Shown here one piece after another: positions 1 to 64,000 of a stretch of DNA of 64,000 bases. The notes beneath the pieces are model-generated. The model was not told where the DNA came from and ran no database searches. It was given only the letters and a program-made list of their open reading frames with translations. The stretch comes from Chrysophaeum taylorii (lineage: Eukaryota > Sar > Pelagophyceae > Pelagomonadales > Pelagomonadaceae). The position numbers and the translations under genes were made by a program. The stretch is taken from assembly GCA_029834535.1 (NCBI GenBank), contig JAQMWT010000523.1, positions 62,001-126,000 of the forward strand, given 5' to 3'. Every line of letters begins with the position of its first letter. Position 1 is the first letter of the stretch.

Positions 1-3000
1 TACTTCAATCACGAGCGTATTAACAAACCTGCTCTCGCGGCCTGGCCAGCCATAACGAAAGTGTACAATATGCACTATCTCCCTAACAAAACGCGCGCCA
101 TAATGCTTATAGCATTTAGCTTTTATGAAACTGTTTCGTCTAACGATGTCGCGTACTTAAAACAGCAATTTTGCGCTGTCGTTTACAATCTTGACTGGTA
201 TGTACATGTCTCCATTGAATGTGTGCAGTCCTTCAGGCATCTTTCTTATCAACTTAATCCCGAGGAAACTAATCTTCAGTTCGACGAACCTACTCTATGT
301 CGGAAGGTTTACGAAGAAACTTTCAAACATTTCGCCAATAGTACCAGCAATAACAGGTACAACAGGGGTTGGGCTGAATGGTGCATCGTCTATGAGACGC
401 GCTCATCTCCAAGAGCTCAACCTGGATCAGACAAATTATGTCATCCATCCGACTCATCCCATATTCTTGAATTCGCACTGGATCGCATTGGATCTATATA
501 ATCCAGTTTCCAATAACGCCGAACACAAAAGACGCCTTGAGGCTCCTGTCTCTTGGATACCCTACGTGGAGGGTCTGTCGACACATCAAAAGCCAAAGGT
601 CTTATTAACTCAATTGCTGGACACTACTGACACTGAGCTTAACCATACAGCACACGTGTTCACGACTCTTACTGCCGCAGCCTCTGGACCTTCCAAACCC
701 CAGTTTGACCCCAAGCGACTTAGAAATGCTAAAGACGCAAGTCAGCCTGTCTCTCGCAATGACCTGAGCTATTATCGCCCTGGTAACTCCTATGTCACCA
801 AACCACGTGGCCCTGGTCAGACCAATGACCAACCCGTGTATGCGCGAACTTTCGATCGCTCTGCTCGATCAGATATGAAATTGCTAGATCGCACTAAACA
901 TACTACGGATGCTCTCAAGGAACAATATAAAGAACTCTCTCGGCATGCTCCGCATAACGCCACTACAACGCAACTGCAGGACAATGTAAAACAAACTGTT
1001 TGAGACATTACTGCACTCCGCTGACATTATCCCTACCTGCGCTTCGTACGATAGCACAGAAGTGCTTCGCCTTAACGAACAGCTTAACAATGCCGAAGAT
1101 ATTGTGCATAGTGCACACACACATCTGCTTTCGACCGAAACGTCGTTAAACTATGGGTCAGAGCAACCTACCGCTTCTGAACCCAACTCTACTAAGTCTG
1201 CTGGCTCTGATGGTCCTACTAACGCCATTCCTACTCCCACCGAGTCTGTGAATTTCACTGAAGCGCCTATAGCAGAATTAACCCCTGATCAGCTAAACGT
1301 ACTTTCGTCTCACGTGACAGCAGCAATGTGCCGTCACAGCTCCGCTCAAGCTACGGTGCAGTCGAACAATCCTACTCCAACTCAAGCTACAAACACTGGA
1401 CTTTCGCCCTTTGACATCGAAAATGGTCTAGGGTGCTGACAATGGGGAACCAACTCCCCCGGTAGCTCCAATCAGCTTCACCCGAGTTGTTGTAACTTCC
1501 AAATTGATTAGCCAACCAAGCTTTTCTGCAGCGAGCATTTCGTCCACCAGTGTCCATAGCGAGAACGAATTTTTAACCAAGTATATGAGGGATCACAACC
1601 TCCCTCTTCATTATCAATTCCTCTATCTGGACAGTTATGCATCAATATCCTTGACGACAACATTTGATTTCGCTATCCCTAATCCTATCGTACCGATTGA
1701 TCCTTTAATCGCCCCCGTTGTCCAAACTGCTACAGGTCAACAACAGGTCTCTCATCTAATGCTGACTATGAACATTGTCACACCATTACGTGACCACCCT
1801 GGCATCGGCTATGTTAAAATTGACTATGCCTTGTTTTGCAGCCAGTGTAAGGACGTCAACTTTTTGTCCTCTCCGCTCCCGAGTGGAGCAAAACTAAGCT
1901 GACAATACGCTTAACAGCAGCGATCAACCAAGTTTGTCCCATCTCACAAGCCTTATAGACAAAGATGTCAAGATACCTATCCATTTCGGATCATGATTTG
2001 TCAGCTTTACCTTGTCTACCTTACACACTTGCACGTGATTGGAACATGTAACTAAGATCATTGGCATTTCCGCTTAACAGGTATAACGAAAACAGGGACC
2101 TTTGTCATTACTACTCGTACCTTATGACCAAAATTCCCTTCACGTCCCTGGCTCCATCCTTTACTACCTAATCTTCGCAAGCGCAATGAATGTGTGCGCA
2201 ACAACACGACACCACTGGTATGACCGCATTCACGACCAGTGTTCTTATCTCTTGAACACGGCAAGTCCCGTACTCCATCTGTCATGTTACTATGTTCTGG
2301 TTTATCAACCCCTGCACACGCATGTTACGTAGACGATTTCCATATGTGTTGATCTTCCAATCTCTCCCTTCCTTGTTTACTAACCATCTCCACTCTATTA
2401 CTGAGGAGGAGATATTACACTGTATTGTGATATAATAGAAATCACACCCCCTTGTACCAACCGTAATGACAAACTTTCTGAAGAGCACTAACAGCTCTGA
2501 CTTGGTCAGCCTACTCGACGATGCTCTATTTGACAGCATGCTTACCGTCATCAAGCTGCTCATACCCCTCGTTCTTCTAGCGGAAATGACACCGCCTCAT
2601 AAACAGGTACACCACGATCACATTTCTGTGGCTAATCTTATCCATGCCACTCTCGATTACACGGTTGAAGTTGTCGACCGATTTCCCACTTACCTCTGCG
2701 GCGATTACCAATAGCGAGAGAGGTGGATCTGTGTTGGTCGTAGGTAGAACACCGGCAACATCAACGTGTTTTCCTGGCCTAATCAACACCCGAAACGGTG
2801 TCTGGACATCGCAGATGATATCACTGCCGTTCCAAAATCACTCTGGATGTCGAAAGAACTCGCCAAGGACTCGATTCGAATTTACCCAGATCTACCTCTG
2901 GTGTCTTCACCCAAAACATGTCCATTGTACTTTCGCACAGGTTCTATTCGGCTAAGTATGAATGAACTTGAAACTTTAAACCTCTTGTTCCTCAGACTTC

Positions 3001-4350
3001 ATTCTCAACAAGCTCTCGAGCAAGCCACCCATAATTCACCTTCTGAATGCATATACCATAATTTGGGCTTCATGCGGACCTCCAATAAACCACTACCGGG
3101 ATCATCTAATCCCATTCGCCTCATTCGAAGCATTCATCACGCTCTACAATGTATTCGCAAGGCTCTTGCCTAACTCACCCACTCCTGTGTCCTATTATAT
3201 TGCGATTTTAGAAACTAACCAACCTGCACACAGGTTATTCCTTACAAACTCATCATCCACGTACAACATCTACTTTCTCTCTGGTGATAAACACTCTGAA
3301 GGTAACCTCCTAGTTGAGAACAAAGTCAACAAGTACAAGGCTTCTATTCACCCATTTGGATCTACCTACACGCTAGCCTCTTCCGATAACCCAGCTGACA
3401 AGTCTATTCACTTGGATCCTTTCAAAGGCTACCGTTGGCCTGTTCAGTCTTATCCCCAGGTCGACACTGCTCATGGCAACCTTCCTGCCATTAAAAACCT
3501 TCTCACTCAATGTAACCTTGTTATGCCGCACTGTGTCACCTACGATTCTGCCTGCGACCAACTTTCTTTTAAGGACAAGCATTTCGCCTTAGAAGACTAT
3601 CACTTATCTCATAGTTGCTACCTTGGCTTCTTACGGAACAGTGATCGCAAGCTTGGCTCTAAAATTCATTCCATGTTTGCCCCCTTGCCAACCATTCGTG
3701 GATATGCAAAGATCATATTACTCGATCCTCGCAATGGAAAGCTTAAAGCTTCGATATCCAACATGCCCAAAACTTATAAGAGCCAACAATCATACCCGTC
3801 CTCAAGAGTCTTTCCTATTTTCTCTCAAGAGTGATTTCTGCTGCGATCTTCTAAGCAATGCCCTGCCTGCTGCTACATACCATACTCTCTATACTCACCT
3901 CTGTCGCATAGTGTTCGACATGAAGTCTCTTATGTTGGCACCTAACTTTCAACATGATGCTGCGACTCAGAAGAAGACATATGTGTCTACCTTTCTCACT
4001 CGCGAACTGCCCCCCTTCAGTAACAGTTCTGACAATATTTCTCAAGCAAGCGCATTCATGAGCCATATCTCAAACCGGAGCTGGACCGAAATGTCGTTAA
4101 ACTACCGCTCCTCAGGAAATGCACCTGAAGAAGCACTTACTTCGGCAGTCTCAGAGGAGGATGAGCATGCTGACGCAGACTCTAACGACGACGGAACTGT
4201 ACCCTCCTTAGATCCACGTGCTGAGCTTAAATTCAGCGTACGTAGGAAAAAGCACATACCCGCAAAGTCGACTCCTCGCAAGGTTCTACCGCACGGCACA
4301 GTGGAGCATCAGAATGCTAAAGAACGGCAGATCTTCGCATCCCTGAAACT
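1..4350 (+). mobile_element. Remnant of an LTR retroelement (probably Copia-like), old and broken
   Basis: This stretch is clearly less GC-rich than the host genes downstream and carries only short + strand open frames. The region around 1600-1900 encodes a retropepsin-like segment: a strand ending in LDSYAS, followed after a spacer by an alternating hydrophobic stretch with ATGQQ, the usual shape of a Copia protease. The segments before it (about 60-1440) are hydrophilic and gag-like. Those after it (about 2460-4350) are not recognised and end in an acidic, then basic tail. Two separated points (about 1134 and 4083) share a near-identical word reading gaccgaaa-gtcgttaaacta, which hints at duplicated or rearranged material. 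No LTRs were found. It is broken in many places and looks old. The family call rests mainly on the protease-like piece. Confidence 0.4.
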
Positions 4351-4392
4351 GTAGAAAGTAGGCGGTCCGAGCCGAAACGAGGAGCGCCGAAA

Positions 4393-4511
4393 GGTCGGTC
4401 GGCGGAGAGTGACCATCAAGCTTGTCGCCATGCGACGAGGAGACCGCGATGTGACTGACAACCAACTCGTCGATAACCTTCCGTCTTCGCCCCCGGCCAT
4501 ACCCCGTCCCA
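4393..4511. repeat. Dispersed ~118-bp repeat, copy 1
   Basis: This segment is almost identical to 53345-53462 in the same orientation, including the word gagaccgcgatgtgactgac. The two copies differ by only a few bases, and similarity stops abruptly at about 4512 and 53463. The copies are 49 kb apart on either side of the host gene block, so this is a dispersed mobile repeat or a conserved end of a larger element. Confidence 0.8.
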
Positions 4512-4513
4512 CT

Positions 4514-4620
4514 CACATTCAGTACCTCGTCAAGTATTGCGGTTCGGAGTCGCGCGTTTGGCTACGGCACAGTGATCTCTCTGCGTCGGCGCTCTCTCTG
4601 ATCGGAGCCTTCAACGCGCG
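4514..4620 (+). other. Chromodomain-like peptide fragment
   Basis: Directly after the dispersed repeat, one frame reads IQYLVKYCGSESRVWLRHSD and continues with a leucine-rich helix. This matches the chromodomain pattern of YLVKW-G, an aromatic residue, then a helix. Chromodomains at the end of integrase are a hallmark of Gypsy chromoviruses, so this is probably a scrap of one. It is too short to assign firmly. Confidence 0.35.
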
Positions 4621-4824
4621 TGCCCGAGAAGAGCGCGAGGCTCCAGGCTCTCAGAGCCCCCGACAGAGCCGCCGAGCCTCAGTTTGCGGCGGTCCGTAGA
4701 ATGGTAGCTCTGCAGACCGGGGCGCCTGGCAAGCAAGGCAGGTTTACCCTCGCGTATGAGACCTCCTCGCGACTAGCGAGTGCTAGAGACAGGCGCGTAG
4801 GCGTAGGTGCGCGGCAAGGAACAC

Positions 4825-4905
4825 GACCTCCCCCAGCTTGAAATTTTAGCGCTGGGGGGTCGCAGACCTCCACCTCAGCATAAAACTCTAGCGCAGGGGG
4901 GTCGC
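4825..4905. repeat. Two imperfect ~40-bp tandem units
   Basis: Two neighbouring units, 4825-4864 and 4865-4905, each begin gacctcc and end with agcgc followed by ggggggtcgc, with a divergent AT-richer middle. A third unit begins at 4906 but is not completed. The pattern separates the dispersed repeat from the Gypsy remnant that follows. Confidence 0.6.
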
Positions 4906-4913
4906 GACCTCCC

Positions 4914-7760
4914 ATGCCCAGTACCTCGTTGTCCTCGCGCCCCCCTGGAAGCGGTCTTCGCCCAGCCCAGGTCGCTCGATGGGCAACGCGCCTCGCGAAT
5001 TTCGACCCTGAATTAGGCTACAAACCCGGCAAGTCGCCCGGGATGAGCATACCAGACTGTCTTTCTCGAAACCCTACAGAACATATGATCATCGCGACCG
5101 GCGAACTTGAAAAACCTCTCAACCACGCATATCTAGTTGTCCAAGAATTGCCTAAGACCAAACGACGACAACGGGAAGCCGATCCCAGGATGTCACGTGA
5201 CCCTGTCCTTCATCACGACGGACATCCCAGAAGAGGAAGAAGATCCCCCAGACGGCCCGTCTTCTTTCTGTGTCGTATGTGTCACGAGACAACGGCAGAA
5301 AGTTCACCTCCATTATCAAACGTCAACTACATCCTCTGCACGATGCAGCTGGTACACAAGGATAAGAACCCTCAGAGCCGTACTCTCTTGGAAATAGCGA
5401 AGGCTCAGGAAAACGATCCTGTGTGTGACAATCCGTTCTCGCATGGCTCAGGCGCGTTCCCTTCGCAAATACGTCGCCAATTGCTGTTTCGAGATTATCA
5501 ATGGAGTATTGTACCGGATTGCCACCGATTTACAACCTGTGTTTGTCGCTCCCGCAACTTCGCGCGAAATGATTATCCGATTGTAACACGACAACCCCAA
5601 CAACGGTGGGCATATGGGCCGCGACAGCACTTGCCAATCGATCTCCGAACGCGCTATTGATGCCCATATATGTCGAATAAGTTCGACGACTTTATTGGCC
5701 AGTGTCTCATGTGCCAGAAAGCTCGCACACCCGAGCCGAAACGCCATGGTTTTCTGCGCCAGCCCGCCTACGATGGCAGTTGCGTCACCCTCTCCATGGA
5801 TCTCTTCGGACCGCTGACGAGCGCCGGTCCCAGCGCGTATATCTTTGTCACGTTTGGTAGTTTGCCGCTCAGGCTCCTCACGGACAACGGTGGCGATTTC
5901 AGCAGCGAGATCATGCGCGACTTCTGTATAGCTTTCGAGGTTCGTTACCACACGACGGTACCATATCACGCTCAAGCGAATCCCGCCGAACCAGTGCACA
6001 ATTTTCTCGAGGCTTTCCTTCGCGCCTCTCTTCAGGACCGCAGTGTCACGGAGGAGAGGAGGACTAGCCTGCTTTCGCGAAATATGTGGCATTATGTTAC
6101 AATCGACATGGGCTCGGTACTCTCTCGCAACTGTAGTGACTCTGAGGACGTTGACTCTCGTCTGAAGAAGGCGGCAGCGGCTTTCGGTGCGCTCCGTCAC
6201 TACGTTCTTGCCTCGAGATACGTCCTTGCCAAACGAACTGTCTACGTCGGTCTCATCCTCGCCATCCTCCTTCACGGAGCGGAATATGCACCATGAGCGC
6301 CTAACCGAGGTTGTCTACAGTCGCTCACGATACTTTTACGCACAGTGCGCACGCGCAACGTGCCGCGTTACGCGTCGTCAGACCTGGCAATATCATATCA
6401 AAACTTCAACCCTCTTCCAACGCCTCGGCCTGGAGACTATCGACATCTACATCTTTCGCCGACATCTTCGCAGGGCAGGCCACGTTGCCGGCACGCCCCG
6501 GAATTGCCTCCCTCGGAAGACGCTCACTTCTTGGTGCGCCTCCATACGTCCCCGCTGGTCCCAAGAGTTCACGTACGGCCGTGGTTTGAACGAGGCACTC
6601 CGCAAATTCAACATACTGACAACGACTTGGTAGTACCAATGGTACTCCTCGCTTAAAACCGTGACAACTGGCGACAAAAAATCAAGTCGTCCTCAATTCC
6701 CCTTTCTACACCCCCCGTCTCGTTGCCCAGTATCTCTGATCCCACGCGCCACGGCGCTGGGATGATTAGCCTACGCCCCATGCACTGGGCTGGCTTATAG
6801 TTACTTAGCTAGCTATCCCCGAACACAGATGTCGACGACGTTCGTGCTTCGTACGAACCGTCAGCCGATACTTCCGGCTGGTTAAAAATTGATCAACCAT
6901 CCCGTCAAGGTTTGCCCAAGTTCCTCGCCGATGCTTTGTCTGAAACCAAGAGCGCTTTCAAGTTTTACACTCAAGTCGTGGCCGAAGCTCATCACCGCGC
7001 TTAAACGACCCAGAAATTAGCTGACGACGCCGAGCACAACGATGTGGAATACGAAGATGGATCTCATTTGCTGCTGTATATCCCAAAGCTAGTTGCCCCT
7101 AAAGTTGGGTGGACCTTTCCTCATTATCAAGCGACTTTCGTCTGTCATCTACGAGATCAAGCCTGTCGACCACCCTCCAGAACAGCGCATCGTCTTTGTC
7201 CGACAGATGATTACACCAGCTTCGGTTCCCCCGATTGTAGACCGCGCTATTTGTAAATCCGCCAGCACTTTTCGAGATGACTATCGGCCATGTCGCTTCG
7301 TCATTTCCGCATTCCTGATTTTAAAGACTGTTCATGGCGCGCAGAGTCTAGGTCGTCGAAGTCTACGAGTGCTACGTTTTCGAAAACGACCGCGTTGCTC
7401 TACATTTCTATTCCGATCTCGGTGACGACGACGAACTGTCCACCCACTTCTCACTTGTTGACTCGTAAACTCAAACCCGAATTTTATGATGTTGACGGAT
7501 GCAACGTTACTCTCAAGAAAAACATCACACCTCAATGCCCCCCGTGTGTCATGGATTTCGCACTTCACGAGATCGACGTTCTCATCCCGAACTTCAAACT
7601 TCAAAGTGGCCGAGTCCCCGCCGCTGTTTCAAAACGCGTTTACGATTTACTCGATATCACGAATCCCATCTCCCAAAGTCCAAGAAGTCGAAGAGTCTGT
7701 TAGAAACTCAAGCGCGGAAGGCAGCCTGAGCTTAACCAAATCTATAGAGTCCAAGTAGGC
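4914..7760 (+). mobile_element. Gypsy retrotransposon remnant (3' part of pol), old and broken
   Basis: The parts seen, in order, are the end of RNase H with its tail (RLANFDPELGYKPG, then SIPDCLSRNP), the integrase zinc finger (CLMCQKA), the integrase core (SMDLFGPL, LLTDNGGDF) and the integrase C-terminal region (TRKLKPEF-DVDG, FALHEIDVLIPNF). The RNase H tail and integrase C-terminus closely match the corresponding parts of the Gypsy element at 17360-26027 on the opposite strand, so the two are the same or sister families. It is broken by several changes and split by a LINE fragment at about 6040-6815. No LTR matching the younger element follows its pol end. It looks clearly older than the - strand copy. 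Confidence 0.8.
6040..6815 (+). mobile_element. LINE (non-LTR) 3' end inserted in the Gypsy remnant
   Basis: The text between the two halves of the Gypsy integrase is of LINE type. It holds the end of the reverse-transcriptase domain and the post-RT region: GSVLSRN followed by DVDSRLKKAAAAFGALR, then YVGLILAILLHGAE, then in a second frame FRRHLRRAGHVAG, LPRKTLTSW and YGRGLNEALRKFNI. The pattern 'RRLRWLGHVARMP...LPRKLLTSWV...TYGRTLNKAL' is standard for the C-terminus of many LINE ORF2 proteins. The two LINE segments lie in different frames, so at least one frameshift separates them. It is 5'-truncated, as is usual for LINE copies. About 150 bp of non-coding sequence follows before Gypsy integrase sequence resumes at about 6815. 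The clade is not assigned. Confidence 0.75.
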
Positions 7761-7850
7761 TTCACCCAGCCCTCCTCGAGTTGCACCTATCACTTACCCC
7801 TTATTAATTTAAGGGCTCGCGTCAGCGCCCTTCCTTTCACTCACCCCAGT

Positions 7851-7855
7851 TCTCC
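7851..7855. repeat. Target-site duplication, left copy (Copia element)
   Basis: The bases tctcc immediately precede the left LTR and recur at 17205-17209 immediately after the right LTR. A 5-bp duplication is the usual size for Copia integration and fixes the element's boundaries. Confidence 0.75.
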
Positions 7856-8050
7856 TAGAGAACAGTAATCACAACTGTGTTACCCTTCAGCAGAGCGTGA
7901 GAACAGTGGTAGTCTGTCCTCGAATCTGTCTCTTAATCGAGGACAGCCGGTGTGAATAACACAGCGTTTTCTTTACATCAAAGGTGGCAAATTAAGTGAA
8001 CTAACCCTAAAACAGGGGGTACTAACCCTAGTTCAGATTTTCTATCTCTA
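7856..8050 (-). repeat. Copia 3' LTR (195 bp)
   Basis: Nearly identical to 17010-17204. In + orientation it begins TAGAGA and ends TCTCTA, a perfect 6-bp terminal inverted repeat in place of the usual TG...CA ends. It lies next to the element's polypurine tract, so it is the 3' LTR of the - strand element. Confidence 0.9.
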
Positions 8051-8299
8051 CGCCCTCTCAGATTGAACGTGGGGAGCGAAATCTGGATCAAACTAAGCGG
8101 GAAGCGTCTTACCATCGACAAGAATGTAGAGAGTGTTCTGGACAGAGTCGTACGGTGGAAGAGCAGCTGAAAGAGTGACTTGATGGGATGGTGGGGAGGA
8201 TGAAGTGGAGTGAACGCCGTAGGCGTTTTTGAACTTGTGAAATAAGTTGCGTTGAAGGAGCTTCGAAAAATGATCAGCGACCTGGTAGAGAGTAGAACA

Positions 8300-9800
8300 C
8301 CAGAGAGGTCGAACGATCGAGTTAGCTTGGTAGTTACGAATGCGAAATTCCCGTAAGTTGATATGACGATAAGGAGCGCTGACTTTAGGATGATTAGCGA
8401 CATGTAGTGCGCTAGCGTTGTCAATAAGCAAGGGGATAGCGTGAGCTTGATCACACGAAAACAGATAGGGGTGTGAGGAGAAAAGCTTGTAGAACCAGTG
8501 ACATTCATCAGCGGCTGCGCTGGCGGCGATGAGCTCAGCTTCCATGGTGCTCTTGGCAGTGAGAGTCTGGCGTTTGCAAAATACGAGATTGCCAAAGACG
8601 AATATACATGCACCAGAATTGGATCGTAAGCGAGGGTCAGAACGATCAGCAAAGCTTGCATCAGTAAAACAGATAATAGGTGAACGAAGATGATGCAGTT
8701 CAGGATAGTGAGCGATCAGATGCTGAATAATGGGGGTAATAGACGGGCTGTCGGATGAATAGTCAAGGGATTCATTCGGAGTGCCCATTAAATAGCGAAG
8801 TAAAACATATAAGTGCAGAAGATGGGTTTGGTCAGGGTTGTGCATCCCTTTGCAGCATTTGTTGCACAATGTGGTGATGTCCGGCCGACATGTGACAGAC
8901 AAATAAATGCTGGTGCCACAATAGAAAGGGAAGTTTTGGCGTAATACATCTAAGGTAGTAGCCAAGTCTGAGAGAAGTTTAATAGAAGGCTTTTGGACGA
9001 GGATGTCCGAATAGGGGGCGTCTAGGCTATGTAGATTGAGCTTATGCTCAGCAAGCATCTTGCTGATCTTCGCTGCAACATTCATAGTGAGATGACCAGC
9101 GGAGACATTGTAGTGGACATCGATGCCAAGAAAGGATATGATGTTGTCATGCCATGTACCCTTGCCATATTCAGTCTCCAGAGCGGTGCGAAGAGACGCA
9201 ATTTTGGCAGTGTTGGTACCAGTGATCAATAGGTCATCGACTGAAACGGATAGTAATACCCATTGGTTGATAGATCGATCCCATTTGATATAAAGACAAG
9301 TATCGACTTGTGAGCGTTCGAACTCATGCTGTCGAAGAAATGAGTCGAGCTTAATATTCCATAACAAAGCTAACTGTTTGAGGCCATAGAGAGCCTTGAC
9401 GAGTCGGAGAGCGAGCTTCGACTCTGGATGGTTCTTCTGTATCTGCTGGACACTATTTGGAGAGACACGTATTCCTCGAGGAAAGTCGATCCATACCGGG
9501 CGATCGAGTGCAGATTAGATGAATGCCTGAGGAATGTCCGCGTTCGCGACAGGGAGCTTGTGCTTCACAGCAATGGCGAGCAGTAGCCGGTTGGTAGCGA
9601 GCATTGCGGTTGGTGAGGATGTGGCATAAAAGTCAATACCTACACGTGCCAAGAAACCTCGGGCGACTAGACGAGCTTTATGGCGGTCTGGAGTGCCGTC
9701 AGCAAAATACTTGATCTTCAGCACGAGCTTTGTCGAGATGGACGAACGGTCTGGTGGTAAAGGCTCAAGCTTGAATACACCATTGGAGCACAATCCTTCA
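8300..9800 (-). CDS. Copia reverse transcriptase and RNase H region (fossil)
   Basis: These are parts of the Copia pol. The RT N-terminal part shows DRHKARLVARGF and later ANADIPQAFI, matching the Copia consensus (YKARLVARGF, then D-NAFL). The RT catalytic core shows VSVDDLLITG, the Copia equivalent of YVDD. RNase H shows FTDASFADRSD, SNSGACIF and KSTMEAELIAAS, which carry its acidic residues. The segment lies between the integrase (upstream in the element) and the 3' LTR, as expected for Copia. It is broken in more than one place and is treated as a fossil. Confidence 0.85.
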
Positions 9801-11389
9801 ATTTCCTTGCGAATCGAAGCGATATGCTTTAACTTATCTTAAGTTCGACAATCTTTTCCGGCTCATAGACGATGTCTTCAGCGGTCACAAGTTGTAACAC
9901 GACGTGATCGATGTGCTGCAAATCATCGTCCATGACTTCTTGTAGAATGTCTTGATTCGGATCACTTTGACTGAGGAAGAGGTGTCCGAGTTCGCCAGAA
10001 TCATGCATGAAGGCATGCCTGTGACGAGAAGCTAGATGGTAGTGTTGATGCGCGGAGATGTCCCATAAAAGAGAGGAGCCCATACAACAGAATTCTTGGT
10101 TCCATTGACGCGCATAGTACTCTGCCGGTGACATTTCGTCATTGCACATGTAGTTCTCGAGAACAGAATTGTCGTTATCAAGGTGGTCAACCAACACAGA
10201 CGAGTGGTATGGCTTCCTGGGGAAGTCAACGTACAAGAGTTCCGCGTCGGTTTCTCTCTGCAAATCCAGTGCGGTGCCGCCCATGATACCATAGTCTTGT
10301 GTGTTACTTGCTAGGAGACATCCTTTCGGGACATCATTAGGCGGCTTAGCTTCTCTTCGAATGTTGAGAGCAGAGGCGATGCTGGCGGCGTGGCCCTGGT
10401 GCAGAGCGCTGACACTGATGAGGAACATCAATGTACTGGACATGTTGGCTGTGGCGTGAGCCGTGGATTGCTCTTGCTGGTATTTCCAGTTGCGACCATA
10501 CTCTGAGGCGAGAATGCGTCTGGTGAAGAGTTTTTCCATCGTCAACACATTTCACGATGTAGAGTTGATCCTTAGGGATGCGGAATCCACGTTCGTCATT
10601 GAGATCTGCTTTGAGTTTATCGCTCTGGTTACGATGCACGAGAACTGGAGTAAAACCTGAATCGTCGAGAACAACCTCTAGGCGATCTTTTCGTTTGGGC
10701 ATCGGGATGCTACCATCCGGTGGAGGTGGCCGGTTGAGGAACGAAAAATCCTGTTCAGGCGTCGCGTCGCTGACGGGACTTGAATCTGCAGCGGGAGTTG
10801 GATCCAGTTCTTTGTGGTTGTCGTCATCGCTAGGTTGGTCATCGTGCTCGTCTTCGTGAGTCTCGCCCTCATTTTTTGATTCCTGTCTAATTTCCGGCAT
10901 TTGCTGTTCGCTTATGCCTGGTAGCGGGTCCTCTTGTCGTGCCTTTGGTGGGATCTGTGCAAGTGCTTTGATCCGTTCGATCTCCTTGTTTCGGTTGACT
11001 GGCATGTCCGCGTCGACGTGAAAGTCGTTTGAGGTAACGATTTTTCCATATCGCCCTTGATGTACAAGCAGGATAGAGCTGTGAACATCACGGATAAATC
11101 GGTCCATACCGGGGAGGTTCGGGAGATAGTTGTTACTATGAAAGTAAGAGGCAGAGACGCTGGAGGGTTCCAGTTTGTGACTTTGAGGGTAGACGAAAGT
11201 GACAGGTTCGCCAAAGGGGAGACGCTTCAAGAGCGGTACCGTGGGCGACATGATACGCCGGGGAACGGTGCATGGCATGTGCGTGCGCGAAGGCAGGCCG
11301 TGAGAGCGCTGGTTGTCGGCTTGGATCTTATGCAGGAGAGCAAATCGGTGATAATACTCAGCGGCAATAGACTTTCCTTCGATGCGTAC

Positions 11390-11860
11390 ACTGCGAAGGT
11401 TGAGAAGACGAACCACGGTGCCGCGGGTGTTTTCTTTTATGATGTTTTCAGCAAAGTTCCGCTGGTGGAGGTGTCGACCAAGGATTTGGAATTGGAGACC
11501 AAACTGCACCTTGAGAGGGTGGAAGGCTTCGGAGCGAAAAGTCGAGAATGCGTCAGATGATATGATCTTCACATGTACATCGAATTCGACTTTGATGACG
11601 TTAACCACATAGAGGATGCCGGCCAGAACATCTTGCGCGTCTAATTTTCGTAGGAAATAGACCCATTTGTGTGCTGAGATGATACACACGAAGTGCTGCA
11701 TGATATAGCGAAATCCGCCGTAGCACTTGTGGATGCTCGGGTATGACACATCCATGTGGAGGTGTTGGCCAGGACCATAGGCCAGTTCGTCCTGTGACCA
11801 GGAAATGTTCTTGTGACGGAAGCTGACATGCGATTGACAGCGCTTGCATTCGCTGTAGTC
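11390..11860 (-). CDS. Copia integrase core (fossil)
   Basis: This lies in the same long open frame as the methyltransferase. A C-x2-C pair (ECKRCQSH) precedes the core, whose acidic residues sit in QHLHMDVSYP, IISSDAFSTF and NFAENIIKENT, consistent with the D-D-E order of retroviral-type integrases. A strand of aromatic and hydrophobic residues (FRYIMQHFVCIISAHKWVYF) between the first two is typical of Copia. Downstream in the same frame is an acidic Pro/Asp-rich linker leading to the RT region. Confidence 0.8.
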
Positions 11861-12322
11861 TTGTAAATACCGATCGTCACCTGGGCGGAGATTCGTTACA
11901 TTAGCGGCAATCGTGCGGCGAAGAATCTCTGGTTGCTGGTGGTGTGTGCGGTGCCAGCGAGTGACCAAAAGCACTCTTTTGGCGTGCTGAGTGGCGCCGG
12001 GCTGGTGCAAGGGCGGCAGAGCGGCAGTCGAAGCGCTGGGGGGGCTGGGTCGCTTGTCGACTCGGATCTTAGCAACGGTTGCCTCGGCAAGAAGCGTCTC
12101 GAGGTTTGTCGATTTGCTTGGTTTGCGGATCGCATCATGGTGAGCATCTGCAACGGCATTGAAGAGGGAGGTGAGGTTCAGGTCTTCCTCTGCTAGGAGA
12201 CGGCTGGAGATGGCTGAGAAGAATTCTGCAACCTGGTGGATGTCTCCAGGGCTGGGGATGCCATGGCGTATTGTAGCCCATTCGACGTGAAGGTTCACGT
12301 GGTGGTGCGATTCGTGGAATGC

Positions 12323-13906
12323 GAGGACAGCGCTGTACTTTGCCTGCAACATGTGGTGCGGGACGGCGTTGGCCAGTGCCTTGAACGCGAAGTACGGCGG
12401 GTGCTGTTTGAACAGGTGGAGCAGTTCCGGGTCCGAGTGGTGTCCAAATTTTGCGATTTCGTTGAGGGTCGCGTAACGTATGTGGTCTGGAGAGATCAGC
12501 AGCAAGGCATTGGAGTAGCTCGTGTTGGTTGGGTACGAGCCAGTAACCGAGTAGCACTTGGTGCTCTTCTGAAGTGTGTCTCCGATGTGGCCGACATAGT
12601 CCGCGTAAGTGGGACGTGCTTTGGACATTACGAGTCCCTTGGGGTCATCGAGAGAAATTCGCCCTTGTGAGTCGATCGCGGCAAAGCCAGGATGCGAACG
12701 ATTCATATAGTGGACCCAAGTGGACGGGCGCGAACAGCTGTGAGCGGCGGCCAATGAGGTGGTGTAAGCGACGACCAGAAAGGCGGTGCCCTTGGGAACA
12801 TCCAGGGAAAAGGAGTGCGTTGGGGAGAAGACAGCGGGTTGATGGGGACAGTCGAAAGTCTTAGGGGGCCTGGAATGGAGGGTGAGGGAGGCGCGTGGGA
12901 AGTAGCCGCAGGCGACGGCAGTAGCGGCGGCGCTGGTGATGGCTCCATCCAAATGGTAAGCACATTGAGACTCTGAGGCATGAAAACAGCGGATGGTGTT
13001 CCAAGCGGCGAGAGTGGGGTGTTGCGACAAATGGTTGTGCAGGAGCGTGAAAACCAGTAGGTTGGAAATGGACGCCATGGTGGCGTAGGGGGTGCCGTCG
13101 GCATCGAGACCGAGGTCCGTGAAGGGCTTGTTGAGACGTGCGAGCATTTGGCAGATGCGGGCATTCTCGGAAATCGAGAGTTTCGACGCGTTTGCGGGCT
13201 TGTAGGAGTAGGTGGCCTTGTGCTGGTAGTAGTCCAATGTGGAACGGGACACTGTACCACGAAGGGCGGGTGTGGCGATCCAGAGATCGTCAGGGATGGT
13301 GTGACTGGGATCCAGGAGAGGAACCATGCTCGGAGGCGAGGTTAACCAAGGGGAGGCGGTTTTCTCGAGGTTGTAGCCGGTGAGCGGGTGCCGGGCATAC
13401 ACAGCGAGATAGCGTGTCTTGCTGATGACATCACCAAAAGCAGAGGCATTGTAGACGCCGGAATGGCGGAAGTAGCCTAAGCGGTGATAACCTTTGGCGA
13501 GTTGAGCATACTCATGTTGAGTTCGGGGGTTGGGAGGGACGTTCTCGACAATGGTATAGGTCGGGAGCGTGCAACGAACGAAGCGGAGTTGTTCTTTGAC
13601 AAAAAGGTCGGCGGTGACCGGAGTGGCATAACCGTCGTAGTCCTTCATTACACTGAGGTGTTGGCAGGGCAATGTAAAAACTGCCAGGTCGAATGTAGGG
13701 AGTCGGATTTTGCCGGTTTGGAGTGCGGCATTGAGTTTTCTGAGGTCCGCATAGTGCTTGGCATGCGGGAACAGGTGTTGCGCACGGGTGCGTAGGATAT
13801 CGTTGATTTCACAGGTGACTACGACAGTTAGGCGTTTGTCGAAGCGTTTGCGAAAAGTGGCGAAGCCTTTCTGGTGAAGTCCACCTGCAATAATGGCTGT
13901 TTTGAG
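12323..13906 (-). CDS. Cytosine-C5 DNA methyltransferase domain inside the Copia polyprotein
   Basis: This occupies residues ~88-615 of the long open frame 14167-10346. C5-MTase motifs appear in the canonical order: motif I-like glycine loop AIIAGGLHQKGFATF (SAM binding), motif II with its acidic residue VVVTCEIN, motif III around HYADLRKL, motif IV TLPCQHLS with the PCQ catalytic cysteine, motif VI IVENVPP, motif VIII YNASAFGDVISKTRYLAVY, a long variable target-recognition region, motif IX IRYATLNEIAKFG and motif X ALANAVPHHM. The reaction expected of the family is transfer of methyl from SAM to C5 of cytosine in DNA. It sits between retropepsin and integrase with no stop between it and integrase, so it is part of the polyprotein and not a host gene read through. 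The target-recognition region is unusually long. Confidence 0.85.
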
Positions 13907-14399
13907 CAGAGGGGTTTGTGTTTGCACAGAGAGGTCTGCGGAGCCATTGAAGGCGTAGTGGACGACAGGAGATTTGATGTTGAGCAGTTCGGTAAGATAC
14001 ATGGAATGATTTTGTAACTTCGCGAAGTCAAGCGTGTGCGATTGTGAGCGTGTCTTTGCGACATGCTGTGTGATGTGTGCAATCTCATTGTGGCGTGACA
14101 TTCGTTTTCTTGTGTGAAAGCTAACCACAGTGGCGAATGTTTTCCAGGAATGGGGTGGCAGGGACAACAGGCCGTTAGGCTTGCGAGCGGCAAGTACGAC
14201 GGCGGTCTTTCCTAGAAGTGTTGCGTTATTGTGGGGGTCTGAGGTCGAGCATTTTAAGAGCTCATAAAGGTAGGGCTCGTGGGGCAGTGGCGGGTCTATT
14301 GCTTGTACATGCAGAGCTTTGAGCTGGGACTACCAGAAATACGAGATATAATACGTAACCTGTGTTGTCTTTTGTATCCTTTGAAGAGAGACCTGCAGC

Positions 14400-14560
14400 C
14401 TGCAGATACAACGGTTTAACGCCGATAGAGTGACTGGTAAGAGTGCCTCGTCCCATATGAATGGTGTGTTCGGGAATTCGGCGGATGGTCTCGGGAACAA
14501 AATTTTGAATTGTGCGCGTAAAGCAAAAAGATGTGCCACCGTCAATCAATGAGGTTTCAG
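14400..14560 (-). CDS. Copia retropepsin-like protease (fossil)
   Basis: The frame shows SLIDGGTSF followed by alternating hydrophobic residues and HTIHMGRGTL, which fits the single-domain aspartic protease of Copia elements. It lies between gag and the methyltransferase. Its role in the family is to cleave the polyprotein. Confidence 0.55.
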
Positions 14561-15054
14561 TGCCGGGGCCATTGCAGCCGTGCAAGGAGATAGTTTTCTT
14601 TGAGGTCTTGTTTGGGGTATAAGTTGCATAAAGAAAATCTGCGACTCGTGTGGAAATAGCGGATGAAGTCGGGAAATTCGTCATCTGGAGGTTTGGTGCC
14701 TGATGAAGTAAGGTGTGGTTGGCGGCAAAGGCGTCGTCGGCAACCATCAGCGAAAAAGCCGACTCTGGTGGAGAGCACGCATGTAGTCACTGTGACGTTT
14801 AGCGTAGTCTTCGGCTGAGTCATCTTCATCATTGGTTTCGGGAATGGCGTCGTCGTAGAGGTCTAGCTGACCTTTGTCGTCATAGAAGCCGAGATGTCCT
14901 TGTTCTTCTTGTTCATCGGTTTCGGCTTCGTCCTCATCAGGTTGATCGTCTTGGGAATCGGACGTTAACATCTGGAGGAATTCGGCGGCGTCAGTTTCGG
15001 CTTCGGAAAGAAGTATCTCGTCGGAAATGGGGGTGATGAGGTTGATGAGCTTGT

Positions 15055-16849
15055 TCATATGCTCGGAGCTGGACGTATGTTGGCGACCGGCTTGGCTAAG
15101 GTTCCGTATGGTTTGGAGCTTGCGACGGACTTCACGAAGGGGGACCTTGAAGCGTTGGTCTGGAGTAGACGGTTTGGGTGGATGAGGTTGTGTTGGGAAG
15201 GTGACCTTTCGAAGATGCGGGTGCTCGCGTTTGTCAGGGGTGACAGGAGGTGCGCGGGGACGGTGCTTGTTCTTCGGTGGGGTGATAGGGGTGGCCTTGG
15301 TTTTAGGACTGTCATTGACGTCGTAGTAAGACGGGGAGCGAGGATTAGGAGGCTTTTTGCCTGGAGGGGGCTTTTTGACGTGCCGCGAAATTTGCTTCTT
15401 GCGGTAGGCGTGTAGTTGGTGAATGAGGTCATTGTCTTCCTCTTGATCAAGATTGGCCTCCGTGCGAAAAACGGCGACGGGGTCGGTGTCTTCAATGGGG
15501 TCCGATGGGGTGTCGTCTTCAGAGGGAGAGGTGTCATCATCGTCTTCGGTGAGGTGGAGACATCATCGTCTTCGGTGAGGTGGAGACCATGACGGCGGGA
15601 GCGAATGCGGGGGTTGTCTTTATCATTTGTTGGCAGACGACCAAAGTCCGTAACGAAGCGCGAAGGCTTGAAGTTAAGAGTGGGGTGAGGCTTGAGGTGA
15701 GCCCAAAAGTTGCGCTCGAACGTTGAAATGACGGTGATGCGAGCGATGAGCTTAGGAAGGTGGTGGATAGCGTCCTTGTCTTCGTCGAGTAACAGCGAAT
15801 CGTTGGGAGTGCGCAGACAGTTAGCAAGACGTGCAAAGCCCTTTATGTGTGTTGGGGCGCGGGAGTCAAGCAAGCTTGGGGGGTACTTGAAGCGGAGAAT
15901 TTGGTGAATTTCTTCGAGGATCTTGTCGTCGGGAAGTTGGAGAGAAGCGTCCGTGGTGATCTGGCGGAGTTGCTGCTGGACATGACGCATGTAGTCGATG
16001 TAGTGAGCTGGCTCATGGATTTCAGGGTTGAACGGCGTGTCCAGAAAGGCATTGTAAACATGATGCGCATGATGGATGTGGTTCTGGCCCGTATGCTTAT
16101 CGAGTGCGAGGCGAACTTGAAGCACGAATTCGAGTCCTATCGGGTAGGAGGATCCGAGTGCATTGATTTCGTCGTATGCTGGATGCTTGACGGAGTGGCT
16201 ACCAGCATGTAGGAAACGACGAAAGAGGGGGTGTACAGTCTCGCGGAGGTATATGATGAAGTCGGCTTCTTTTCCTTGGAGATGGGGTTGAGTGATCGGA
16301 TATAACTTGCCTTTTTGTCATATCGGTCGGGTCCTTGTCTTGGGCTTTGAGTTCTTGGAGCTTTGGCTCGTAGACGTTGTCCAGGAAGTGCTTGCCGAAC
16401 TTGCGGTACACACCATTGTAATAGACGTAACGGCCTTGGAAATCTTGCGTATTCCCGGCGGTAGAGTGGTTGTCGGGGTCCTTGTCGTATTCGTTGATAC
16501 AGTGGCTTAGGAGAGCGTCAGCGAGATCGTTAGATCCGCGTAGGACGGATTCCCATGTGTAGAAGCCCTGTAGGAAGTATTGAGTTATACCTGTTTGAGT
16601 CATCAAATGTTCGACGAACAATTGCATGACACGAAACGAAAGCATTTGCGGTGTGATTTGCGCCGAGTCCATGGACTTGAGAACAGCACTTGGTGGATCA
16701 CTAAAGGTGTTAATCTTGGACTTGGGATCTTGTTGAGCCGGAGTGGGAGGCGGAGCCGCAGCAGCGACGGCAGGTGGTGTCTGCATGGCGTTAAATCGCG
16801 CTTCGAGTGCTTGTAAGCGAAGGTCGTATGCTTGAGCTTGTGCTTGCAT
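15055..16849 (-). CDS. Copia gag region (fossil)
   Basis: The first coding region after the 5' LTR holds a Gln/Ala-rich coiled start, a helical capsid-like section (LKSMDSAQITPQ to FGKHFLDNVY) and a second section with LEEIHQILRFKYPPSLLD, the 'lpesy' type pattern of Copia gag. It then becomes basic and Ser/Thr/Pro-rich. It would encode the particle protein. It is broken and only its general character can be given. Confidence 0.6.
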
Positions 16850-17009
16850 CTCCCTTTGATGCTTTGCATCTCAGCGAGCTTCTTGTTTTTTTATCTCCTT
16901 CTGGAGTTCTTGGTTGGTTGGCATTTTGCTTGGGTTCAGGAACGTCAGTTGACTTGACTTGTCTGGAAATCCTGGGGCTCTGCTGATACCGGGACTGGTG
17001 CCCAATACC

Positions 17010-17204
17010 TAGAGAACAGTAATCACAACTGTGTTTACCTTCAGCAGAGCGTGAGAACAGTGGTAGTCTGTCCTTGAATCTGTCTCTTAATCGAGGACAG
17101 CCGGTGTGAATAACACAGCGTTTTCTTAAATGAAAGGTGGCAAAGTTAAGTGAGCTAACCCTAGAACAGGGGGTACTAACCCTAGTTCAGATTTTCTATC
17201 TCTA
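17010..17204 (-). repeat. Copia 5' LTR (195 bp)
   Basis: Matches 7856-8050 with about eight differences, begins TAGAGA and ends TCTCTA, and is followed at 17205-17209 by the tctcc target duplication. It adjoins the gag side, so it is the 5' LTR and should hold the element's promoter. Confidence 0.9.
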
Positions 17205-17359
17205 TCTCCTTTCCGCTCGACACTCCGACACCCGCCAACCTGAGCTGCTTTTATCAGCGCCTTAACCTTCGAGTTTATCCGCTCTGCCCTTAATTAACCT
17301 TTGAGTTCGCTCCTTTGCCGCTTATCTTCGACGTCTTCGTCACACTTTTTCCTTGTCAC
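17205..17359. other. 155-bp spacer between the Copia and Gypsy elements
   Basis: No gene seen. The words gccaacctgagctgctttt and ccttcgagttta resemble the unit found repeatedly at 45.6-45.9 kb and 52.3-52.4 kb (ccaatctaagctgcttt, cctttgagtttactc). The pre-insertion site therefore probably already lay in that dispersed repeat family. Confidence 0.4.
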
Positions 17360-17701
17360 TATGGCGGCATAGAAAAAAAAAACCTTCCCGACCCCCGGGT
17401 GACAAAGGGGGTACTCACCGACTCGTCCTAGACCTCACTGAACGAGGAATCACTGAACGAGGAAAACACGGACTCGGGGTCGGATATGCTCGCCACACAC
17501 CTTGCTCACGCTCACCAAGCCTCTCAACAAGATGGAGAGATGGTATATGATAGCAAGAATGCTACAAGAATACTGCAAGAATGCTTCTCACAAGAGAGAG
17601 GTATGATGTCACTAGGAAGATAGGGAAAGGCGTCCCGTTGAACGCGCATCAAGCCTCGAGAGAGGGGGGGTAAGCCTTAGCGGTCAGGAGTCGCCGCCAC
17701 A
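17360..17701 (-). repeat. Gypsy 3' LTR
   Basis: Shares its whole length with 25702-26027. Read on the - strand the LTR starts TGTGGCGGC and ends GCCGCCATA, a 9-bp terminal inverted repeat with one mismatch. It contains an extra copy of a short tcactgaacgagga word compared with the other LTR. It directly follows the end of the integrase region. Confidence 0.9.
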
Positions 17702-17731
17702 GGACTCCCCTGGTGAGAACACGACCTGCCC

Positions 17732-18319
17732 TCAGCGAGTCCGGCGAGAAGCACGAGCCTTAGCTGAATGAGCATCTCGGGAACGAATCTTCTTGTAGGC
17801 ACGTTCAACGACAGGTTCAGGAACGCGTCCACCACGCAAAGTGAACTTAGGAATCAACACATCGATCTCATGCGGGGCGAAGTCGGTGACACAAGGAGTG
17901 GTACTGTTGTTGACCTTGGTCTTGTCGGTGAAACTGCGACCGTCCACGTCCTTGTATTCCGGCTTAAGCTTGCGAGTAGAGAGATGTGAAGTAGGCTTGT
18001 AATAAGAAACCTTGTCATGGGGACCAAGATCAGCATAGAAATGCAGAGCGACTCGGCCATTCACAAAATCATAGGGTTTATAAAGTTCAGCGACGTAAAT
18101 CTTCTTTCGCCAATCGGACCGTTTGTTATCCGGAATCCGAAAGATAACGAACTTACCATGCTTGTAATCATCCCGAAAGGTCTCCTTGGGCTTGGGCACA
18201 GCTCGATCGACCACTGGAGAAACCATCACAGGGGTGAGCTGGCTAACATGAACACAACGGCGTTCGGGAGAAGAATCAAGAGGCTCAATCCTGTAAGTGA
18301 CCGGGGATAAGCGTTCCAA
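17732..18319 (-). CDS. Gypsy integrase C-terminal region (fossil)
   Basis: Residues such as RIEPLDSSPERRCVHVSQL, VVDRAVPKPKETFRDDY, LSTRKLKPEYKDVDGR and FAPHEIDVLIPKF align with the + strand remnant at 7100-7740, where the same segment follows the integrase zinc finger and core. That comparison identifies it as the tail of integrase. It ends just before the 3' LTR. Confidence 0.75.
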   Translation of the reverse strand: MERLSPVTYRIEPLDSSPERRCVHVSQLTPVMVSPVVDRAVPKPKETFRDDYKHGKFVIFRIPDNKRSDWRKKIYVAELYKPYDFVNGRVALHFYADLGPHDKVSYYKPTSHLSTRKLKPEYKDVDGRSFTDKTKVNNSTTPCVTDFAPHEIDVLIPKFTLRGGRVPEPVVERAYKKIRSRDAHSAKARASRRTR

Positions 18320-18499
18320 AATAACGAATGGACCTCTTTCTCCACAGGCAACTCAGTCGTAACAAACGACAGAATGACATGGCACCCAGGGAAAGGTACT
18401 CCTTCATCATTGACAGAGCGAGGGAGTTCTTGGCACACTAGATACGCGTGGTTCAAGGGTTCACCAAACTCGTCCGTCTCAATGACATGATCTATAGGA

Positions 18500-20000
18500 T
18501 TGCGAGAGAGACAGTCAGGGATACTCATTCCCGGCGACATCCCTGGCTTGTAACCCAATTCAGGATCAAAATTGGCGAGCCGCATCGCCCATCGAGCCAA
18601 CTGCCCAGACGAGTGCTTCGCCTTTCGTAAAAACGTCAAGTTGCGATGATCTGTTTCAAGGATCGTCTTGTGACCTTCGATATAAGAACGGAAATGCTCA
18701 AGAGAAAGAATAACTGCCAGTAGCTCTAGCCGGCGAGGCTCATAGTTCCACATCTCTTTCGGCACAGCTCGGCTCCAATACTCAATTACTCGTTCCTCTC
18801 GTCTCACCTTGCCGGTTTCGTCCTTGACTTCCACGAGCTGAAAAAGATACGCACCCAGACCATCCTTGGAAGCATCCGAGCGGATCTGAAAAGGAAGATC
18901 GTAGTCAGGATGATAAACTCCGCGAGAGTCCACCAAAGCTTCGATGATCGTATCCCATGCCTTTTGGCACTCAGGCGTCCACTCAAACTTAACGCCTTCA
19001 AGACACAATCGCCTAAGCGGCTCCACAATCTTCGAATAATTCTTCACATATCGGCGGCAATAGTTGCTCATGCCAATGAAAGATCGAATCTGGGTCTTCG
19101 GGGACGATTAGGCAACGTACCAGGAATCGGCATCTGCTGCGGCGCTTCTAACGTCTTGGGTTTCGGCTTCAAGCCTTCCGGAGTCGAAATATGTCCCAAA
19201 AACTCGATTTCATCCTTGAGGAGGTGGAACTTCGAAGTTCGTCCACTATATCTTCGCTGCGCTAAATGGCACAACACTTCAATCAAAACTTGTAAATGTC
19301 GATGGGGTTCATCCGATCCCATCATAATATCGTCGACAAACGCGACCAAGTCCTTATACATCCATGTGGACAAATCGCTAGCCATCTGCTTACAAAAGAG
19401 AGCGCCTGCTGTTTTTACTCCTAGAGGCAAGCGCAAGAAACTATGGGCTCCTAGTGGACTAACCATCATAAAGGCGTCCTGAGCGGCGGCGTCCAAACGT
19501 AGGTTATGATAGCCCCATCGAATATCAATGCACGTCCGCCAACGGCGCATGGCAAGAAAAGCCAAAGCATCATCTTGACGAATATTCGGCCAACTGTCAT
19601 TGACCAGCTGATCATTGAGCTGACGCGAGTCAACTGCAGCGCGAAAAGCATTCGACGTCCCGGCCTCTGCTCCCTTCTTAGGCAGCATCAGTACAGGGAA
19701 TCCCCACGGAGAGTTCGCCGGTCGGATGACTCCATCGCGACACCACTCAGTGATCTGCTTTCTGAGACACTCGAGCTTTGCTGGCGTCTACTTATAAGGC
19801 GTCATCTTGATCGGTCGTGGGTTTGCGTCTTTAAATCGTAGAGAAACCGGTGGCGAGTCCACGGGTCTCATAATCGGATCAAAGAAAGCCCACGCGTATT
19901 GCACGCAGTGGCTCAACATCATCTTCGCATCATCATCCAGATGCGGGTTGTCGGGAATTCCCAGATCTCGAACAACCTTTTCAACTTCTTCCTTCGTCGG
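18500..20000 (-). CDS. Gypsy reverse transcriptase and RNase H (fossil)
   Basis: RT motifs are FRAAVDSRQLND, CIDIRWGYHNLRLD, FLRLPLGVKTAGALFCKQM, the catalytic AFVDDIMMGSD, and FHLLKDEIEFLGHI. RNase H motifs are YCRRYVKNYSKI before the domain, FQIRSDASKDGLGAYL, RRLELLAVILSLEHFRSYI and ILETDHRNLTFL, then GMSIPDCLSRNP. RT followed by RNase H and then integrase is the Gypsy (Metaviridae-type) order. It is treated as a fossil and not read as one protein. Confidence 0.88.
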
Positions 20001-20517
20001 AATTACGACTTTCATCGCATCATTGTCCTTGACGTGCTCGGGAGTCTGCGGTAACGGTACACCGTCCGCATCGCGCGGCGCATCCTTCCATGGCACATCG
20101 AACTTTTCTTCGTATTTGAACCTCACCTCAGGGTGGCTCTTATTGATCTTTTCACCTTTGACGCGCACATTCGGCTCGCTCCTTACTTTCGGCTCCTGTT
20201 CAGGTTCAGGATCCGGCGGAACGTCCACTTTTGATTGTCGGGGGGGGGGCAGCAGAAAAAGCATGAGCCGTCCCCGGCGCATCTGTTGGAAGCGGAAGAA
20301 TAGGAACTTCTGGCGGTTCCCATTTAGTGGGATCCTGGAGATCATCTTTTGACACCCACTTAACGACACGAGTACGCGCATTTAACAGCGGAATCTGCAC
20401 GTGACGAAAGGTGGTGTCAGAGATTCGCAAATACTGCTCAAAGGATCGATCTGTCGGGCTCAGCGCGGTCGGCAGGACTTCGCCACTTTGGCGGAAACCT
20501 CTGGTCACGGAGTTGTG

Positions 20518-21360
20518 CAGATCGACTGCTAGAATCGCAAGAGTGTCTGGAGGGACGACAGACGCTAAATGTTTGAACGAATCCGTCTTAGACAAGCTAG
20601 CCCAATCATGGTCCACCGCCATCGTGAGTAAATCGGCCGTCATCTCGAGAGTCAAAGGCTGAGTGTCCGAGCGATGCGGTCCCAAACGAAGAGGAACTCG
20701 CGTAACGGTGTAAGCCGTATCTGTTGCTTCTCGGGACGAGCCAAGATTATTCAGCTGGAGCAGGTGGCGTTCATGAGCATAACCTAAAGCTGCAGCAAAC
20801 TTTTGTTGCATGTTCACACATGTCTTCGGAGCCTCTTGCAAGTACAGTGGGTGACTGGAAACCAACAATCGCACGCGAGAGTTCATCAGAGTGGGCGTGA
20901 TATCATGAAAATTGACAACGTACACGTAAGGGTGTAAGCGCGCTATATACGAAATAATGGACGCCTCCTGTTCAATCAGCCACATCATGAAGCCAGCCAT
21001 TTTGCACAGCTTCATCGTCCAGTTAGTGGCCGTAACACCCCTGGCAACATCTCTGGATGTCAAGTTGCAGAGTGCTGAATGAACGCAGGGTGGAGACGCT
21101 ATACACATCGACGATGACCATTCCGCTTCAGGCAAACAAGCCTTGATCAACCGGAGGGTCGTTTCATATCGTCCGCAGAGCGTGTGCTGAACCACAGGTA
21201 TCTTCGGAAAATTCATCTGATGAACCTTGTTGGCAGCTGTTGAAGAGTCAAGAGCAAGGGCGACTCGAAGCGACGTCCCGCACAACTCGTTCGCTCGTTG
21301 CAGTCCTAAAGTACTTCCTCCGGCGCCGCTAAAGAGCAGCACAACCTTGCGATACGTGAT
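20518..21360 (-). CDS. Cytosine-C5 DNA methyltransferase domain inside the Gypsy polyprotein
   Basis: This is residues ~70-350 of the open frame 21567-20206. Motif I is VVLLFSGAGGSTLGLQRA, nearly the textbook DNMT glycine loop. It is followed by RVALALDSSTAANKVHQMNF (motif II with a paired acidic residue and H-NFP), IASPPCVHSALCN (motif IV region with the cysteine), a helix at WLIEQEASIISYI (motif VI position), TPTLMNSRVRLLVSS (motif VIII), PLTLEMTADLLTM (motif IX) and HLASVVPPDTLAILAVDL (motif X). The size, about 280 residues, suits a compact DNMT catalytic domain. It lies between the protease-like end of gag and the RT. It shares no obvious close similarity with the Copia methyltransferase beyond the motifs, so the two appear to have been acquired separately. 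Confidence 0.85.
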
Positions 21361-22007
21361 CGACACCCAGTGGACCTTTTCAAACCCTCGGCGAATCTCG
21401 CCTTCTGTAACTTCTCGGCATTTCTTTTCCTCCTCGTCAGTTCGTCGGTCGAAATCGTCGTTACCGAGCGATTCTTGACGAGAATTCTTCTTCTTATCGG
21501 CAGAAGGAGACGCCTTCTGCACCGAGCTCAACAAAACGAACAATATCGCCCAAAGCAAGGACTTCACCTGGAGTAATCACGGTCGGCACATCCTGGGTAG
21601 AGGATATCGCCACTCGAGCTGCGAACTTATCATGATCCTCAGGAGAAGAACACATTCCATCGACTACCCCGAGTTGCTCGTACCCAGAAGACGTAGCAAC
21701 GAAAACTTGCCCAGTTTCCATGGGCTCTGAAAGAGCGACTGGCACGCAGTAGGTGCGCCCAGGCTCGACCTTCATCGTGCGCGCAGCATAGGCTATCACT
21801 TCATAGGCATCGCTGTTCGAACTTTGAGAAGGCGTAACGGGAGGGATTCCCCAAGTCGTCGAAGCTCCCGCTCGTTTCGGCGGTGGACGCTGGAGGTCTT
21901 CAATCTTGCTCAAACGAGCGTAGACTCGGTTCTCAACTGTGCTCAGGCTCTGTTGCATCGCATGGTGCTGTTGCCCATAAACCTGAACTACCACGGGATT
22001 GCGCTCG

Positions 22008-24656
22008 TCATAAGTGGTTCTGAACGTCAAAATCGGAGAATCGACTCGTCGGTCCTGCATCTTTAACTTCTTGCGCCCATAAGCGACTTGTGTGCGGAAA
22101 CGCAATGCGATTTCGTGGGTAGTCCACTATGGCTCCCAACACCCGATTATCGCGCGCTCCCAGCAAAAATAGATGATTAGTATCGGCCACAATAGCGGCA
22201 ACTGGAACGGCCACGTCGTCCGCAAGCGCAATCCGCAATGCGACCCATTTGTGGATAGTCGTCTTGTTCAATCCTGACCTGTACAGGGTGCGCTCGACTG
22301 GAAGATCGCCCCGGTCAATGATGATGCTATCCTTCTCCAGTTTTTCAACCATCCCACGACAAATATAGGAGACATCAGCCATTCCATCCACGCCTAAAGT
22401 CGTTGCAAACTTCGGCCCGTCTCGTCGTCTATAAATATGGCCAACTATAAACGTAAGGGTACCAGGGTCAAGACAACCGATGGTGATGAGGTCTTGCTCG
22501 ATCTTTTCCCCATCGCTCGGCGACAGTGCAGTGTGATGACATCGTATCTCCGGTTTCGCATCGCCCGGCATCTGCATCGTCACCGCTGCTATATCTGACG
22601 TTCTACATCTCGCCGCTGAATCTATATTGGCGCTCGCCGCTTCGGCTGCTTCCTCATTCCCCTGTTTCGCTGACGACAAATTCTGACACTTCTCAATCGG
22701 AGGCACATATATCTCCTCCTTTATCTCTTCTGGCAATCGTCGTTTCTCCTCCATCAAATCGGACATTCCCGTCAACTTCTCCTCCATCGGCGCCGCTGTG
22801 GTCTGCTCTGCTGCGACCAAAACGGTATCGGCTAAAACATCGGCTAAAACGGGCTCGGGGTGCCCCGTAGGAAAAGAAGACGGCGTCCCCGACGTCATCT
22901 CAAAAGGTCTAACGTCATCATCGTGAACTGCCCTGCAAGACATGCATATTGACGAATGGGGGGACACTGGAACCTGCGGCATGGGTTCGTCGGTCTCCGA
23001 ATCTGAGTCTCCCCAGTAGTGCGGAGAATCCCAAGTAGCATCTGACATACAATGTAGAAGGCCACCGGACGATTCGAGCGTTGGTGTTTTTTTTTGCTCC
23101 TGGTGCAAACGATGGCTGCTCGTCACAGCGACATCGGCAACATCATCAGAGACTCGGGCGGGGCGCGCCGTCGGGTAAAAGACAACCCCCGACAATGGCG
23201 GCGCGTCGCATAAAGATTGGAACGCGAAAGTTGCGCTCGAATGTCCCGAACTATCCTGATATCTGCCTCCGTCATACTCGTCATCGTAATGTCGATGACG
23301 TCGGCGCCGGCGCCAGCGCGAATTGCGACTAGAGCTCCGGTGACGGCGAGGACTCGGGCTGCTTTGAGGAGTATTGGCTTTTCGATCAGGGCTCTGGCTT
23401 CGATGTCGGCGCGACGATCGTCTAGAAGGTGATCGTCCGTCTCGCTGTCGTGTAGAAAACGACGTAGTATCCTTAATGCCTCTGACCTCGCTCACCATGG
23501 TCGCCATTGTGGTTCCAAGATCGGTGAGGGCCGTTTGAAGTTCATTAGAAGGCTCCGATCCGCGCGTGGCGTTCGCATGAGATGCATCATCACGCTTCGC
23601 CCAATCGGAACGCGATATGGGCTGCTTCTTCTGCTTACGAATACGCTTCCACATCGCACAGTAGTAACGATCCGGATCGCGGTTGCAAACCACGCGATTT
23701 CCGTGTTCATCTTCATCATGGGTGGTCCAGAAGAACCCACAGTGCGGGCACGTCCTCTTGCCCCACAAAAAAGGATCTCGTAAGATCAGCGGATCCGTAT
23801 CCCCAGACGGTTTATCCGCATCTTGCTTGGCTTGTTGATCGGAGGCCATAGGTCGACCTCCCCGCCCTCGCGGCGGTTTGTTCGATTTTGGATTAGGAGG
23901 GCCTTGGTCCTTCTCCTCCTCCATCAACTTTCGTAAGTCGTTCTCGAGCCGCGTAATACGCGCTACCATCGACGTAAAAGTCACGTAGCTATCAGGATGT
24001 CCGCTCCTCATAGTCCGCACACGGGTCCTCAACTCCTTGGATGTCAATCCACTAATAAGCTGGTCGAGGATATCGACATCATCCATCGCGCGGCTGGAAA
24101 CGGAACAAAACCCCGAGGCTTCCGATTGGAATCTGGTACAATACGTCTGGACGTGCCGCTCCCCAGACTTCTTCGGAACTGAAGCCTGGGTGACCTTCCG
24201 CAGCTTGTCGAGCAGCTCCTGCTGCGTGCGCGGAGGTCGGCAAGTCGATCTAAAATAATCCAAAATCTTATCGCAATACGTCTTGTTAAGACGACGGATG
24301 CGACGAACCGAGGCTCCATGCTCTTCATCGTCAGTATCCAATTTCAAGTAAAACGACGGACCGTGCGGTAGCTCATCGCAGAGCTCCTCGTACTTCTGCA
24401 AGTGTTCCTCAAAAATTGGTGCAACGGTGTCCCGTAGATGCACAGGTAGTAGGTAACGTAATTTCTCGACCGAGTAATGGTCATCTGCTAAAGTATGCAT
24501 CATCGCCGCCGAATCCAAACTGAATTGCCGTTGGTCTCGGGCGTCGATGACGAGTTTGAAGTTGTCAGGCTTCAAACTGGAGGTGGGTCGACGGGATCGG
24601 CTCAAGTTGCCCTTTTCGAAGTCGTCCGCAACCGTCTGCGATATTCCCGCGATCAT
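22008..24656 (-). CDS. Gypsy gag and protease-like region (fossil)
   Basis: An 882-codon open frame. Its N-terminal half is the capsid-like part, with DNFKLVIDARDQRQFSLDSA, VEKLRYLLPVHLRD and FRSTCRPPRTQQELLDKL, typical of Gypsy gag helices. A Cys/His cluster, CPHCGFFWTTHD through NRDPDRYYC, follows in place of the common zinc knuckle. After that comes a very Arg/Ser-rich stretch (SPSRRSSRRHRSQSPD) and a long acidic linker. The final ~150 residues (GCLDPGTLTFIVGHIY, VDGMADVSYI, LFLLGARDNRVLGAIVDY) have the strand pattern of a retropepsin. The RS-like region is unusual for gag and might bind RNA. Confidence 0.7.
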   Translation of the reverse strand: MIAGISQTVADDFEKGNLSRSRRPTSSLKPDNFKLVIDARDQRQFSLDSAAMMHTLADDHYSVEKLRYLLPVHLRDTVAPIFEEHLQKYEELCDELPHGPSFYLKLDTDDEEHGASVRRIRRLNKTYCDKILDYFRSTCRPPRTQQELLDKLRKVTQASVPKKSGERHVQTYCTRFQSEASGFCSVSSRAMDDVDILDQLISGLTSKELRTRVRTMRSGHPDSYVTFTSMVARITRLENDLRKLMEEEKDQGPPNPKSNKPPRGRGGRPMASDQQAKQDADKPSGDTDPLILRDPFLWGKRTCPHCGFFWTTHDEDEHGNRVVCNRDPDRYYCAMWKRIRKQKKQPISRSDWAKRDDASHANATRGSEPSNELQTALTDLGTTMATMVSEVRGIKDTTSFSTRQRDGRSPSRRSSRRHRSQSPDRKANTPQSSPSPRRHRSSSRNSRWRRRRRHRHYDDEYDGGRYQDSSGHSSATFAFQSLCDAPPLSGVVFYPTARPARVSDDVADVAVTSSHRLHQEQKKTPTLESSGGLLHCMSDATWDSPHYWGDSDSETDEPMPQVPVSPHSSICMSCRAVHDDDVRPFEMTSGTPSSFPTGHPEPVLADVLADTVLVAAEQTTAAPMEEKLTGMSDLMEEKRRLPEEIKEEIYVPPIEKCQNLSSAKQGNEEAAEAASANIDSAARCRTSDIAAVTMQMPGDAKPEIRCHHTALSPSDGEKIEQDLITIGCLDPGTLTFIVGHIYRRRDGPKFATTLGVDGMADVSYICRGMVEKLEKDSIIIDRGDLPVERTLYRSGLNKTTIHKWVALRIALADDVAVPVAAIVADTNHLFLLGARDNRVLGAIVDYPRNRIAFPHTSRLWAQEVKDAGPTSRFSDFDVQNHL

Positions 24657-24754
24657 TCCCGTAAAATTTTCGTACCTTCATTCTCAACGTCCGCCCTACC
24701 CTCAGTCTCCGTAACGACTCGGGGCGGAGGTTCATTCCCCGTTTCAGTGTTCCT

Positions 24755-25270
24755 TTACGGTTCAGGCGGCCTCACGGGCGTCTCCGGTTCGGGTCGACTC
24801 ACGGGTCGTTCGCCGCTACTCTCCCGACGCGTACGTTCGGCTAACAATTCATATCGTTCACGACGAAATCGTTCAGCCTCTTCACGTAGGGTCCTCGAGG
24901 TCTCAATCTCTTGCTGCAAAGCACCACTGAGCATATCAACTTCTCGTCGAGCCGCTTCCCTCTTGGCTTCAGCCCTTTCACGAGCAAAAAGCTCCGCTAA
25001 TCGTTCATTTTCGCGACGTCTCCGCTCGAGGTCTTCACGAAGTCGACTTCGGGCTGCAGATCCGCGCTCAATCGTAACACGCTCGCCACGGTCCGGGGTC
25101 GTTGGACTCAACGGCGAAAAAATGGCAGTATCCGGAGTTACGTCAGGGGGCACGTCAGCAACGTCGACTGCCTCGGCCTCTCTTAATTCACCTTCCTCGC
25201 GGCCTATCTCAGGGGCGGCGGGAAGAACTGGAGGAGATTCTTCCTCACGCACGTCTGCGTTTATCTCCAT
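24755..25270 (-). CDS. Coiled-coil leader protein of the Gypsy element (fossil)
   Basis: A 171-codon open frame just after the 5' LTR. Its N-terminus is acidic and Pro-rich (EEESPPVLPAAPEIGREEGE). Residues ~60-150 are a strongly charged heptad-like helix (LREDLERRRRENERLAELFA, REEAERFRRERYELLAERTR), and it ends Pro-rich. It precedes gag, so it is either the N-terminal part of gag or a separate leader. No enzymatic motif is seen. Confidence 0.5.
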   Translation of the reverse strand: MEINADVREEESPPVLPAAPEIGREEGELREAEAVDVADVPPDVTPDTAIFSPLSPTTPDRGERVTIERGSAARSRLREDLERRRRENERLAELFARERAEAKREAARREVDMLSGALQQEIETSRTLREEAERFRRERYELLAERTRRESSGERPVSRPEPETPVRPPEP

Positions 25271-25701
25271 GCTGTATCAAATATGGATCAAGAATCTCGA
25301 AACACGTCCGGGTCCGATCACTCGAAGTAATGCACGTTGATTCCAACAGCGCTGTCTGTCGCTGTAAAAACAACACTCGCGGAATTCCAATCCGCTGGCA
25401 ATTCAAAAATGCCCGTGGGTAGCGACCCCACTCGCTAAACAGCTTCCACCGTCCAGCTATACCAAAATCAATTCCCGGGAGAATGCGCTGCGATTTCCAA
25501 CTCGCACGCGTGTTCGTCGTCACTCGGATCACACGAACACAAACAACGTTCGCGTATATTCTCAACGCAAACCGGTCCACTGGAACTCCGTGTGCTTGAT
25601 CAGGGCGCGCGTACAAATCCGGACCACGTAATACAATACGTACGGCAGCACTCGCTCGTCGGCGACCGATGTAGTTGCACGATCTCGTGTACTCCACCAC
25701 G

Positions 25702-26027
25702 TATGGCGGCATAGAAAAAAAAACCTTCCCGACCCCCGGGTGACAAAGGGGGTACTCACCGACTCGTCCTAGACCTCACTGAACGAGGAAAGCACGGACT
25801 CGGGGTCGGATATGCTCGCCACACACCTTGCTCACGCTCACCAAGCCTCTCAACAAGATGGAGAGATGGTATATGATAGCAAGAATGCTACAAGAATACG
25901 GCAAGAATGCTTCTCGCAAGAGAGAGGTATGGTGTCACTAGGAAGATAGGGAAAGGCGTCCCGTTGAACGGGTATCAAGCCTCGAGAGAGGGGGGGTGAG
26001 CCTTAGCGGTCAGGAGTTGCCGCCACA
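25702..26027 (-). repeat. Gypsy 5' LTR
   Basis: Matches 17360-17701 with about eight substitutions and one short tandem difference. It lies upstream of the leader and gag on the - strand, so it is the 5' LTR and should contain the promoter. It is preceded on the inside by the candidate primer site at about 25680-25700. Confidence 0.9.
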
Positions 26028-26073
26028 GGCACAAAGCGCACCAGGTCCTCTACCATAAACCAGACGCGAGACC

Positions 26074-26649
26074 TCAAGTTAGGGGCCTGGCGATCTGTTG
26101 GTATTGTTTGGCGGCGAAAGAAGGCGTGCTCCCTGTTCGGCATCCTCGAGTAAACCACACACATCCTTCATGCACCACCCCCCACTTAGCAGTCGACCTT
26201 AGTAGACGAGGATAGCGGTCGTGCCAGGGTAAGCAGTAACCCCTCGTTTCTCTCTTGGTGTCGTAGTGTTTGTTGTCCCAAGCGTCGTGTGCGTCGAGTG
26301 CCATCATCGTTTCCGTCGTCAGCTTGAACGCGTCCCACGCACACCTTCTCAACGCCACACGGTATATCCCGCCGCGGTAATGCGTTTCGAGAAGGTTGCG
26401 ACGATCTTCGTCGTCAAAGATGCGCTTGGAAATGCTCTGCGATGTGGACACACGTAGTTCCGAGCCGAGAATGCCGCCAGGGCAGAGTGCCTTAATAGGC
26501 TGGGCATATGGCCCGGAAGTAGCCGGTAATCTGTTATGCTTCGAGGCTGCCACAACGCCCACGGCCGTCATTACGCCCTCCTTTTCTTCTCGTGTGTCTT
26601 CTGTTTCTTGGTGAGCTGTTGACGTCCAGCTCGTCCCCCGGATGCGCAC
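26074..26649 (-). CDS. Hypothetical protein, 191 codons, unrecognised
   Basis: An open frame between the Gypsy 5' LTR and the 19-bp minisatellite. The middle has a protein-like composition (RIFDDEDRRNLLETHYRGG, DAFKLTTETMMALDAHDA) with mixed charge and aromatic residues, but no domain I recognise. Nearby words such as catccttcatgc and cttagcagtcgac recur at about 51.06-51.12 kb, so it may be part of a repeat. It could be a scrap of a DNA transposon or a chance frame. Confidence 0.25.
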   Translation of the reverse strand: MRIRGTSWTSTAHQETEDTREEKEGVMTAVGVVAASKHNRLPATSGPYAQPIKALCPGGILGSELRVSTSQSISKRIFDDEDRRNLLETHYRGGIYRVALRRCAWDAFKLTTETMMALDAHDAWDNKHYDTKRETRGYCLPWHDRYPRLLRSTAKWGVVHEGCVWFTRGCRTGSTPSFAAKQYQQIARPLT

Positions 26650-26764
26650 GCAGCCTTGAAGAGGGGGGCAAGGAGCCTGGTTGTCCGCCAGGTGCCTTTC
26701 TTTCTTGGACCTCGAGGCGCCCCCGGCACGGGATATACACTCGTGCGTCGCTTTCTCACAGACG

Positions 26765-27095
26765 AGGTCAGGATGATATTCCTTCGCCAGGATGATATTC
26801 CTTCGCCAGGATGATATTCCTTCGTCAGGGTGATATTCCTTCGTCAGGATGATATTCCTTCGTCAGGATGATGATATTCCTTCGTCAGGATGATATTCCT
26901 TCGTCAGGATGATATTCCTTCGTCAGGGTGATATTCCTTCGTCAGGATGATATTCCGTCGTCGAGGTGATATTCCTTTGTCAGGATGATATTCCTTCGTC
27001 AGGATGATATTCCTTCGTCAGGATGATATTCCTTCGTCAGGGTGATATTCCTTCGTCAGGATGATATTCCGTCGTCGAGGTGATATTCCTTCCTT
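26765..27095. repeat. Minisatellite, ~17 copies of a 19-bp unit
   Basis: The unit is ggatgatattccttcgtca with single-base variants (gccagg, gtcagg, gtgatatt). A variant pair reading ccgtcgtcgaggtgatatt occurs twice, ending two longer blocks of similar composition, at about 26950-26975 and 27068-27090. This points to amplification of a multi-unit block after the 19-bp unit had formed. Confidence 0.9.
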
Positions 27096-27515
27096 CAGAG
27101 GGCGCACGCAGTCCCACGCCTTGGACTTTGGGGTGAATGAGCGTGAAGTGGACGCACTTACAGTAGTGGACTTGGTGCTCCGCGAATTCCCAGTGCTGAG
27201 TAATGATGGCCGGATTTAAAATTGACAATGAACTTAGGCCATAAACTTATTTTCAACAAGAGGAGGAGAAGACAGCTTCAGGCAGGCGCTTCTTGGTCGA
27301 GAGGATGCGGGGGTACTTCAGACTTCTTCTTCTTTAGGCCAGGCGCAGCAGAAGGAGGAGCGAAGGAGCGCGCACACAGTTGTTTGCGGGATTTCGCGGA
27401 CGGAATGACGGACGGACGGACGTCGTCGAGGTGGTTGTTCGCGGGCTCTCGCGGACGGAATGACGGACGGACGGACGTGGTCGAGGTGTCGCGAAAATAC
27501 ATACACGGGGGCGGT
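27096..27515. other. Intergenic / 3' region of the BTB-BACK gene with a ~58-bp tandem duplication
   Basis: No gene seen. At about 27387-27485 the phrase cgcggacggaatgacggacggacggacg occurs twice, each followed by a gtcgaggtg word, a tandem duplication of about 58 bp. This lies within 130 bp of the BTB-BACK stop codon and so could be in its 3' untranslated region. Confidence 0.6.
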
Positions 27516-28913
27516 TCAGACGAAGGCCTGGCGGTTGGCGGTCGGGGTGGCCGGGTGTTGGTGGTCATCAACGTCGTCGGCCGCAAGAAAGGGGTTCTCC
27601 TGGACACTCGATCTGCGGGTCGTATTGTCGTCGTCGTCGTCGTCGGATTGGGAAAACCACGGGGGGGGCTTGCGGTGGAGCACGGAGGACTCGCCGCCGC
27701 GGAGTATGGAAGCGTCTTCGTTATTATCTTGGTCGTTCGCCGAGCGGCGGACGGGGGTGGCTTTCTCGGCGCGGCGCTGGGGCGGGAGGGCCTGCCAGCG
27801 GTAGGCGGCGTGGACGAGGTCTTTGCAGGCGCGGCTCTGCATGAGAGGGTGGAGCTCGACGGCGTCGGCGAGGAACTCGGCGCCGACGAGGTAGTATCTG
27901 ACGAGAGCGAGGACGGAATCGGCCTGGTCGAGGCGGTCGTCGCGGGCCTCGATCCAGGCAACCGCCGCCTCGAAGACGACGCTTTCGTCGTCGACGCACA
28001 AGCGGTCGTCGGCGAGAATTTCGTCGAGGAGGTGCCTCGGGAGCGCGAGGAATCCGCCGAGCGCTTCCTCGCGGTCGACCGAGTCCTCGGCGGCGAAGAG
28101 GCCGCAGGCCAACTTGAAGTGTCGCAGCACGCAGAGGCCCACGTCGCGCCGGAGGAGCGTGCACTTGTGCTTGTCGGCGAGGGCCAGCACGCGGCAGGCG
28201 CGGCTGGCGGAGGTGCGCTGGGCCACGAAGGCGCAGCACTCGTCGACGAGGGTTCCGATCCTGAGCCTCGAGGCCACCTCGAGGAGGGCCTCGACGTTTT
28301 TTTCCGTGAGGGTGACGAGGGCGCCGTAGGCAAAGTCCAAAACGAGCGAAATCGATTCGGCGTCGCCGGCGAGGCGGACGGTCGCGAGGTCTCGTCTTCG
28401 GTCGTCGTCGTCTTCGTTACTCTTAAATCGCCGGACGGCTCTGCGGGCCGCCTCGGCGAGGACCGGGGATGTCGCCTCGAGGACCGCCGCGTGCGCGACG
28501 AATTCGCGGCCCCCGCTCGAAACGAGCACGTCTGGCGACCACGAGACGCGGCGTTGCTCTCTGATCTGGGCGACGAGCCTCTCGCAGCCGTCTGCTCCGA
28601 GCGACACGACGCGGCTCGACGCGCACTGCCTCGGACACACGGGCTCGACGCCGCGGGCTTTCGGGTCCGGCGGGGGCTCTTCGACGCACTCGGTCGACAC
28701 GACGGCGTGCGCGATCGGAATCTCCGGGGGCTCAACGGTTTGGGGGGCCGTTACAAGACTGCTACTCGTCGTCGTCGTCGTCGTCGTCAGGATGATACCG
28801 AGGAGTCGCCGCCGAAGCCAGGAAAGGAGGGCGTTGTGCTGCCGGAGGAAGTACACCGTCGACACCGCGACCATCAACAGGCTGTACTTCTGCCGCCCGG
28901 AGGAGGAGTCCAT
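27516..28913 (-). CDS. BTB-BACK domain protein
   Basis: About 465 residues. The start chosen is the ATG at 28913 (MDSSSGRQKYS); the frame upstream is only a TTG run preceded by two stops. Residues ~10-45 include a hydrophobic patch (SLLMVAVSTVYF, LLGIILTTTT), possibly a membrane anchor. A BTB/POZ fold follows at ~115-225 (SPDVLVSSGGREFVAHAAVL, SISLVLDFAYGALVTL). A BACK domain follows at ~230-360 (VLRHFKLACG, FLALPRHLLDEILADDRLCV, VFEAAVAWIEARDDRL, FLADAVELHPLM). The tail is acidic and disordered, with no kelch repeats. BTB-BACK proteins usually act as substrate adaptors for Cullin-3 ubiquitin ligases and dimerise through BTB. Its direct partner cannot be read from the sequence. A long antisense frame on the + strand is a composition artefact. 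Confidence 0.85.
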   Translation of the reverse strand: MDSSSGRQKYSLLMVAVSTVYFLRQHNALLSWLRRRLLGIILTTTTTTTSSSLVTAPQTVEPPEIPIAHAVVSTECVEEPPPDPKARGVEPVCPRQCASSRVVSLGADGCERLVAQIREQRRVSWSPDVLVSSGGREFVAHAAVLEATSPVLAEAARRAVRRFKSNEDDDDRRRDLATVRLAGDAESISLVLDFAYGALVTLTEKNVEALLEVASRLRIGTLVDECCAFVAQRTSASRACRVLALADKHKCTLLRRDVGLCVLRHFKLACGLFAAEDSVDREEALGGFLALPRHLLDEILADDRLCVDDESVVFEAAVAWIEARDDRLDQADSVLALVRYYLVGAEFLADAVELHPLMQSRACKDLVHAAYRWQALPPQRRAEKATPVRRSANDQDNNEDASILRGGESSVLHRKPPPWFSQSDDDDDDNTTRRSSVQENPFLAADDVDDHQHPATPTANRQAFV

Positions 28914-29053
28914 GAACAACAACAACAACAACAACAACAACTACTATGAAGAAGAAGAATATAACAACTTTTTTTTTATTGCGGTTGTTGTTGTGCTGGG
29001 TCCGCCCTGACGATCCAACGCTGAGCCCAAAAAAATCCAACGGACGCCGCACC

Positions 29054-29947
29054 CTAACGGCTACGGCGGCGGCCGAGCTCGTCGATGGGCAGGCGAACCC
29101 CGAGAATAGGCGGCTCGCCGAGGGCGTCGAGAATCTCGCGGAGGATAGGCTCGTAGGCATGGAAGGGAGTGTTTTCCGGGCTCGGGAGGTGGACGAAGAG
29201 GGCCGGGATGAGGGCCGGCATGACGAGGACGTGGTTGTGGGTGCAGAGGAGCCGGGGGACCGTGAGGTGGGCCCGGCGGATCGTGTCGAGGGTGTGGAAG
29301 TAGACTTCGTTGCATAAGAAAGCTCCGGGGTCGCGACTCCAGAGTTCGGTGGTGTTTTCGAGGACGTTACGAAGGAGCATGCGGTCGAGGGGGGCCGTGG
29401 TGGCGGTCAGGCAGGGAGCGTTCGAGACGGCGGGGGCGGCGTCGCCGCACTGGACGTCCGCGCCGCGCGCCGCGTTCCTAGCGTCGCCCTTAATGTTCTT
29501 GGCCGCGATCTCGAGCTTGAGGCCCTTGGCGCTGTCTTCGAGACCGAGGTGGAGGACGGCCGAGACGCGCGACAGCATGGTCGCGGGGAGCCGCGTGGCC
29601 GACGATTCGACGGGGAGGACCATCGCCTCCACGCAATAATGACGGCCGCACGACGCGTTGAGTGCAATCGCTGCTGTCTTGGAGGGATTTTCAAAGGTCG
29701 TGTTCTGGAGAAAGGTCTCGAAGCCCGTCACGAGGACGATATGCTTTTCGCAGATTTCGCGGCCAAACAAGAAGTCGGCGTCGTCGTCCTTGAGGTGCGT
29801 CGCGCCAACCTTGGTGGCGATCACGACGAAGCATACGAACAACGCGGCGCACATGCCGAGCGACAGCATGACGGTCCGCGCGTCCGACTCCTGCTCGCGC
29901 CGCCGACGCATGTCGACGCGATCCGACGGCTCGAACGCCCTTTCCAT
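29054..29947 (-). CDS. Membrane-anchored pyroglutamyl-peptidase I-like protein (family C15)
   Basis: 297 residues. A basic N-terminus is followed by one membrane segment (VMLSLGMCAALFVCFVVIAT, ~26-46), giving a type II anchor. The catalytic fold starts at IVLVTGFETFL (~70). The family triad appears as Glu146 in LKLEIAAKN, Cys212 in DPGAFLCNEVYF and His253 in LFVHLPSP. These compare with the C15 motifs LE--A-N, AG-Y-CN-VYY and F-H-P. The Glu-to-Cys spacing (66) is close to the family norm, while Cys-to-His (41) is longer than the usual ~23, so there is an insert before the His strand. C15 enzymes remove N-terminal pyroglutamate from peptides and are normally soluble, so the anchor is unusual. 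Confidence 0.8.
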   Translation of the reverse strand: MERAFEPSDRVDMRRRREQESDARTVMLSLGMCAALFVCFVVIATKVGATHLKDDDADFLFGREICEKHIVLVTGFETFLQNTTFENPSKTAAIALNASCGRHYCVEAMVLPVESSATRLPATMLSRVSAVLHLGLEDSAKGLKLEIAAKNIKGDARNAARGADVQCGDAAPAVSNAPCLTATTAPLDRMLLRNVLENTTELWSRDPGAFLCNEVYFHTLDTIRRAHLTVPRLLCTHNHVLVMPALIPALFVHLPSPENTPFHAYEPILREILDALGEPPILGVRLPIDELGRRRSR

Positions 29948-30074
29948 TAATATTTATCGCCGCAGCGTTATTCTTGCAGTCTGACGTCTTCCATCCCATA
30001 AATATCGTCAGTTCCGAAAAATTCGGTAGTGTTTGAAGGTTTTAATAATAACCCTTGATGAAAGAAATGAATGA

Positions 30075-31401
30075 ATGAATGTGATGTCGACGTTGTTGTT
30101 GTTGTTGTTGTTGTTGTTGTGGGGATTGGCGGCAGCGGATGATGGGGGAGAGTCGCGGTTTGCCGTGTGCGTGACCGGGCAACTCCGCGCCGGCGCGCTC
30201 CCGGAGGTCCAGGAGCGGTTGTTCGAGGCGGTCGTCCGACCTCTCGGTGCGGAAGTGTTCGTCGTCGTCTCCAGGGAACACACGCTGGGCCACGTCGACT
30301 TCAACATTCCGCGGAACGGGTGCTACACCGATCCTCGGAAGTGCGCCCCCCGCGACGGCCAAGAAAACGAGACCTGGCTGCGCGAGGTGGCCGGACGACC
30401 CCCGATCGACGTGGCCCGAAAGTGGCCAAAGGGCAAGCCCGCCGAGCGCGCTCCGTCGACCGACGAAGACCTCGAACGTCTTCGCGCCGGGCCCCTCGCG
30501 CCGCGGTTCCTGCGGGTCATGGACGACGACGAGACCTTGAGGTCGGCGACCGAAGCCTTTGGCGACGCTCACCCCTCGCTCTTCCAGCGAGCCCTTCGGG
30601 CTAGGAACCGCTGGTGTCTGGCCGACGTCGAGGCGCGCGAGCGCCGCCGCCAGAAACCGTTTGACTACGTCGTCCGCGTCCGCCCCGACTACGTCTTTGC
30701 CTGCGCCTTGCCGCCCGCCACCTTCTGGCCTTCGCCCGACACTCCTTGGGCCGCGACTGCGATGGACTTTTTTGAAGTTATGGACCGAGAAACAGCTAAC
30801 TCAAACCTCGGACTCTGGAGCCGTCCAGAACCCCCCGCACCCTGCGTTTCCGGCATCCGCGTCGAGAGCTGCGCATTCTACGCCATGTGCGGCGCCGGCG
30901 CAAACGTCACGGCCGTCGACCACGTCGACCGTCGATTGAGAGACGACGCCGGACCGCGACTACCGGGGGAAATCGCGCGACCTTGCTGCGACCCGACCTC
31001 CTTTCTCCCCCGCGCCCTCACCAAACCCCTGGACACCAGCGTCTGGTGCCCGCTCCACAGACACCCTTACCTCCACGGCTGGTGGTACGACCACTCCAAG
31101 CGCTCCCTCCGCGATCTCGCGCTCGACGCGGCCAACGCGCTCCTCGGTGAGGGATTATCTTCTCGTGATTTTTTTCTACTCACTCACTCGCCCAGGACCC
31201 CGCTGCGTCAAGAACAAAGCCCCCGTCCCTCGCCAGGAGGAGGGGGGGGACGACGATGATGACGATCAGGGGGCTGATAATGACCCGCTTGACGACGAGG
31301 TCCTGGCTATCCTCCATCCTGGCCCAGAAGAACCCCATTCCTGGATCCACGAGTGGGCTGCTGGAGACCGCCGCGCCAGCGCCGACTCTGAACTCCGATA
31401 G
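30075..31401 (+). CDS. Secretory glycosyltransferase-like protein, one intron
   Basis: The start at 30075 gives MNVMST followed by a run of leucines and WGLAAA, a signal peptide of about 21 residues. The domain begins with FAVCVTGQLRAG (~29-40) and includes FDYVVRVRPDYVFAC (~196-210). This pairing of 'CVTGQLR' and 'VRxRPD' is typical of algal and fungal glycosyltransferase-like proteins (often left as uncharacterised families). Several Cys residues suggest a lumenal fold. A 49-bp GT-AG intron at 31147-31195 joins exon 1 to an exon ending at 31401. Spliced, the protein is about 425 residues with an acidic C-terminal tail ending ASADSELR. Unspliced, the frame would stop about 35 codons into a low-complexity Arg/Pro tail. 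The leucine run is coded by a (TTG)n microsatellite. Confidence 0.7.
31147..31195 (+). other. Short GT-AG intron (49 bp) in the glycosyltransferase-like gene
   Basis: Begins gtgaggga and ends tcgcccag with a pyrimidine-rich stretch between. Removing it keeps the frame open and replaces a low-complexity tail with a plausible acidic one (CVKNKAPVPRQEE). The size matches the other two introns seen (42 and 44 bp). Confidence 0.6.
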
Positions 31402-32708
31402 TCAGCAGGCGTGGGCGCCGCCCCTTTTTTTTCTTGATAAGCACGCGCGCCGCCGCACTTCTCTCGCTGTGTGCTCGAGGAGTACTCTATAGGAGTACTC
31501 TATAGGGCCGGATCGTCGCGTATTCAGTTTTACAACCACCAATGTTCAACAATAATGCGCGGCCAACACCGGTGATACCAATCCTTAGGAGCCTTCTTTT
31601 CGACGCGTCTCCTTCAATCTCTCGAGAAGACGCAAAGTTATTGGGCTATCCGTCCATTCGCGGTGAAATGCCGAGTTCAAAACGAGCCCTCCGTGGCTTG
31701 ATAACTGTGCGTCGTCGTGCTCCCAGTCCCACTTTGTCGCTAACGCGGGGTAGCGAACACAGCAGTCGCGGTCGCCCACACTCGCCGCGCTTCAAAAAAA
31801 AAAACACGAAGCTTCGGTGTCTTCGATGCCGCCACATTCAAGTCAGCTCGCCGAACGTCCATCGCGCGCGTGACGCCGACAGTGCTCCAGCCGGCACACC
31901 CGACGCCAAACGCTCTCGTTTTGCCCTTGGTTGGACTCGCTCGCTTGCTCGGTCGGTCGTCTTCTTCTAGCGCATGCATTCGCTTGGCGAGTGCAAGCAG
32001 CTCGACAGTGGGTTTCTTCGAACCGAACACCCGCTCGTGTTCGCATAGCTCTCAAGGAACGCGACCTGCACCTGAACAAGCGAGGGATTCCCATTCCATT
32101 CCATTCCGCCCGATCACGCCATATATTGTGGGTCAACACAACCAACGGCCTCATAAACGGAACGGGTCCCAGTTCCATTTTTGCGCTTGCCGCAACTGAG
32201 CAACCGGGTGATCAAGCACGCGCTCAATAGCGGACAGCGCACTGCCCCTTTGCCTTTACACTACGCGCAGCGTCACTTTATTACGTCTCCGGTGCTCCTT
32301 CCCGTTGACGAAGGGCACGGCAGAAGTGTGAGACCGGATGCAGCATCACCTAAGTGAGCGCGCGTGTTGACGGTGCACACCCTTAACTTGGCGGAGCATC
32401 CAAAATCGCGTTGATTCGTGATGGTGGCTCGGCCTCAGTTCTTGACACGGAAGTGAGGTCCCTTCGTGACCATGGCTCTTGCCTTGTCACATCTGCTGTT
32501 GGTGATGGTGCGTCCTCGGTGCTCCACACCACAGCACGACCATGAGTTGACGGTGCATCCTCAGCACTCGACATTGCAGCAGGACTAACTGCCGATGGCG
32601 CATCAAGGCACTTGGACACAGAGAGTTCTGCGTCTCTATGTGGCAAAGGCGCACGGTTGGGATTCCACTATCGTGGGGTTTCTTCCAGACGGGAGGCTGC
32701 AACGAGAC
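31402..32708. other. Intergenic, 1.3 kb; no gene supported
   Basis: Contains only short overlapping frames without recognisable domains. At 31478-31505 the word ggagtactctata is directly repeated. From about 32370 to 32650 the composition changes to a loose repeat of 'gatggtgcgtcctcggtgctc'-like words, and on the - strand one frame repeats Asp-Ala-Pro-Ser. This could be the 3' end or a lost extension of the large gene that stops at 32709. Confidence 0.5.
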
Positions 32709-35700
32709 TCATCGAGTTGCTGATGGCAATGTGGCGTTCTCTTGACTCAACACAGCAGTGCCATTTGCGTCCTGTGGTGGTGACATTGGTGCTTCATCCC
32801 CTTGCGCTTCATGTTCTTTCGCAGCAGAACGGTCCACATCAACAGGCAGTGTATTATTATCCCCTGGAATAATTGCCACAGCGAGATTCGCATCAGCTGT
32901 CTGTACTGCTGCATTCGCTTGACTCGACAACGAAGACAGATCCGAACCAACGGGCAGCATTGCCACACCCGCGCGATTCGATGACGGCGTCGCAGCGAAT
33001 CTCTTGCTTTCGGTCTTGGGCACCACTGCAGTGAATCTCGGCTTCGCAGGAAGCTTCGCCGTTGCCAGAATCGCCCCTCTTGGCATCCGGGCCTCTTCTT
33101 GCCTCATTGTCACGGCGAAACTCCGCGAACTGCCCAATGCTGGGCGCGTTCGACTCGCCACCGCTGCGCAACTTGCGGCGGCTGGTGGCATTGCTGAAAC
33201 CCCAAAACTCGACGACGCAGCGAAAATCTCGTCGACTGGAGCTTCGTCGACTGGAGATTCATCGACGGGCGTCATCGCGTCATCTTCAGATACCGTCGCG
33301 AAATTAGCAGCTTGTGGTTGTCCGTCATCACTCTTTTTAGGCGCGGGGAGAATCCTCTCAAGATCAGAGTCGTTGGAGAGGCATCGCCCTTCGAGTACAG
33401 CAGCCGCGGCCCGCGCGCTCGCAGGGTCGTCCCACTCGAAGCCTTCGGTAGCAAGATCAGCCAAGAGATGATGGTCAGAGTCGTTGGGTTCGGTCGCATC
33501 CCGGGCTCTCGTGTGGTCGTCGGTGGCAAGGATGACGGCGGCCCCATCGAAACCTTCGACGAGGGAGACGTACGCATTGCTGACATAGAACAGGCTGTCG
33601 GCCTGATGGAGACGCTTGCCAACGAGGTACGCAACCAGGCGATCGTCAGGCTGCTGGCGAACAAGTCTCGTTCCAGTCGTGTCGGCCGGGAGCATGACGA
33701 CATCCTCATTCGGCCAAACTTGTTCGTCCTCGTCTTCTTCTTCGCCGTCGTAGATAATGACGAACCTATCGTCTTTGACGCTGCTGACAGCGCCATAATA
33801 CCAGCCCCATACCGGTTGTCTCGGCGCTTCGCCTCGACCATTGTCATCGTCATCGTCGTTGATGCGCCAACGCACTCTGACACGTGCTCCCGGCACAGGC
33901 TTTGGCTGGTCGAAATCAGACGCAGTATGGCCAAGCACGCTCCGACAGGTGAAAGCACCGCGATTCCCGCAAATGCGACAGTAGGCGCACGGCTTGCGAC
34001 GAGTGAGTTGTTGTGGGATTTCTGTTCCACCCGGAAGCAACACGACCGTCCGCGCCTTGAGCCGGGTCCGACGGCCGAGCGGGTCTCGTGCACGAATGCG
34101 CGTTCCAGCACTCGTGCGGCGCGAAGCCAGATGAACGAGCTTGGCGGTGTTCGCAGCGACGAGAGCGACGTCCGCACCAAAGCGCCCGGCAATGCGTTCG
34201 GGCGTGTCGTCTTCGCAGGCCGAGTACCAGACACGCTGATCGGTGTCATCATAGTAAGCTTCGCCGTCGATGAGCTCAGTGGCGGTGCGCGGCGGCACGA
34301 CCCAAATTGCATCACCTGAGCTGTGGGATGCGGCGTCAGCGACACAGGGTGGGAGGCGGACTACCCGACCCTCGGTCAACGCCTCGTGTTCCGATACAAG
34401 CGGTGAGCACGGTCGCTGCAATCTACGCGGCAACGTCGCGGCGTTCGTCATGGCAACGACCCGCGTCGCCGAACATCGAAGCGCGTTGGCTACGTAACCA
34501 GGAGTTTCGCCGTCACGCGCCGAATACCACAGACTTGATTCGAGGCACACGACCTCGCCAACGAAGTCCTGGCTCGACCGGATGTTGCGCCTCGGGAGCG
34601 GCGACGTGGGCCGCTCGCTCACAGCGACGCCCACTTCGCTCTCGACGCGCCGCGGTGTGCGCTTAGGGCGAGCCCTAGACGGCCCAAGTCGTGACTGCGC
34701 AGGCCCCGCCTGGAAAGCGCGTTTTACCAGGTTCCCTGCAGCTGGACGTGCCGGAGGCCATTCGGGCTCATCGCTCAACATGGCGCGTACGCGCCGGGGG
34801 GGAATACTCGCACGGCAGAAGAAACACCGGAATCCAAAGTCTCCAAGCCGGCCCAGGCACGAGTCGCACGCACGCTTGCCGCAGCACCACAACGCCACGA
34901 CCATTCCATCATCCGACAAGCACACGGGACACCGTGTTGCATTATCTTCGTCGTCGTTACCCTCCATGCTGGCGGCGACGCTTGACTTTGGGGGACTCTT
35001 CGAAGATAATGGCCACTTGTTGTCGTTCGCCTTGACGGGCTCGGATACAGGCACGCCAATGTTGCCAACGGCGACGCGTAACTCGGAAGGCTGCGTGATC
35101 GCTACAGTTGTTGCCTCGTCTCGTCGCTGATCTGGCTGCTCTGCTGCGCTTGTTAGTCGACGAGGCACGGTATCCTCTTCCTTACCAACACTTGTGCCTT
35201 GTTGTTCGCCTTCTTCTTCCTCTTCTTCTTCTTCTCCTTCTCCTTCTCCTTCTACTTCTTCTTTCTGCGCGGGTGGAGCTTGGGATGCCGGAGGTTGTTG
35301 TTGAGTGTTGATGTCGTCGGGCGCTACTTCGGCGCCTTGCGAAGGAAAAGCGAAGAGCACGTGTGACGGCGGCGGCGCACCTGCAGGCTCTTCGGTTGTT
35401 GTCGGCGGCGCGGGTCGCGGCTGTTGCTGTTGTGGGTGCTGCGGAGGCTCTTGGAGCTTGGGGATTTTCTTTGCGGGAGCCGGGGCGGGCGGTTGCTGGG
35501 CCCGGGTCGTCCGCTGTCGCCGGGCCATCCGATATTCTTCCTCTTGAAGCTGGGCGGCCAGCTTGGCATCTTCGAGCTGTTGCGCGCAGCTCCTAGAGCT
35601 GCGGTCGCGCCGGGGACGCCGACTCGATTCGCTTTCCGGCAAACCATCGAAAGCCTCGCTTCGATCTTCCTCGTCGTTCGAGTCGGTAGTCATCGACGGA

Positions 35701-37292
35701 GCGGGCGCGGCTATGGCCGGCGATTCCGCTGGTGTCACCTCCTGATGCTCGAGGGCCTGCGCCTTTCGCGGCGAGCTCGAGCGGGTCGTTTGAGAACGCT
35801 CGCGTCGCTTTCGCCTTGCACGCGCTGGAGCTGGTCCTGTCGCAACGGGCTCCTGGCCTTCCTCGTGGACGTCGGGGTCAGGAAACGCGGTTTCTTCTTC
35901 TTCGTTGCCGTTATCGCAACGGATGCGCGCCTGATTGTTACCGAGGTCAGCCACAACCTCGCCCTTGTTCTTTTTCCCGTTGGCAACAAGCGTGTGCGTT
36001 ACAGTCCTGACCGGTGGGGCGCGGTCCTCTGCTCGCGTTGTCGCGCCGCGTTTCCCACGAGTCTTCCGCCTTTTAGCCGGTTCTTCTTCCGAAGGAGCAC
36101 TAGTAACCTCGCCGACGCCGCCACCGCCGCCGCCTACGGTGACGGCGTCAGTACCGGGTTTTGACTCGTCAACTTCGCCGTCTTCCTCGGCGGCAGCGCG
36201 ACTCGCTGTCGACGATCTCCGCCGTTTCGGGGGCTTCTTTCTTTTGGTTGGTTCTTCGCCGACAACCTCGATGTCAGGATCCGGGAAATTGACGTCGTCG
36301 ACGTCACCATCGTCGTACTCGATGCGCGCTTTGTTGTTGCCCAAATCTTCCACGACAACGCCACGGTATTGATAGCCATCGTCGAACAAAGCCCAAACGA
36401 CTGTCCCGACAGCTGGCACGGACGCCGTCGTCGCGTCGGCGTCGACTACCTTCCGACGCTTAACGCGAGAGCTGCGCCGCGCCGGGGCAACAGGCTTCTC
36501 CACAGCCAAAATTGCAGAAGCACCAGCAGCAGATGTCTCTTCCTTGCCGGCCGCAGCGGCTGCTGGTGGTGCAGCTTCCTCGGTCTCCTCCCCGTCCTCG
36601 GGAGCTGCCGAGCTCGCCAGGAAAATCCGGAGCGACCGACGCCGCTCTTCAAGAAGCTCGCTCCCTTCGATGGGGTTGTTCCTCCTCGAAGAAGAACGCT
36701 TTCCACGAGATGATCGACGCGGCGCTGCGTCTTCATCCCGCTTCTCACCGTTTCGCTCTTCCTCCTCACCTAAACGGACCACGAGCCGCCGAAACACGCA
36801 CCGCCTCGGCGAGTACGCCTTGCGCGACAACTCGGCGCCGTCCTCGCCATCGTCCTCGGAAGACGAGTCTTCGCTCCTCACAAACCTGGGGATGCAGGAT
36901 GGCGGAGGGGAGCCAGAACGGTCGAAACGCAACACGCGCCACGCCTTCTCGATCGACGCGACGTCGTCGACAAAGTTTTCTTCTGCGGGGGGGTCTTCTT
37001 GATCTTCCTTGCTCGCGGCGGCGGCGTGCGCCCTCAAAGCGTCCTCGATCGCTCGTAAGTCGGCGAGCGCCTTGGCCCGTGCACACATGAGCTCGAAGAC
37101 GCTCATCGTAGACGGTGTTTCCGGCCTGGCATCCAAAGCGCGACACCGTTCGCGCGCGGTCGCCATCACCCGCGACTTTCCCTCGGAGCCAAGGGCCCGC
37201 CACTCGCTCGCCGAGTACTTCGCCTTGAGCCTCCGGAACTCGGCCACGGCGTGGTCGTCGCCTTCGACGGCATCAGGTGTAGAGAAGCCCAT
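32709..37292 (-). CDS. Large RING-finger protein with Tudor-like, MIU-like and LysM-like modules
   Basis: About 1527 residues, starting at ATG 37292 (MGFSTPDAVEG); the frame stays open further upstream but would run into the divergent gene. The order is: charged helical start; a Tudor-like module at ~293-341 (VVWALFDDGYQYRGVVVEDL, ARIEYDDGD); a degenerate copy at ~432-475 with the same GNNxARI core; a motif resembling a ubiquitin-binding MIU at ~574-592 (DAKLAAQLQEEEYRMA); a C4-type RING at ~788-826 (CPVC, CCGKRACDSC, CFFC); two LysM-like repeats at ~918-960 and ~1020-1060 (LWYSARDGETPGYVA, VWYSACEDDTPERIA); a second Cys cluster (CAYCRICGN); and a third Tudor-like module at ~1134-1200 (VWGWYYGAVSSVKDDRFVII). 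RING suggests E3 ubiquitin ligase activity and Tudor-like modules suggest chromatin reading, so a nuclear role is inferred. Long acidic and Ser/Pro-rich linkers lie between. Confidence 0.75.
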   Translation of the reverse strand: MGFSTPDAVEGDDHAVAEFRRLKAKYSASEWRALGSEGKSRVMATARERCRALDARPETPSTMSVFELMCARAKALADLRAIEDALRAHAAAASKEDQEDPPAEENFVDDVASIEKAWRVLRFDRSGSPPPSCIPRFVRSEDSSSEDDGEDGAELSRKAYSPRRCVFRRLVVRLGEEEERNGEKRDEDAAPRRSSRGKRSSSRRNNPIEGSELLEERRRSLRIFLASSAAPEDGEETEEAAPPAAAAAGKEETSAAGASAILAVEKPVAPARRSSRVKRRKVVDADATTASVPAVGTVVWALFDDGYQYRGVVVEDLGNNKARIEYDDGDVDDVNFPDPDIEVVGEEPTKRKKPPKRRRSSTASRAAAEEDGEVDESKPGTDAVTVGGGGGGVGEVTSAPSEEEPAKRRKTRGKRGATTRAEDRAPPVRTVTHTLVANGKKNKGEVVADLGNNQARIRCDNGNEEEETAFPDPDVHEEGQEPVATGPAPARARRKRRERSQTTRSSSPRKAQALEHQEVTPAESPAIAAPAPSMTTDSNDEEDRSEAFDGLPESESSRRPRRDRSSRSCAQQLEDAKLAAQLQEEEYRMARRQRTTRAQQPPAPAPAKKIPKLQEPPQHPQQQQPRPAPPTTTEEPAGAPPPSHVLFAFPSQGAEVAPDDINTQQQPPASQAPPAQKEEVEGEGEGEEEEEEEEGEQQGTSVGKEEDTVPRRLTSAAEQPDQRRDEATTVAITQPSELRVAVGNIGVPVSEPVKANDNKWPLSSKSPPKSSVAASMEGNDDEDNATRCPVCLSDDGMVVALWCCGKRACDSCLGRLGDFGFRCFFCRASIPPRRVRAMLSDEPEWPPARPAAGNLVKRAFQAGPAQSRLGPSRARPKRTPRRVESEVGVAVSERPTSPLPRRNIRSSQDFVGEVVCLESSLWYSARDGETPGYVANALRCSATRVVAMTNAATLPRRLQRPCSPLVSEHEALTEGRVVRLPPCVADAASHSSGDAIWVVPPRTATELIDGEAYYDDTDQRVWYSACEDDTPERIAGRFGADVALVAANTAKLVHLASRRTSAGTRIRARDPLGRRTRLKARTVVLLPGGTEIPQQLTRRKPCAYCRICGNRGAFTCRSVLGHTASDFDQPKPVPGARVRVRWRINDDDDDNGRGEAPRQPVWGWYYGAVSSVKDDRFVIIYDGEEEDEDEQVWPNEDVVMLPADTTGTRLVRQQPDDRLVAYLVGKRLHQADSLFYVSNAYVSLVEGFDGAAVILATDDHTRARDATEPNDSDHHLLADLATEGFEWDDPASARAAAAVLEGRCLSNDSDLERILPAPKKSDDGQPQAANFATVSEDDAMTPVDESPVDEAPVDEIFAASSSFGVSAMPPAAASCAAVASRTRPALGSSRSFAVTMRQEEARMPRGAILATAKLPAKPRFTAVVPKTESKRFAATPSSNRAGVAMLPVGSDLSSLSSQANAAVQTADANLAVAIIPGDNNTLPVDVDRSAAKEHEAQGDEAPMSPPQDANGTAVLSQENATLPSATR

Positions 37293-37380
37293 CGCTGCTC
37301 CTCTTGCACTCTCCTTTCTCTTTTTTTGACTTTGAGACGCCCCCTGCTCCCAGAGAGAAGATCGATTTCTGGAGAAGGCG
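37293..37380. promoter_or_regulatory. 88-bp bidirectional promoter region
   Basis: Two long host genes start at 37292 (-) and 37381 (+) and diverge, so both 5' untranslated regions and core promoters must fit in 88 bp or overlap the coding sequence. The + strand carries a pyrimidine-rich tract, ctcctttctctttttttgac. No TATA box is evident. Confidence 0.6.
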
Positions 37381-40300
37381 ATGCCAGCAGCGCTCGACGA
37401 GCTGATTGGTCGGATGGCCATCGAGCTCTCGAAAAGCTGCGGCCGCGGCGGCCTGGCGGACGAGGAAGTTGCCGCCATCGCGGTGCGCTGGGCTCCGAGG
37501 AGCAGCGTCGCGAGCACGGCGAGTTGCGTCGGCGCCGACGACATTCTGGGGTGGCTGTGCTCGTTGCGACGCGACGGCGTCGCCTGCGTCCCGGAAGGTG
37601 CCCTCCGGAGGTCAGAGTTCATCTCGCGCGCCGAGGCGGTCGCCTTGGCGCAGCGGGCCGTCGACCGAGGATACCTCGAACGCGTGGGGCTCGGCTCGAA
37701 GAGGAAGTTGTCCTCGAGCAAGAAGTACTGGTCGCAGCTGCGCGCGGCGTTGCTCGACGACGAAGATCGCGTCGCCACGAGGCGTCGTCGAGTCTTTCGT
37801 GCCGGATCCTCAAGGCATTGGCGGTTTGTTCTGCCGCGAATCTTTCCCGAGGAGGACGTCGTTCGAGTCGCGGTCGGGAGAGTAAGACTCCCTCGCGACG
37901 CGGCCGGCGTCCTGCCCTCCGTAGGCTATGTGAGCGCCTGCGTGCGCGTCGACCTCGTCGTGGCGGCACGCGGGAGCTGCCGCTGGTTTCCGCGCCAGCG
38001 CCACCGCACAACCATGGTGCGGCGCCCCTCGAGCATCTTCGACGTGGGCGAGAGCGTCGATTTCGCCATGCCTAGAGCGTTCCGGGACCACGCCTTCTTC
38101 GTCGTGGAGATCTTGAACGAGGCAGCCCACGGCGTCTTGCACGCCAAAAGATTGGGAGCCACGTGCGTCCCGCTCTCTGAGGCGATGCGGGCCGGCACGG
38201 CGGAGGTGTGCCTCGTCGACCGCGACGGCGAGCGCGCGGTTTGCAATCCCGCGACGACGACGTGCTTCGACGCGACGTCGTCTAGGCAGCAGCAGCGATC
38301 GATGGTGCTCGCCACTGGGTTCGACGATCCTCGGCAAAGGTCCGGGGGCACTGCTGCGACGGTGGAACTCAGCGTGCGTGAGAGCACGGTAACGACGACG
38401 GCAACGCTGGCTTTGGGAGCGACGCGGCGCGTGCGTTGCGTGGTTCACGAGGCGCGAAACGTTGTTTACGACCTCGCCGAAACGCACGGGCTGGGGTGGA
38501 GCCTGCAGGCACGATTGATCGTCGGCGGGGATCACGAAGCCACGCCCTGGAAACCCAAGATATTCCACCACGCCCATATCTTGGCGCACGTCCAGCGCGT
38601 TGGCGGCGGTGGCGCGCGCTTCTCGTTCTCTCGCGAGGACGACTCGCCTAGCCGCGGCAGATCCGTGCCCTCGGTCTACCGTATGTTGTCGGTCGTGCGG
38701 TCGGTTTCCCGCGCCCCCCAGGATGCGAACACGCTGGAGGAGGACGAGGAGGAAGATGGCGCGTATTCGCGCGTCGGAGGCGGATCCGCTTCCTTCGAAG
38801 ACGACGACGACGACGAAGAAGAAGCGGACGACGCTATCGCGTCAGCTCGAGATGAAGAGACCGAGTCGCAGCAGCAGCAGCAGCAGAGTGGCGACGACGA
38901 GGAGTTCGTCTTGCCACGCGACTCTGATGTCTTCGACGACGACCAGGAGACGTTACGGTTCTTTCCCAAGCTTAGCGTCGATGCCGCCGCGCAAAACTTG
39001 GCAACCGACGCGGCGAGGTTGGTGGTGCTTGAGAAGTCGCGCGGCGGCATCCCGCGACGCGTAGGAGCCGCGGTAGTGCCACTCGCCAGCCTTCCGACGT
39101 CGCAGCACGACCCTGAATGGCATATCCTCGTCAACGTTGGTCCGCGCGGTGTCCTGACTCGCAACGGAGAACTCAAGGCGAGCCTCTGGGTCGAAGACGT
39201 CGGAGAGAGAGACCACAGAGAGCGAAAAGGCGACGACCCGTCCTCGCGACGCAGATGGTTGTTTCGGCGCAGAGTGGCGAATGTCGTCGTCGTCGCGGTG
39301 GGTACGCTCTTCGCGGCGGCGACGACGGCAACGAGCCGGGAGATCGTTGGCGGCTGGACGGTTTTTTTCCTAAAGGCGGCGCGGACGGTATCTAAGCTTG
39401 TCGCGATTGCGTTGGCGCCGATGCTCGTCTTAGCGTGCCACGTCTGCGGCCCGGTCGCGTTGGGATGGCTGGCGAGCTTTCTGATCGTTCGGTACGCGCT
39501 CCGCGGCGCGTGCGTTGTCCGTATCGATTCCGTAAGAGCGTCGTTCTTCATAACGCGGGGCGCCGACGTAAAAATGCACGCGAAGAAACACAAACTCGTC
39601 CCTCGTTCGGCTCCGCGATGGCGCCTCGCGCTGGCGCTCGAGGTGAGAGGATTCCAATTTGGGAACCCAGCGGCGTCGAATTACCCACACCAGAATTTAG
39701 TCTCCGCGGCGTGCGTCAACCTGGTCTTGTCGATCGCTCTCCGCGACGCTCCTCGCGTGATCCGAAGCTTGGTCGAAGGACCCTGGCGCCCGAGCCCGCG
39801 CCAATGCTTTTCTGCCTTTGCTTTTACCAGAAACGACGACGACGACGACGACGAGAAGGCGTACGCCGGCGTCGCCGTCGTCGAGACCCTCGAGATTCGA
39901 AGTCCAGAAGTCAACTTGGAGCTCGACGCGGCGGGCGAGCTCAACGTCGTGGCGCTCGCGAGGGATATCGCCGACGCCAAGGTGGCGAGGTATTTACGGC
40001 CCCGTCAGCTCGCGCCCAACGCGCTCTACGTGCGCGTCGTGGCTGCGCGCGACCTCTTGCACGCGAATCCTGGCCAGCTCCTGGTCGCGCGCTGCCACCT
40101 ACGCGCGGACGAGTACCGCGACACCGGGCCTTCGGCTCCCCTCACGACGAACGGCGAGACGGAGTGGAGGGACGACGACGCGGTAGCTGCTTTCAATAAC
40201 GCGCGCTGCTGCTGCGACGACGCCTCGGCCGTGCTCGCACTCGACCTCTTCGCGGTCGACCCGCCGACGACGAAGCGGCGAGCTCGCGACGGTCCGCCAA

Positions 40301-41052
40301 CCTCCTCCTCCTCACCGGTCGTCGCCGTCGTCCCCAAGAGCGGCGCCAAGTCTCTAGGTCGCTGGCTCACGACCCTCGAGGCACTCGCCAACAATCCCGA
40401 AAACCGGCTCGTGCGCACGGACGACCTCGTGGCGACGGCCGGCAAATCCGCGTCGTCGCGATTCCAAGTTTCCGGCTGGTTTCCGCTGCGCGACAGCGCG
40501 ACGCTCGAGTACTCGGATCCCGCGCGCCCCCGCGCGACGGGCTTTGGGGCGCTCCGCCTCGTAGTGACCTGGCGCCACGAACACCAACGAGCGCGACGAG
40601 GCGAGGACTCGCCCGCGCGATGGCACCGCCTTTCCCCACCAAAGTCCGCGCTGGATCAACTCGTCGAAAATTCGCGAGAATCCGCGCTGCGTATCGGCTC
40701 CCCGCGCTATACGAAGCGAATGCTCGAGACCTTTCCATTGCTGTTCCTCCCGAGGAACGTATCGCTCTTCGATGTCAACGTTCGCTTGCACGACGTTTTC
40801 ATGTCCGAGGCTCAGGCAGTCGTCGGCGCGGGCGACCACGCCCGCGTCCAGATACCCAAACTCGCCCTCGACGCCGCGACCTTTCGCCGGCAAAAGAAGA
40901 AGGATGGCGATCGCGACGCTTCCAACCTCTTCGAGTTTCTCCACGCCTTTGTCGTCAAGGGCTGCGGCCCGCTCATCCTCTCACCCAACATACTCTATCA
41001 AGTCATATCCGCCTTCTCTGGGGGTTCCGGCTCTTTCCTCGCGGCGGACTAA
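37381..41052 (+). CDS. DEP-like and multi-C2 membrane protein
   Basis: 1223 residues in a single exon. Residues ~50-105 look like a DEP domain (ILGWLCSLRRDGV, RAEAVALAQRAVDRGYLERV). Several C2-like beta folds follow: ~155-290, ~325-420, ~540-620, and the clearest at ~880-1060 (ALYVRVVAARDLLHANPGQL, VLALDLFAVD, GALRLVVTWRHEHQ). An acidic, Gln/Asp-rich loop lies at ~455-530. A hydrophobic region at ~630-710 holds about three membrane segments (VVVVAVGTLFAAATT, LVAIALAPMLVLACHVCG, LASFLIVRYAL). DEP binds membranes or GPCR-associated partners, and C2 domains bind lipids, often with Ca2+. The layout suggests a membrane tether or trafficking factor at an endomembrane contact. It is not a standard ferlin, MCTP or synaptotagmin arrangement. 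Confidence 0.7.
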   Translation: MPAALDELIGRMAIELSKSCGRGGLADEEVAAIAVRWAPRSSVASTASCVGADDILGWLCSLRRDGVACVPEGALRRSEFISRAEAVALAQRAVDRGYLERVGLGSKRKLSSSKKYWSQLRAALLDDEDRVATRRRRVFRAGSSRHWRFVLPRIFPEEDVVRVAVGRVRLPRDAAGVLPSVGYVSACVRVDLVVAARGSCRWFPRQRHRTTMVRRPSSIFDVGESVDFAMPRAFRDHAFFVVEILNEAAHGVLHAKRLGATCVPLSEAMRAGTAEVCLVDRDGERAVCNPATTTCFDATSSRQQQRSMVLATGFDDPRQRSGGTAATVELSVRESTVTTTATLALGATRRVRCVVHEARNVVYDLAETHGLGWSLQARLIVGGDHEATPWKPKIFHHAHILAHVQRVGGGGARFSFSREDDSPSRGRSVPSVYRMLSVVRSVSRAPQDANTLEEDEEEDGAYSRVGGGSASFEDDDDDEEEADDAIASARDEETESQQQQQQSGDDEEFVLPRDSDVFDDDQETLRFFPKLSVDAAAQNLATDAARLVVLEKSRGGIPRRVGAAVVPLASLPTSQHDPEWHILVNVGPRGVLTRNGELKASLWVEDVGERDHRERKGDDPSSRRRWLFRRRVANVVVVAVGTLFAAATTATSREIVGGWTVFFLKAARTVSKLVAIALAPMLVLACHVCGPVALGWLASFLIVRYALRGACVVRIDSVRASFFITRGADVKMHAKKHKLVPRSAPRWRLALALEVRGFQFGNPAASNYPHQNLVSAACVNLVLSIALRDAPRVIRSLVEGPWRPSPRQCFSAFAFTRNDDDDDDEKAYAGVAVVETLEIRSPEVNLELDAAGELNVVALARDIADAKVARYLRPRQLAPNALYVRVVAARDLLHANPGQLLVARCHLRADEYRDTGPSAPLTTNGETEWRDDDAVAAFNNARCCCDDASAVLALDLFAVDPPTTKRRARDGPPTSSSSPVVAVVPKSGAKSLGRWLTTLEALANNPENRLVRTDDLVATAGKSASSRFQVSGWFPLRDSATLEYSDPARPRATGFGALRLVVTWRHEHQRARRGEDSPARWHRLSPPKSALDQLVENSRESALRIGSPRYTKRMLETFPLLFLPRNVSLFDVNVRLHDVFMSEAQAVVGAGDHARVQIPKLALDAATFRRQKKKDGDRDASNLFEFLHAFVVKGCGPLILSPNILYQVISAFSGGSGSFLAAD

Positions 41053-41414
41053 CACGAGAAGCGCGCGCAGATGATACGTAGTAGTACTTTCGCACCTCGA
41101 GAACAAAAAATACGTCGTCGCCGACACGCGACTAAAAATCAAAAGACGGAGTGATGAGCAGTGATGAGTGCCCTATGGAGTGCGCGCGCCGACGTAATCT
41201 TATGAGCTGCGGCGGCGGGCGGCGGCGGCGCTTGTAGTTTTGAGCATGCTTTTTGCAGTAGCAGTGGGATTGGCACCGTTCACTTCCCCGCGGATGAGAC
41301 GCACCCGTGGCTCCACTCGTTCGAGATTGACGTCAAAATCGCCCAACATCATCATATATAATTGTGTATTTTCACGCGTGAGACTGGGACTGCTTCTGGC
41401 CCTCGTGGCTCTCG

Positions 41415-41446
41415 GCCGGGATTAAAAATAATCCCGCAATCCCGGC
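41415..41446. other. Two mutually exclusive hairpins
   Basis: The inner hairpin pairs gggatta (41418-41424) with taatccc (41429-41435) around an AAAA loop. The outer hairpin pairs gccgggatt (41415-41423) with aatcccggc (41438-41446). Both stems are perfect and use the same left arm, so only one can form at a time. It could be a terminator-like or RNA-processing structure, or a chance palindrome. Confidence 0.35.
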
Positions 41447-42867
41447 TATTATTATCCATCCACACGGTCGATGTGGTCGAGAGGCCTACCTCATCTAGAG
41501 TAACTTGCGTTTTCGCTGCTGCTTCTCCTCCGCCTGTGTCGCTCGCCACATACATATCCCCGGAGTGGAATGGGAGAAGGAGCAGGCTATTGTTCCGATT
41601 CCGAAGGTCCCTGGTCATCCGAGCGTCGAGACGTCGCGTTCTATACCTTGATATCACAATAACATGCAGCACTGGGCGGTGATATTCGGCCCCACGACCT
41701 ACGCCACTCCGAGAGCGCTGTGATTTCTAGCTTGACGGGCAGGATTTTTTGTGTGCGCCCGGACTGGCCGTGATGTTTAAACCCCCCTTGCTATCGCTGT
41801 GGCTTTATCCAAACAAGAATAATAACTGGTGGGACCACGTGTCCTTGCTAGATGTGGCATTTGACATCATCTCAAAGGCCTACGATCGCCCTCTTGTTTC
41901 GTTGGAAAAGGAGCCCGCCACGCGTCGCCTTGGATTTTACCCGACTCCTACATTAATTTCTACCCGCCCGCAACAGGACATTGGTAATCCGGCGCAATTC
42001 GTGGCAGTATATGGCATGTCAATATCGCTCTTGGGAGACAAGACAGACAGACGACGATGGGTCTTTCTCCTTTTGCCGGAGGTACTCCTCCTCCACACCG
42101 CGCGTAGGAACCTCCGAGAACCCGGTTGGCAATTTCCCCCTATTTAATAATCTGACATGCAAACTGACTGACCCTCGTCTCGTCCTCAAGACGGACGACC
42201 CACGGGACCATCTTGAGGTCGGTCACCCCAGCAGACTTGTGGCGTCGTCCGTCCAGGGTTTGGTCCTGCTCGTGCTTTCTCTCATTATGGCCCCACCACG
42301 AATGGCTCTTGTTGTTGTGCTTCGTTGAAAATGCTTTGCAGGACTTTGGAACGATTATGCGCCGTTCATTGGAGGTGCGGGTCAGCAGCATCGTCTCGAT
42401 TCTTTGAGATTCGGCTCAATCTAACGGAAACGAGGCCAGCAGAACTCGAGTGGCTCATGGGCCCTCTCGATCTTGCGGAACAGAACTGGCGGCCCCACAG
42501 CTGTGCTCTATCGACACAGGGGCTTACAGTTTTTTGGCTTCGATCACCCGTGTCATCATGTCACAATTCGGCGAACTATGACTATGCGCCGAAAACAAAA
42601 AATTGGAAATCAAGCCGTCGCTCGGACATAACCAGTAAACTTCTGAGTATCGACGAGTTCGGGTGTAAGCTTCGCGCCGGCCCGGAGAGTCTGGATGGCG
42701 TGCGGCAACAACGATGCTGAACGTGCTGAAGATGCGAGTTCAGAATTGAGGAATATGACATTGTATCATCGGTGACATTATTGGGATTGCTTTGTTTTCA
42801 GCCACCTTTTTTTTTTTTTTTCAGCCAGATCTGAGTCAGATGCAACCTCAGAAATTCACAAGCCTCC

Positions 42868-42950
42868 AGACGCCTTGCGGACGCAGACGCCTTGCGGACG
42901 CAGACGCCTTGCGGACGCAGACGCCTTGCGGACGCAGACGCAAGCCACCC
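42868..42950. repeat. Tandem 17-bp repeat, ~4.5 copies
   Basis: The unit agacgccttgcggacgc is repeated four times without change, then once with divergence. Seventeen is not a multiple of three, so it is unlikely to be coding. Confidence 0.85.
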
Positions 42951-43866
42951 GCAAACACAGACGACGTGATCCTGGGCTGACGCAAGCAACGTGCAAAAGC
43001 GGAATGAAGGTCAGCTGACACGAGAAACTGCAGTCGTGTGATCCGCGAGGTTCCTTATGCTAGGAGTAGCCGTGTGATGCCCAAATGGCCCTGCTACGAA
43101 CGGCCGGCTTCAGACCCGAAGATCGCGATGTTTCGCAGCGTTTCGTCAATCGACACGAGGAGCGCGAGCGGGGGCGCAAAGAGCGTGCATGTGCGGCGGC
43201 GGCCCTGGAGCGGATGGCGGAAACGTGGTGAGTACACAGACGAAGAAGACGGTTTGCTGGCGTGACTTGACCAGCCTGGCCTGGCTCGGCTTCCATGTTT
43301 GCTTTGTTTTGTAGACATGGGCGGGAGCCAAGTTTGGCTTGGTTTTGTTGACCACCCTCTGGCCGCGCGTGATCGAATTTTCTGGCTTGGTTGCCACGAC
43401 TGGCTCGCGGGTTTAGTCGGGGGTGTTGGCCTCAGTACTAGACGGCGTTTTGTTTTCCAAGCTATGCCGCACTTTTCAGAAGCCTCGGAGTATAGGGTGT
43501 AATGGAGCGGTTCCCTTGCGTATGAGAGTTTGGTCGTTCCGCTTGCTCGCCAAGACGCACGAAAGTTTTGCTTGCCACCGTTCGAGTCAACCTTGGACAC
43601 CTCTGCCAAGACCGTGGCCCGCCAGCCGCAGCTTGGTACCAACAGCCCCAGCCACTTATAGCTCTGGCCGCCTGTCTTCACGCCTTCCTTCGCGGGCCGT
43701 CGGCCTGTACGTATATCCTGTGTCTTCAAAGAGCTATAGCAGCGGACCCCGACTCCCCCCAACATGCTTCGAGGTGCCTTTTCTTCTGAATCCCCCTTTA
43801 CAAGTACGTTTTGCACGATGAGCGAACGCAAGAGCGCCTCGCTCTTAAGCGCCGGGTGACGAGACT

Positions 43867-44679
43867 CTAGAGGCGAGCTCGCATGGCCTCACGCACCACA
43901 AGTTTGTGTGCTTTCTGCCGCTCGCGCTTCTTGCGATTTTTCTCGGCGGTATCGCTTGTAGCAGCCACTTTCTTTTTTGGGGGTGGTTCCTTAACGACGG
44001 GCGGCTTCCGTGGCTTTGGCGCGGCTTTCTTCCATTCGCTCACCGATTGCACGATGTCAAAGGCAAAATCATCGTCATCTTCCTCGTTCTCTACGGCCGG
44101 CGGCTTGATGACGCTCTTTCGAAGATCCTCCGTGAGCCGAGTGGTGAGTGCTGATGATTCCTGGACGCCATCCTTCTGGTAAGCGACGCAGCCGTCCAGA
44201 TCAGGAAGATCACGCAGTTCTTTGCGCGCGGGTTCTTGGTGCTGCGAAACTTTCTGGGCGAGTCTTCGCAGCGACGCCGGCGTGAGTTGTGTCTCGCGCT
44301 CGCCGTCATCGTACTCGACCGAGTAGGAATAGCCTCCGCCGCCCAACGCTTTCGCAGAGATGATAACGCCAGGGTGCCAACTGTCGCTTTTCCACAGCGC
44401 CAACACCCGCTCGCCCTCGTCATAGCGATCCTGGACTGCATGCTCGGTCGTCTCGCTGCTCTGGGGGTGACCCTGATCGCTGGCATCGCCACCTCTCCCG
44501 CTTGTCTCGCCACCCTCGACCCTCGGAAGAGGAGGAGCCTTGGCCGGCTTCCGCCGTTTGGCTCGCGCAGCTCTGCGAGTCGCAGGTTTGGACGGTTCTT
44601 TTTTCAAGAACAACCCAAAGGCCGCGACCAAAACGACGGCGACGACTACGATCGAAAGAGTCTCCGCGTTCTCCACCAT
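43867..44679 (-). CDS. Single-pass membrane protein with a Tudor-like module
   Basis: About 270 residues from the ATG at 44679 (MVENAETLSIVVVAVVLVAA). An upstream in-frame ATG at 44763 would add 28 residues. I prefer the inner start because it puts a membrane segment (LSIVVVAVVLVAAFGLFL) right at the N-terminus as a signal anchor. A Lys/Arg-rich stretch follows (RRAARAKRRKPAKAP), then a Tudor-like module at ~90-145 (VLALWKSDSWHPGVIISAKA, YSYSVEYDDGERETQLTPA). The C-terminal half is acidic, then strongly basic (KNRKKRERQKAHKLVV). The Tudor-like module resembles those in the large RING protein ~6 kb away (VVWALFDDG...YDDGD). Function unknown. Confidence 0.65.
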   Translation of the reverse strand: MVENAETLSIVVVAVVLVAAFGLFLKKEPSKPATRRAARAKRRKPAKAPPLPRVEGGETSGRGGDASDQGHPQSSETTEHAVQDRYDEGERVLALWKSDSWHPGVIISAKALGGGGYSYSVEYDDGERETQLTPASLRRLAQKVSQHQEPARKELRDLPDLDGCVAYQKDGVQESSALTTRLTEDLRKSVIKPPAVENEEDDDDFAFDIVQSVSEWKKAAPKPRKPPVVKEPPPKKKVAATSDTAEKNRKKRERQKAHKLVVREAMRARL

Positions 44680-45465
44680 ATTTTGACGTGGAGAGTTCCG
44701 TTGAGAATACATCCGCCGCCCGCAGGGGTATTTATTTTGTTGCTCACGAGCCAGCAGTGCCACTCCGGATGATGGCGGTGCGCACGGCGGAGAGATCGGC
44801 CATCGAGGGACGGACGGACGTCATAAGCTAGAGGGGTATTTGTTCGTGAGTCCGACTGGACTAAGATTGCCACGGTCGCATAACCAACCAACCGACCAGC
44901 AAGTCCCCGGGTCGTTGTTCTCCCGTCCAGTGTCTCACCAACCAACCGAAAGGACCCTACGGACGGTCCGCACTCCCCCCACCCTCTTAGCAGCCGAGTT
45001 CTAATTTATTAATGGCCGCCGCGGCAGGCCTTTGGTTGAAAGAGGGTTCAACTGAAGCACTTCGAGGTCAAGGTTCGTCTGCGCGAAGGCGATCGCTTCG
45101 CGCGGACGCTGGGAGCATCGGGGCATGTTGCTGCACCTCCGAAATCAGGTGCTTCTTCTGCGGCCGATGGTCCTTTCGACCCCTCTTCACGGCGATCGGC
45201 AACTCCATGTCGAGCTGGTCGCCCTTCACGATCATCCGGGGGGTCCCGTATTTCATCCGGTCGTTCCCCGTCTTCTTCGGGTTCGGAAGTCGGCGATAGG
45301 CGGCGGGTGGTCTCCCCCCTCGCCGGCCACCGGAGGGTTTGTCTCGTCATCCGGAACCGCGTGGCGGTCCGCCGTCGCTCGCCACCAAGGCGCGAGCCAT
45401 GACGCGGTTTATCGCGAGAAGAACAAAAAACGGAAGACGTCCGAAGCAGTCTTGCGTATTATAGG
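44680..45465. other. Intergenic; no gene supported
   Basis: Short frames on both strands at 45012-45350. The - strand frame 45256-45068 (MKYGTPRMIVKGDQLDMELP) reads like protein but is only 62 codons, without a domain. The words accaaccgaccag and accaaccgaaagg show local duplication at 44880-44955. Confidence 0.4.
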
Positions 45466-46060
45466 TAACAAGTCCAGGCCAGTAAGTTCACCTACTCCCA
45501 ATCTCTAACCCCAGTAAGTTCACCTAATCCCAGTAAGTTTCATATAAGTTCACCTGGTCCGTAAGTTCACCTAGCTCTAACCAACTCCTTTGAGCTCGTC
45601 GCTCTCGCCTCCGCCAATCTAAGCTGCTTTGATCCGCACGCGCCGCCAACCTTTGAGTTTACTCTAAAAACCCTTTACTCTGAAAACCCCAGTATGTTCA
45701 CCTGGTCCCTAGTGCAGGCCAGTAAGTTCGCCAGTAAGTTCACCTGGTCCCATTCTCTAACCCCAGTAAGTTCACCTGGTCCCAGTAAGTTCACCTAGTC
45801 CCAATCTCTAACCCCAGTAAGTTCGGCGTAAACCCAGTCGTGCTCACATCCACTCACCCCACTCTCCTTCGAGCTCGTCGCTCTCACCTCCGCCAATCTA
45901 AGCTGCTTTGATCCGTACACGCCGCTAGCCTTTGCGTTCACTCTAAAAACCCCAGTAAGTTCACTTGGTCCCAGTAAGTTCACCTGGTCACTAAGTTCAC
46001 CTAGTCCCAATCTCAAACCCCAGTAAGTTCGCCTGGTCCCAGTAAGTTCACCTACCGTGC
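45466..46060. repeat. Minisatellite of ccagtaagttcacctggtc-type units
   Basis: Many imperfect copies of a 15-20-bp unit, cagtaagttcacctggtccc, are interspersed with unit variants (cctagtccc, caatctctaacc). They are split by two copies of a longer block beginning tttgagctcgtcgctctc and containing ccaatctaagctgctttgatccg. The same material recurs at 51170-51235 and, inverted or direct, at 51935-52540. It always abuts the 3' end of the helicase-like repeats. Confidence 0.85.
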
Positions 46061-46069
46061 GCGTGTAGA

Positions 46070-46690
46070 CGCCGGGAGGGGGCTTATCGGTATTGCGCAG
46101 CACGTGTGGGGTAGGGTGGAGTCGTCGACTCAGAAGACGATATCCTCGGGGTTGCCGATCGACAGAGAGCCACGTAGAGCTGGACGTGGCAGAAGACGGG
46201 CTTGGGCAAGAGGACGCCGACCTCGCGGGGCGTCTGGCCCTGGCTCTTGTTGATCGTTTGGCGTCGGCGGGCCTTACGGGATACAGGTTGGAGGAGCCTC
46301 GGTGACAACGACACGATCGATCATGTATCTGGTACCGTTGCAGTGGCCGTGCGACGGGTCGAGGTTGCGAAGACTTTAAGCTCGCGATCAAAGTCAGCAT
46401 GCCGTTGGTTGTCAGGGAGTTCAAAACTCTACTGTAAAGAGCGAGGCGTCGTCTTCCGACCCAGCCTAGTCAGCCGAAAAGAACTCCGACGCCTCGTCTC
46501 CGGGAAAAAAAGGCCGCGGTCATGCGCGCGTTGTCAGCATCGACATCGTTTCGACGGGGCGTGAGAATGGCGCGCTGAAAGCGCCGCCGCGGGTCGTGGA
46601 AATAGTCTGCGAGGTCGCCGTAGACGGCTTGGAGGATCACTGTCTGGCTCTCGCGCCTACCTGATCCTTACTCTCGCGCCTACCTGATCC
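46070..46690 (-). mobile_element. PIF1/Helitron-type helicase C-terminal fragment, copy A
   Basis: Translated on the - strand, spread over more than one frame, it shows the C-terminal half of a Helitron-type helicase: a 'LTPRN-VVDADNARMTAAF' region, then SLTTNGML, and finally VGVLLPKPVFCHVQLYVALC followed by RSATP. These match the conserved end of PIF1/Helitron helicases (LTPRN--V-aiN, then INKaQGQT, then QLYVALSR). The N-terminal helicase and Rep domains are missing. It ends at the same point as copies B and C, next to ccctaaat-gagggacaaaca and a CAGA run. It is frameshifted and degenerate. The copy shares over 600 bp of close identity with B and C. Confidence 0.7.
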
Positions 46691-46734
46691 TTACCCTAAA
46701 TGGAGGGACAAACAGACAGACTTGAACATCCTTT

Positions 46735-46810
46735 GTGAGAACTAAAATGGGATGTGAGAACTATAATGGGGATGTGGTGCAGGGGTAAGTGTCATTGCTT
46801 CCTCACACAG
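46735..46810. repeat. Dispersed ~65-bp repeat, second copy at 50978-51050
   Basis: The sequence gggatgtgagaactataatg, followed by ggggatgtggtgcaggggtaagtg and cattgcttcctcaca, occurs at both places with almost no difference. Both copies sit next to a helicase-fragment repeat. Inside copy 1 the word acaggtgctggaaaagaaa is then duplicated (46807-46880). Confidence 0.8.
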
Positions 46811-46929
46811 GTGCTGGAAAAGAAAGAAAAGGAAAAAGGGGTAAGTGAGGTCCTCACACAGGTGCTGGAAAAGAAAAGGAAAAAAGGGGTAAGTGAGATG
46901 CTCACAGAGGAGAAGCTTGAAGGAAGACG

Positions 46930-48090
46930 TCAGGAAAGGCATTGTGGCAGAAAGAGACAGGAGATGTCGGGCGAAGTCACGAGGTGAGGTAACGAGCACG
47001 AAGCCGGAGGAAGGGTAGAATCGCGACCAAGAATAAGAGCAAGATCCTGAGAACCATTGAGACAACGTAGAGTGGGAGATAAAGCGTGCCAAGCGTGCCA
47101 GTGGGGTTTACCAGGATTGTGTGAAAAACGCGCACACTGATTGACGGACCAAGTGATATCAGGACGAGTCATGATGGAGATGGAGAGGACACAGCCAACA
47201 ATACGGCGAAAAGGGATACGTGCCATGAAGATGTGATCTGGAGAACCAGGAGCCGGACAATCAGCCGCAGAAAGATGAAGACCTTTGGGAGCGGGAGTGA
47301 GTTCGGGTTTACTGTTGATGAAGCGATGTTCGGTAAGGATTTCACGGATAGCATGGGATTGGTCAAGAGTGAGGGTTCTCCGAGGGCGAGCACGCGTGAT
47401 GCAAAGACCAACGTAAGAGGTGAGATCAAGATCATTGACGTCAGTGAAAGCGCGGAAACGGAGGAAAAAGGCTTGGTAATGGCCAATGCAATGACGAGGG
47501 TGCGCCACAAGAAGATCATCAACGACCAGAACGAGACGTAGAAGGACGGTAGAATTGAGCACGAGCTTGTAATGGCAAGTGTCACCAGATCCGCGGACGA
47601 AGCCACAGTCATTGACGAGAAAGCGTGCCAAATAAAGCCACCAATTGCGACAAGCTTGTTTGCAACCATACCAAGAGCGACGGAGCTTGTAAACGATTTT
47701 GGAACCATCGGTGGGTTGTGGGAGCTTGAATAAAAGCGGAGCTAACATCCAACTTGTGCAAATCCCAGTCACGAACAGCGACAAAGGTCAGAAAGAAACG
47801 GATCGTGACGATGTTGGCAACCGGTGAGTAGGTGTCATGATAATCAATGCCGTGAACCTGCGTGTAACCGCGGACAACGAGGCGAGCCTTGTACGATTTG
47901 AAGCGGCCAGAGTCATACTTCTTGCGGAGGATCCACTTGAGAGTACAAATGTTGCCAGAAAACGTCGAAGGAAGGCGCACAACATCCCAGCAACCAAGCT
48001 GACCAAGAGAGCTGTATTCGTTAGCGATGGCTTGCAACCAGCCAGGACGCTCAGGATTGGTCGGAGCTAAAGCTTCACGTAAATGGAAGT
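46930..48090 (-). mobile_element. Copia reverse-transcriptase remnant, second family, broken
   Basis: The parts seen are the RT N-terminal region (CWDVVRLPS, then YKARLVVRGYTQVHGIDYHD, TYSPVANIVTIRFFL, LHKLDVSSAFIQAP) and the RT core with VVDDLLVAHP, LTSYVGLCI and SIMTRPDITWSVNQCARFS. These are typical of Copia. It is not the same family as the element at 7.9-17.2 kb. No LTRs were found. It is broken by several changes and lies among helicase-type repeats. Sequence upstream on the - strand (48.3-49.8 kb) may belong to it but shows no motif. Confidence 0.8.
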
Positions 48091-50977
48091 AATAGTAGTT
48101 TCGTCAAGGTAATACTGAGAGATTTCTTCAGAAGCAGAGTAATAAACGTGTGCATGGGGATCAACAAGGGTGTTAGCTAAACAAAGGGGAAGGAAGACAC
48201 AATGAACTAACAAACGAAAGCTAACAGAAGAGACATACAAAGAGTTACAGGGGGAAACAGAATGGCCCGTATCGACATCAGAATGGCCCGTATCAACATC
48301 AGAATGGCCCGTATCAACATTGTGACAGGATGAAACAGAATGGCCCGTAAAAAAAAAAAGTTTGTTGGTTGTTGCAACACGCGTTGGTCGACTTTGCGCG
48401 GTCGGCCCCGTTTGGCACGACTTTGTTTTGCACTTTCAGTTGTTTTCTCTCTTTTGCACTTTCAGTTGTTTTCTCTCGAGCTCGTAGAATGGTCGGTTCA
48501 CGTGATGGGGTGATCAGTCCCAGTGAAACCGGCGCATTCTCATCAAACAAGGGGCAAGGGGGCAACAGCGAACAAGGGGGCAACAGCGGAAGAACAGGTG
48601 ACAATGGGGCAACAGTAGACGAGAGCTTGGAAGCGTGATTCGAGAAAGTCAGAACAACGTTGAAGTTCCTTCGGTGGTTGACATTGCAGGAAATCGGGTA
48701 AGTGAAACTGTCAGCAAAATCGAGGTCTGAAGAACGATAGCGACAAAAGTGCCTGGGATGACGTGCGTTAGACGATTGTTGCCACTGAGGATCGCAGCGG
48801 GGCAAAGATAGCGGAAAGCTGGTACATATGATGGCGGTGTACCAGACGTCTGATGAGAACATGGCCTTTGGGCAGATATGTTGCATGGTGACCAGGGTAT
48901 GACGATGGTCGGAGTCGACAGAATCCAAAACAGGCGTAAACAGGTTTGATGCGAACGTGGGTGTTTGGTTTTTGTGGCGCGAGCAAGTTGCCATGGGCAC
49001 GACCGCGTCCTGTACGCGAAGATGGAAGACTTCGGACGCGCCAGCGGTGTAAGGAACGAACACAGGTAGACCAGGCTGCTGTATGCCAGCCTGCTGTGAC
49101 AGATAAGAAAGTGGCCCGTTTTCGCAGTCGCAAGAACGAAATTGCCATATGGGCCAACGTTGGAGGAGCAAGCGGCGAGCTTCGCTTGTCATACTCGAAT
49201 AGGCTGCGGTAGAAGTTGGCGACAGTGGCAAAACAGTTGTGGCACGTAAGAACGTTGCAGATAGCTTGCAGATAGCGTCGCGGGTGCTGAACACGGAATT
49301 CACGTCGATAGCAAAACCGAATTTTAAAGGCCAGAAAAACGGCGAAAAAGTGCGTGAAGGAGAACCACAAATCACACAGCAAAGAAGCGTCTGTCCAGGA
49401 TCCCGAAGATGAGCGATCCAACCACATAGGAAGCACGAAAACTGCGCACGCGAAAATTGAGAGGCACAGCTTAGTTGTGGCAGGTGAAATGCGCGATGGA
49501 ACGTGATTCGCTGGTTTTACCAAAACCGACAAGCACAACGAGGAGTGGATCAACGAATAGCTGAAAATGCACAACGGGGAGTGGAGCAACGAATAGGCGA
49601 AATACAGAACGAGGAGGGGAGCAACGACGAGGGGGAAATACAGAACGAGGGGCTGAGCAACGAATAGCGGAAAATACAGAACGAGGCGCCTGTGCAATGG
49701 GAGCTAAAAACAAAAACGAGGGGCTTCCGTGGGATGGGGTTGTTGATGTGCTTGCATCAGACATTCGGCGGTACACACGCTGACTTGGAATTATCTTGAT
49801 TGGCATGAGACAGAGTATCGGGAGGGGTATGTGAGACGGTGGGTGTGGCCGTTCAAGGCGGTGAAGGGGGTGGAATAGATGGTGGTATTAAGAAAAGCGG
49901 CGGAATGGAACTAGAATCAGTCAAGGTGCGAGTAGGCATAGGAGCAGAAAAGGCAGTGTTAGTGGTGGTGGGTTTGGGTTGGTGTTGTTGGGTGTTTTTT
50001 GGAGTCATTGGAAGTGCTGCGCTGTTGAGAAGAACGGCGATGGTGGGTAGCGCGTTGTCGTGGAATAGCTAGGAACGTTGAAACGTGCTAGGAACGTTGA
50101 AGCGTGCGGCAGTCCCTCTTAAATTGATCCTTGCAGCCGCCAAAATGACATCGGGTAGTGCGTCGGAATCGAGCAGAGCCAGGTTGTTGGGAAAGGGGAG
50201 CGTCTAGGGTAGGTCAGTTGGAAGAGTCTGAAGTCGTGGTTGACGACGCGGCGGATAGCGCGGCGGAAGTGGTTGTGCATGCCATCGAAATTGATTGTTG
50301 TTGAACTACTCAAGGGTAGAACCACATTCATCGTTGTTGTTGAACTTCTCAAGGGTAGAACCACATTCATCGGTACGAAACGCGAGACGATAAAACAAAG
50401 CCAGTAAGGCTTGAAGCACGATGCACGTAGTCAAATGCGAGGACACACTCGAGGGTACGTCGGATCAGGTACAATGCCGAGCAACTTGAACTCCTTTGAT
50501 AGGTACAATGCCGAGCAACTTGTATACTCCGATGATGAACTTGTTGAGGAAGTTCGCTACGCGATCCCCACGGCCCATGTAGACATCGGTAACGCGCTTG
50601 GAAAGTCGTGTGAAGTTCATGTCGCGGTTGTCATGTTGTTCGCGTGAAGTTCATGTCGCGGTTTTCATGGATATCAACGTTGTTGCTTGACGCGAAAGTC
50701 TTCTTCAGAGCAGCGAGATGCTGAGATGCTAGTCCAAGGATCGTTGGTCGAGATCGCCGGTAGAGATGATCATGTTCGCGAGACGACGTGGCCAGTGGTG
50801 GAAAAGATGTCGCGCATCGCTGAAGGCATCAAGTTTGTGCGAAAGCTTGCTAGCTTGAATTTCGATCGAGGACATGGTACACGAAACGAACCGAACACGT
50901 AGCAATGAACTGAAGCCGAGGAGGTGTCGCCACGAAGTCAAGCAGAGGCTCGATCGTGAACGAGCACCTGGTGCCAT
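48091..50977. other. Repeat-derived region with local tandem duplications; no gene supported
   Basis: Contains four sets of short duplications. At 48261-48350 the word cagaatggcccgtatc-acat is repeated 3-4 times. At about 49530-49690 a ~40-bp unit with 'aaaatacagaacgaggagtg' and 'gagcaacgaatag' is repeated about four times. At 50293-50370 a 38-bp unit with ctcaagggtagaaccacatt is duplicated. At 50440-50660 aggtacaatgccgagcaact and cgtgaagttcatgtcgcggt are each duplicated. Longer - strand frames (353 and 309 codons) are Ser/Leu/Pro-rich without domains and overlap each other, so they are not called. Confidence 0.5.
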
Positions 50978-51339
50978 GTGAGAACTGAAATGGGATGTGA
51001 GAACTATAATGGGGATGTGGTGCAGGGGTAAGTGTCATTGCTTCCTCACATCCTTCATACCCCACAAACCCACCCACATCCTTCATGCTCCCCACACACA
51101 CCCCTCCCTCTTAGCAGTCGACATTTAAAGACAAAACAGACAGACAGACAAACAGACAAACACAAGTGCAGGCCAGTAAGTTCACCTACTCCCAATCTCT
51201 AACCCCAGTAAGTTCACCTAATCCCAGTAAGTCCTAACTACTAATCGACAGATGTTTGTCTGTCTGTTTGTCTGTTTGTTTGTTTGTCCCTCGATTTAGG
51301 GTAAGGATCAGATAGGCGCGAGAGTAAGGATCAGGTAGG

Positions 51340-51950
51340 CGCGAGAGCCAGACAGTGATCCTCCAAGCCGTCTACGGCGACCTCGCAGACTATTTCCACG
51401 ACCCGCGGCGGCTCTTTCAGCGCGCCATTCTCACGCCCCGTCGAAACGATGTTGTCGATGCTGACAACGCGCGCATGACCGCGGCCTTTTTTTCCCGGAG
51501 ACGAGGCGTCGGAGTTCTTTTCGGCCGACTAGGTTGGGTCGGAAGACGACGCCTCGCTCTTTACAGTCGAGTTTTCAACTCCCTGACAACCAACGGCATG
51601 CTGACTTTGATCGCGAGCTTAAAGTCTTCGCAACCTCGACCCGTCGCACGGCCACTGCAACGGTACCAGATACATCATCGATCGTGTCGTGTCACCGAGG
51701 CTCCTCCAACCTGTATCCCTCAAGCCCCGCCTACGCCAAACGATCAACAAGAGCCAGGGCAGACGCCCCGAGGTCGGCGTCCTCTTGCCCAAGCCCGTCT
51801 TCTGCCACGTCCAGCTCTACGTGGCTCTCTGTCGATCGGCAACCCCGAGGATATCCTCTTCTGAGTCGACGACTCCACCCTACCCCACGTGCTGCGCAAT
51901 ACCGATAAGCCCCCTCCCGGCGTCTACACGCGCACGTAGGTGAACTTACT
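51340..51950 (+). mobile_element. PIF1/Helitron-type helicase C-terminal fragment, copy B
   Basis: The + strand copy of the unit described for copy A, beginning ILQAVYGDLADYFHDPRRLF and containing the LTPR-NDVVDADNARM segment, then EVGVLLPKPVFCHVQLYVAL in a different frame. It is frameshifted and lacks the Rep domain and N-terminal helicase motifs. The sequence ends at the minisatellite at about 51935. Confidence 0.7.
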
Positions 51951-52539
51951 GGGACCAGGTGAACTTACTGGGGTTTGAGATTGGGACTAGGTGAACTTAG
52001 TGACCAGGTGAACTTACTGAGACCAAGTGAACTTACAGGGGTTTTTAGAGTGAACGCAAAGGCGAGCGGCGTGTACGGATCAAAGCAGCTTAGATTGGCG
52101 GAGGTGAGAGCGACGAGCTCGAAGGAGAGTGGGGTGAGTGGATGTGAGCACGAGTGGGCTTACACCGAACTTACTGGGGTTAGAGATTGGGACTAGGTGA
52201 ACTTACTGGGACCAGGTGAACTTACTGGGGTTAGAGATTGGGACCAGGTGAACTTACTGGCGAACTTACTGGCCTGCACTTGTTTCATATAAGTTCACCT
52301 GGTCAGTAAGTTCACCTAGCTCACACCAACTCCTTTGAGCTCGTCGCTCTCGCCTCCGCCAATCTAAGCTGCTTTGATCCGCACGCGCCGCCAACCTTTG
52401 AGTTTACTCTAAAAACCCTTTACTCTAAAAACCCCAGTATGTTCACCTGGTCCCAGTTTCACCTGGTCACTCAGTTCACCTAGTCCCAATCTCAAACCCC
52501 AGTAAGTTCACGTGGTCGCAGTAAGTTCACCTACAGTGC

Positions 52540-53125
52540 GCGTGTAGACGCCGGGAGGGGGCTTATCGGTATTGCGCAGCACGTGTGGGGTAGGGTGGAG
52601 TCGTCGACCCAGATGAGTATATCTCCTCGGGGTTGCCGATCGACAGAGAGCCACGTAGAGCTGGACGTGACAGAAGACGGACTTGGGCGAGAGGACGCCG
52701 ACCTCGCGGGGCGTCTGGCCCTGGCTCTTGTTGATCGTTTGGCGTCGGTGGGGCTTGAGGGATACAGGTTGGAGGAGCCTCGGTGACACGACACGATCGA
52801 TCATGTATCTGGTACCGTTGCAGTGGCCGTGCGACGGGTCGAGGTTGCGAAGACTTTAAGCTCGCGATCAAAGTCAGCATACCGTTGGTTGTCAGGGAGT
52901 TGAAAACTCGACTGTAAAGAGCGAGGCGTCGGCTTCCGACCCAACCTAGTCGGCCGAAAAGAACTCCGACGCCTCGTCTTCGGGAAAAAAAGGCCGCGGT
53001 CATGCGCGCGTTGTCAGCATCGACAACATCGTTTCGACGGGGCGTGAGAATGGCGCGCTGAAAGAGCCGCCGCGGGTCGTGGAAATAGTCTGCGAGGTCG
53101 CCGTAGACGGCTTGGAGGATCACTG
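52540..53125 (-). mobile_element. PIF1/Helitron-type helicase C-terminal fragment, copy C
   Basis: The - strand copy and partner of copy B in the inverted repeat. It shares the same 5' truncation point and the same end at the minisatellite. Its C-terminal motif reads EVGVLLPKSVFCHVQLYVAL (a shade different in that frame) followed by CRSATP. It is frameshifted and not functional as read. Confidence 0.7.
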
Positions 53126-53194
53126 TCTGGCTCTCGCGCCTACCTGATCCTTACTCTCGCGCCTACCTGATCCTTACCCTAAATCGAGGGACAA

Positions 53195-53233
<39 letters not shown>

Positions 53234-53253
53234 TCTGTCGATTAGTAGTTAGG

Positions 53254-54962
53254 AAGATTTCGCGTCTTATAGGTAATTTCTCTTTCTAACTAACTAACTA
53301 ACTTCAGACCTCTCCCGAGCATGGGAGCCAGGCCGGACCGACAGGAGTCGGCGGAGAGTGATCATCAAGCTTGTCGCCATGCGACGAGGAGACCGCGATG
53401 TGACTGACAACCAACTCGTCGATAACCTTCCGTCTGCGCCCCCCGGCCATACCCCGTCCCACTGCGAACGTTCCGGCTGCCAACCGGCCCGCCCGAGAGG
53501 CGAATAGGTGCCAACCTACGCCGGGAGGGCGGATGCCCTCGCAAGGCTCAGGATTCATGAGGCACCGTCCTCCATCGCAACCATGCGGTCGGCGATCAGG
53601 GTAAGGCTTTTCTCTTTCTAGCAAATACAAAAAAAAAAGAAAATGTGGAAGAACAATGCATATTGTTGAACTTCCCGTTTTTGCGATCCGTTTAGTATCC
53701 AACATACAGAAAAACTGAGCTGGCGACGACGGTTTCGCGCAGGCATTCATTCATCACGCGCTTCGGCAAACAGCCCAGGGCTCTGCATCTTGACGTCAAG
53801 GTCGTCAAAGTGTTGACGTCAGACGACCGTTAAATGTTGACGTTGACGTTTTCGTGCCTTAACGTAACCACTTTTGGCGAGCTGGTCACGGGATTTTATG
53901 TGACGTCGTCGGCGATGACGGAATCGGCTCCACCAGCTCGTGTTGGACGAGGATGTCAGCTTGGCGGAGGAGGAATACGACGCGAGGCCGTCCATTCCAC
54001 CGGAGCAGCATCGGGATAACACGCCCGCCCGGGAAAGAAAGCCGGGAGGATAGCGGCGCCTTCTGGGGTTTGGAGGCACGTTAAGTGCCTGACAGGGGAT
54101 CACCCAGAGCGTGCGAAGAAAGACACGGACTGCAGTAAAAAGACGCACTGCTGCATCTTTCGCGATCCGACGAGCGGCGGCACGACGTGTTACGAACTGC
54201 TGCGATGCCGAGGAGGAAGACCAGCGGTACTTTGGACGGCTACATTTCGGTGGTTTTCCTCCAACATGAAAGCTGTCGCGCTGTTGTGTTTTCTTCTGCT
54301 TCTGCAGGCGGAGGGAGGTACGAGAGACGAGGGAAGGCGAGGAAGACGCTAACTGCGCGTGTGGGACGTTTCCAGCCTCAGCCAGCCTCTTTAGGCCGCT
54401 TGGGGCCGCTTTTCTCGTTTTCGTTATGTAGACTTTGACTTGACCATCATGAAGGCAGTCATACTGAAAGTTGATTTTGACGTGACCCAGATCTGACCAC
54501 TGACTGCGTGACGTCAAAGTCAATATTTTTGATGTGACAAAAATTTCGAGTCAAGGTGCAGCCCTGAAACAGCCGTGTCTTCGATCGAGAGGGCTAGTTT
54601 TTCAACCAAAGGATTTATTATTATTTACAAAACAATAATCAAGGATTTTTTGTTTTTCTTCATCGTCAAATGGGAATGAATCCGTAATAAAGGTTCTGCC
54701 CACGTGAAACTTCTTGAATAAATCTAGGATACCCTTTTAGCATGCGTCATGATACGGTTGCTGGACAAATCCTATTCGAAATTTGGGATTTTGGAATGCG
54801 TACCCGTCGGATGATACACAATAATACGTGGAGGAAAAGCTGACGCCAAGTCCTAGTACAGTAGGCAAATCGCACGAATTTCAAGTGCGTCGAGGAGGAG
54901 AGCTTCCTTGGTGGCGCTCGGCGTCGGGAAGTTTCAGATACTACCTAACTCTGGCGCGCGGG
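53254..54962. other. Intergenic, 1.7 kb, with repeat copy and transposase-like acidic scrap
   Basis: Holds the second copy of the dispersed 118-bp repeat (53345-53462). At about 53937-54050 the + strand reads ELVLDEDVSLAEEEYDARPS, then a basic stretch, the sort of acidic start seen in piggyBac-like transposases, but too little remains to name it. At 54267 a 28-codon frame MKAVALLCFLLLLQAEG looks like a signal peptide, with a gtacga donor-like word just after. From 54540 to 54830 the sequence is AT-rich and probably promoter and 5' untranslated DNA of the tyrosinase-like gene. Confidence 0.45.
53345..53462. repeat. Dispersed ~118-bp repeat, copy 2
   Basis: Nearly identical to 4393-4511. The flanks differ completely after the copy ends (actgcgaacgttcc here, actcacattcag there). 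Confidence 0.8.
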
Positions 54963-57203
54963 ATGTCACGCGAGGAGGCCAGGCTGCTCGAACGCGAGTC
55001 TCTTCTTGAAGAGGAGGAGGCGCAAAATGCGAAAGAGACGTCGAGAGTGTGGCGGCGTGCCTTGGGTGCCTGGGGGCTTGTCGCTGTACTGACCGGCTTG
55101 GCGGCCGCCGCCGCGTCGACCCAGGTGGTGACTCCTCAGAGGGCAACAGAGGAGCGGGCCATCGAGGCGGCGTCGCCGTCCACCCCGGCGGCTCGGACTC
55201 CGGAGGTGGCGGAGGCTGCGGCGGCGACGATTCAGATCCCAGCGCCGCGTGCCCCCCCCCTGGAAAATACCAAGACCGAAGAAGAGATGGCATCGGATGT
55301 TGTGCCACCACCGCGACCGCAGCAGCTCGCATCGACGTGGATGGAGAGGCACGGTCCCGCGTACCAGCAAAAATGCCTCGGGGACGGCGTTTGCGTGGTC
55401 GCGTCGAATGATTACGAGCGGAGGCTCGCGAGGCCCATTGCCAATGGGGTGTTCGATGGTATACTGTTGGAGATGTTCGAGCCCGCGACGCTCGACATCG
55501 TCTCGGACGAGGTCGTCGGGTGCCGCATCTGGCGCGACAAGCCAGACAGCCGCCTCGAGATGGACGCGGTCGATTTGTCGGGCGGGTGCTCGACGTCCCT
55601 CACGCCGCGCGCCGCCGGCGTCTACTCGCTGCTTCTCGAGCTCAAAAAATCCCCCTCCCCCTCCTCCTCCTCCTCCTCCTCCTCGAGGTTGGACAAAGAA
55701 GAAAACGTGCCCGTCGTGTCGAAGAGCGTGGAGGTGACGTGCAAATACGTGCGACGCGAGCTTCGGGACCTGCGCGAGGGTTCGATTCGCGCGTACTTGG
55801 ACGCCATGACGCTCATCTACCACGTTGGGCAGCGAGAGGGCGTGGCCAAGTACGGCACCAAGTTTCGGTCGGCGGCGTGGCTGGTCCGCGAGCACTTGTA
55901 CGGCGGGGCGCAGAAGGAGTGCGATCACTGGCACGACGACGCGGGGTTCGTCAATCACCACGTCGGCATTACGATGCAGCTGGAGCAGTCGCTGCAGGCG
56001 ATCGACAAGACGACGGCGGCCCATTACTGGGATTACACCATCGATTCGGCTCGGCTGGACCAGTGGACCGAGAGCAACATTTTTGGCGACGCGTGGTTCG
56101 GCACCGTCAAGCCCGGGAACGACAAGCACGTGGTCGACGAGGGCCGGTGGGCGTACACGCCCATTATGAAAGACGCGACGTCGTGGTCGAACATCACGAA
56201 TCCGTACGGTTTGCTGCGGTCGCCGTGGAATACGAATCCCACCCCGTACATCACCCGCATGAATTACATTTACGGGGTCAAGGACGGAAATTTCTCGTTG
56301 CCGCAGTGCGAGTTGTTTTTGTGCGTCTTCGCGTGGGCCGAGGACATGGGCGTGATCAACTCGTACCTCAACGGCGTGCTGCACGGGCCGATCCACATCA
56401 TGTCGGGTGGATTATGGGCGGTGGACATGGACCTCGTCGACGACTCGAAGAACCTCGCGCAAAAGCACGCGATGAACGACTTTCTTCTCGCATCAAAATT
56501 CATGTGGCGCCAGGGCATGATCAAGTGCCCGACGTGGTGCTCGCTCGACACGCCCGCCGAGGACTGCCTCTGCGCGCTCAACCCGGCGCTCGGCGACGTC
56601 GACCCCAAGTACCTGTTGAACATCTCGGGGATCCTGGACCTGTTCGTCGAGGTGACGGACATCCGCGAGTCGAACGATCTCGATTGGAAGCAGGTTCTCC
56701 GGATTCTCGCACACTTTGGTCACGCTGGCGAGATGTACACGTCTGCCGCGCCCTACGATCCCCTCTTCTGGCCGCTCCACGGCATGGCCGAGCGCTACGT
56801 CCAGGCGATTCGCTATTACATTGCGCACGGCGAGAGCAACGTCTCCGAGGCGTGGAGCTACTATCATCCCTTCGACGTCGTCTCCGATACGCGCGTCGTC
56901 TGCGACTGGTCGAACGTCGACGAGTGGTCTCTCGAGATGCCCGACTGCGTTTTTGGCGAGACGTGCCCGGGCCACAAAATCGACGATCTCCTGCCCTTCG
57001 AAAGCATCTTCGTCAATACCGAGAAGAGCTATCTCACCAACCGCGACTTTTACGCGATGACGAGCCCCTTCTCGGAGCACATCACCTACGTCTACGACCA
57101 GCTCACCAACTGGACCGAGTGCGGCAACTTGCTCGAAGCTGCCAAGGCCAACAAGCATGACAAGTTTTGTTCCTTCATGTCATCGGATGCCATGACGGAA
57201 TAG
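54963..57203 (+). CDS. Membrane-anchored tyrosinase-like copper protein
   Basis: 746 residues in a single exon. The start is the first in-frame ATG, at 54963 (MSREEARLLERES); the frame is open upstream but without an ATG. A membrane segment at ~33-52 (LGAWGLVAVLTGLAAAAAS) gives a type II anchor, followed by a Pro/Ala-rich stalk. The copper site A region is at ~311-345 (HLYGG...HWHDDAGFVNHHVGIT, then AAHYWDYT). The copper site B region is at ~474-480 (VLHGPIHIMSGG) and ~586-610 (HFGHAGEM, DPLFWPLHGMAER), matching the tyrosinase signature DPxFxxxHxxxD/E-R. Tyrosinases oxidise phenols to quinones with a binuclear copper centre. A run of eight serines at ~234-241 comes from a (TCC)n repeat. Pelagophytes such as Aureococcus carry many proteins of this kind. 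Confidence 0.8.
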   Translation: MSREEARLLERESLLEEEEAQNAKETSRVWRRALGAWGLVAVLTGLAAAAASTQVVTPQRATEERAIEAASPSTPAARTPEVAEAAAATIQIPAPRAPPLENTKTEEEMASDVVPPPRPQQLASTWMERHGPAYQQKCLGDGVCVVASNDYERRLARPIANGVFDGILLEMFEPATLDIVSDEVVGCRIWRDKPDSRLEMDAVDLSGGCSTSLTPRAAGVYSLLLELKKSPSPSSSSSSSSRLDKEENVPVVSKSVEVTCKYVRRELRDLREGSIRAYLDAMTLIYHVGQREGVAKYGTKFRSAAWLVREHLYGGAQKECDHWHDDAGFVNHHVGITMQLEQSLQAIDKTTAAHYWDYTIDSARLDQWTESNIFGDAWFGTVKPGNDKHVVDEGRWAYTPIMKDATSWSNITNPYGLLRSPWNTNPTPYITRMNYIYGVKDGNFSLPQCELFLCVFAWAEDMGVINSYLNGVLHGPIHIMSGGLWAVDMDLVDDSKNLAQKHAMNDFLLASKFMWRQGMIKCPTWCSLDTPAEDCLCALNPALGDVDPKYLLNISGILDLFVEVTDIRESNDLDWKQVLRILAHFGHAGEMYTSAAPYDPLFWPLHGMAERYVQAIRYYIAHGESNVSEAWSYYHPFDVVSDTRVVCDWSNVDEWSLEMPDCVFGETCPGHKIDDLLPFESIFVNTEKSYLTNRDFYAMTSPFSEHITYVYDQLTNWTECGNLLEAAKANKHDKFCSFMSSDAMTE

Positions 57204-57429
57204 GTCATGAATTCGCGCTGGGGAGTGTGCCCGCGTGCCTCTGTCGATCGACACTCTCTTTTCTTCTGTTGCCTCACCACCACCAATACAGACGACGACG
57301 ACGACGACGAAGAAAAAGAAGGAGGAGAAGAACATCTCGCCCCTTTGCGCCTTTGGAACTTGATGCCTGAGCAGCAGCGGCGGCGGCGGCGGCATTGGTC
57401 TTGTATTGATGGCGGGGTGTCGTAACGTT

Positions 57430-57443
57430 TACCTTCATCAGGA

Positions 57444-57484
<41 letters not shown>

Positions 57485-57510
57485 GTTTCTTTCTTTGTTT
57501 CTGTCTAGAG
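57430..57510. repeat. TTTC-type microsatellite upstream of the kinase gene
   Basis: A run of tttctttg units from about 57446 to 57500, in the 105-bp stretch before the kinase start codon, so probably in its 5' untranslated region or promoter. A GAAA-type run occurs at 59326-59356 beyond the gene's 3' end, forming a loose inverted pair around the gene. Confidence 0.7.
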
Positions 57511-57615
57511 AGGTGCAGAGTGCTTGAAATAAACCGAAAATTGCCAGAGGCGGGCGACTCGGTGGAGTCGGAGGGGGTTTGGTTGTTTTGCAGGCAGCAA
57601 GAGGTGGTGGTGGTG

Positions 57616-59055
57616 ATGAGCGCGAAAAAAAAGACGAGCTTCGCGGAGCGGAGCGAGGAGGAGCCGGGGGACGAGGACAATGCCTGGGACAAGGCGCTGG
57701 GGTCGGGGGCCATCGAAAAGATGTCGCACACGCGAAACCAGAGCGTCTACGACAACGGGGCGCGGCCCATCGATGGTCGCAGGGAAAACGCAGCGATGGA
57801 GGCCTCGGCTCGAAAACAACAACAACACCAGAAGCGGTGGTGGTGTGCGTGCGGGTCGGCCGCGGACGTCGCGGAAGTGCCCGAGGCAGAGTACGACGGC
57901 GACAAAGAGTTGCGAGACCCTCAGGGAGGCGTGACGTACACGATCGAGAAGGTGATAGGGGAAGGTGGTTTCTCGAAGGTGCTGCTGGTCCACGCCAAGG
58001 AGGGCCACTCGCACGTGAACAGGACGGTGTACGCGGCGAAGATCATCCCCAAGGCCCACCTCAAGATGGCGGGGGATAGCTTCGTGAAGGCGACGATGCT
58101 CGAGCGCAACATTCTCGGCGACGTTGGACACCCGTTTATTCTCAAACTGTACCACGCCTTCCAGGAGAAAGATCGGCTCGTCTTGATCGTCGATTTTTGC
58201 GTCGGCGGCTCGGTCCACTTTCACGTAAACTTGAGCGTTAAACGGACCGGCACGGGCCTCGACGAGATGCGATCTGGATTCTACGTCGCCGAGATCGCGC
58301 TCGCCCTGGGCCATCTCCACAAGCATGGCATCGTCCACCGCGACCTCAAGCTCGAAAACGTCCTCCTCAAGTCGACGGGCCACCTCGTCATCTGCGATTT
58401 TGGAACCTCCAAACTGCTCCGACCGCAACGCGACGCCGCCGGCGGAGGCGGTTCGTTCGCGCGGTCCGACATCCCCCTCTCCAGGCGCAAGGGCCTCCAG
58501 ACCTACACGAAATCCATCATCGGCACGCCGGCCTACATGGCCCCCGAGATGCTCCTCGAACAACCCTATAACTTCTCCGTCGACTGGTGGGCGCTCGGCG
58601 TGACGCTCTTCACGATGCTCCGGGCCAAGCTCCCGTTTGACGGCGGCACCCACAACGACGAGGAAAAGATGCTCTGGCGGATCGTCAAGTCTCGGCCCCG
58701 CTACGACCCAAACTGGACACAGCCCACCCTCAACCTCATCCAGAGCCTCCTCCAGAAACTCCCCAAAACGAGGGTATGCTCGCTCCGCGATCTCAAAAAG
58801 GCTGATTTCTTCAAGCAGCACGGCATGGACTGGACCGCGCTCGAGGAAGAACGACTCCAACCCCCTTTCCTACCCACGCTCGCATCGGGCGACGATACAA
58901 CATACATTCCCACCAAGTACGCGACGGCACCGCTCCCGAGCCGCAGCAACGTACCCTACCAAAAGGGCGACTCCATGCGCAAGATTTTCAGGGACTTCTC
59001 CCACCGCGCCTCCTTCGAAGCCGACGACCAAGAATCCAAGCACCCCGTCGCCTAA
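57616..59055 (+). CDS. AGC-family serine/threonine protein kinase
   Basis: 479 residues starting at ATG 57616 (MSAKKKTSFAERSEEE). The frame is open further upstream but only through the TTTC microsatellite, coding an implausible Leu/Phe tract. The Gly loop is GEGGFSKV at ~115-122, the VAIK-type Lys is K142 (VYAAKII), the catalytic loop is HRDLKLEN at ~241-248, the Mg2+ loop is DFGTS at ~261-265, and the activation segment ends GTPAYMAPE at ~303-311 with Thr304. A Ser/Gly-rich insert sits in the activation loop (~275-290). The C-terminal tail carries FRDFS (~458-462), the AGC hydrophobic motif FxxFS, which in AKT/S6K/PKA relatives is docked or phosphorylated for activation. An upstream WWCACG could be a lipid-modification site. 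Which AGC subfamily is not clear. Confidence 0.88.
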   Translation: MSAKKKTSFAERSEEEPGDEDNAWDKALGSGAIEKMSHTRNQSVYDNGARPIDGRRENAAMEASARKQQQHQKRWWCACGSAADVAEVPEAEYDGDKELRDPQGGVTYTIEKVIGEGGFSKVLLVHAKEGHSHVNRTVYAAKIIPKAHLKMAGDSFVKATMLERNILGDVGHPFILKLYHAFQEKDRLVLIVDFCVGGSVHFHVNLSVKRTGTGLDEMRSGFYVAEIALALGHLHKHGIVHRDLKLENVLLKSTGHLVICDFGTSKLLRPQRDAAGGGGSFARSDIPLSRRKGLQTYTKSIIGTPAYMAPEMLLEQPYNFSVDWWALGVTLFTMLRAKLPFDGGTHNDEEKMLWRIVKSRPRYDPNWTQPTLNLIQSLLQKLPKTRVCSLRDLKKADFFKQHGMDWTALEEERLQPPFLPTLASGDDTTYIPTKYATAPLPSRSNVPYQKGDSMRKIFRDFSHRASFEADDQESKHPVA

Positions 59056-60412
59056 CGGACGCAAGCCAAGGACTCTGTCGCTTGAGACATTCTATTTCGA
59101 TAGCGACGCCGACAACTATCATTTCTTTTTTTTTGACCAACCTCCTTTTAGCGGCGTTCTTCTCTTTCTGTTGCGCGAGTGATTCCGTACTTGCCGCTCT
59201 CCAAACCACAAGCCAGTCCTCCTCCTCCTCCTCCTCGCCGTCGAATATGCGCGTATATATCGTGCTGCGACACCACTCGGGCTGCTTGATGCCGTGATTC
59301 TTACTTGATTGCACCCGCGAGCGAGAAAGAAACAAAGAAAGAAAGAAAGAAAGAAAAACTCCTTTTTCCAAACTTCTCATGACCCCGAAAGACGGCTCCC
59401 GAGGCGCCCACTTCCCTCCCTCCGAAATTGGAACCGTATCTCTTTTCTTTAATTTTATATTATTTTTTCTGCGCCCGAGAGGGTCGGGCACTCGAGCAAG
59501 AAAGCGGCGGCGACGACGTCGAACCACATCCTTGCCTTCATCGTGGAGCCGGTGCGGCGGCGGCGGACGCGTGATGTTGTTGCTGCCTAAGGGCCTGCGG
59601 CTTTCTAAGACAGCTTCAGCATCTCTGGCCCACGACGCCAGCACAGTAGTCGCTCATCTCGTCGCTCCTGAGCCAACCAACAGAGCATCGTAAGCCGACA
59701 CGACAATTACTGTACTTCCTTGTAGAGCTTTGCCCAGTTCGCGAGCTTGCCTTGAAAGTAAGCTCCTAGACTCTGGGGCCTTGGCACGGCGAGCGAGAGG
59801 GGTAGAGTTAAAAGTAAAGTGAATTAAAGTTAAGTACTTTTTTTTTTGCCTTATTTCAATTACACTGTAGAGTGAAATTAATGGGACGCGAAATAATTTT
59901 CGGAATATCATCAGACTCTATTATGGTGGGTGTTCACTCGCACGTTTGCCCCCATATGGAGTATCTTCTCTGTTTTGAAGGCTCCAGCATCAAGACCACT
60001 GCGGACCCCCGCTGACCCACATGCGCCGGAAACTCTGGTGAGCTCGCTCCCATGTGCTTCCGGGCGATCGGTCGGTCCCCGTGGACGACGCCCACATACC
60101 ACATTAGGTGGAGGAGGGGTATTTCAAAAGTCGAATGTTATACACGGGAGGGAGTGCGGTGGTGCGCGCAAGTGGATTGTTCGTAGTTTGGTAAGGCGCG
60201 AGGGGTTTTGTTGGAAAAGTCCTGTTGGACTCAGAAGCTTGAGCCGGTGTTGGGCATTCGAGAGGGTTATAGTGGCACACCCGATGGGCGGGCGTTGGAG
60301 GCGCGTTCGGACTTGGTAACGAGATCGTCGGCTTTGGCTTTGGGTGCAAAGACGTCTACGTCGTTTGGCTTCTGCTTCTTTTTGGTAGGGCGGCGGCGGC
60401 GCCGCGGGGGCC
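59056..60412. other. Intergenic, 1.36 kb; no gene supported
   Basis: Contains the GAAA microsatellite, a CCT run at 59217-59235, and short frames without domains. AT-rich between 59800 and 59930. Some of it must be the 3' end of the kinase gene and the region beyond the small - strand gene. Confidence 0.45.
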
Positions 60413-60745
60413 TTATTTATGAAAGCTTTCGGGGAGCCAGGCAAGGTGGATCCGAACTGCGCCTCTGCCTTGGCGAAGGAGGACAAGCTTCGTATCGTCG
60501 CATTTTGCGTAGGCTCCCAGCTTGTGGGTGGCGAGCATCTTCTCGAGATCTTCTTGAGTAACCCTCTTGACCGTCGAGACAACCGACTTGAGAAACGACG
60601 CCAGCCGGGACTTCTTCTCCTCCTCCGAGTTGGCGGCACCAGCTCCGGCCTAGAGGTCGGGAGAGCCCCAACGGTGACACATGCGCCGGCGACCGGGTTG
60701 GCCTCGGCGTCCGGGTCGGCGTCCCGCGCGTTGAGGATTCCCTGA
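60413..60745 (-). CDS. 3' part of a small spliced gene, function unknown
   Basis: The last exon, 60649-60413, codes 78 residues of good protein character: a charged helix NSEEEKKSRLASFLKSVVST, then VTQEDLEKMLATHKLGAYAK and VLLRQGRGAVRIHLAWLPES, ending at TAA. It begins immediately after a cctctag acceptor, with a stop just upstream in the same frame, so it must be joined to an earlier exon. The best donor in phase is at 60693, giving a 44-bp intron (60650-60693) and joining DADPDAEANP to AGAGAANSEEEKK. The 5' end is not resolved: the upstream frame has no ATG and may be spliced again. No domain recognised. Confidence 0.4.
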
Positions 60746-61790
60746 ACGAAGCGCCCTAAGTGGCGGGGAAATGGCGGCACCTCCTGCGTCAAGACGGATG
60801 CAAGCGGCGCGAGAGCAGGGCGACGAGGTTGCGGTTGCAAAGGCGGGAAATGGCGCTTATTAGCGCAAAAGGGCGACTCGACGCGAGAATTGCATCTTAC
60901 TGGCAGAGGACAACGAGGGTGCTGTTGCTAGAAGCACGCGCATAGGGTATGGCCGCAGCTCGGAGCCAAGGTCGCGCGTTGCGGACTTGGCCGTCCTATG
61001 ACAGCGAGGACGGCGAAGGATGCGCGGCCCAAGGCCACGACTCGAACCGCGCAACGTAACGCCGCGAGCGAAAGCACGGTCTGGCGGACCTAGGGCCACG
61101 AGGCTGCTTTCGTCATGGAAGGCAACGACGCGTAACGCAACGCCGCGACTGCTGGGGATCTGTGCCACCACCGCACTCGAAGACGACGACGCCCTGCGCG
61201 CCACCAACGAAAAAGTGATGCCTCGGGTACGTTCAAGTTTGGCCACCAGGCTGCGGAGGAATGGGAACAGTCAATGAATGCAAGGCGTCGACACCGCCAC
61301 CTCTTTGTCGCAAAGATCCTGCATAATATCAACGCAACCTCGAAGCGAGGAGAGACGCTCGGACGATGCTCCGCGGTTGCGACAGGTGTGAAGGACGCGC
61401 AGCATGTGCCCGCAACTCGAAGCCTAGATCGGCGTTCCGAGCGAAAGCGATGGCGATTGCGAGGGCGGCGAAGGACGCGCGCAGGCCCAGGAGCGCAACG
61501 TTTCGTTGCAAGCGGTAGCAGAGAAGATCACTGGTTGCAGCAGCAGCAGCTGGAGGGCCCTGACGCACAACAAACTGTGCTCCCACGGACAGCAACATAG
61601 TACGGTTCGACGTAAACGCGTGTGCATTCAATGTCCCATGACTCAGAGAATGATGTCTCTGCAAGTTGTAACAGATGGATAGTGGTCTTCAATATAAGGT
61701 GAAATATCTTCAATGCACTTTCAACTGCTGTCCTGAAGCAGGAAACTCGGGTAACTGACTCAAACCAAAACAAACCAAGACCTACGCGCG
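60746..61790. other. Intergenic / possible 5' part of the small - strand gene
   Basis: A 128-codon - strand frame at 61246-60860 is Arg/Ser/Leu-rich without a domain. Local words such as gcgcaacgtaacgccgcgagcg and gcgtaacgcaacgccgcgac are near-duplicates at 61045-61145. The last 150 bp before the bZIP gene are less GC-rich and probably hold its promoter. Confidence 0.35.
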
Positions 61791-62147
61791 ATGTTGAAAG
61801 CGGATGCGAAAACGGCCGAGAACGAGGAGGATGATGACGAGGAAAAAAAACAACTCGATATGAAGCGGAAGCGCAACCGCGAACACGCGCGACTGTCGCG
61901 GCAGCGCAAACGACAGAAGATTGAGATCTTGCAGGAGGACAACGACGCGCTGCGTTGCGCCAACGCGATCCTCCAAGAGGAAACGACCCACCTTCGTGCG
62001 TCACACTTGTGTAATATCCGTTTATGATGGTCGTTAGGCGAACGACTCGCGCAAGCCGAGCGCGAGATCCATCGTCTCCTCGCCTGGTTCGAACACAACA
62101 CCTACTATTCGGGAGACGCGAGAGTTGCGGCGTCCGCCTGGCGCTGA
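61791..62147 (+). CDS. Small bZIP transcription factor, one 42-bp intron
   Basis: Two exons, 61791-61995 and 62038-62147, give 104 residues. The intron 61996-62037 runs gtgcgtca to gtcgttag. Without splicing the frame stops within 11 codons and loses half the zipper. Acidic N-terminus (ENEEDDDEEKKQ), then the basic region KRKRNREHARLSRQRKRQKI, which fits the bZIP N-x7-R rule (N of NREHARLSR to its final R), and heptads continuing across the splice (ILQEDNDAL, CANAIL, EETTHL, RERLAQAEREIHRLLAWF). The NREHA core is the form seen in stramenopile bZIPs and in aureochromes, in place of the metazoan NKxAAxKCR. It has no LOV or other sensor domain, so it would act as a short DNA-binding dimer partner. 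Confidence 0.75.
61996..62037 (+). other. GT-AG intron (42 bp) in the bZIP gene
   Basis: It interrupts the leucine zipper between Leu and Arg codons. Splicing restores the heptad spacing exactly, which is strong internal evidence for the intron. Confidence 0.75.
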
Positions 62148-62563
62148 GCCAGTTCGCTCCTTGTCTCCAGGCCGATCCCCATCCGTGGTTTAAGCTGGTT
62201 CGCGAGGCTTGTCAACCCTCAAACTTCAACGGGCAGGGCGCCAATATGTAACAATGTCTTGGGTGCGGGGGGATGGGGACACTGCGTTGAAGCCGGCGGC
62301 GGTGCCCAGGGGTTAGTTAGCAAGCGCGTGATATGGGGACGGACTCCTTCCTCCTGGTGATTCGGGGGGATTGGTGACGACGTAACAACGGAGACCACCG
62401 AAAAAGAAGCAGGCAGAAGACGAAAGAGGCGCGCGGTGCCGCGAGGCGTCAGGCAGGGGGTGCGGCGCCTATTTTTGCATTGTGCCAAGGAGACCACGAG
62501 GCGACGACGTCAGGGTGAGTGGTTTCCGACAGCATAGGTCGGAGAGGACGACGATAGTAGGGG
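62148..62563. other. Intergenic between converging bZIP and CH-domain genes
   Basis: No gene seen. The two genes converge here, so this stretch should hold both 3' untranslated regions. A G-rich stretch (gcgggggaatg-like, ggtgcggggggatgg) lies at about 62255-62270. Confidence 0.5.
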
Positions 62564-64000
62564 TTACGCCCAGGGAGATGGCGCCGTGAGGAGAGGCCCG
62601 TCGTAGCCCGGGATGTTCTTAGCGACGCGGGAGAGGGCGTGAAGGGTGTGGAGCGCGGGACGGAGGTCGAGCTGCTTCTGAAGGTCCTGGGCGTCGAAGC
62701 ACTCGCGTTTCTGAAGGCCGAGCTTCTGGCAGCCGCGGTTGAAGGAGGTTATGTTTGAGAGCTGGATGAACGCGGTGGACGACTTTTTCGCGTTGGGGAC
62801 AGTCTTGGGTTTGATGCTGTTGACGAGCTTGCACAGTAAGACGCCATCCTGGAGCGCGTTCCCAAAGGCGACGTGGCCGTCGCCCTCGATATCCTCGTCG
62901 ACACTCTCGCCCGTAACGGCCAGGACCCACCGGAGCGCGTTTCGGTAGTCGTTTGCCTCCTCGGCGAGCTTCGACTTTTTCTTTGTTTCGATCTCCCAGT
63001 CGAGGTTGTCCACGCTCGCCTGGAATTGCTCGGGGGCGTTGCTGTACTCGGAAGATGCCCCGCTCGTGGGCCGCGGGGGGTCGTTCTCGTTGCTCGCCTT
63101 GGCGGGCTTCATCTCGCGAGTCCGTTGTGTTTCCTCCTCGCATTCTTTTGGCTCCGTTGCTTCTTCCTCGCGATTCTTCCCGGCCCCAGGGACCACGCTT
63201 TCCACGGCCGCTGCGGCTTCTTCCTCGAGCTTTTTTTTCAGCTCGGCCGCAGCGCGCTCGGCCGCTTCCTCTTCGGCCGCCGCGCGCTCGGCCGCCTCGC
63301 GCTTGGCCGCTTCCTCTTCGGCTGCCGCGCGCTCGGCCGCCTCGCGCTTGGCCGCTTCCTCTTCGGCTGCCGCGCGCTCGGCCGCCTCGCGCTTGGCCGC
63401 TTCCTCTTCGGCTGCCGCGCGCTCGGCCGCCTCGCGCTTGGCCGCTTCCTCTTCGGCTGCCGCGCGCTCGGCAGCCTCGCGCTTCTGTTTCTCGGCTGCC
63501 GCCCGCTCGGCCGCCTTACGCTTGGCCGCTTCCTCTTCGGCTGCCGCGCGCTCGGCAGCCTCGCGCTTCTGTTTCTCGGCTGCCGCGCGCTCGGCCGCCT
63601 TACGCTTGGCCGCTTCCTCTTCGGCTGCCGCGCGCTCGGCCGCCTCGCGCTTCTGTTTCTCGGCTGCCGCGCGCTCGGCCGCCTCGCGCTTCTGTTGTTG
63701 CTCGGCGGCGGCCGCCGCCTTGCGCTTGGCTTCCTCCTCGGCTGCTGCCGCGCGCTTGGCGGCCGCCTCGCGCTTCTGTTGTTGCTGCTCGGCAGCCGCC
63801 GCCTTGCGCTTGGCTTCCTCCTCGGCCGCCTTGGCTTCGTCGGCCAAGCCTTTGAGGCGCATCTCGGAGATGCGGGTCTCGGAGAGGCGCTTCTCCTTTT
63901 CCTCGGACATGCGGGCCTTGTCCGCCTCGGCGGCGAGGCGTGCCTCCTCGAGGCGCTCCATGGTCGCGTCGAGGCGCGCCTTGTCTGCTCGCTCCTCTTC
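62564..64000 (-). CDS. Ala/Glu/Lys repeat protein with C-terminal calponin-homology domain (5' end outside window)
   Basis: Open through the window edge, so the N-terminus is missing. The visible 478 residues start with a charged helix (MERLEEARLAAEADKARMSE). A long repeat follows, based on AAERAAAEEEAAKREA and its variant with EKQKREA, about 12-14 units coded by 45-nt-type tandem DNA (63240-63760). This would form a coiled coil or single alpha-helix. After a disordered linker, a CH domain lies in the last ~115 residues (NALRWVLAVTGE, FGNALQDGVLLCKLVNSIKP, FIQLSNITSFNRGCQKLGL, CFDAQDLQKQLDLRPALHTL). This is of the single-CH transgelin/calponin type, which binds actin or acts as a signalling adaptor. 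A + strand antisense frame rich in Pro-Arg is an artefact of the repeat. Confidence 0.82.
   Translation of the reverse strand, partial: EEERADKARLDATMERLEEARLAAEADKARMSEEKEKRLSETRISEMRLKGLADEAKAAEEEAKRKAAAAEQQQQKREAAAKRAAAAEEEAKRKAAAAAEQQQKREAAERAAAEKQKREAAERAAAEEEAAKRKAAERAAAEKQKREAAERAAAEEEAAKRKAAERAAAEKQKREAAERAAAEEEAAKREAAERAAAEEEAAKREAAERAAAEEEAAKREAAERAAAEEEAAKREAAERAAAEEEAAERAAAELKKKLEEEAAAAVESVVPGAGKNREEEATEPKECEEETQRTREMKPAKASNENDPPRPTSGASSEYSNAPEQFQASVDNLDWEIETKKKSKLAEEANDYRNALRWVLAVTGESVDEDIEGDGHVAFGNALQDGVLLCKLVNSIKPKTVPNAKKSSTAFIQLSNITSFNRGCQKLGLQKRECFDAQDLQKQLDLRPALHTLHALSRVAKNIPGYDGPLLTAPSPWA

Follow-up and report, generated by a model that had tools for sequence, protein, structure and literature searches.

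DNA methylation is normally directed at transposons, and elements which keep a methyltransferase of their own under selection reverse this role. An initial annotation of a 64,000-nucleotide stretch of the genome of Chrysophaeum taylorii, a marine pelagophyte alga (the stretch is here called the window), described a Copia retrotransposon with an in-frame DNA methyltransferase (MTase), and this raises the question of whether the domain is a genuine part of Pol and, if so, what it would do for the element. The description is supported by the reading frame, the motifs, the Pfam model PF00145 and the recurrence of the domain across the genome. The explanation which we favour, and which we hold to be rather more probable than its alternatives taken together, is that this Copia Pol contains a putative C5-cytosine DNA MTase, placed between a protease-like stretch and the integrase, which marks the element's own DNA.

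Structure of the Copia element

The segment from 7856 to 17204 (minus strand) is an old and damaged Ty1/Copia element. Its span stands as first delimited, since the ends of the LTRs coincide with those limits: the 5' LTR (17010..17204) and the 3' LTR (7856..8050), both on the minus strand, form a direct repeat of 195 bp with 95.5% identity over 198 columns. A 5-bp target-site duplication, TCTCC, can be read directly and is exact on both outer flanks (7851..7855 and 17205..17209), as in Ty1/Copia elements. The LTRs terminate in TAGAGA...TCTCTA and lack TG...CA, which is common in Ty1/Copia elements rather than defining.

The gag region (14750..16506, minus strand) was located by tblastn with the gag ORF of a sister copy, C96, in two frames with a break near 15550; a Pfam scan of it gave no match. 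The ATG of pol overlaps the last gag codons as TGATG. Pol starts with a protease-like stretch (14325..14786, minus strand; tblastn with residues 1-154 of C96 pol, 93% identity) where the motif LIDGGTS (LIDGGTS/LIDGGAS in the copies read), at the expected place, is putatively that of an aspartic protease; Pfam matched no aspartic protease in the window protein or in the C96 pol frame. A single frame of 1327 codons, from stop to stop at 14329-10346 (minus strand), then spans both MTase and integrase, which are thus fused directly and stop-free, as had been proposed from the interval 14167-10346, the same frame counted from its first TTG. The Copia integrase, in which a zinc-binding portion is followed by the D,D,E core, lies at approximately 11320..12000 (minus strand); its residues were assigned by eye, and much of this tentative assignment follows sequence motifs. 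The integrase core model rve remained below the Pfam cut-off (E 0.006, residues 1016-1110 of the C96 pol frame), and at least 150 matches to the integrase were listed in the genome. Reverse transcriptase (RT; 8984..10533, minus strand) was recognized by the Pfam model RVT_2 and by tblastn with C96 pol, in two frames with a break near 9838. In the C96 pol frame RVT_2 matches residues 1686-1933 (E 1.6e-38), downstream of the integrase, which is the Ty1/Copia order. The remaining 3' part of pol (8096..8977, minus strand; tblastn with the C96 3' ORF, 90% identity) is RNase H by position, and a Pfam scan of the C96 3' ORF gave no match.

The placing of the MTase between protease and integrase stands, with qualifications. 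In the sister copies the slot is the same and in frame: protease-like stretch, MTase, integrase and RT share a single 1952-codon frame in C96 and are continuous over 1868 codons in C314. In the window copy, however, the protease-like part lies in a different frame from the MTase, with the break near 14325 and further frame changes near 10532 and 9838, and the putative protease identity depends on the LIDGGTS motif.

The methyltransferase domain

The domain occupies 12326..13909 (minus strand), from motif I to motif X, as judged from PF00145, a MAFFT motif alignment with five viral and 18 DNMT2-type sequences, and AlphaFold2 with Foldseek. The series of DNMT motifs first read from motif I via PCQ, ENV and VIII onward was recovered by the alignment, with I, II, IV, VI, VIII, IX and X in order. 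Among the copies covering each site, the three residues of motif IV, Pro-Cys-Gln with the catalytic cysteine (13661..13669, minus strand), are conserved in 91/97/91%, and those of motif VI, Glu-Asn-Val (13538..13546, minus strand), in 94/94/91%. PF00145 matched residues 134-260 of the window protein P0001 (E 2.4e-7, with a bit score of 30.9 where the cut-off is 22) and, at E<=1, nine of the 12 copies scanned. Taken alone, the motif IX-X match is weak. For three of the four copies tested, 7, 2 and 9 of 3000 shuffled sequences scored at least as well, and the fourth, C582, failed (328/3000), which counts against the favoured explanation. So does the degenerate motif I (IIAGGLHQ), which would suit a non-catalytic domain serving Pol as a nucleic-acid or SAM-binding module; this we consider distinctly unlikely, as PCQ, ENV and the motif VIII arginine are 91-97% conserved in Copia-A, the family of the window element.

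The target-recognition region, which separates motif VIII from motif IX (12480..13400, minus strand, limits approximate), is, as had been remarked, unusually long at ~300 residues; it is conserved and has no confident fold (low AlphaFold2 confidence). For the catalytic core, AlphaFold2 gave a model with pLDDT mostly 70-92 over residues 1-180 (about 50 for 81-100), and Foldseek with this model returned DNMT2, DNMT1 and HhaI among the best matches, so that a Rossmann-type catalytic core is predicted. It should be noted that the alignment behind this model was seeded with known MTases, which also counts against the favoured explanation; an unseeded model reached a pLDDT of 29.4 and was left unused.

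An RNA m5C methyltransferase of the DNMT2 kind, acting on the genomic RNA of the element or on host tRNA and not on DNA, would be suggested by the neighbouring Gypsy element, whose MTase was linked to the DNMT2 profile over motifs I-IV (97% probability, E 4.6e-11, few other MTase classes being compared), and RNA methylation was raised for a LINE in passages of PMC5890265. The Copia MTase, in contrast, matches the DNMT2 profile weakly (19% probability, E 0.0012; HMM E 0.011 to 0.074 in four copies), whereas a bacterial/viral DNA-MTase HMM fits the same four copies better (E 2.1e-7 to 4e-6), and its long region takes the place of the target-recognition domain of DNA C5-MTases. An RNA substrate is judged quite unlikely. 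The alignment of the Copia MTase contains PCQ and ENV and does not indicate a clade, and no companion BAH, chromo or SNF2 domain was matched by Pfam in the 1952-codon C96 pol frame.

No relatives were found at E<=0.001 outside the C. taylorii genome, either with P0001 region 60-640 (7993 word-sharing candidates scored) or with profile A1, made from the Copia-A MTase (7996 candidates); this is no proof of absence, because only the candidates sharing most words were scored. Viral contigs gave no match for profiles A1 and A2. A sequence search of the PDB with P0001 returned nothing useful, and with A1 a single weak match to a C5-type methyltransferase (8yf3, E 0.3). In viral MTase scans two plasmid MTase queries gave no matches and a third gave nine loci.

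Copy number and selection

The MTase domain is present at at least 71 loci of the C. taylorii genome, although the pair on C10 and C297 could represent a single locus that entered the assembly two times. The median dN/dS of the Copia-A MTase is 0.207 (557 pairs from 35 copies), close to that of the integrase core (0.168, 453 pairs); the downstream linker has 0.351 (488 pairs). The upstream linker, at 0.187 (536 pairs), is as constrained as the MTase, a point against the favoured explanation. With 71 loci and a median dN/dS of about 0.2, the MTase frame is not a product of chance. The same figures, together with an in-frame placement that does not vary among the copies read, contradict the notion that the domain is a passenger gene, captured by a single element and now in decay, for which the several frame breaks of the window copy might speak, and which we regard as extremely improbable. 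From its sequence, the Copia-A MTase is in frame with the integrase, occurs across the family, has its predicted catalytic motifs in order and is under purifying selection.

Other elements with methyltransferase-like domains

Both neighbours of the window element seem to carry MTase-type domains. The first is a Gypsy element (17360..26028, minus strand; LTR limits approximate, repeats 97-100% identical) with Pfam matches to RNase H. Its C5-MTase-like domain (20440..21390, minus strand) lies upstream of the RT, evolves with a dN/dS of about 0.05 and has LFSGAGG as motif I, SPPC as motif IV and IEQ at the position of motif VI. PF00145 remained below its cut-off in the window Gypsy copy (E 0.01) and in the copy on C5 (E 0.0016), and both Gypsy sequences failed the motif IX-X shuffle test (981 and 221 of 3000). 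An MTase common to Copia and Gypsy was considered and is unsupported: profile comparison gave E 0.31, and a single Gypsy MTase sequence scored negatively against the Copia-A HMM.

The other neighbour is a Copia-B-like relic (560..4327, plus strand; tblastn with Copia-B proteins, 40-60% identity), with a gag-PR-like part at 560-2102 and an MTase-like part from 2316 up to the start of the integrase. Two further Copia subfamilies, B and C, have what is by sequence a diverged MTase-like domain in the slot of the Copia-A MTase. For Copia-B this is based on a score reached by one of 2000 shuffles, an end-to-end alignment (22% identity) and position, and for Copia-C on its likeness to Copia-B and on motifs. 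Other comparisons were weak: hhalign of A1 gave E 0.043 with Copia-B and E 0.25 with the L066 frame, which is without motifs I-VIII, generic MTase HMMs gave E 0.027 to 4 on Copia-B/C, and the N-terminal part of Copia-C scored negatively against the Copia-A HMM. The idea that L066, an abundant second Copia family, has no MTase proved wrong, as one was found there. The replacement of ENV by AEM or MEM in Copia-B/C, and the lack of a PF00145 match in the copies scanned, are strong departures which would fit a non-catalytic domain, but Pro-Cys and Glu are retained in the one B and the one C sequence aligned. Domain searches can overlook such enzymes, Copia-A being above the Pfam cut-off, Gypsy below it and Copia-B/C unlisted in the copies scanned.

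CpG composition and the likely role of the enzyme

The evidence from CpG composition is mixed. Copia-A has less CpG and more TpG than host genes (CpG o/e 0.96-0.99 against 1.25-1.43), which mildly favours CG self-methylation, although the contrast is weakened by confounding with GC content; Gypsy elements (1.22-1.34) show no such contrast, which counts against the favoured explanation. Among Copia-A copies, third-codon-position transition rates were 0.093 for CG, 0.111 for CT, 0.085 for CC and 0.058 for CA, and over all positions 0.054 at CpG against 0.047 elsewhere. No clear CpG decay was thus found in the per-site rates of the copies, which does not favour CG self-methylation, counts against the favoured explanation and would fit an RNA substrate.

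The likeliest role of the MTase appears to be to modify the cDNA or the new insertion of its own element. The enzyme would be produced within Pol and, either set free or kept tethered in the virus-like particle, would methylate cytosines in the double-stranded cDNA or the fresh insertion; the resulting 5mC could hide new copies from the host methylation system or hand them to it. The host ORFs include a DNMT5-like and a DNMT2 gene, so machinery able to maintain such marks may exist. Alternatively, the enzyme might methylate host chromatin at or near the sites of integration, or else the genome in general, the benefit being target shaping or the silencing of competitors. Within the polyprotein the MTase adjoins the integrase, so that it could be taken along to the target, and several groups of MTase-bearing elements coexist, but signs of targeting are absent from the sequence and we think this quite unlikely.

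Returning to the marking of the element's own DNA, a C5-MTase may, with somewhat less than even likelihood, be a standard component of LTR-retrotransposon Pol in C. taylorii, three Copia subfamilies sharing an ancient divergent MTase and Gypsy having independently taken an unrelated one just after the protease. If so, such convergent filling of the post-protease slot would make self-methylation during particle-borne reverse transcription a recurrent and strongly selected strategy, and elements would write part of the methylome besides host DNMT5. At 71 Mb, the genome of this stramenopile, which was made with short and long reads (PMC10366177) and where each of three Copia subfamilies as well as a Gypsy family seems to carry an MTase, is a compact system for asking why such domains are captured.

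Comparison with known systems

Searches of the open-access literature found no documented MTase-bearing Copia, no element of the published DNMT-bearing retrotransposon types in a stramenopile and nothing on MTase-bearing elements of C. taylorii. One sentence in the available part of PMC12344493 assigns some DNMT3s to 'LTR Copia and DIRS' elements on the authority of a 2018 paper which, in its accessible passages, describes Gypsy, DIRS and LINE cases. The published cases found are few, namely dinoflagellate DIRS and LINE and one charophyte Gypsy; passages of PMC5890265 cover these DIRS, LINE and Gypsy elements, report de novo CG methylation in yeast by DIRS-encoded DNMTs, and describe Symbiodinium Copia elements as devoid of any DNMT domain. 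Among host DNMT1, DNMT2 and DNMT5 and bacterial HhaI-type enzymes no close sequence relative was found (14-19% identity in the alignment).

Among brown algae, likewise stramenopiles, Sola1-1_Ec32 of Ectocarpus is a transposon with a DNA methyltransferase gene, but it is a DNA transposon, the gene is separate and the predicted product is N4mC or N6mA (PMC12477816, in part). SymbioDIRS-Dnmt3 and SymbioLINE-Dnmt of Symbiodinium share with our element a retrotransposon C5-MTase, high copy number and selection, according to passages of PMC5890265, which present them as a DIRS element with tyrosine recombinase and a LINE, whereas the C. taylorii element is a Copia. KnitGypsy-Dnmt3 of Klebsormidium nitens, as portrayed in the same source, is likewise an LTR retrotransposon whose Pol includes a C5-MTase, and its copies are reported to evolve under purifying selection, with Ka/Ks below 0.2; it is, however, a Gypsy of a green alga with a DIRS-like repeat arrangement and a DNMT3-related enzyme, while that of C. 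taylorii is a Copia of a stramenopile host in which the MTase precedes the integrase, motif IV is of the PCQ type and the VIII-IX region is long, the two enzymes being compared here by motifs.

Results

The Copia element of the window (7856-17204, minus strand) belongs to the Ty1/Copia group Copia-A, which carries a C5-cytosine methyltransferase (MTase) domain. It is bounded by direct repeats (LTRs) of 195 bp each (7856-8050 and 17010-17204; 95.5% identity over 198 columns) with the termini TAGAGA...TCTCTA, and TCTCC flanks the outer side of both. Between the repeats the minus strand encodes gag, a protease-like stretch called from motif only, the MTase, integrase, reverse transcriptase (RT) and a 3' part with an RNase H assigned by position. 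The fusion of MTase and integrase without a stop, proposed in the initial annotation, was confirmed by a single open frame spanning the junction (14329-10346, minus strand). Compared with the copy on contig C96 (L040) the window copy is damaged, with frame shifts in gag and near 14325, 10532 and 9838. The C96 frame extends for 1952 codons from the pol start into RT and that of the C314 copy for 1868 codons; neither the window copy nor any of the four Copia-A copies read at full length (L039-L042) is free of frame breaks and stops.

In the three copies compared (window, at about 14747, L039 and L040) the pol ATG overlaps the gag stop as TGATG, an arrangement which suggests that pol may be expressed through termination-reinitiation or a -1 shift. 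The usual protease motif is D-S/T-G; the four copies examined (window 14262-14747, minus strand, L039, L040 and L007) read LIDGG[AT]S or LLDGGAS. The gag region of the C96 copy carries, close to its 5' end, a 218-bp tandem duplication with 99.5% identity (L040, 507-941).

The Copia-A MTase occurs at no fewer than 71 distinct loci (84 matches; 71 of 756 first-look candidates scored). Selection was analyzed on 35 copies, after removal of three duplicate loci, using unsaturated pairs that had 80 or more codons in common and dS above 0.1; owing to common lineages and to decay after insertion, these pairs are not independent. The median dN/dS of the MTase was 0.207 (557 of 595 pairs kept), with 0.178 for motifs I-VIII (557 pairs) and 0.204 for the middle part (541 pairs), the IX-X part falling below the 80-codon minimum and thus having no separate median. 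Values were 0.168 for the integrase core (453 pairs), 0.136 for the C-terminal part of the integrase (324 pairs), 0.351 for the linker downstream of the MTase (488 pairs) and 0.187 for the upstream stretch (536 pairs). The MTase is therefore about as constrained as the integrase and more than the downstream linker, though not more than the upstream stretch.

In two further Copia subfamilies, Copia-B and Copia-C, a diverged MTase-like domain fills the same position. By eye, motif IV reads TPPC in Copia-B and TSPC in Copia-C, motif VI AEM or MEM, the end of motif VIII SRERW or ARERW, and motif X SNALP or ANAIP. Neither domain was flagged by the Pfam scan, and generic MTase HMMs gave weak scores. 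Two colinear stretches of Copia-B were matched by the Copia-A HMM, at a score that one of 2000 shuffles reached, and the N-terminal Copia-C part was not matched by it; an end-to-end MAFFT alignment of the Copia-A and Copia-B domains showed 22% identity. The Copia-B domain, represented by L066 and L068, has at least 150 matches in the genome (150 of 905 candidates scored, all 150 matching), and in the copy on contig C42 the MTase and RT matches each give a 1691-codon open frame. For Copia-C, represented by L067 and L069 (contigs C483 and C344), motifs I-VIII of L067 lie in a single ORF and its IX-X in the frame that follows; among the ORFs listed L069 has VIII-X only, motifs I-VI being found in L067 alone. 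MTase dN/dS was 0.104 (dS 0.52) for the Copia-C pair and 0.328 (dS 0.11) for a close Copia-B pair. The window itself contains a Copia-B-like relic with a diverged MTase-like domain (560-4327, plus strand). Between this relic and the Copia-A element sits a fragment of another Gypsy element (4965-7694, plus strand) that covers RNase H and integrase; its identity to the Gypsy copy on contig C5 is mostly 33-39%.

The right-hand neighbour of the Copia-A element is a Gypsy element (approximate limits 17360-26028, minus strand; repeats 97-100% identical) with an MTase-like domain of its own. Its ORF 20206-21576 contains LFSGAGG, SPPC and a Glu 38 residues past the motif IV Cys (positions 140 and 102); the IX-X stretch did not pass the shuffle test. 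Matches to the Pfam C5-MTase family PF00145 fell below the cut-off in both the window (E 0.01) and C5 (E 0.0016) copies, and the Gypsy profile matched DNMT2 across motifs I-IV with 97% probability. No relationship to the Copia MTase was detectable by profile comparison. In the C5 copy (L051) the MTase (about residues 1380-1660), RT, RNase H and integrase share a single frame, 3002 codons long or longer; the MTase domain is upstream of RT, preceded by a protease-like stretch seen by eye only. It has at least 93 matches in the genome (93 of 1155 candidates scored, all 93 matching). Between C5 and five other copies MTase dN/dS was 0.049-0.057 at dS 2.1-2.3, and that of RT was 0.02-0.10. Comparison of four close copies with one another gave 0.03-0.07 for the MTase, and comparison of these with the window copy 0.34-0.47, so that the window copy looks decayed. 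Just outside the element, partly within an open frame, there is a tandem array (26734-27129) built from a 19-bp unit, with 16 registered repeats.

The source organism is a marine alga, a pelagophyte of the stramenopiles. The genome around the window comprises 70.8 Mb in 697 contigs; the published assembly is given as 71 Mbp in 702 contigs (PMC10366177), in a paper whose main text has no word beginning with "transpos". On contig C634 a host DNMT2 ORF shows 100% identity to the Chrysophaeum taylorii protein CTAYLR_008533. Contigs C10 and C297 carry the same element copies at near-equal coordinates and are therefore probably allelic or duplicated in the assembly; it should be noted that our copy counts take in both.

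Discussion

The in-frame position, motifs, selection and copy number of the MTase are established by these data. From retrotransposon biology, the MTase would be translated as part of Pol, processed in the particle and come into contact with the cDNA. Its likely act is cytosine methylation of the cDNA or of the new insertion, and the candidate gain for the element could be camouflage, self-restraint or the recruiting of host maintenance.

The CpG evidence on such an action is mixed. In Copia-A, CpG o/e was 0.96-0.99 and TpG/CpA 1.12-1.16. The corresponding values were 0.90 and 1.18 for L066, a Copia-B stretch, 1.22-1.34 and 0.93-0.98 for Gypsy, and 1.25-1.43 and 0.70-0.93 for host stretches, which have higher GC. 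Transitions over all positions showed only a slight excess at CpG (0.054 versus 0.047 elsewhere), and at third codon positions CG (0.093) was not the highest (CT, 0.111).

We found no account of these C. taylorii MTase-bearing elements in the open-access full-text literature. In PMC5890265, DNMT-bearing retrotransposons are described from Symbiodinium (LINE and DIRS) and Klebsormidium (Gypsy), the DIRS and Gypsy enzymes are placed in DNMT3, and the Copia elements of Symbiodinium are said to be without any DNMT domain. The elements reported here differ in belonging to the Copia superfamily, in their host lineage, and in that two superfamilies within one genome carry MTases which are not detectably related.
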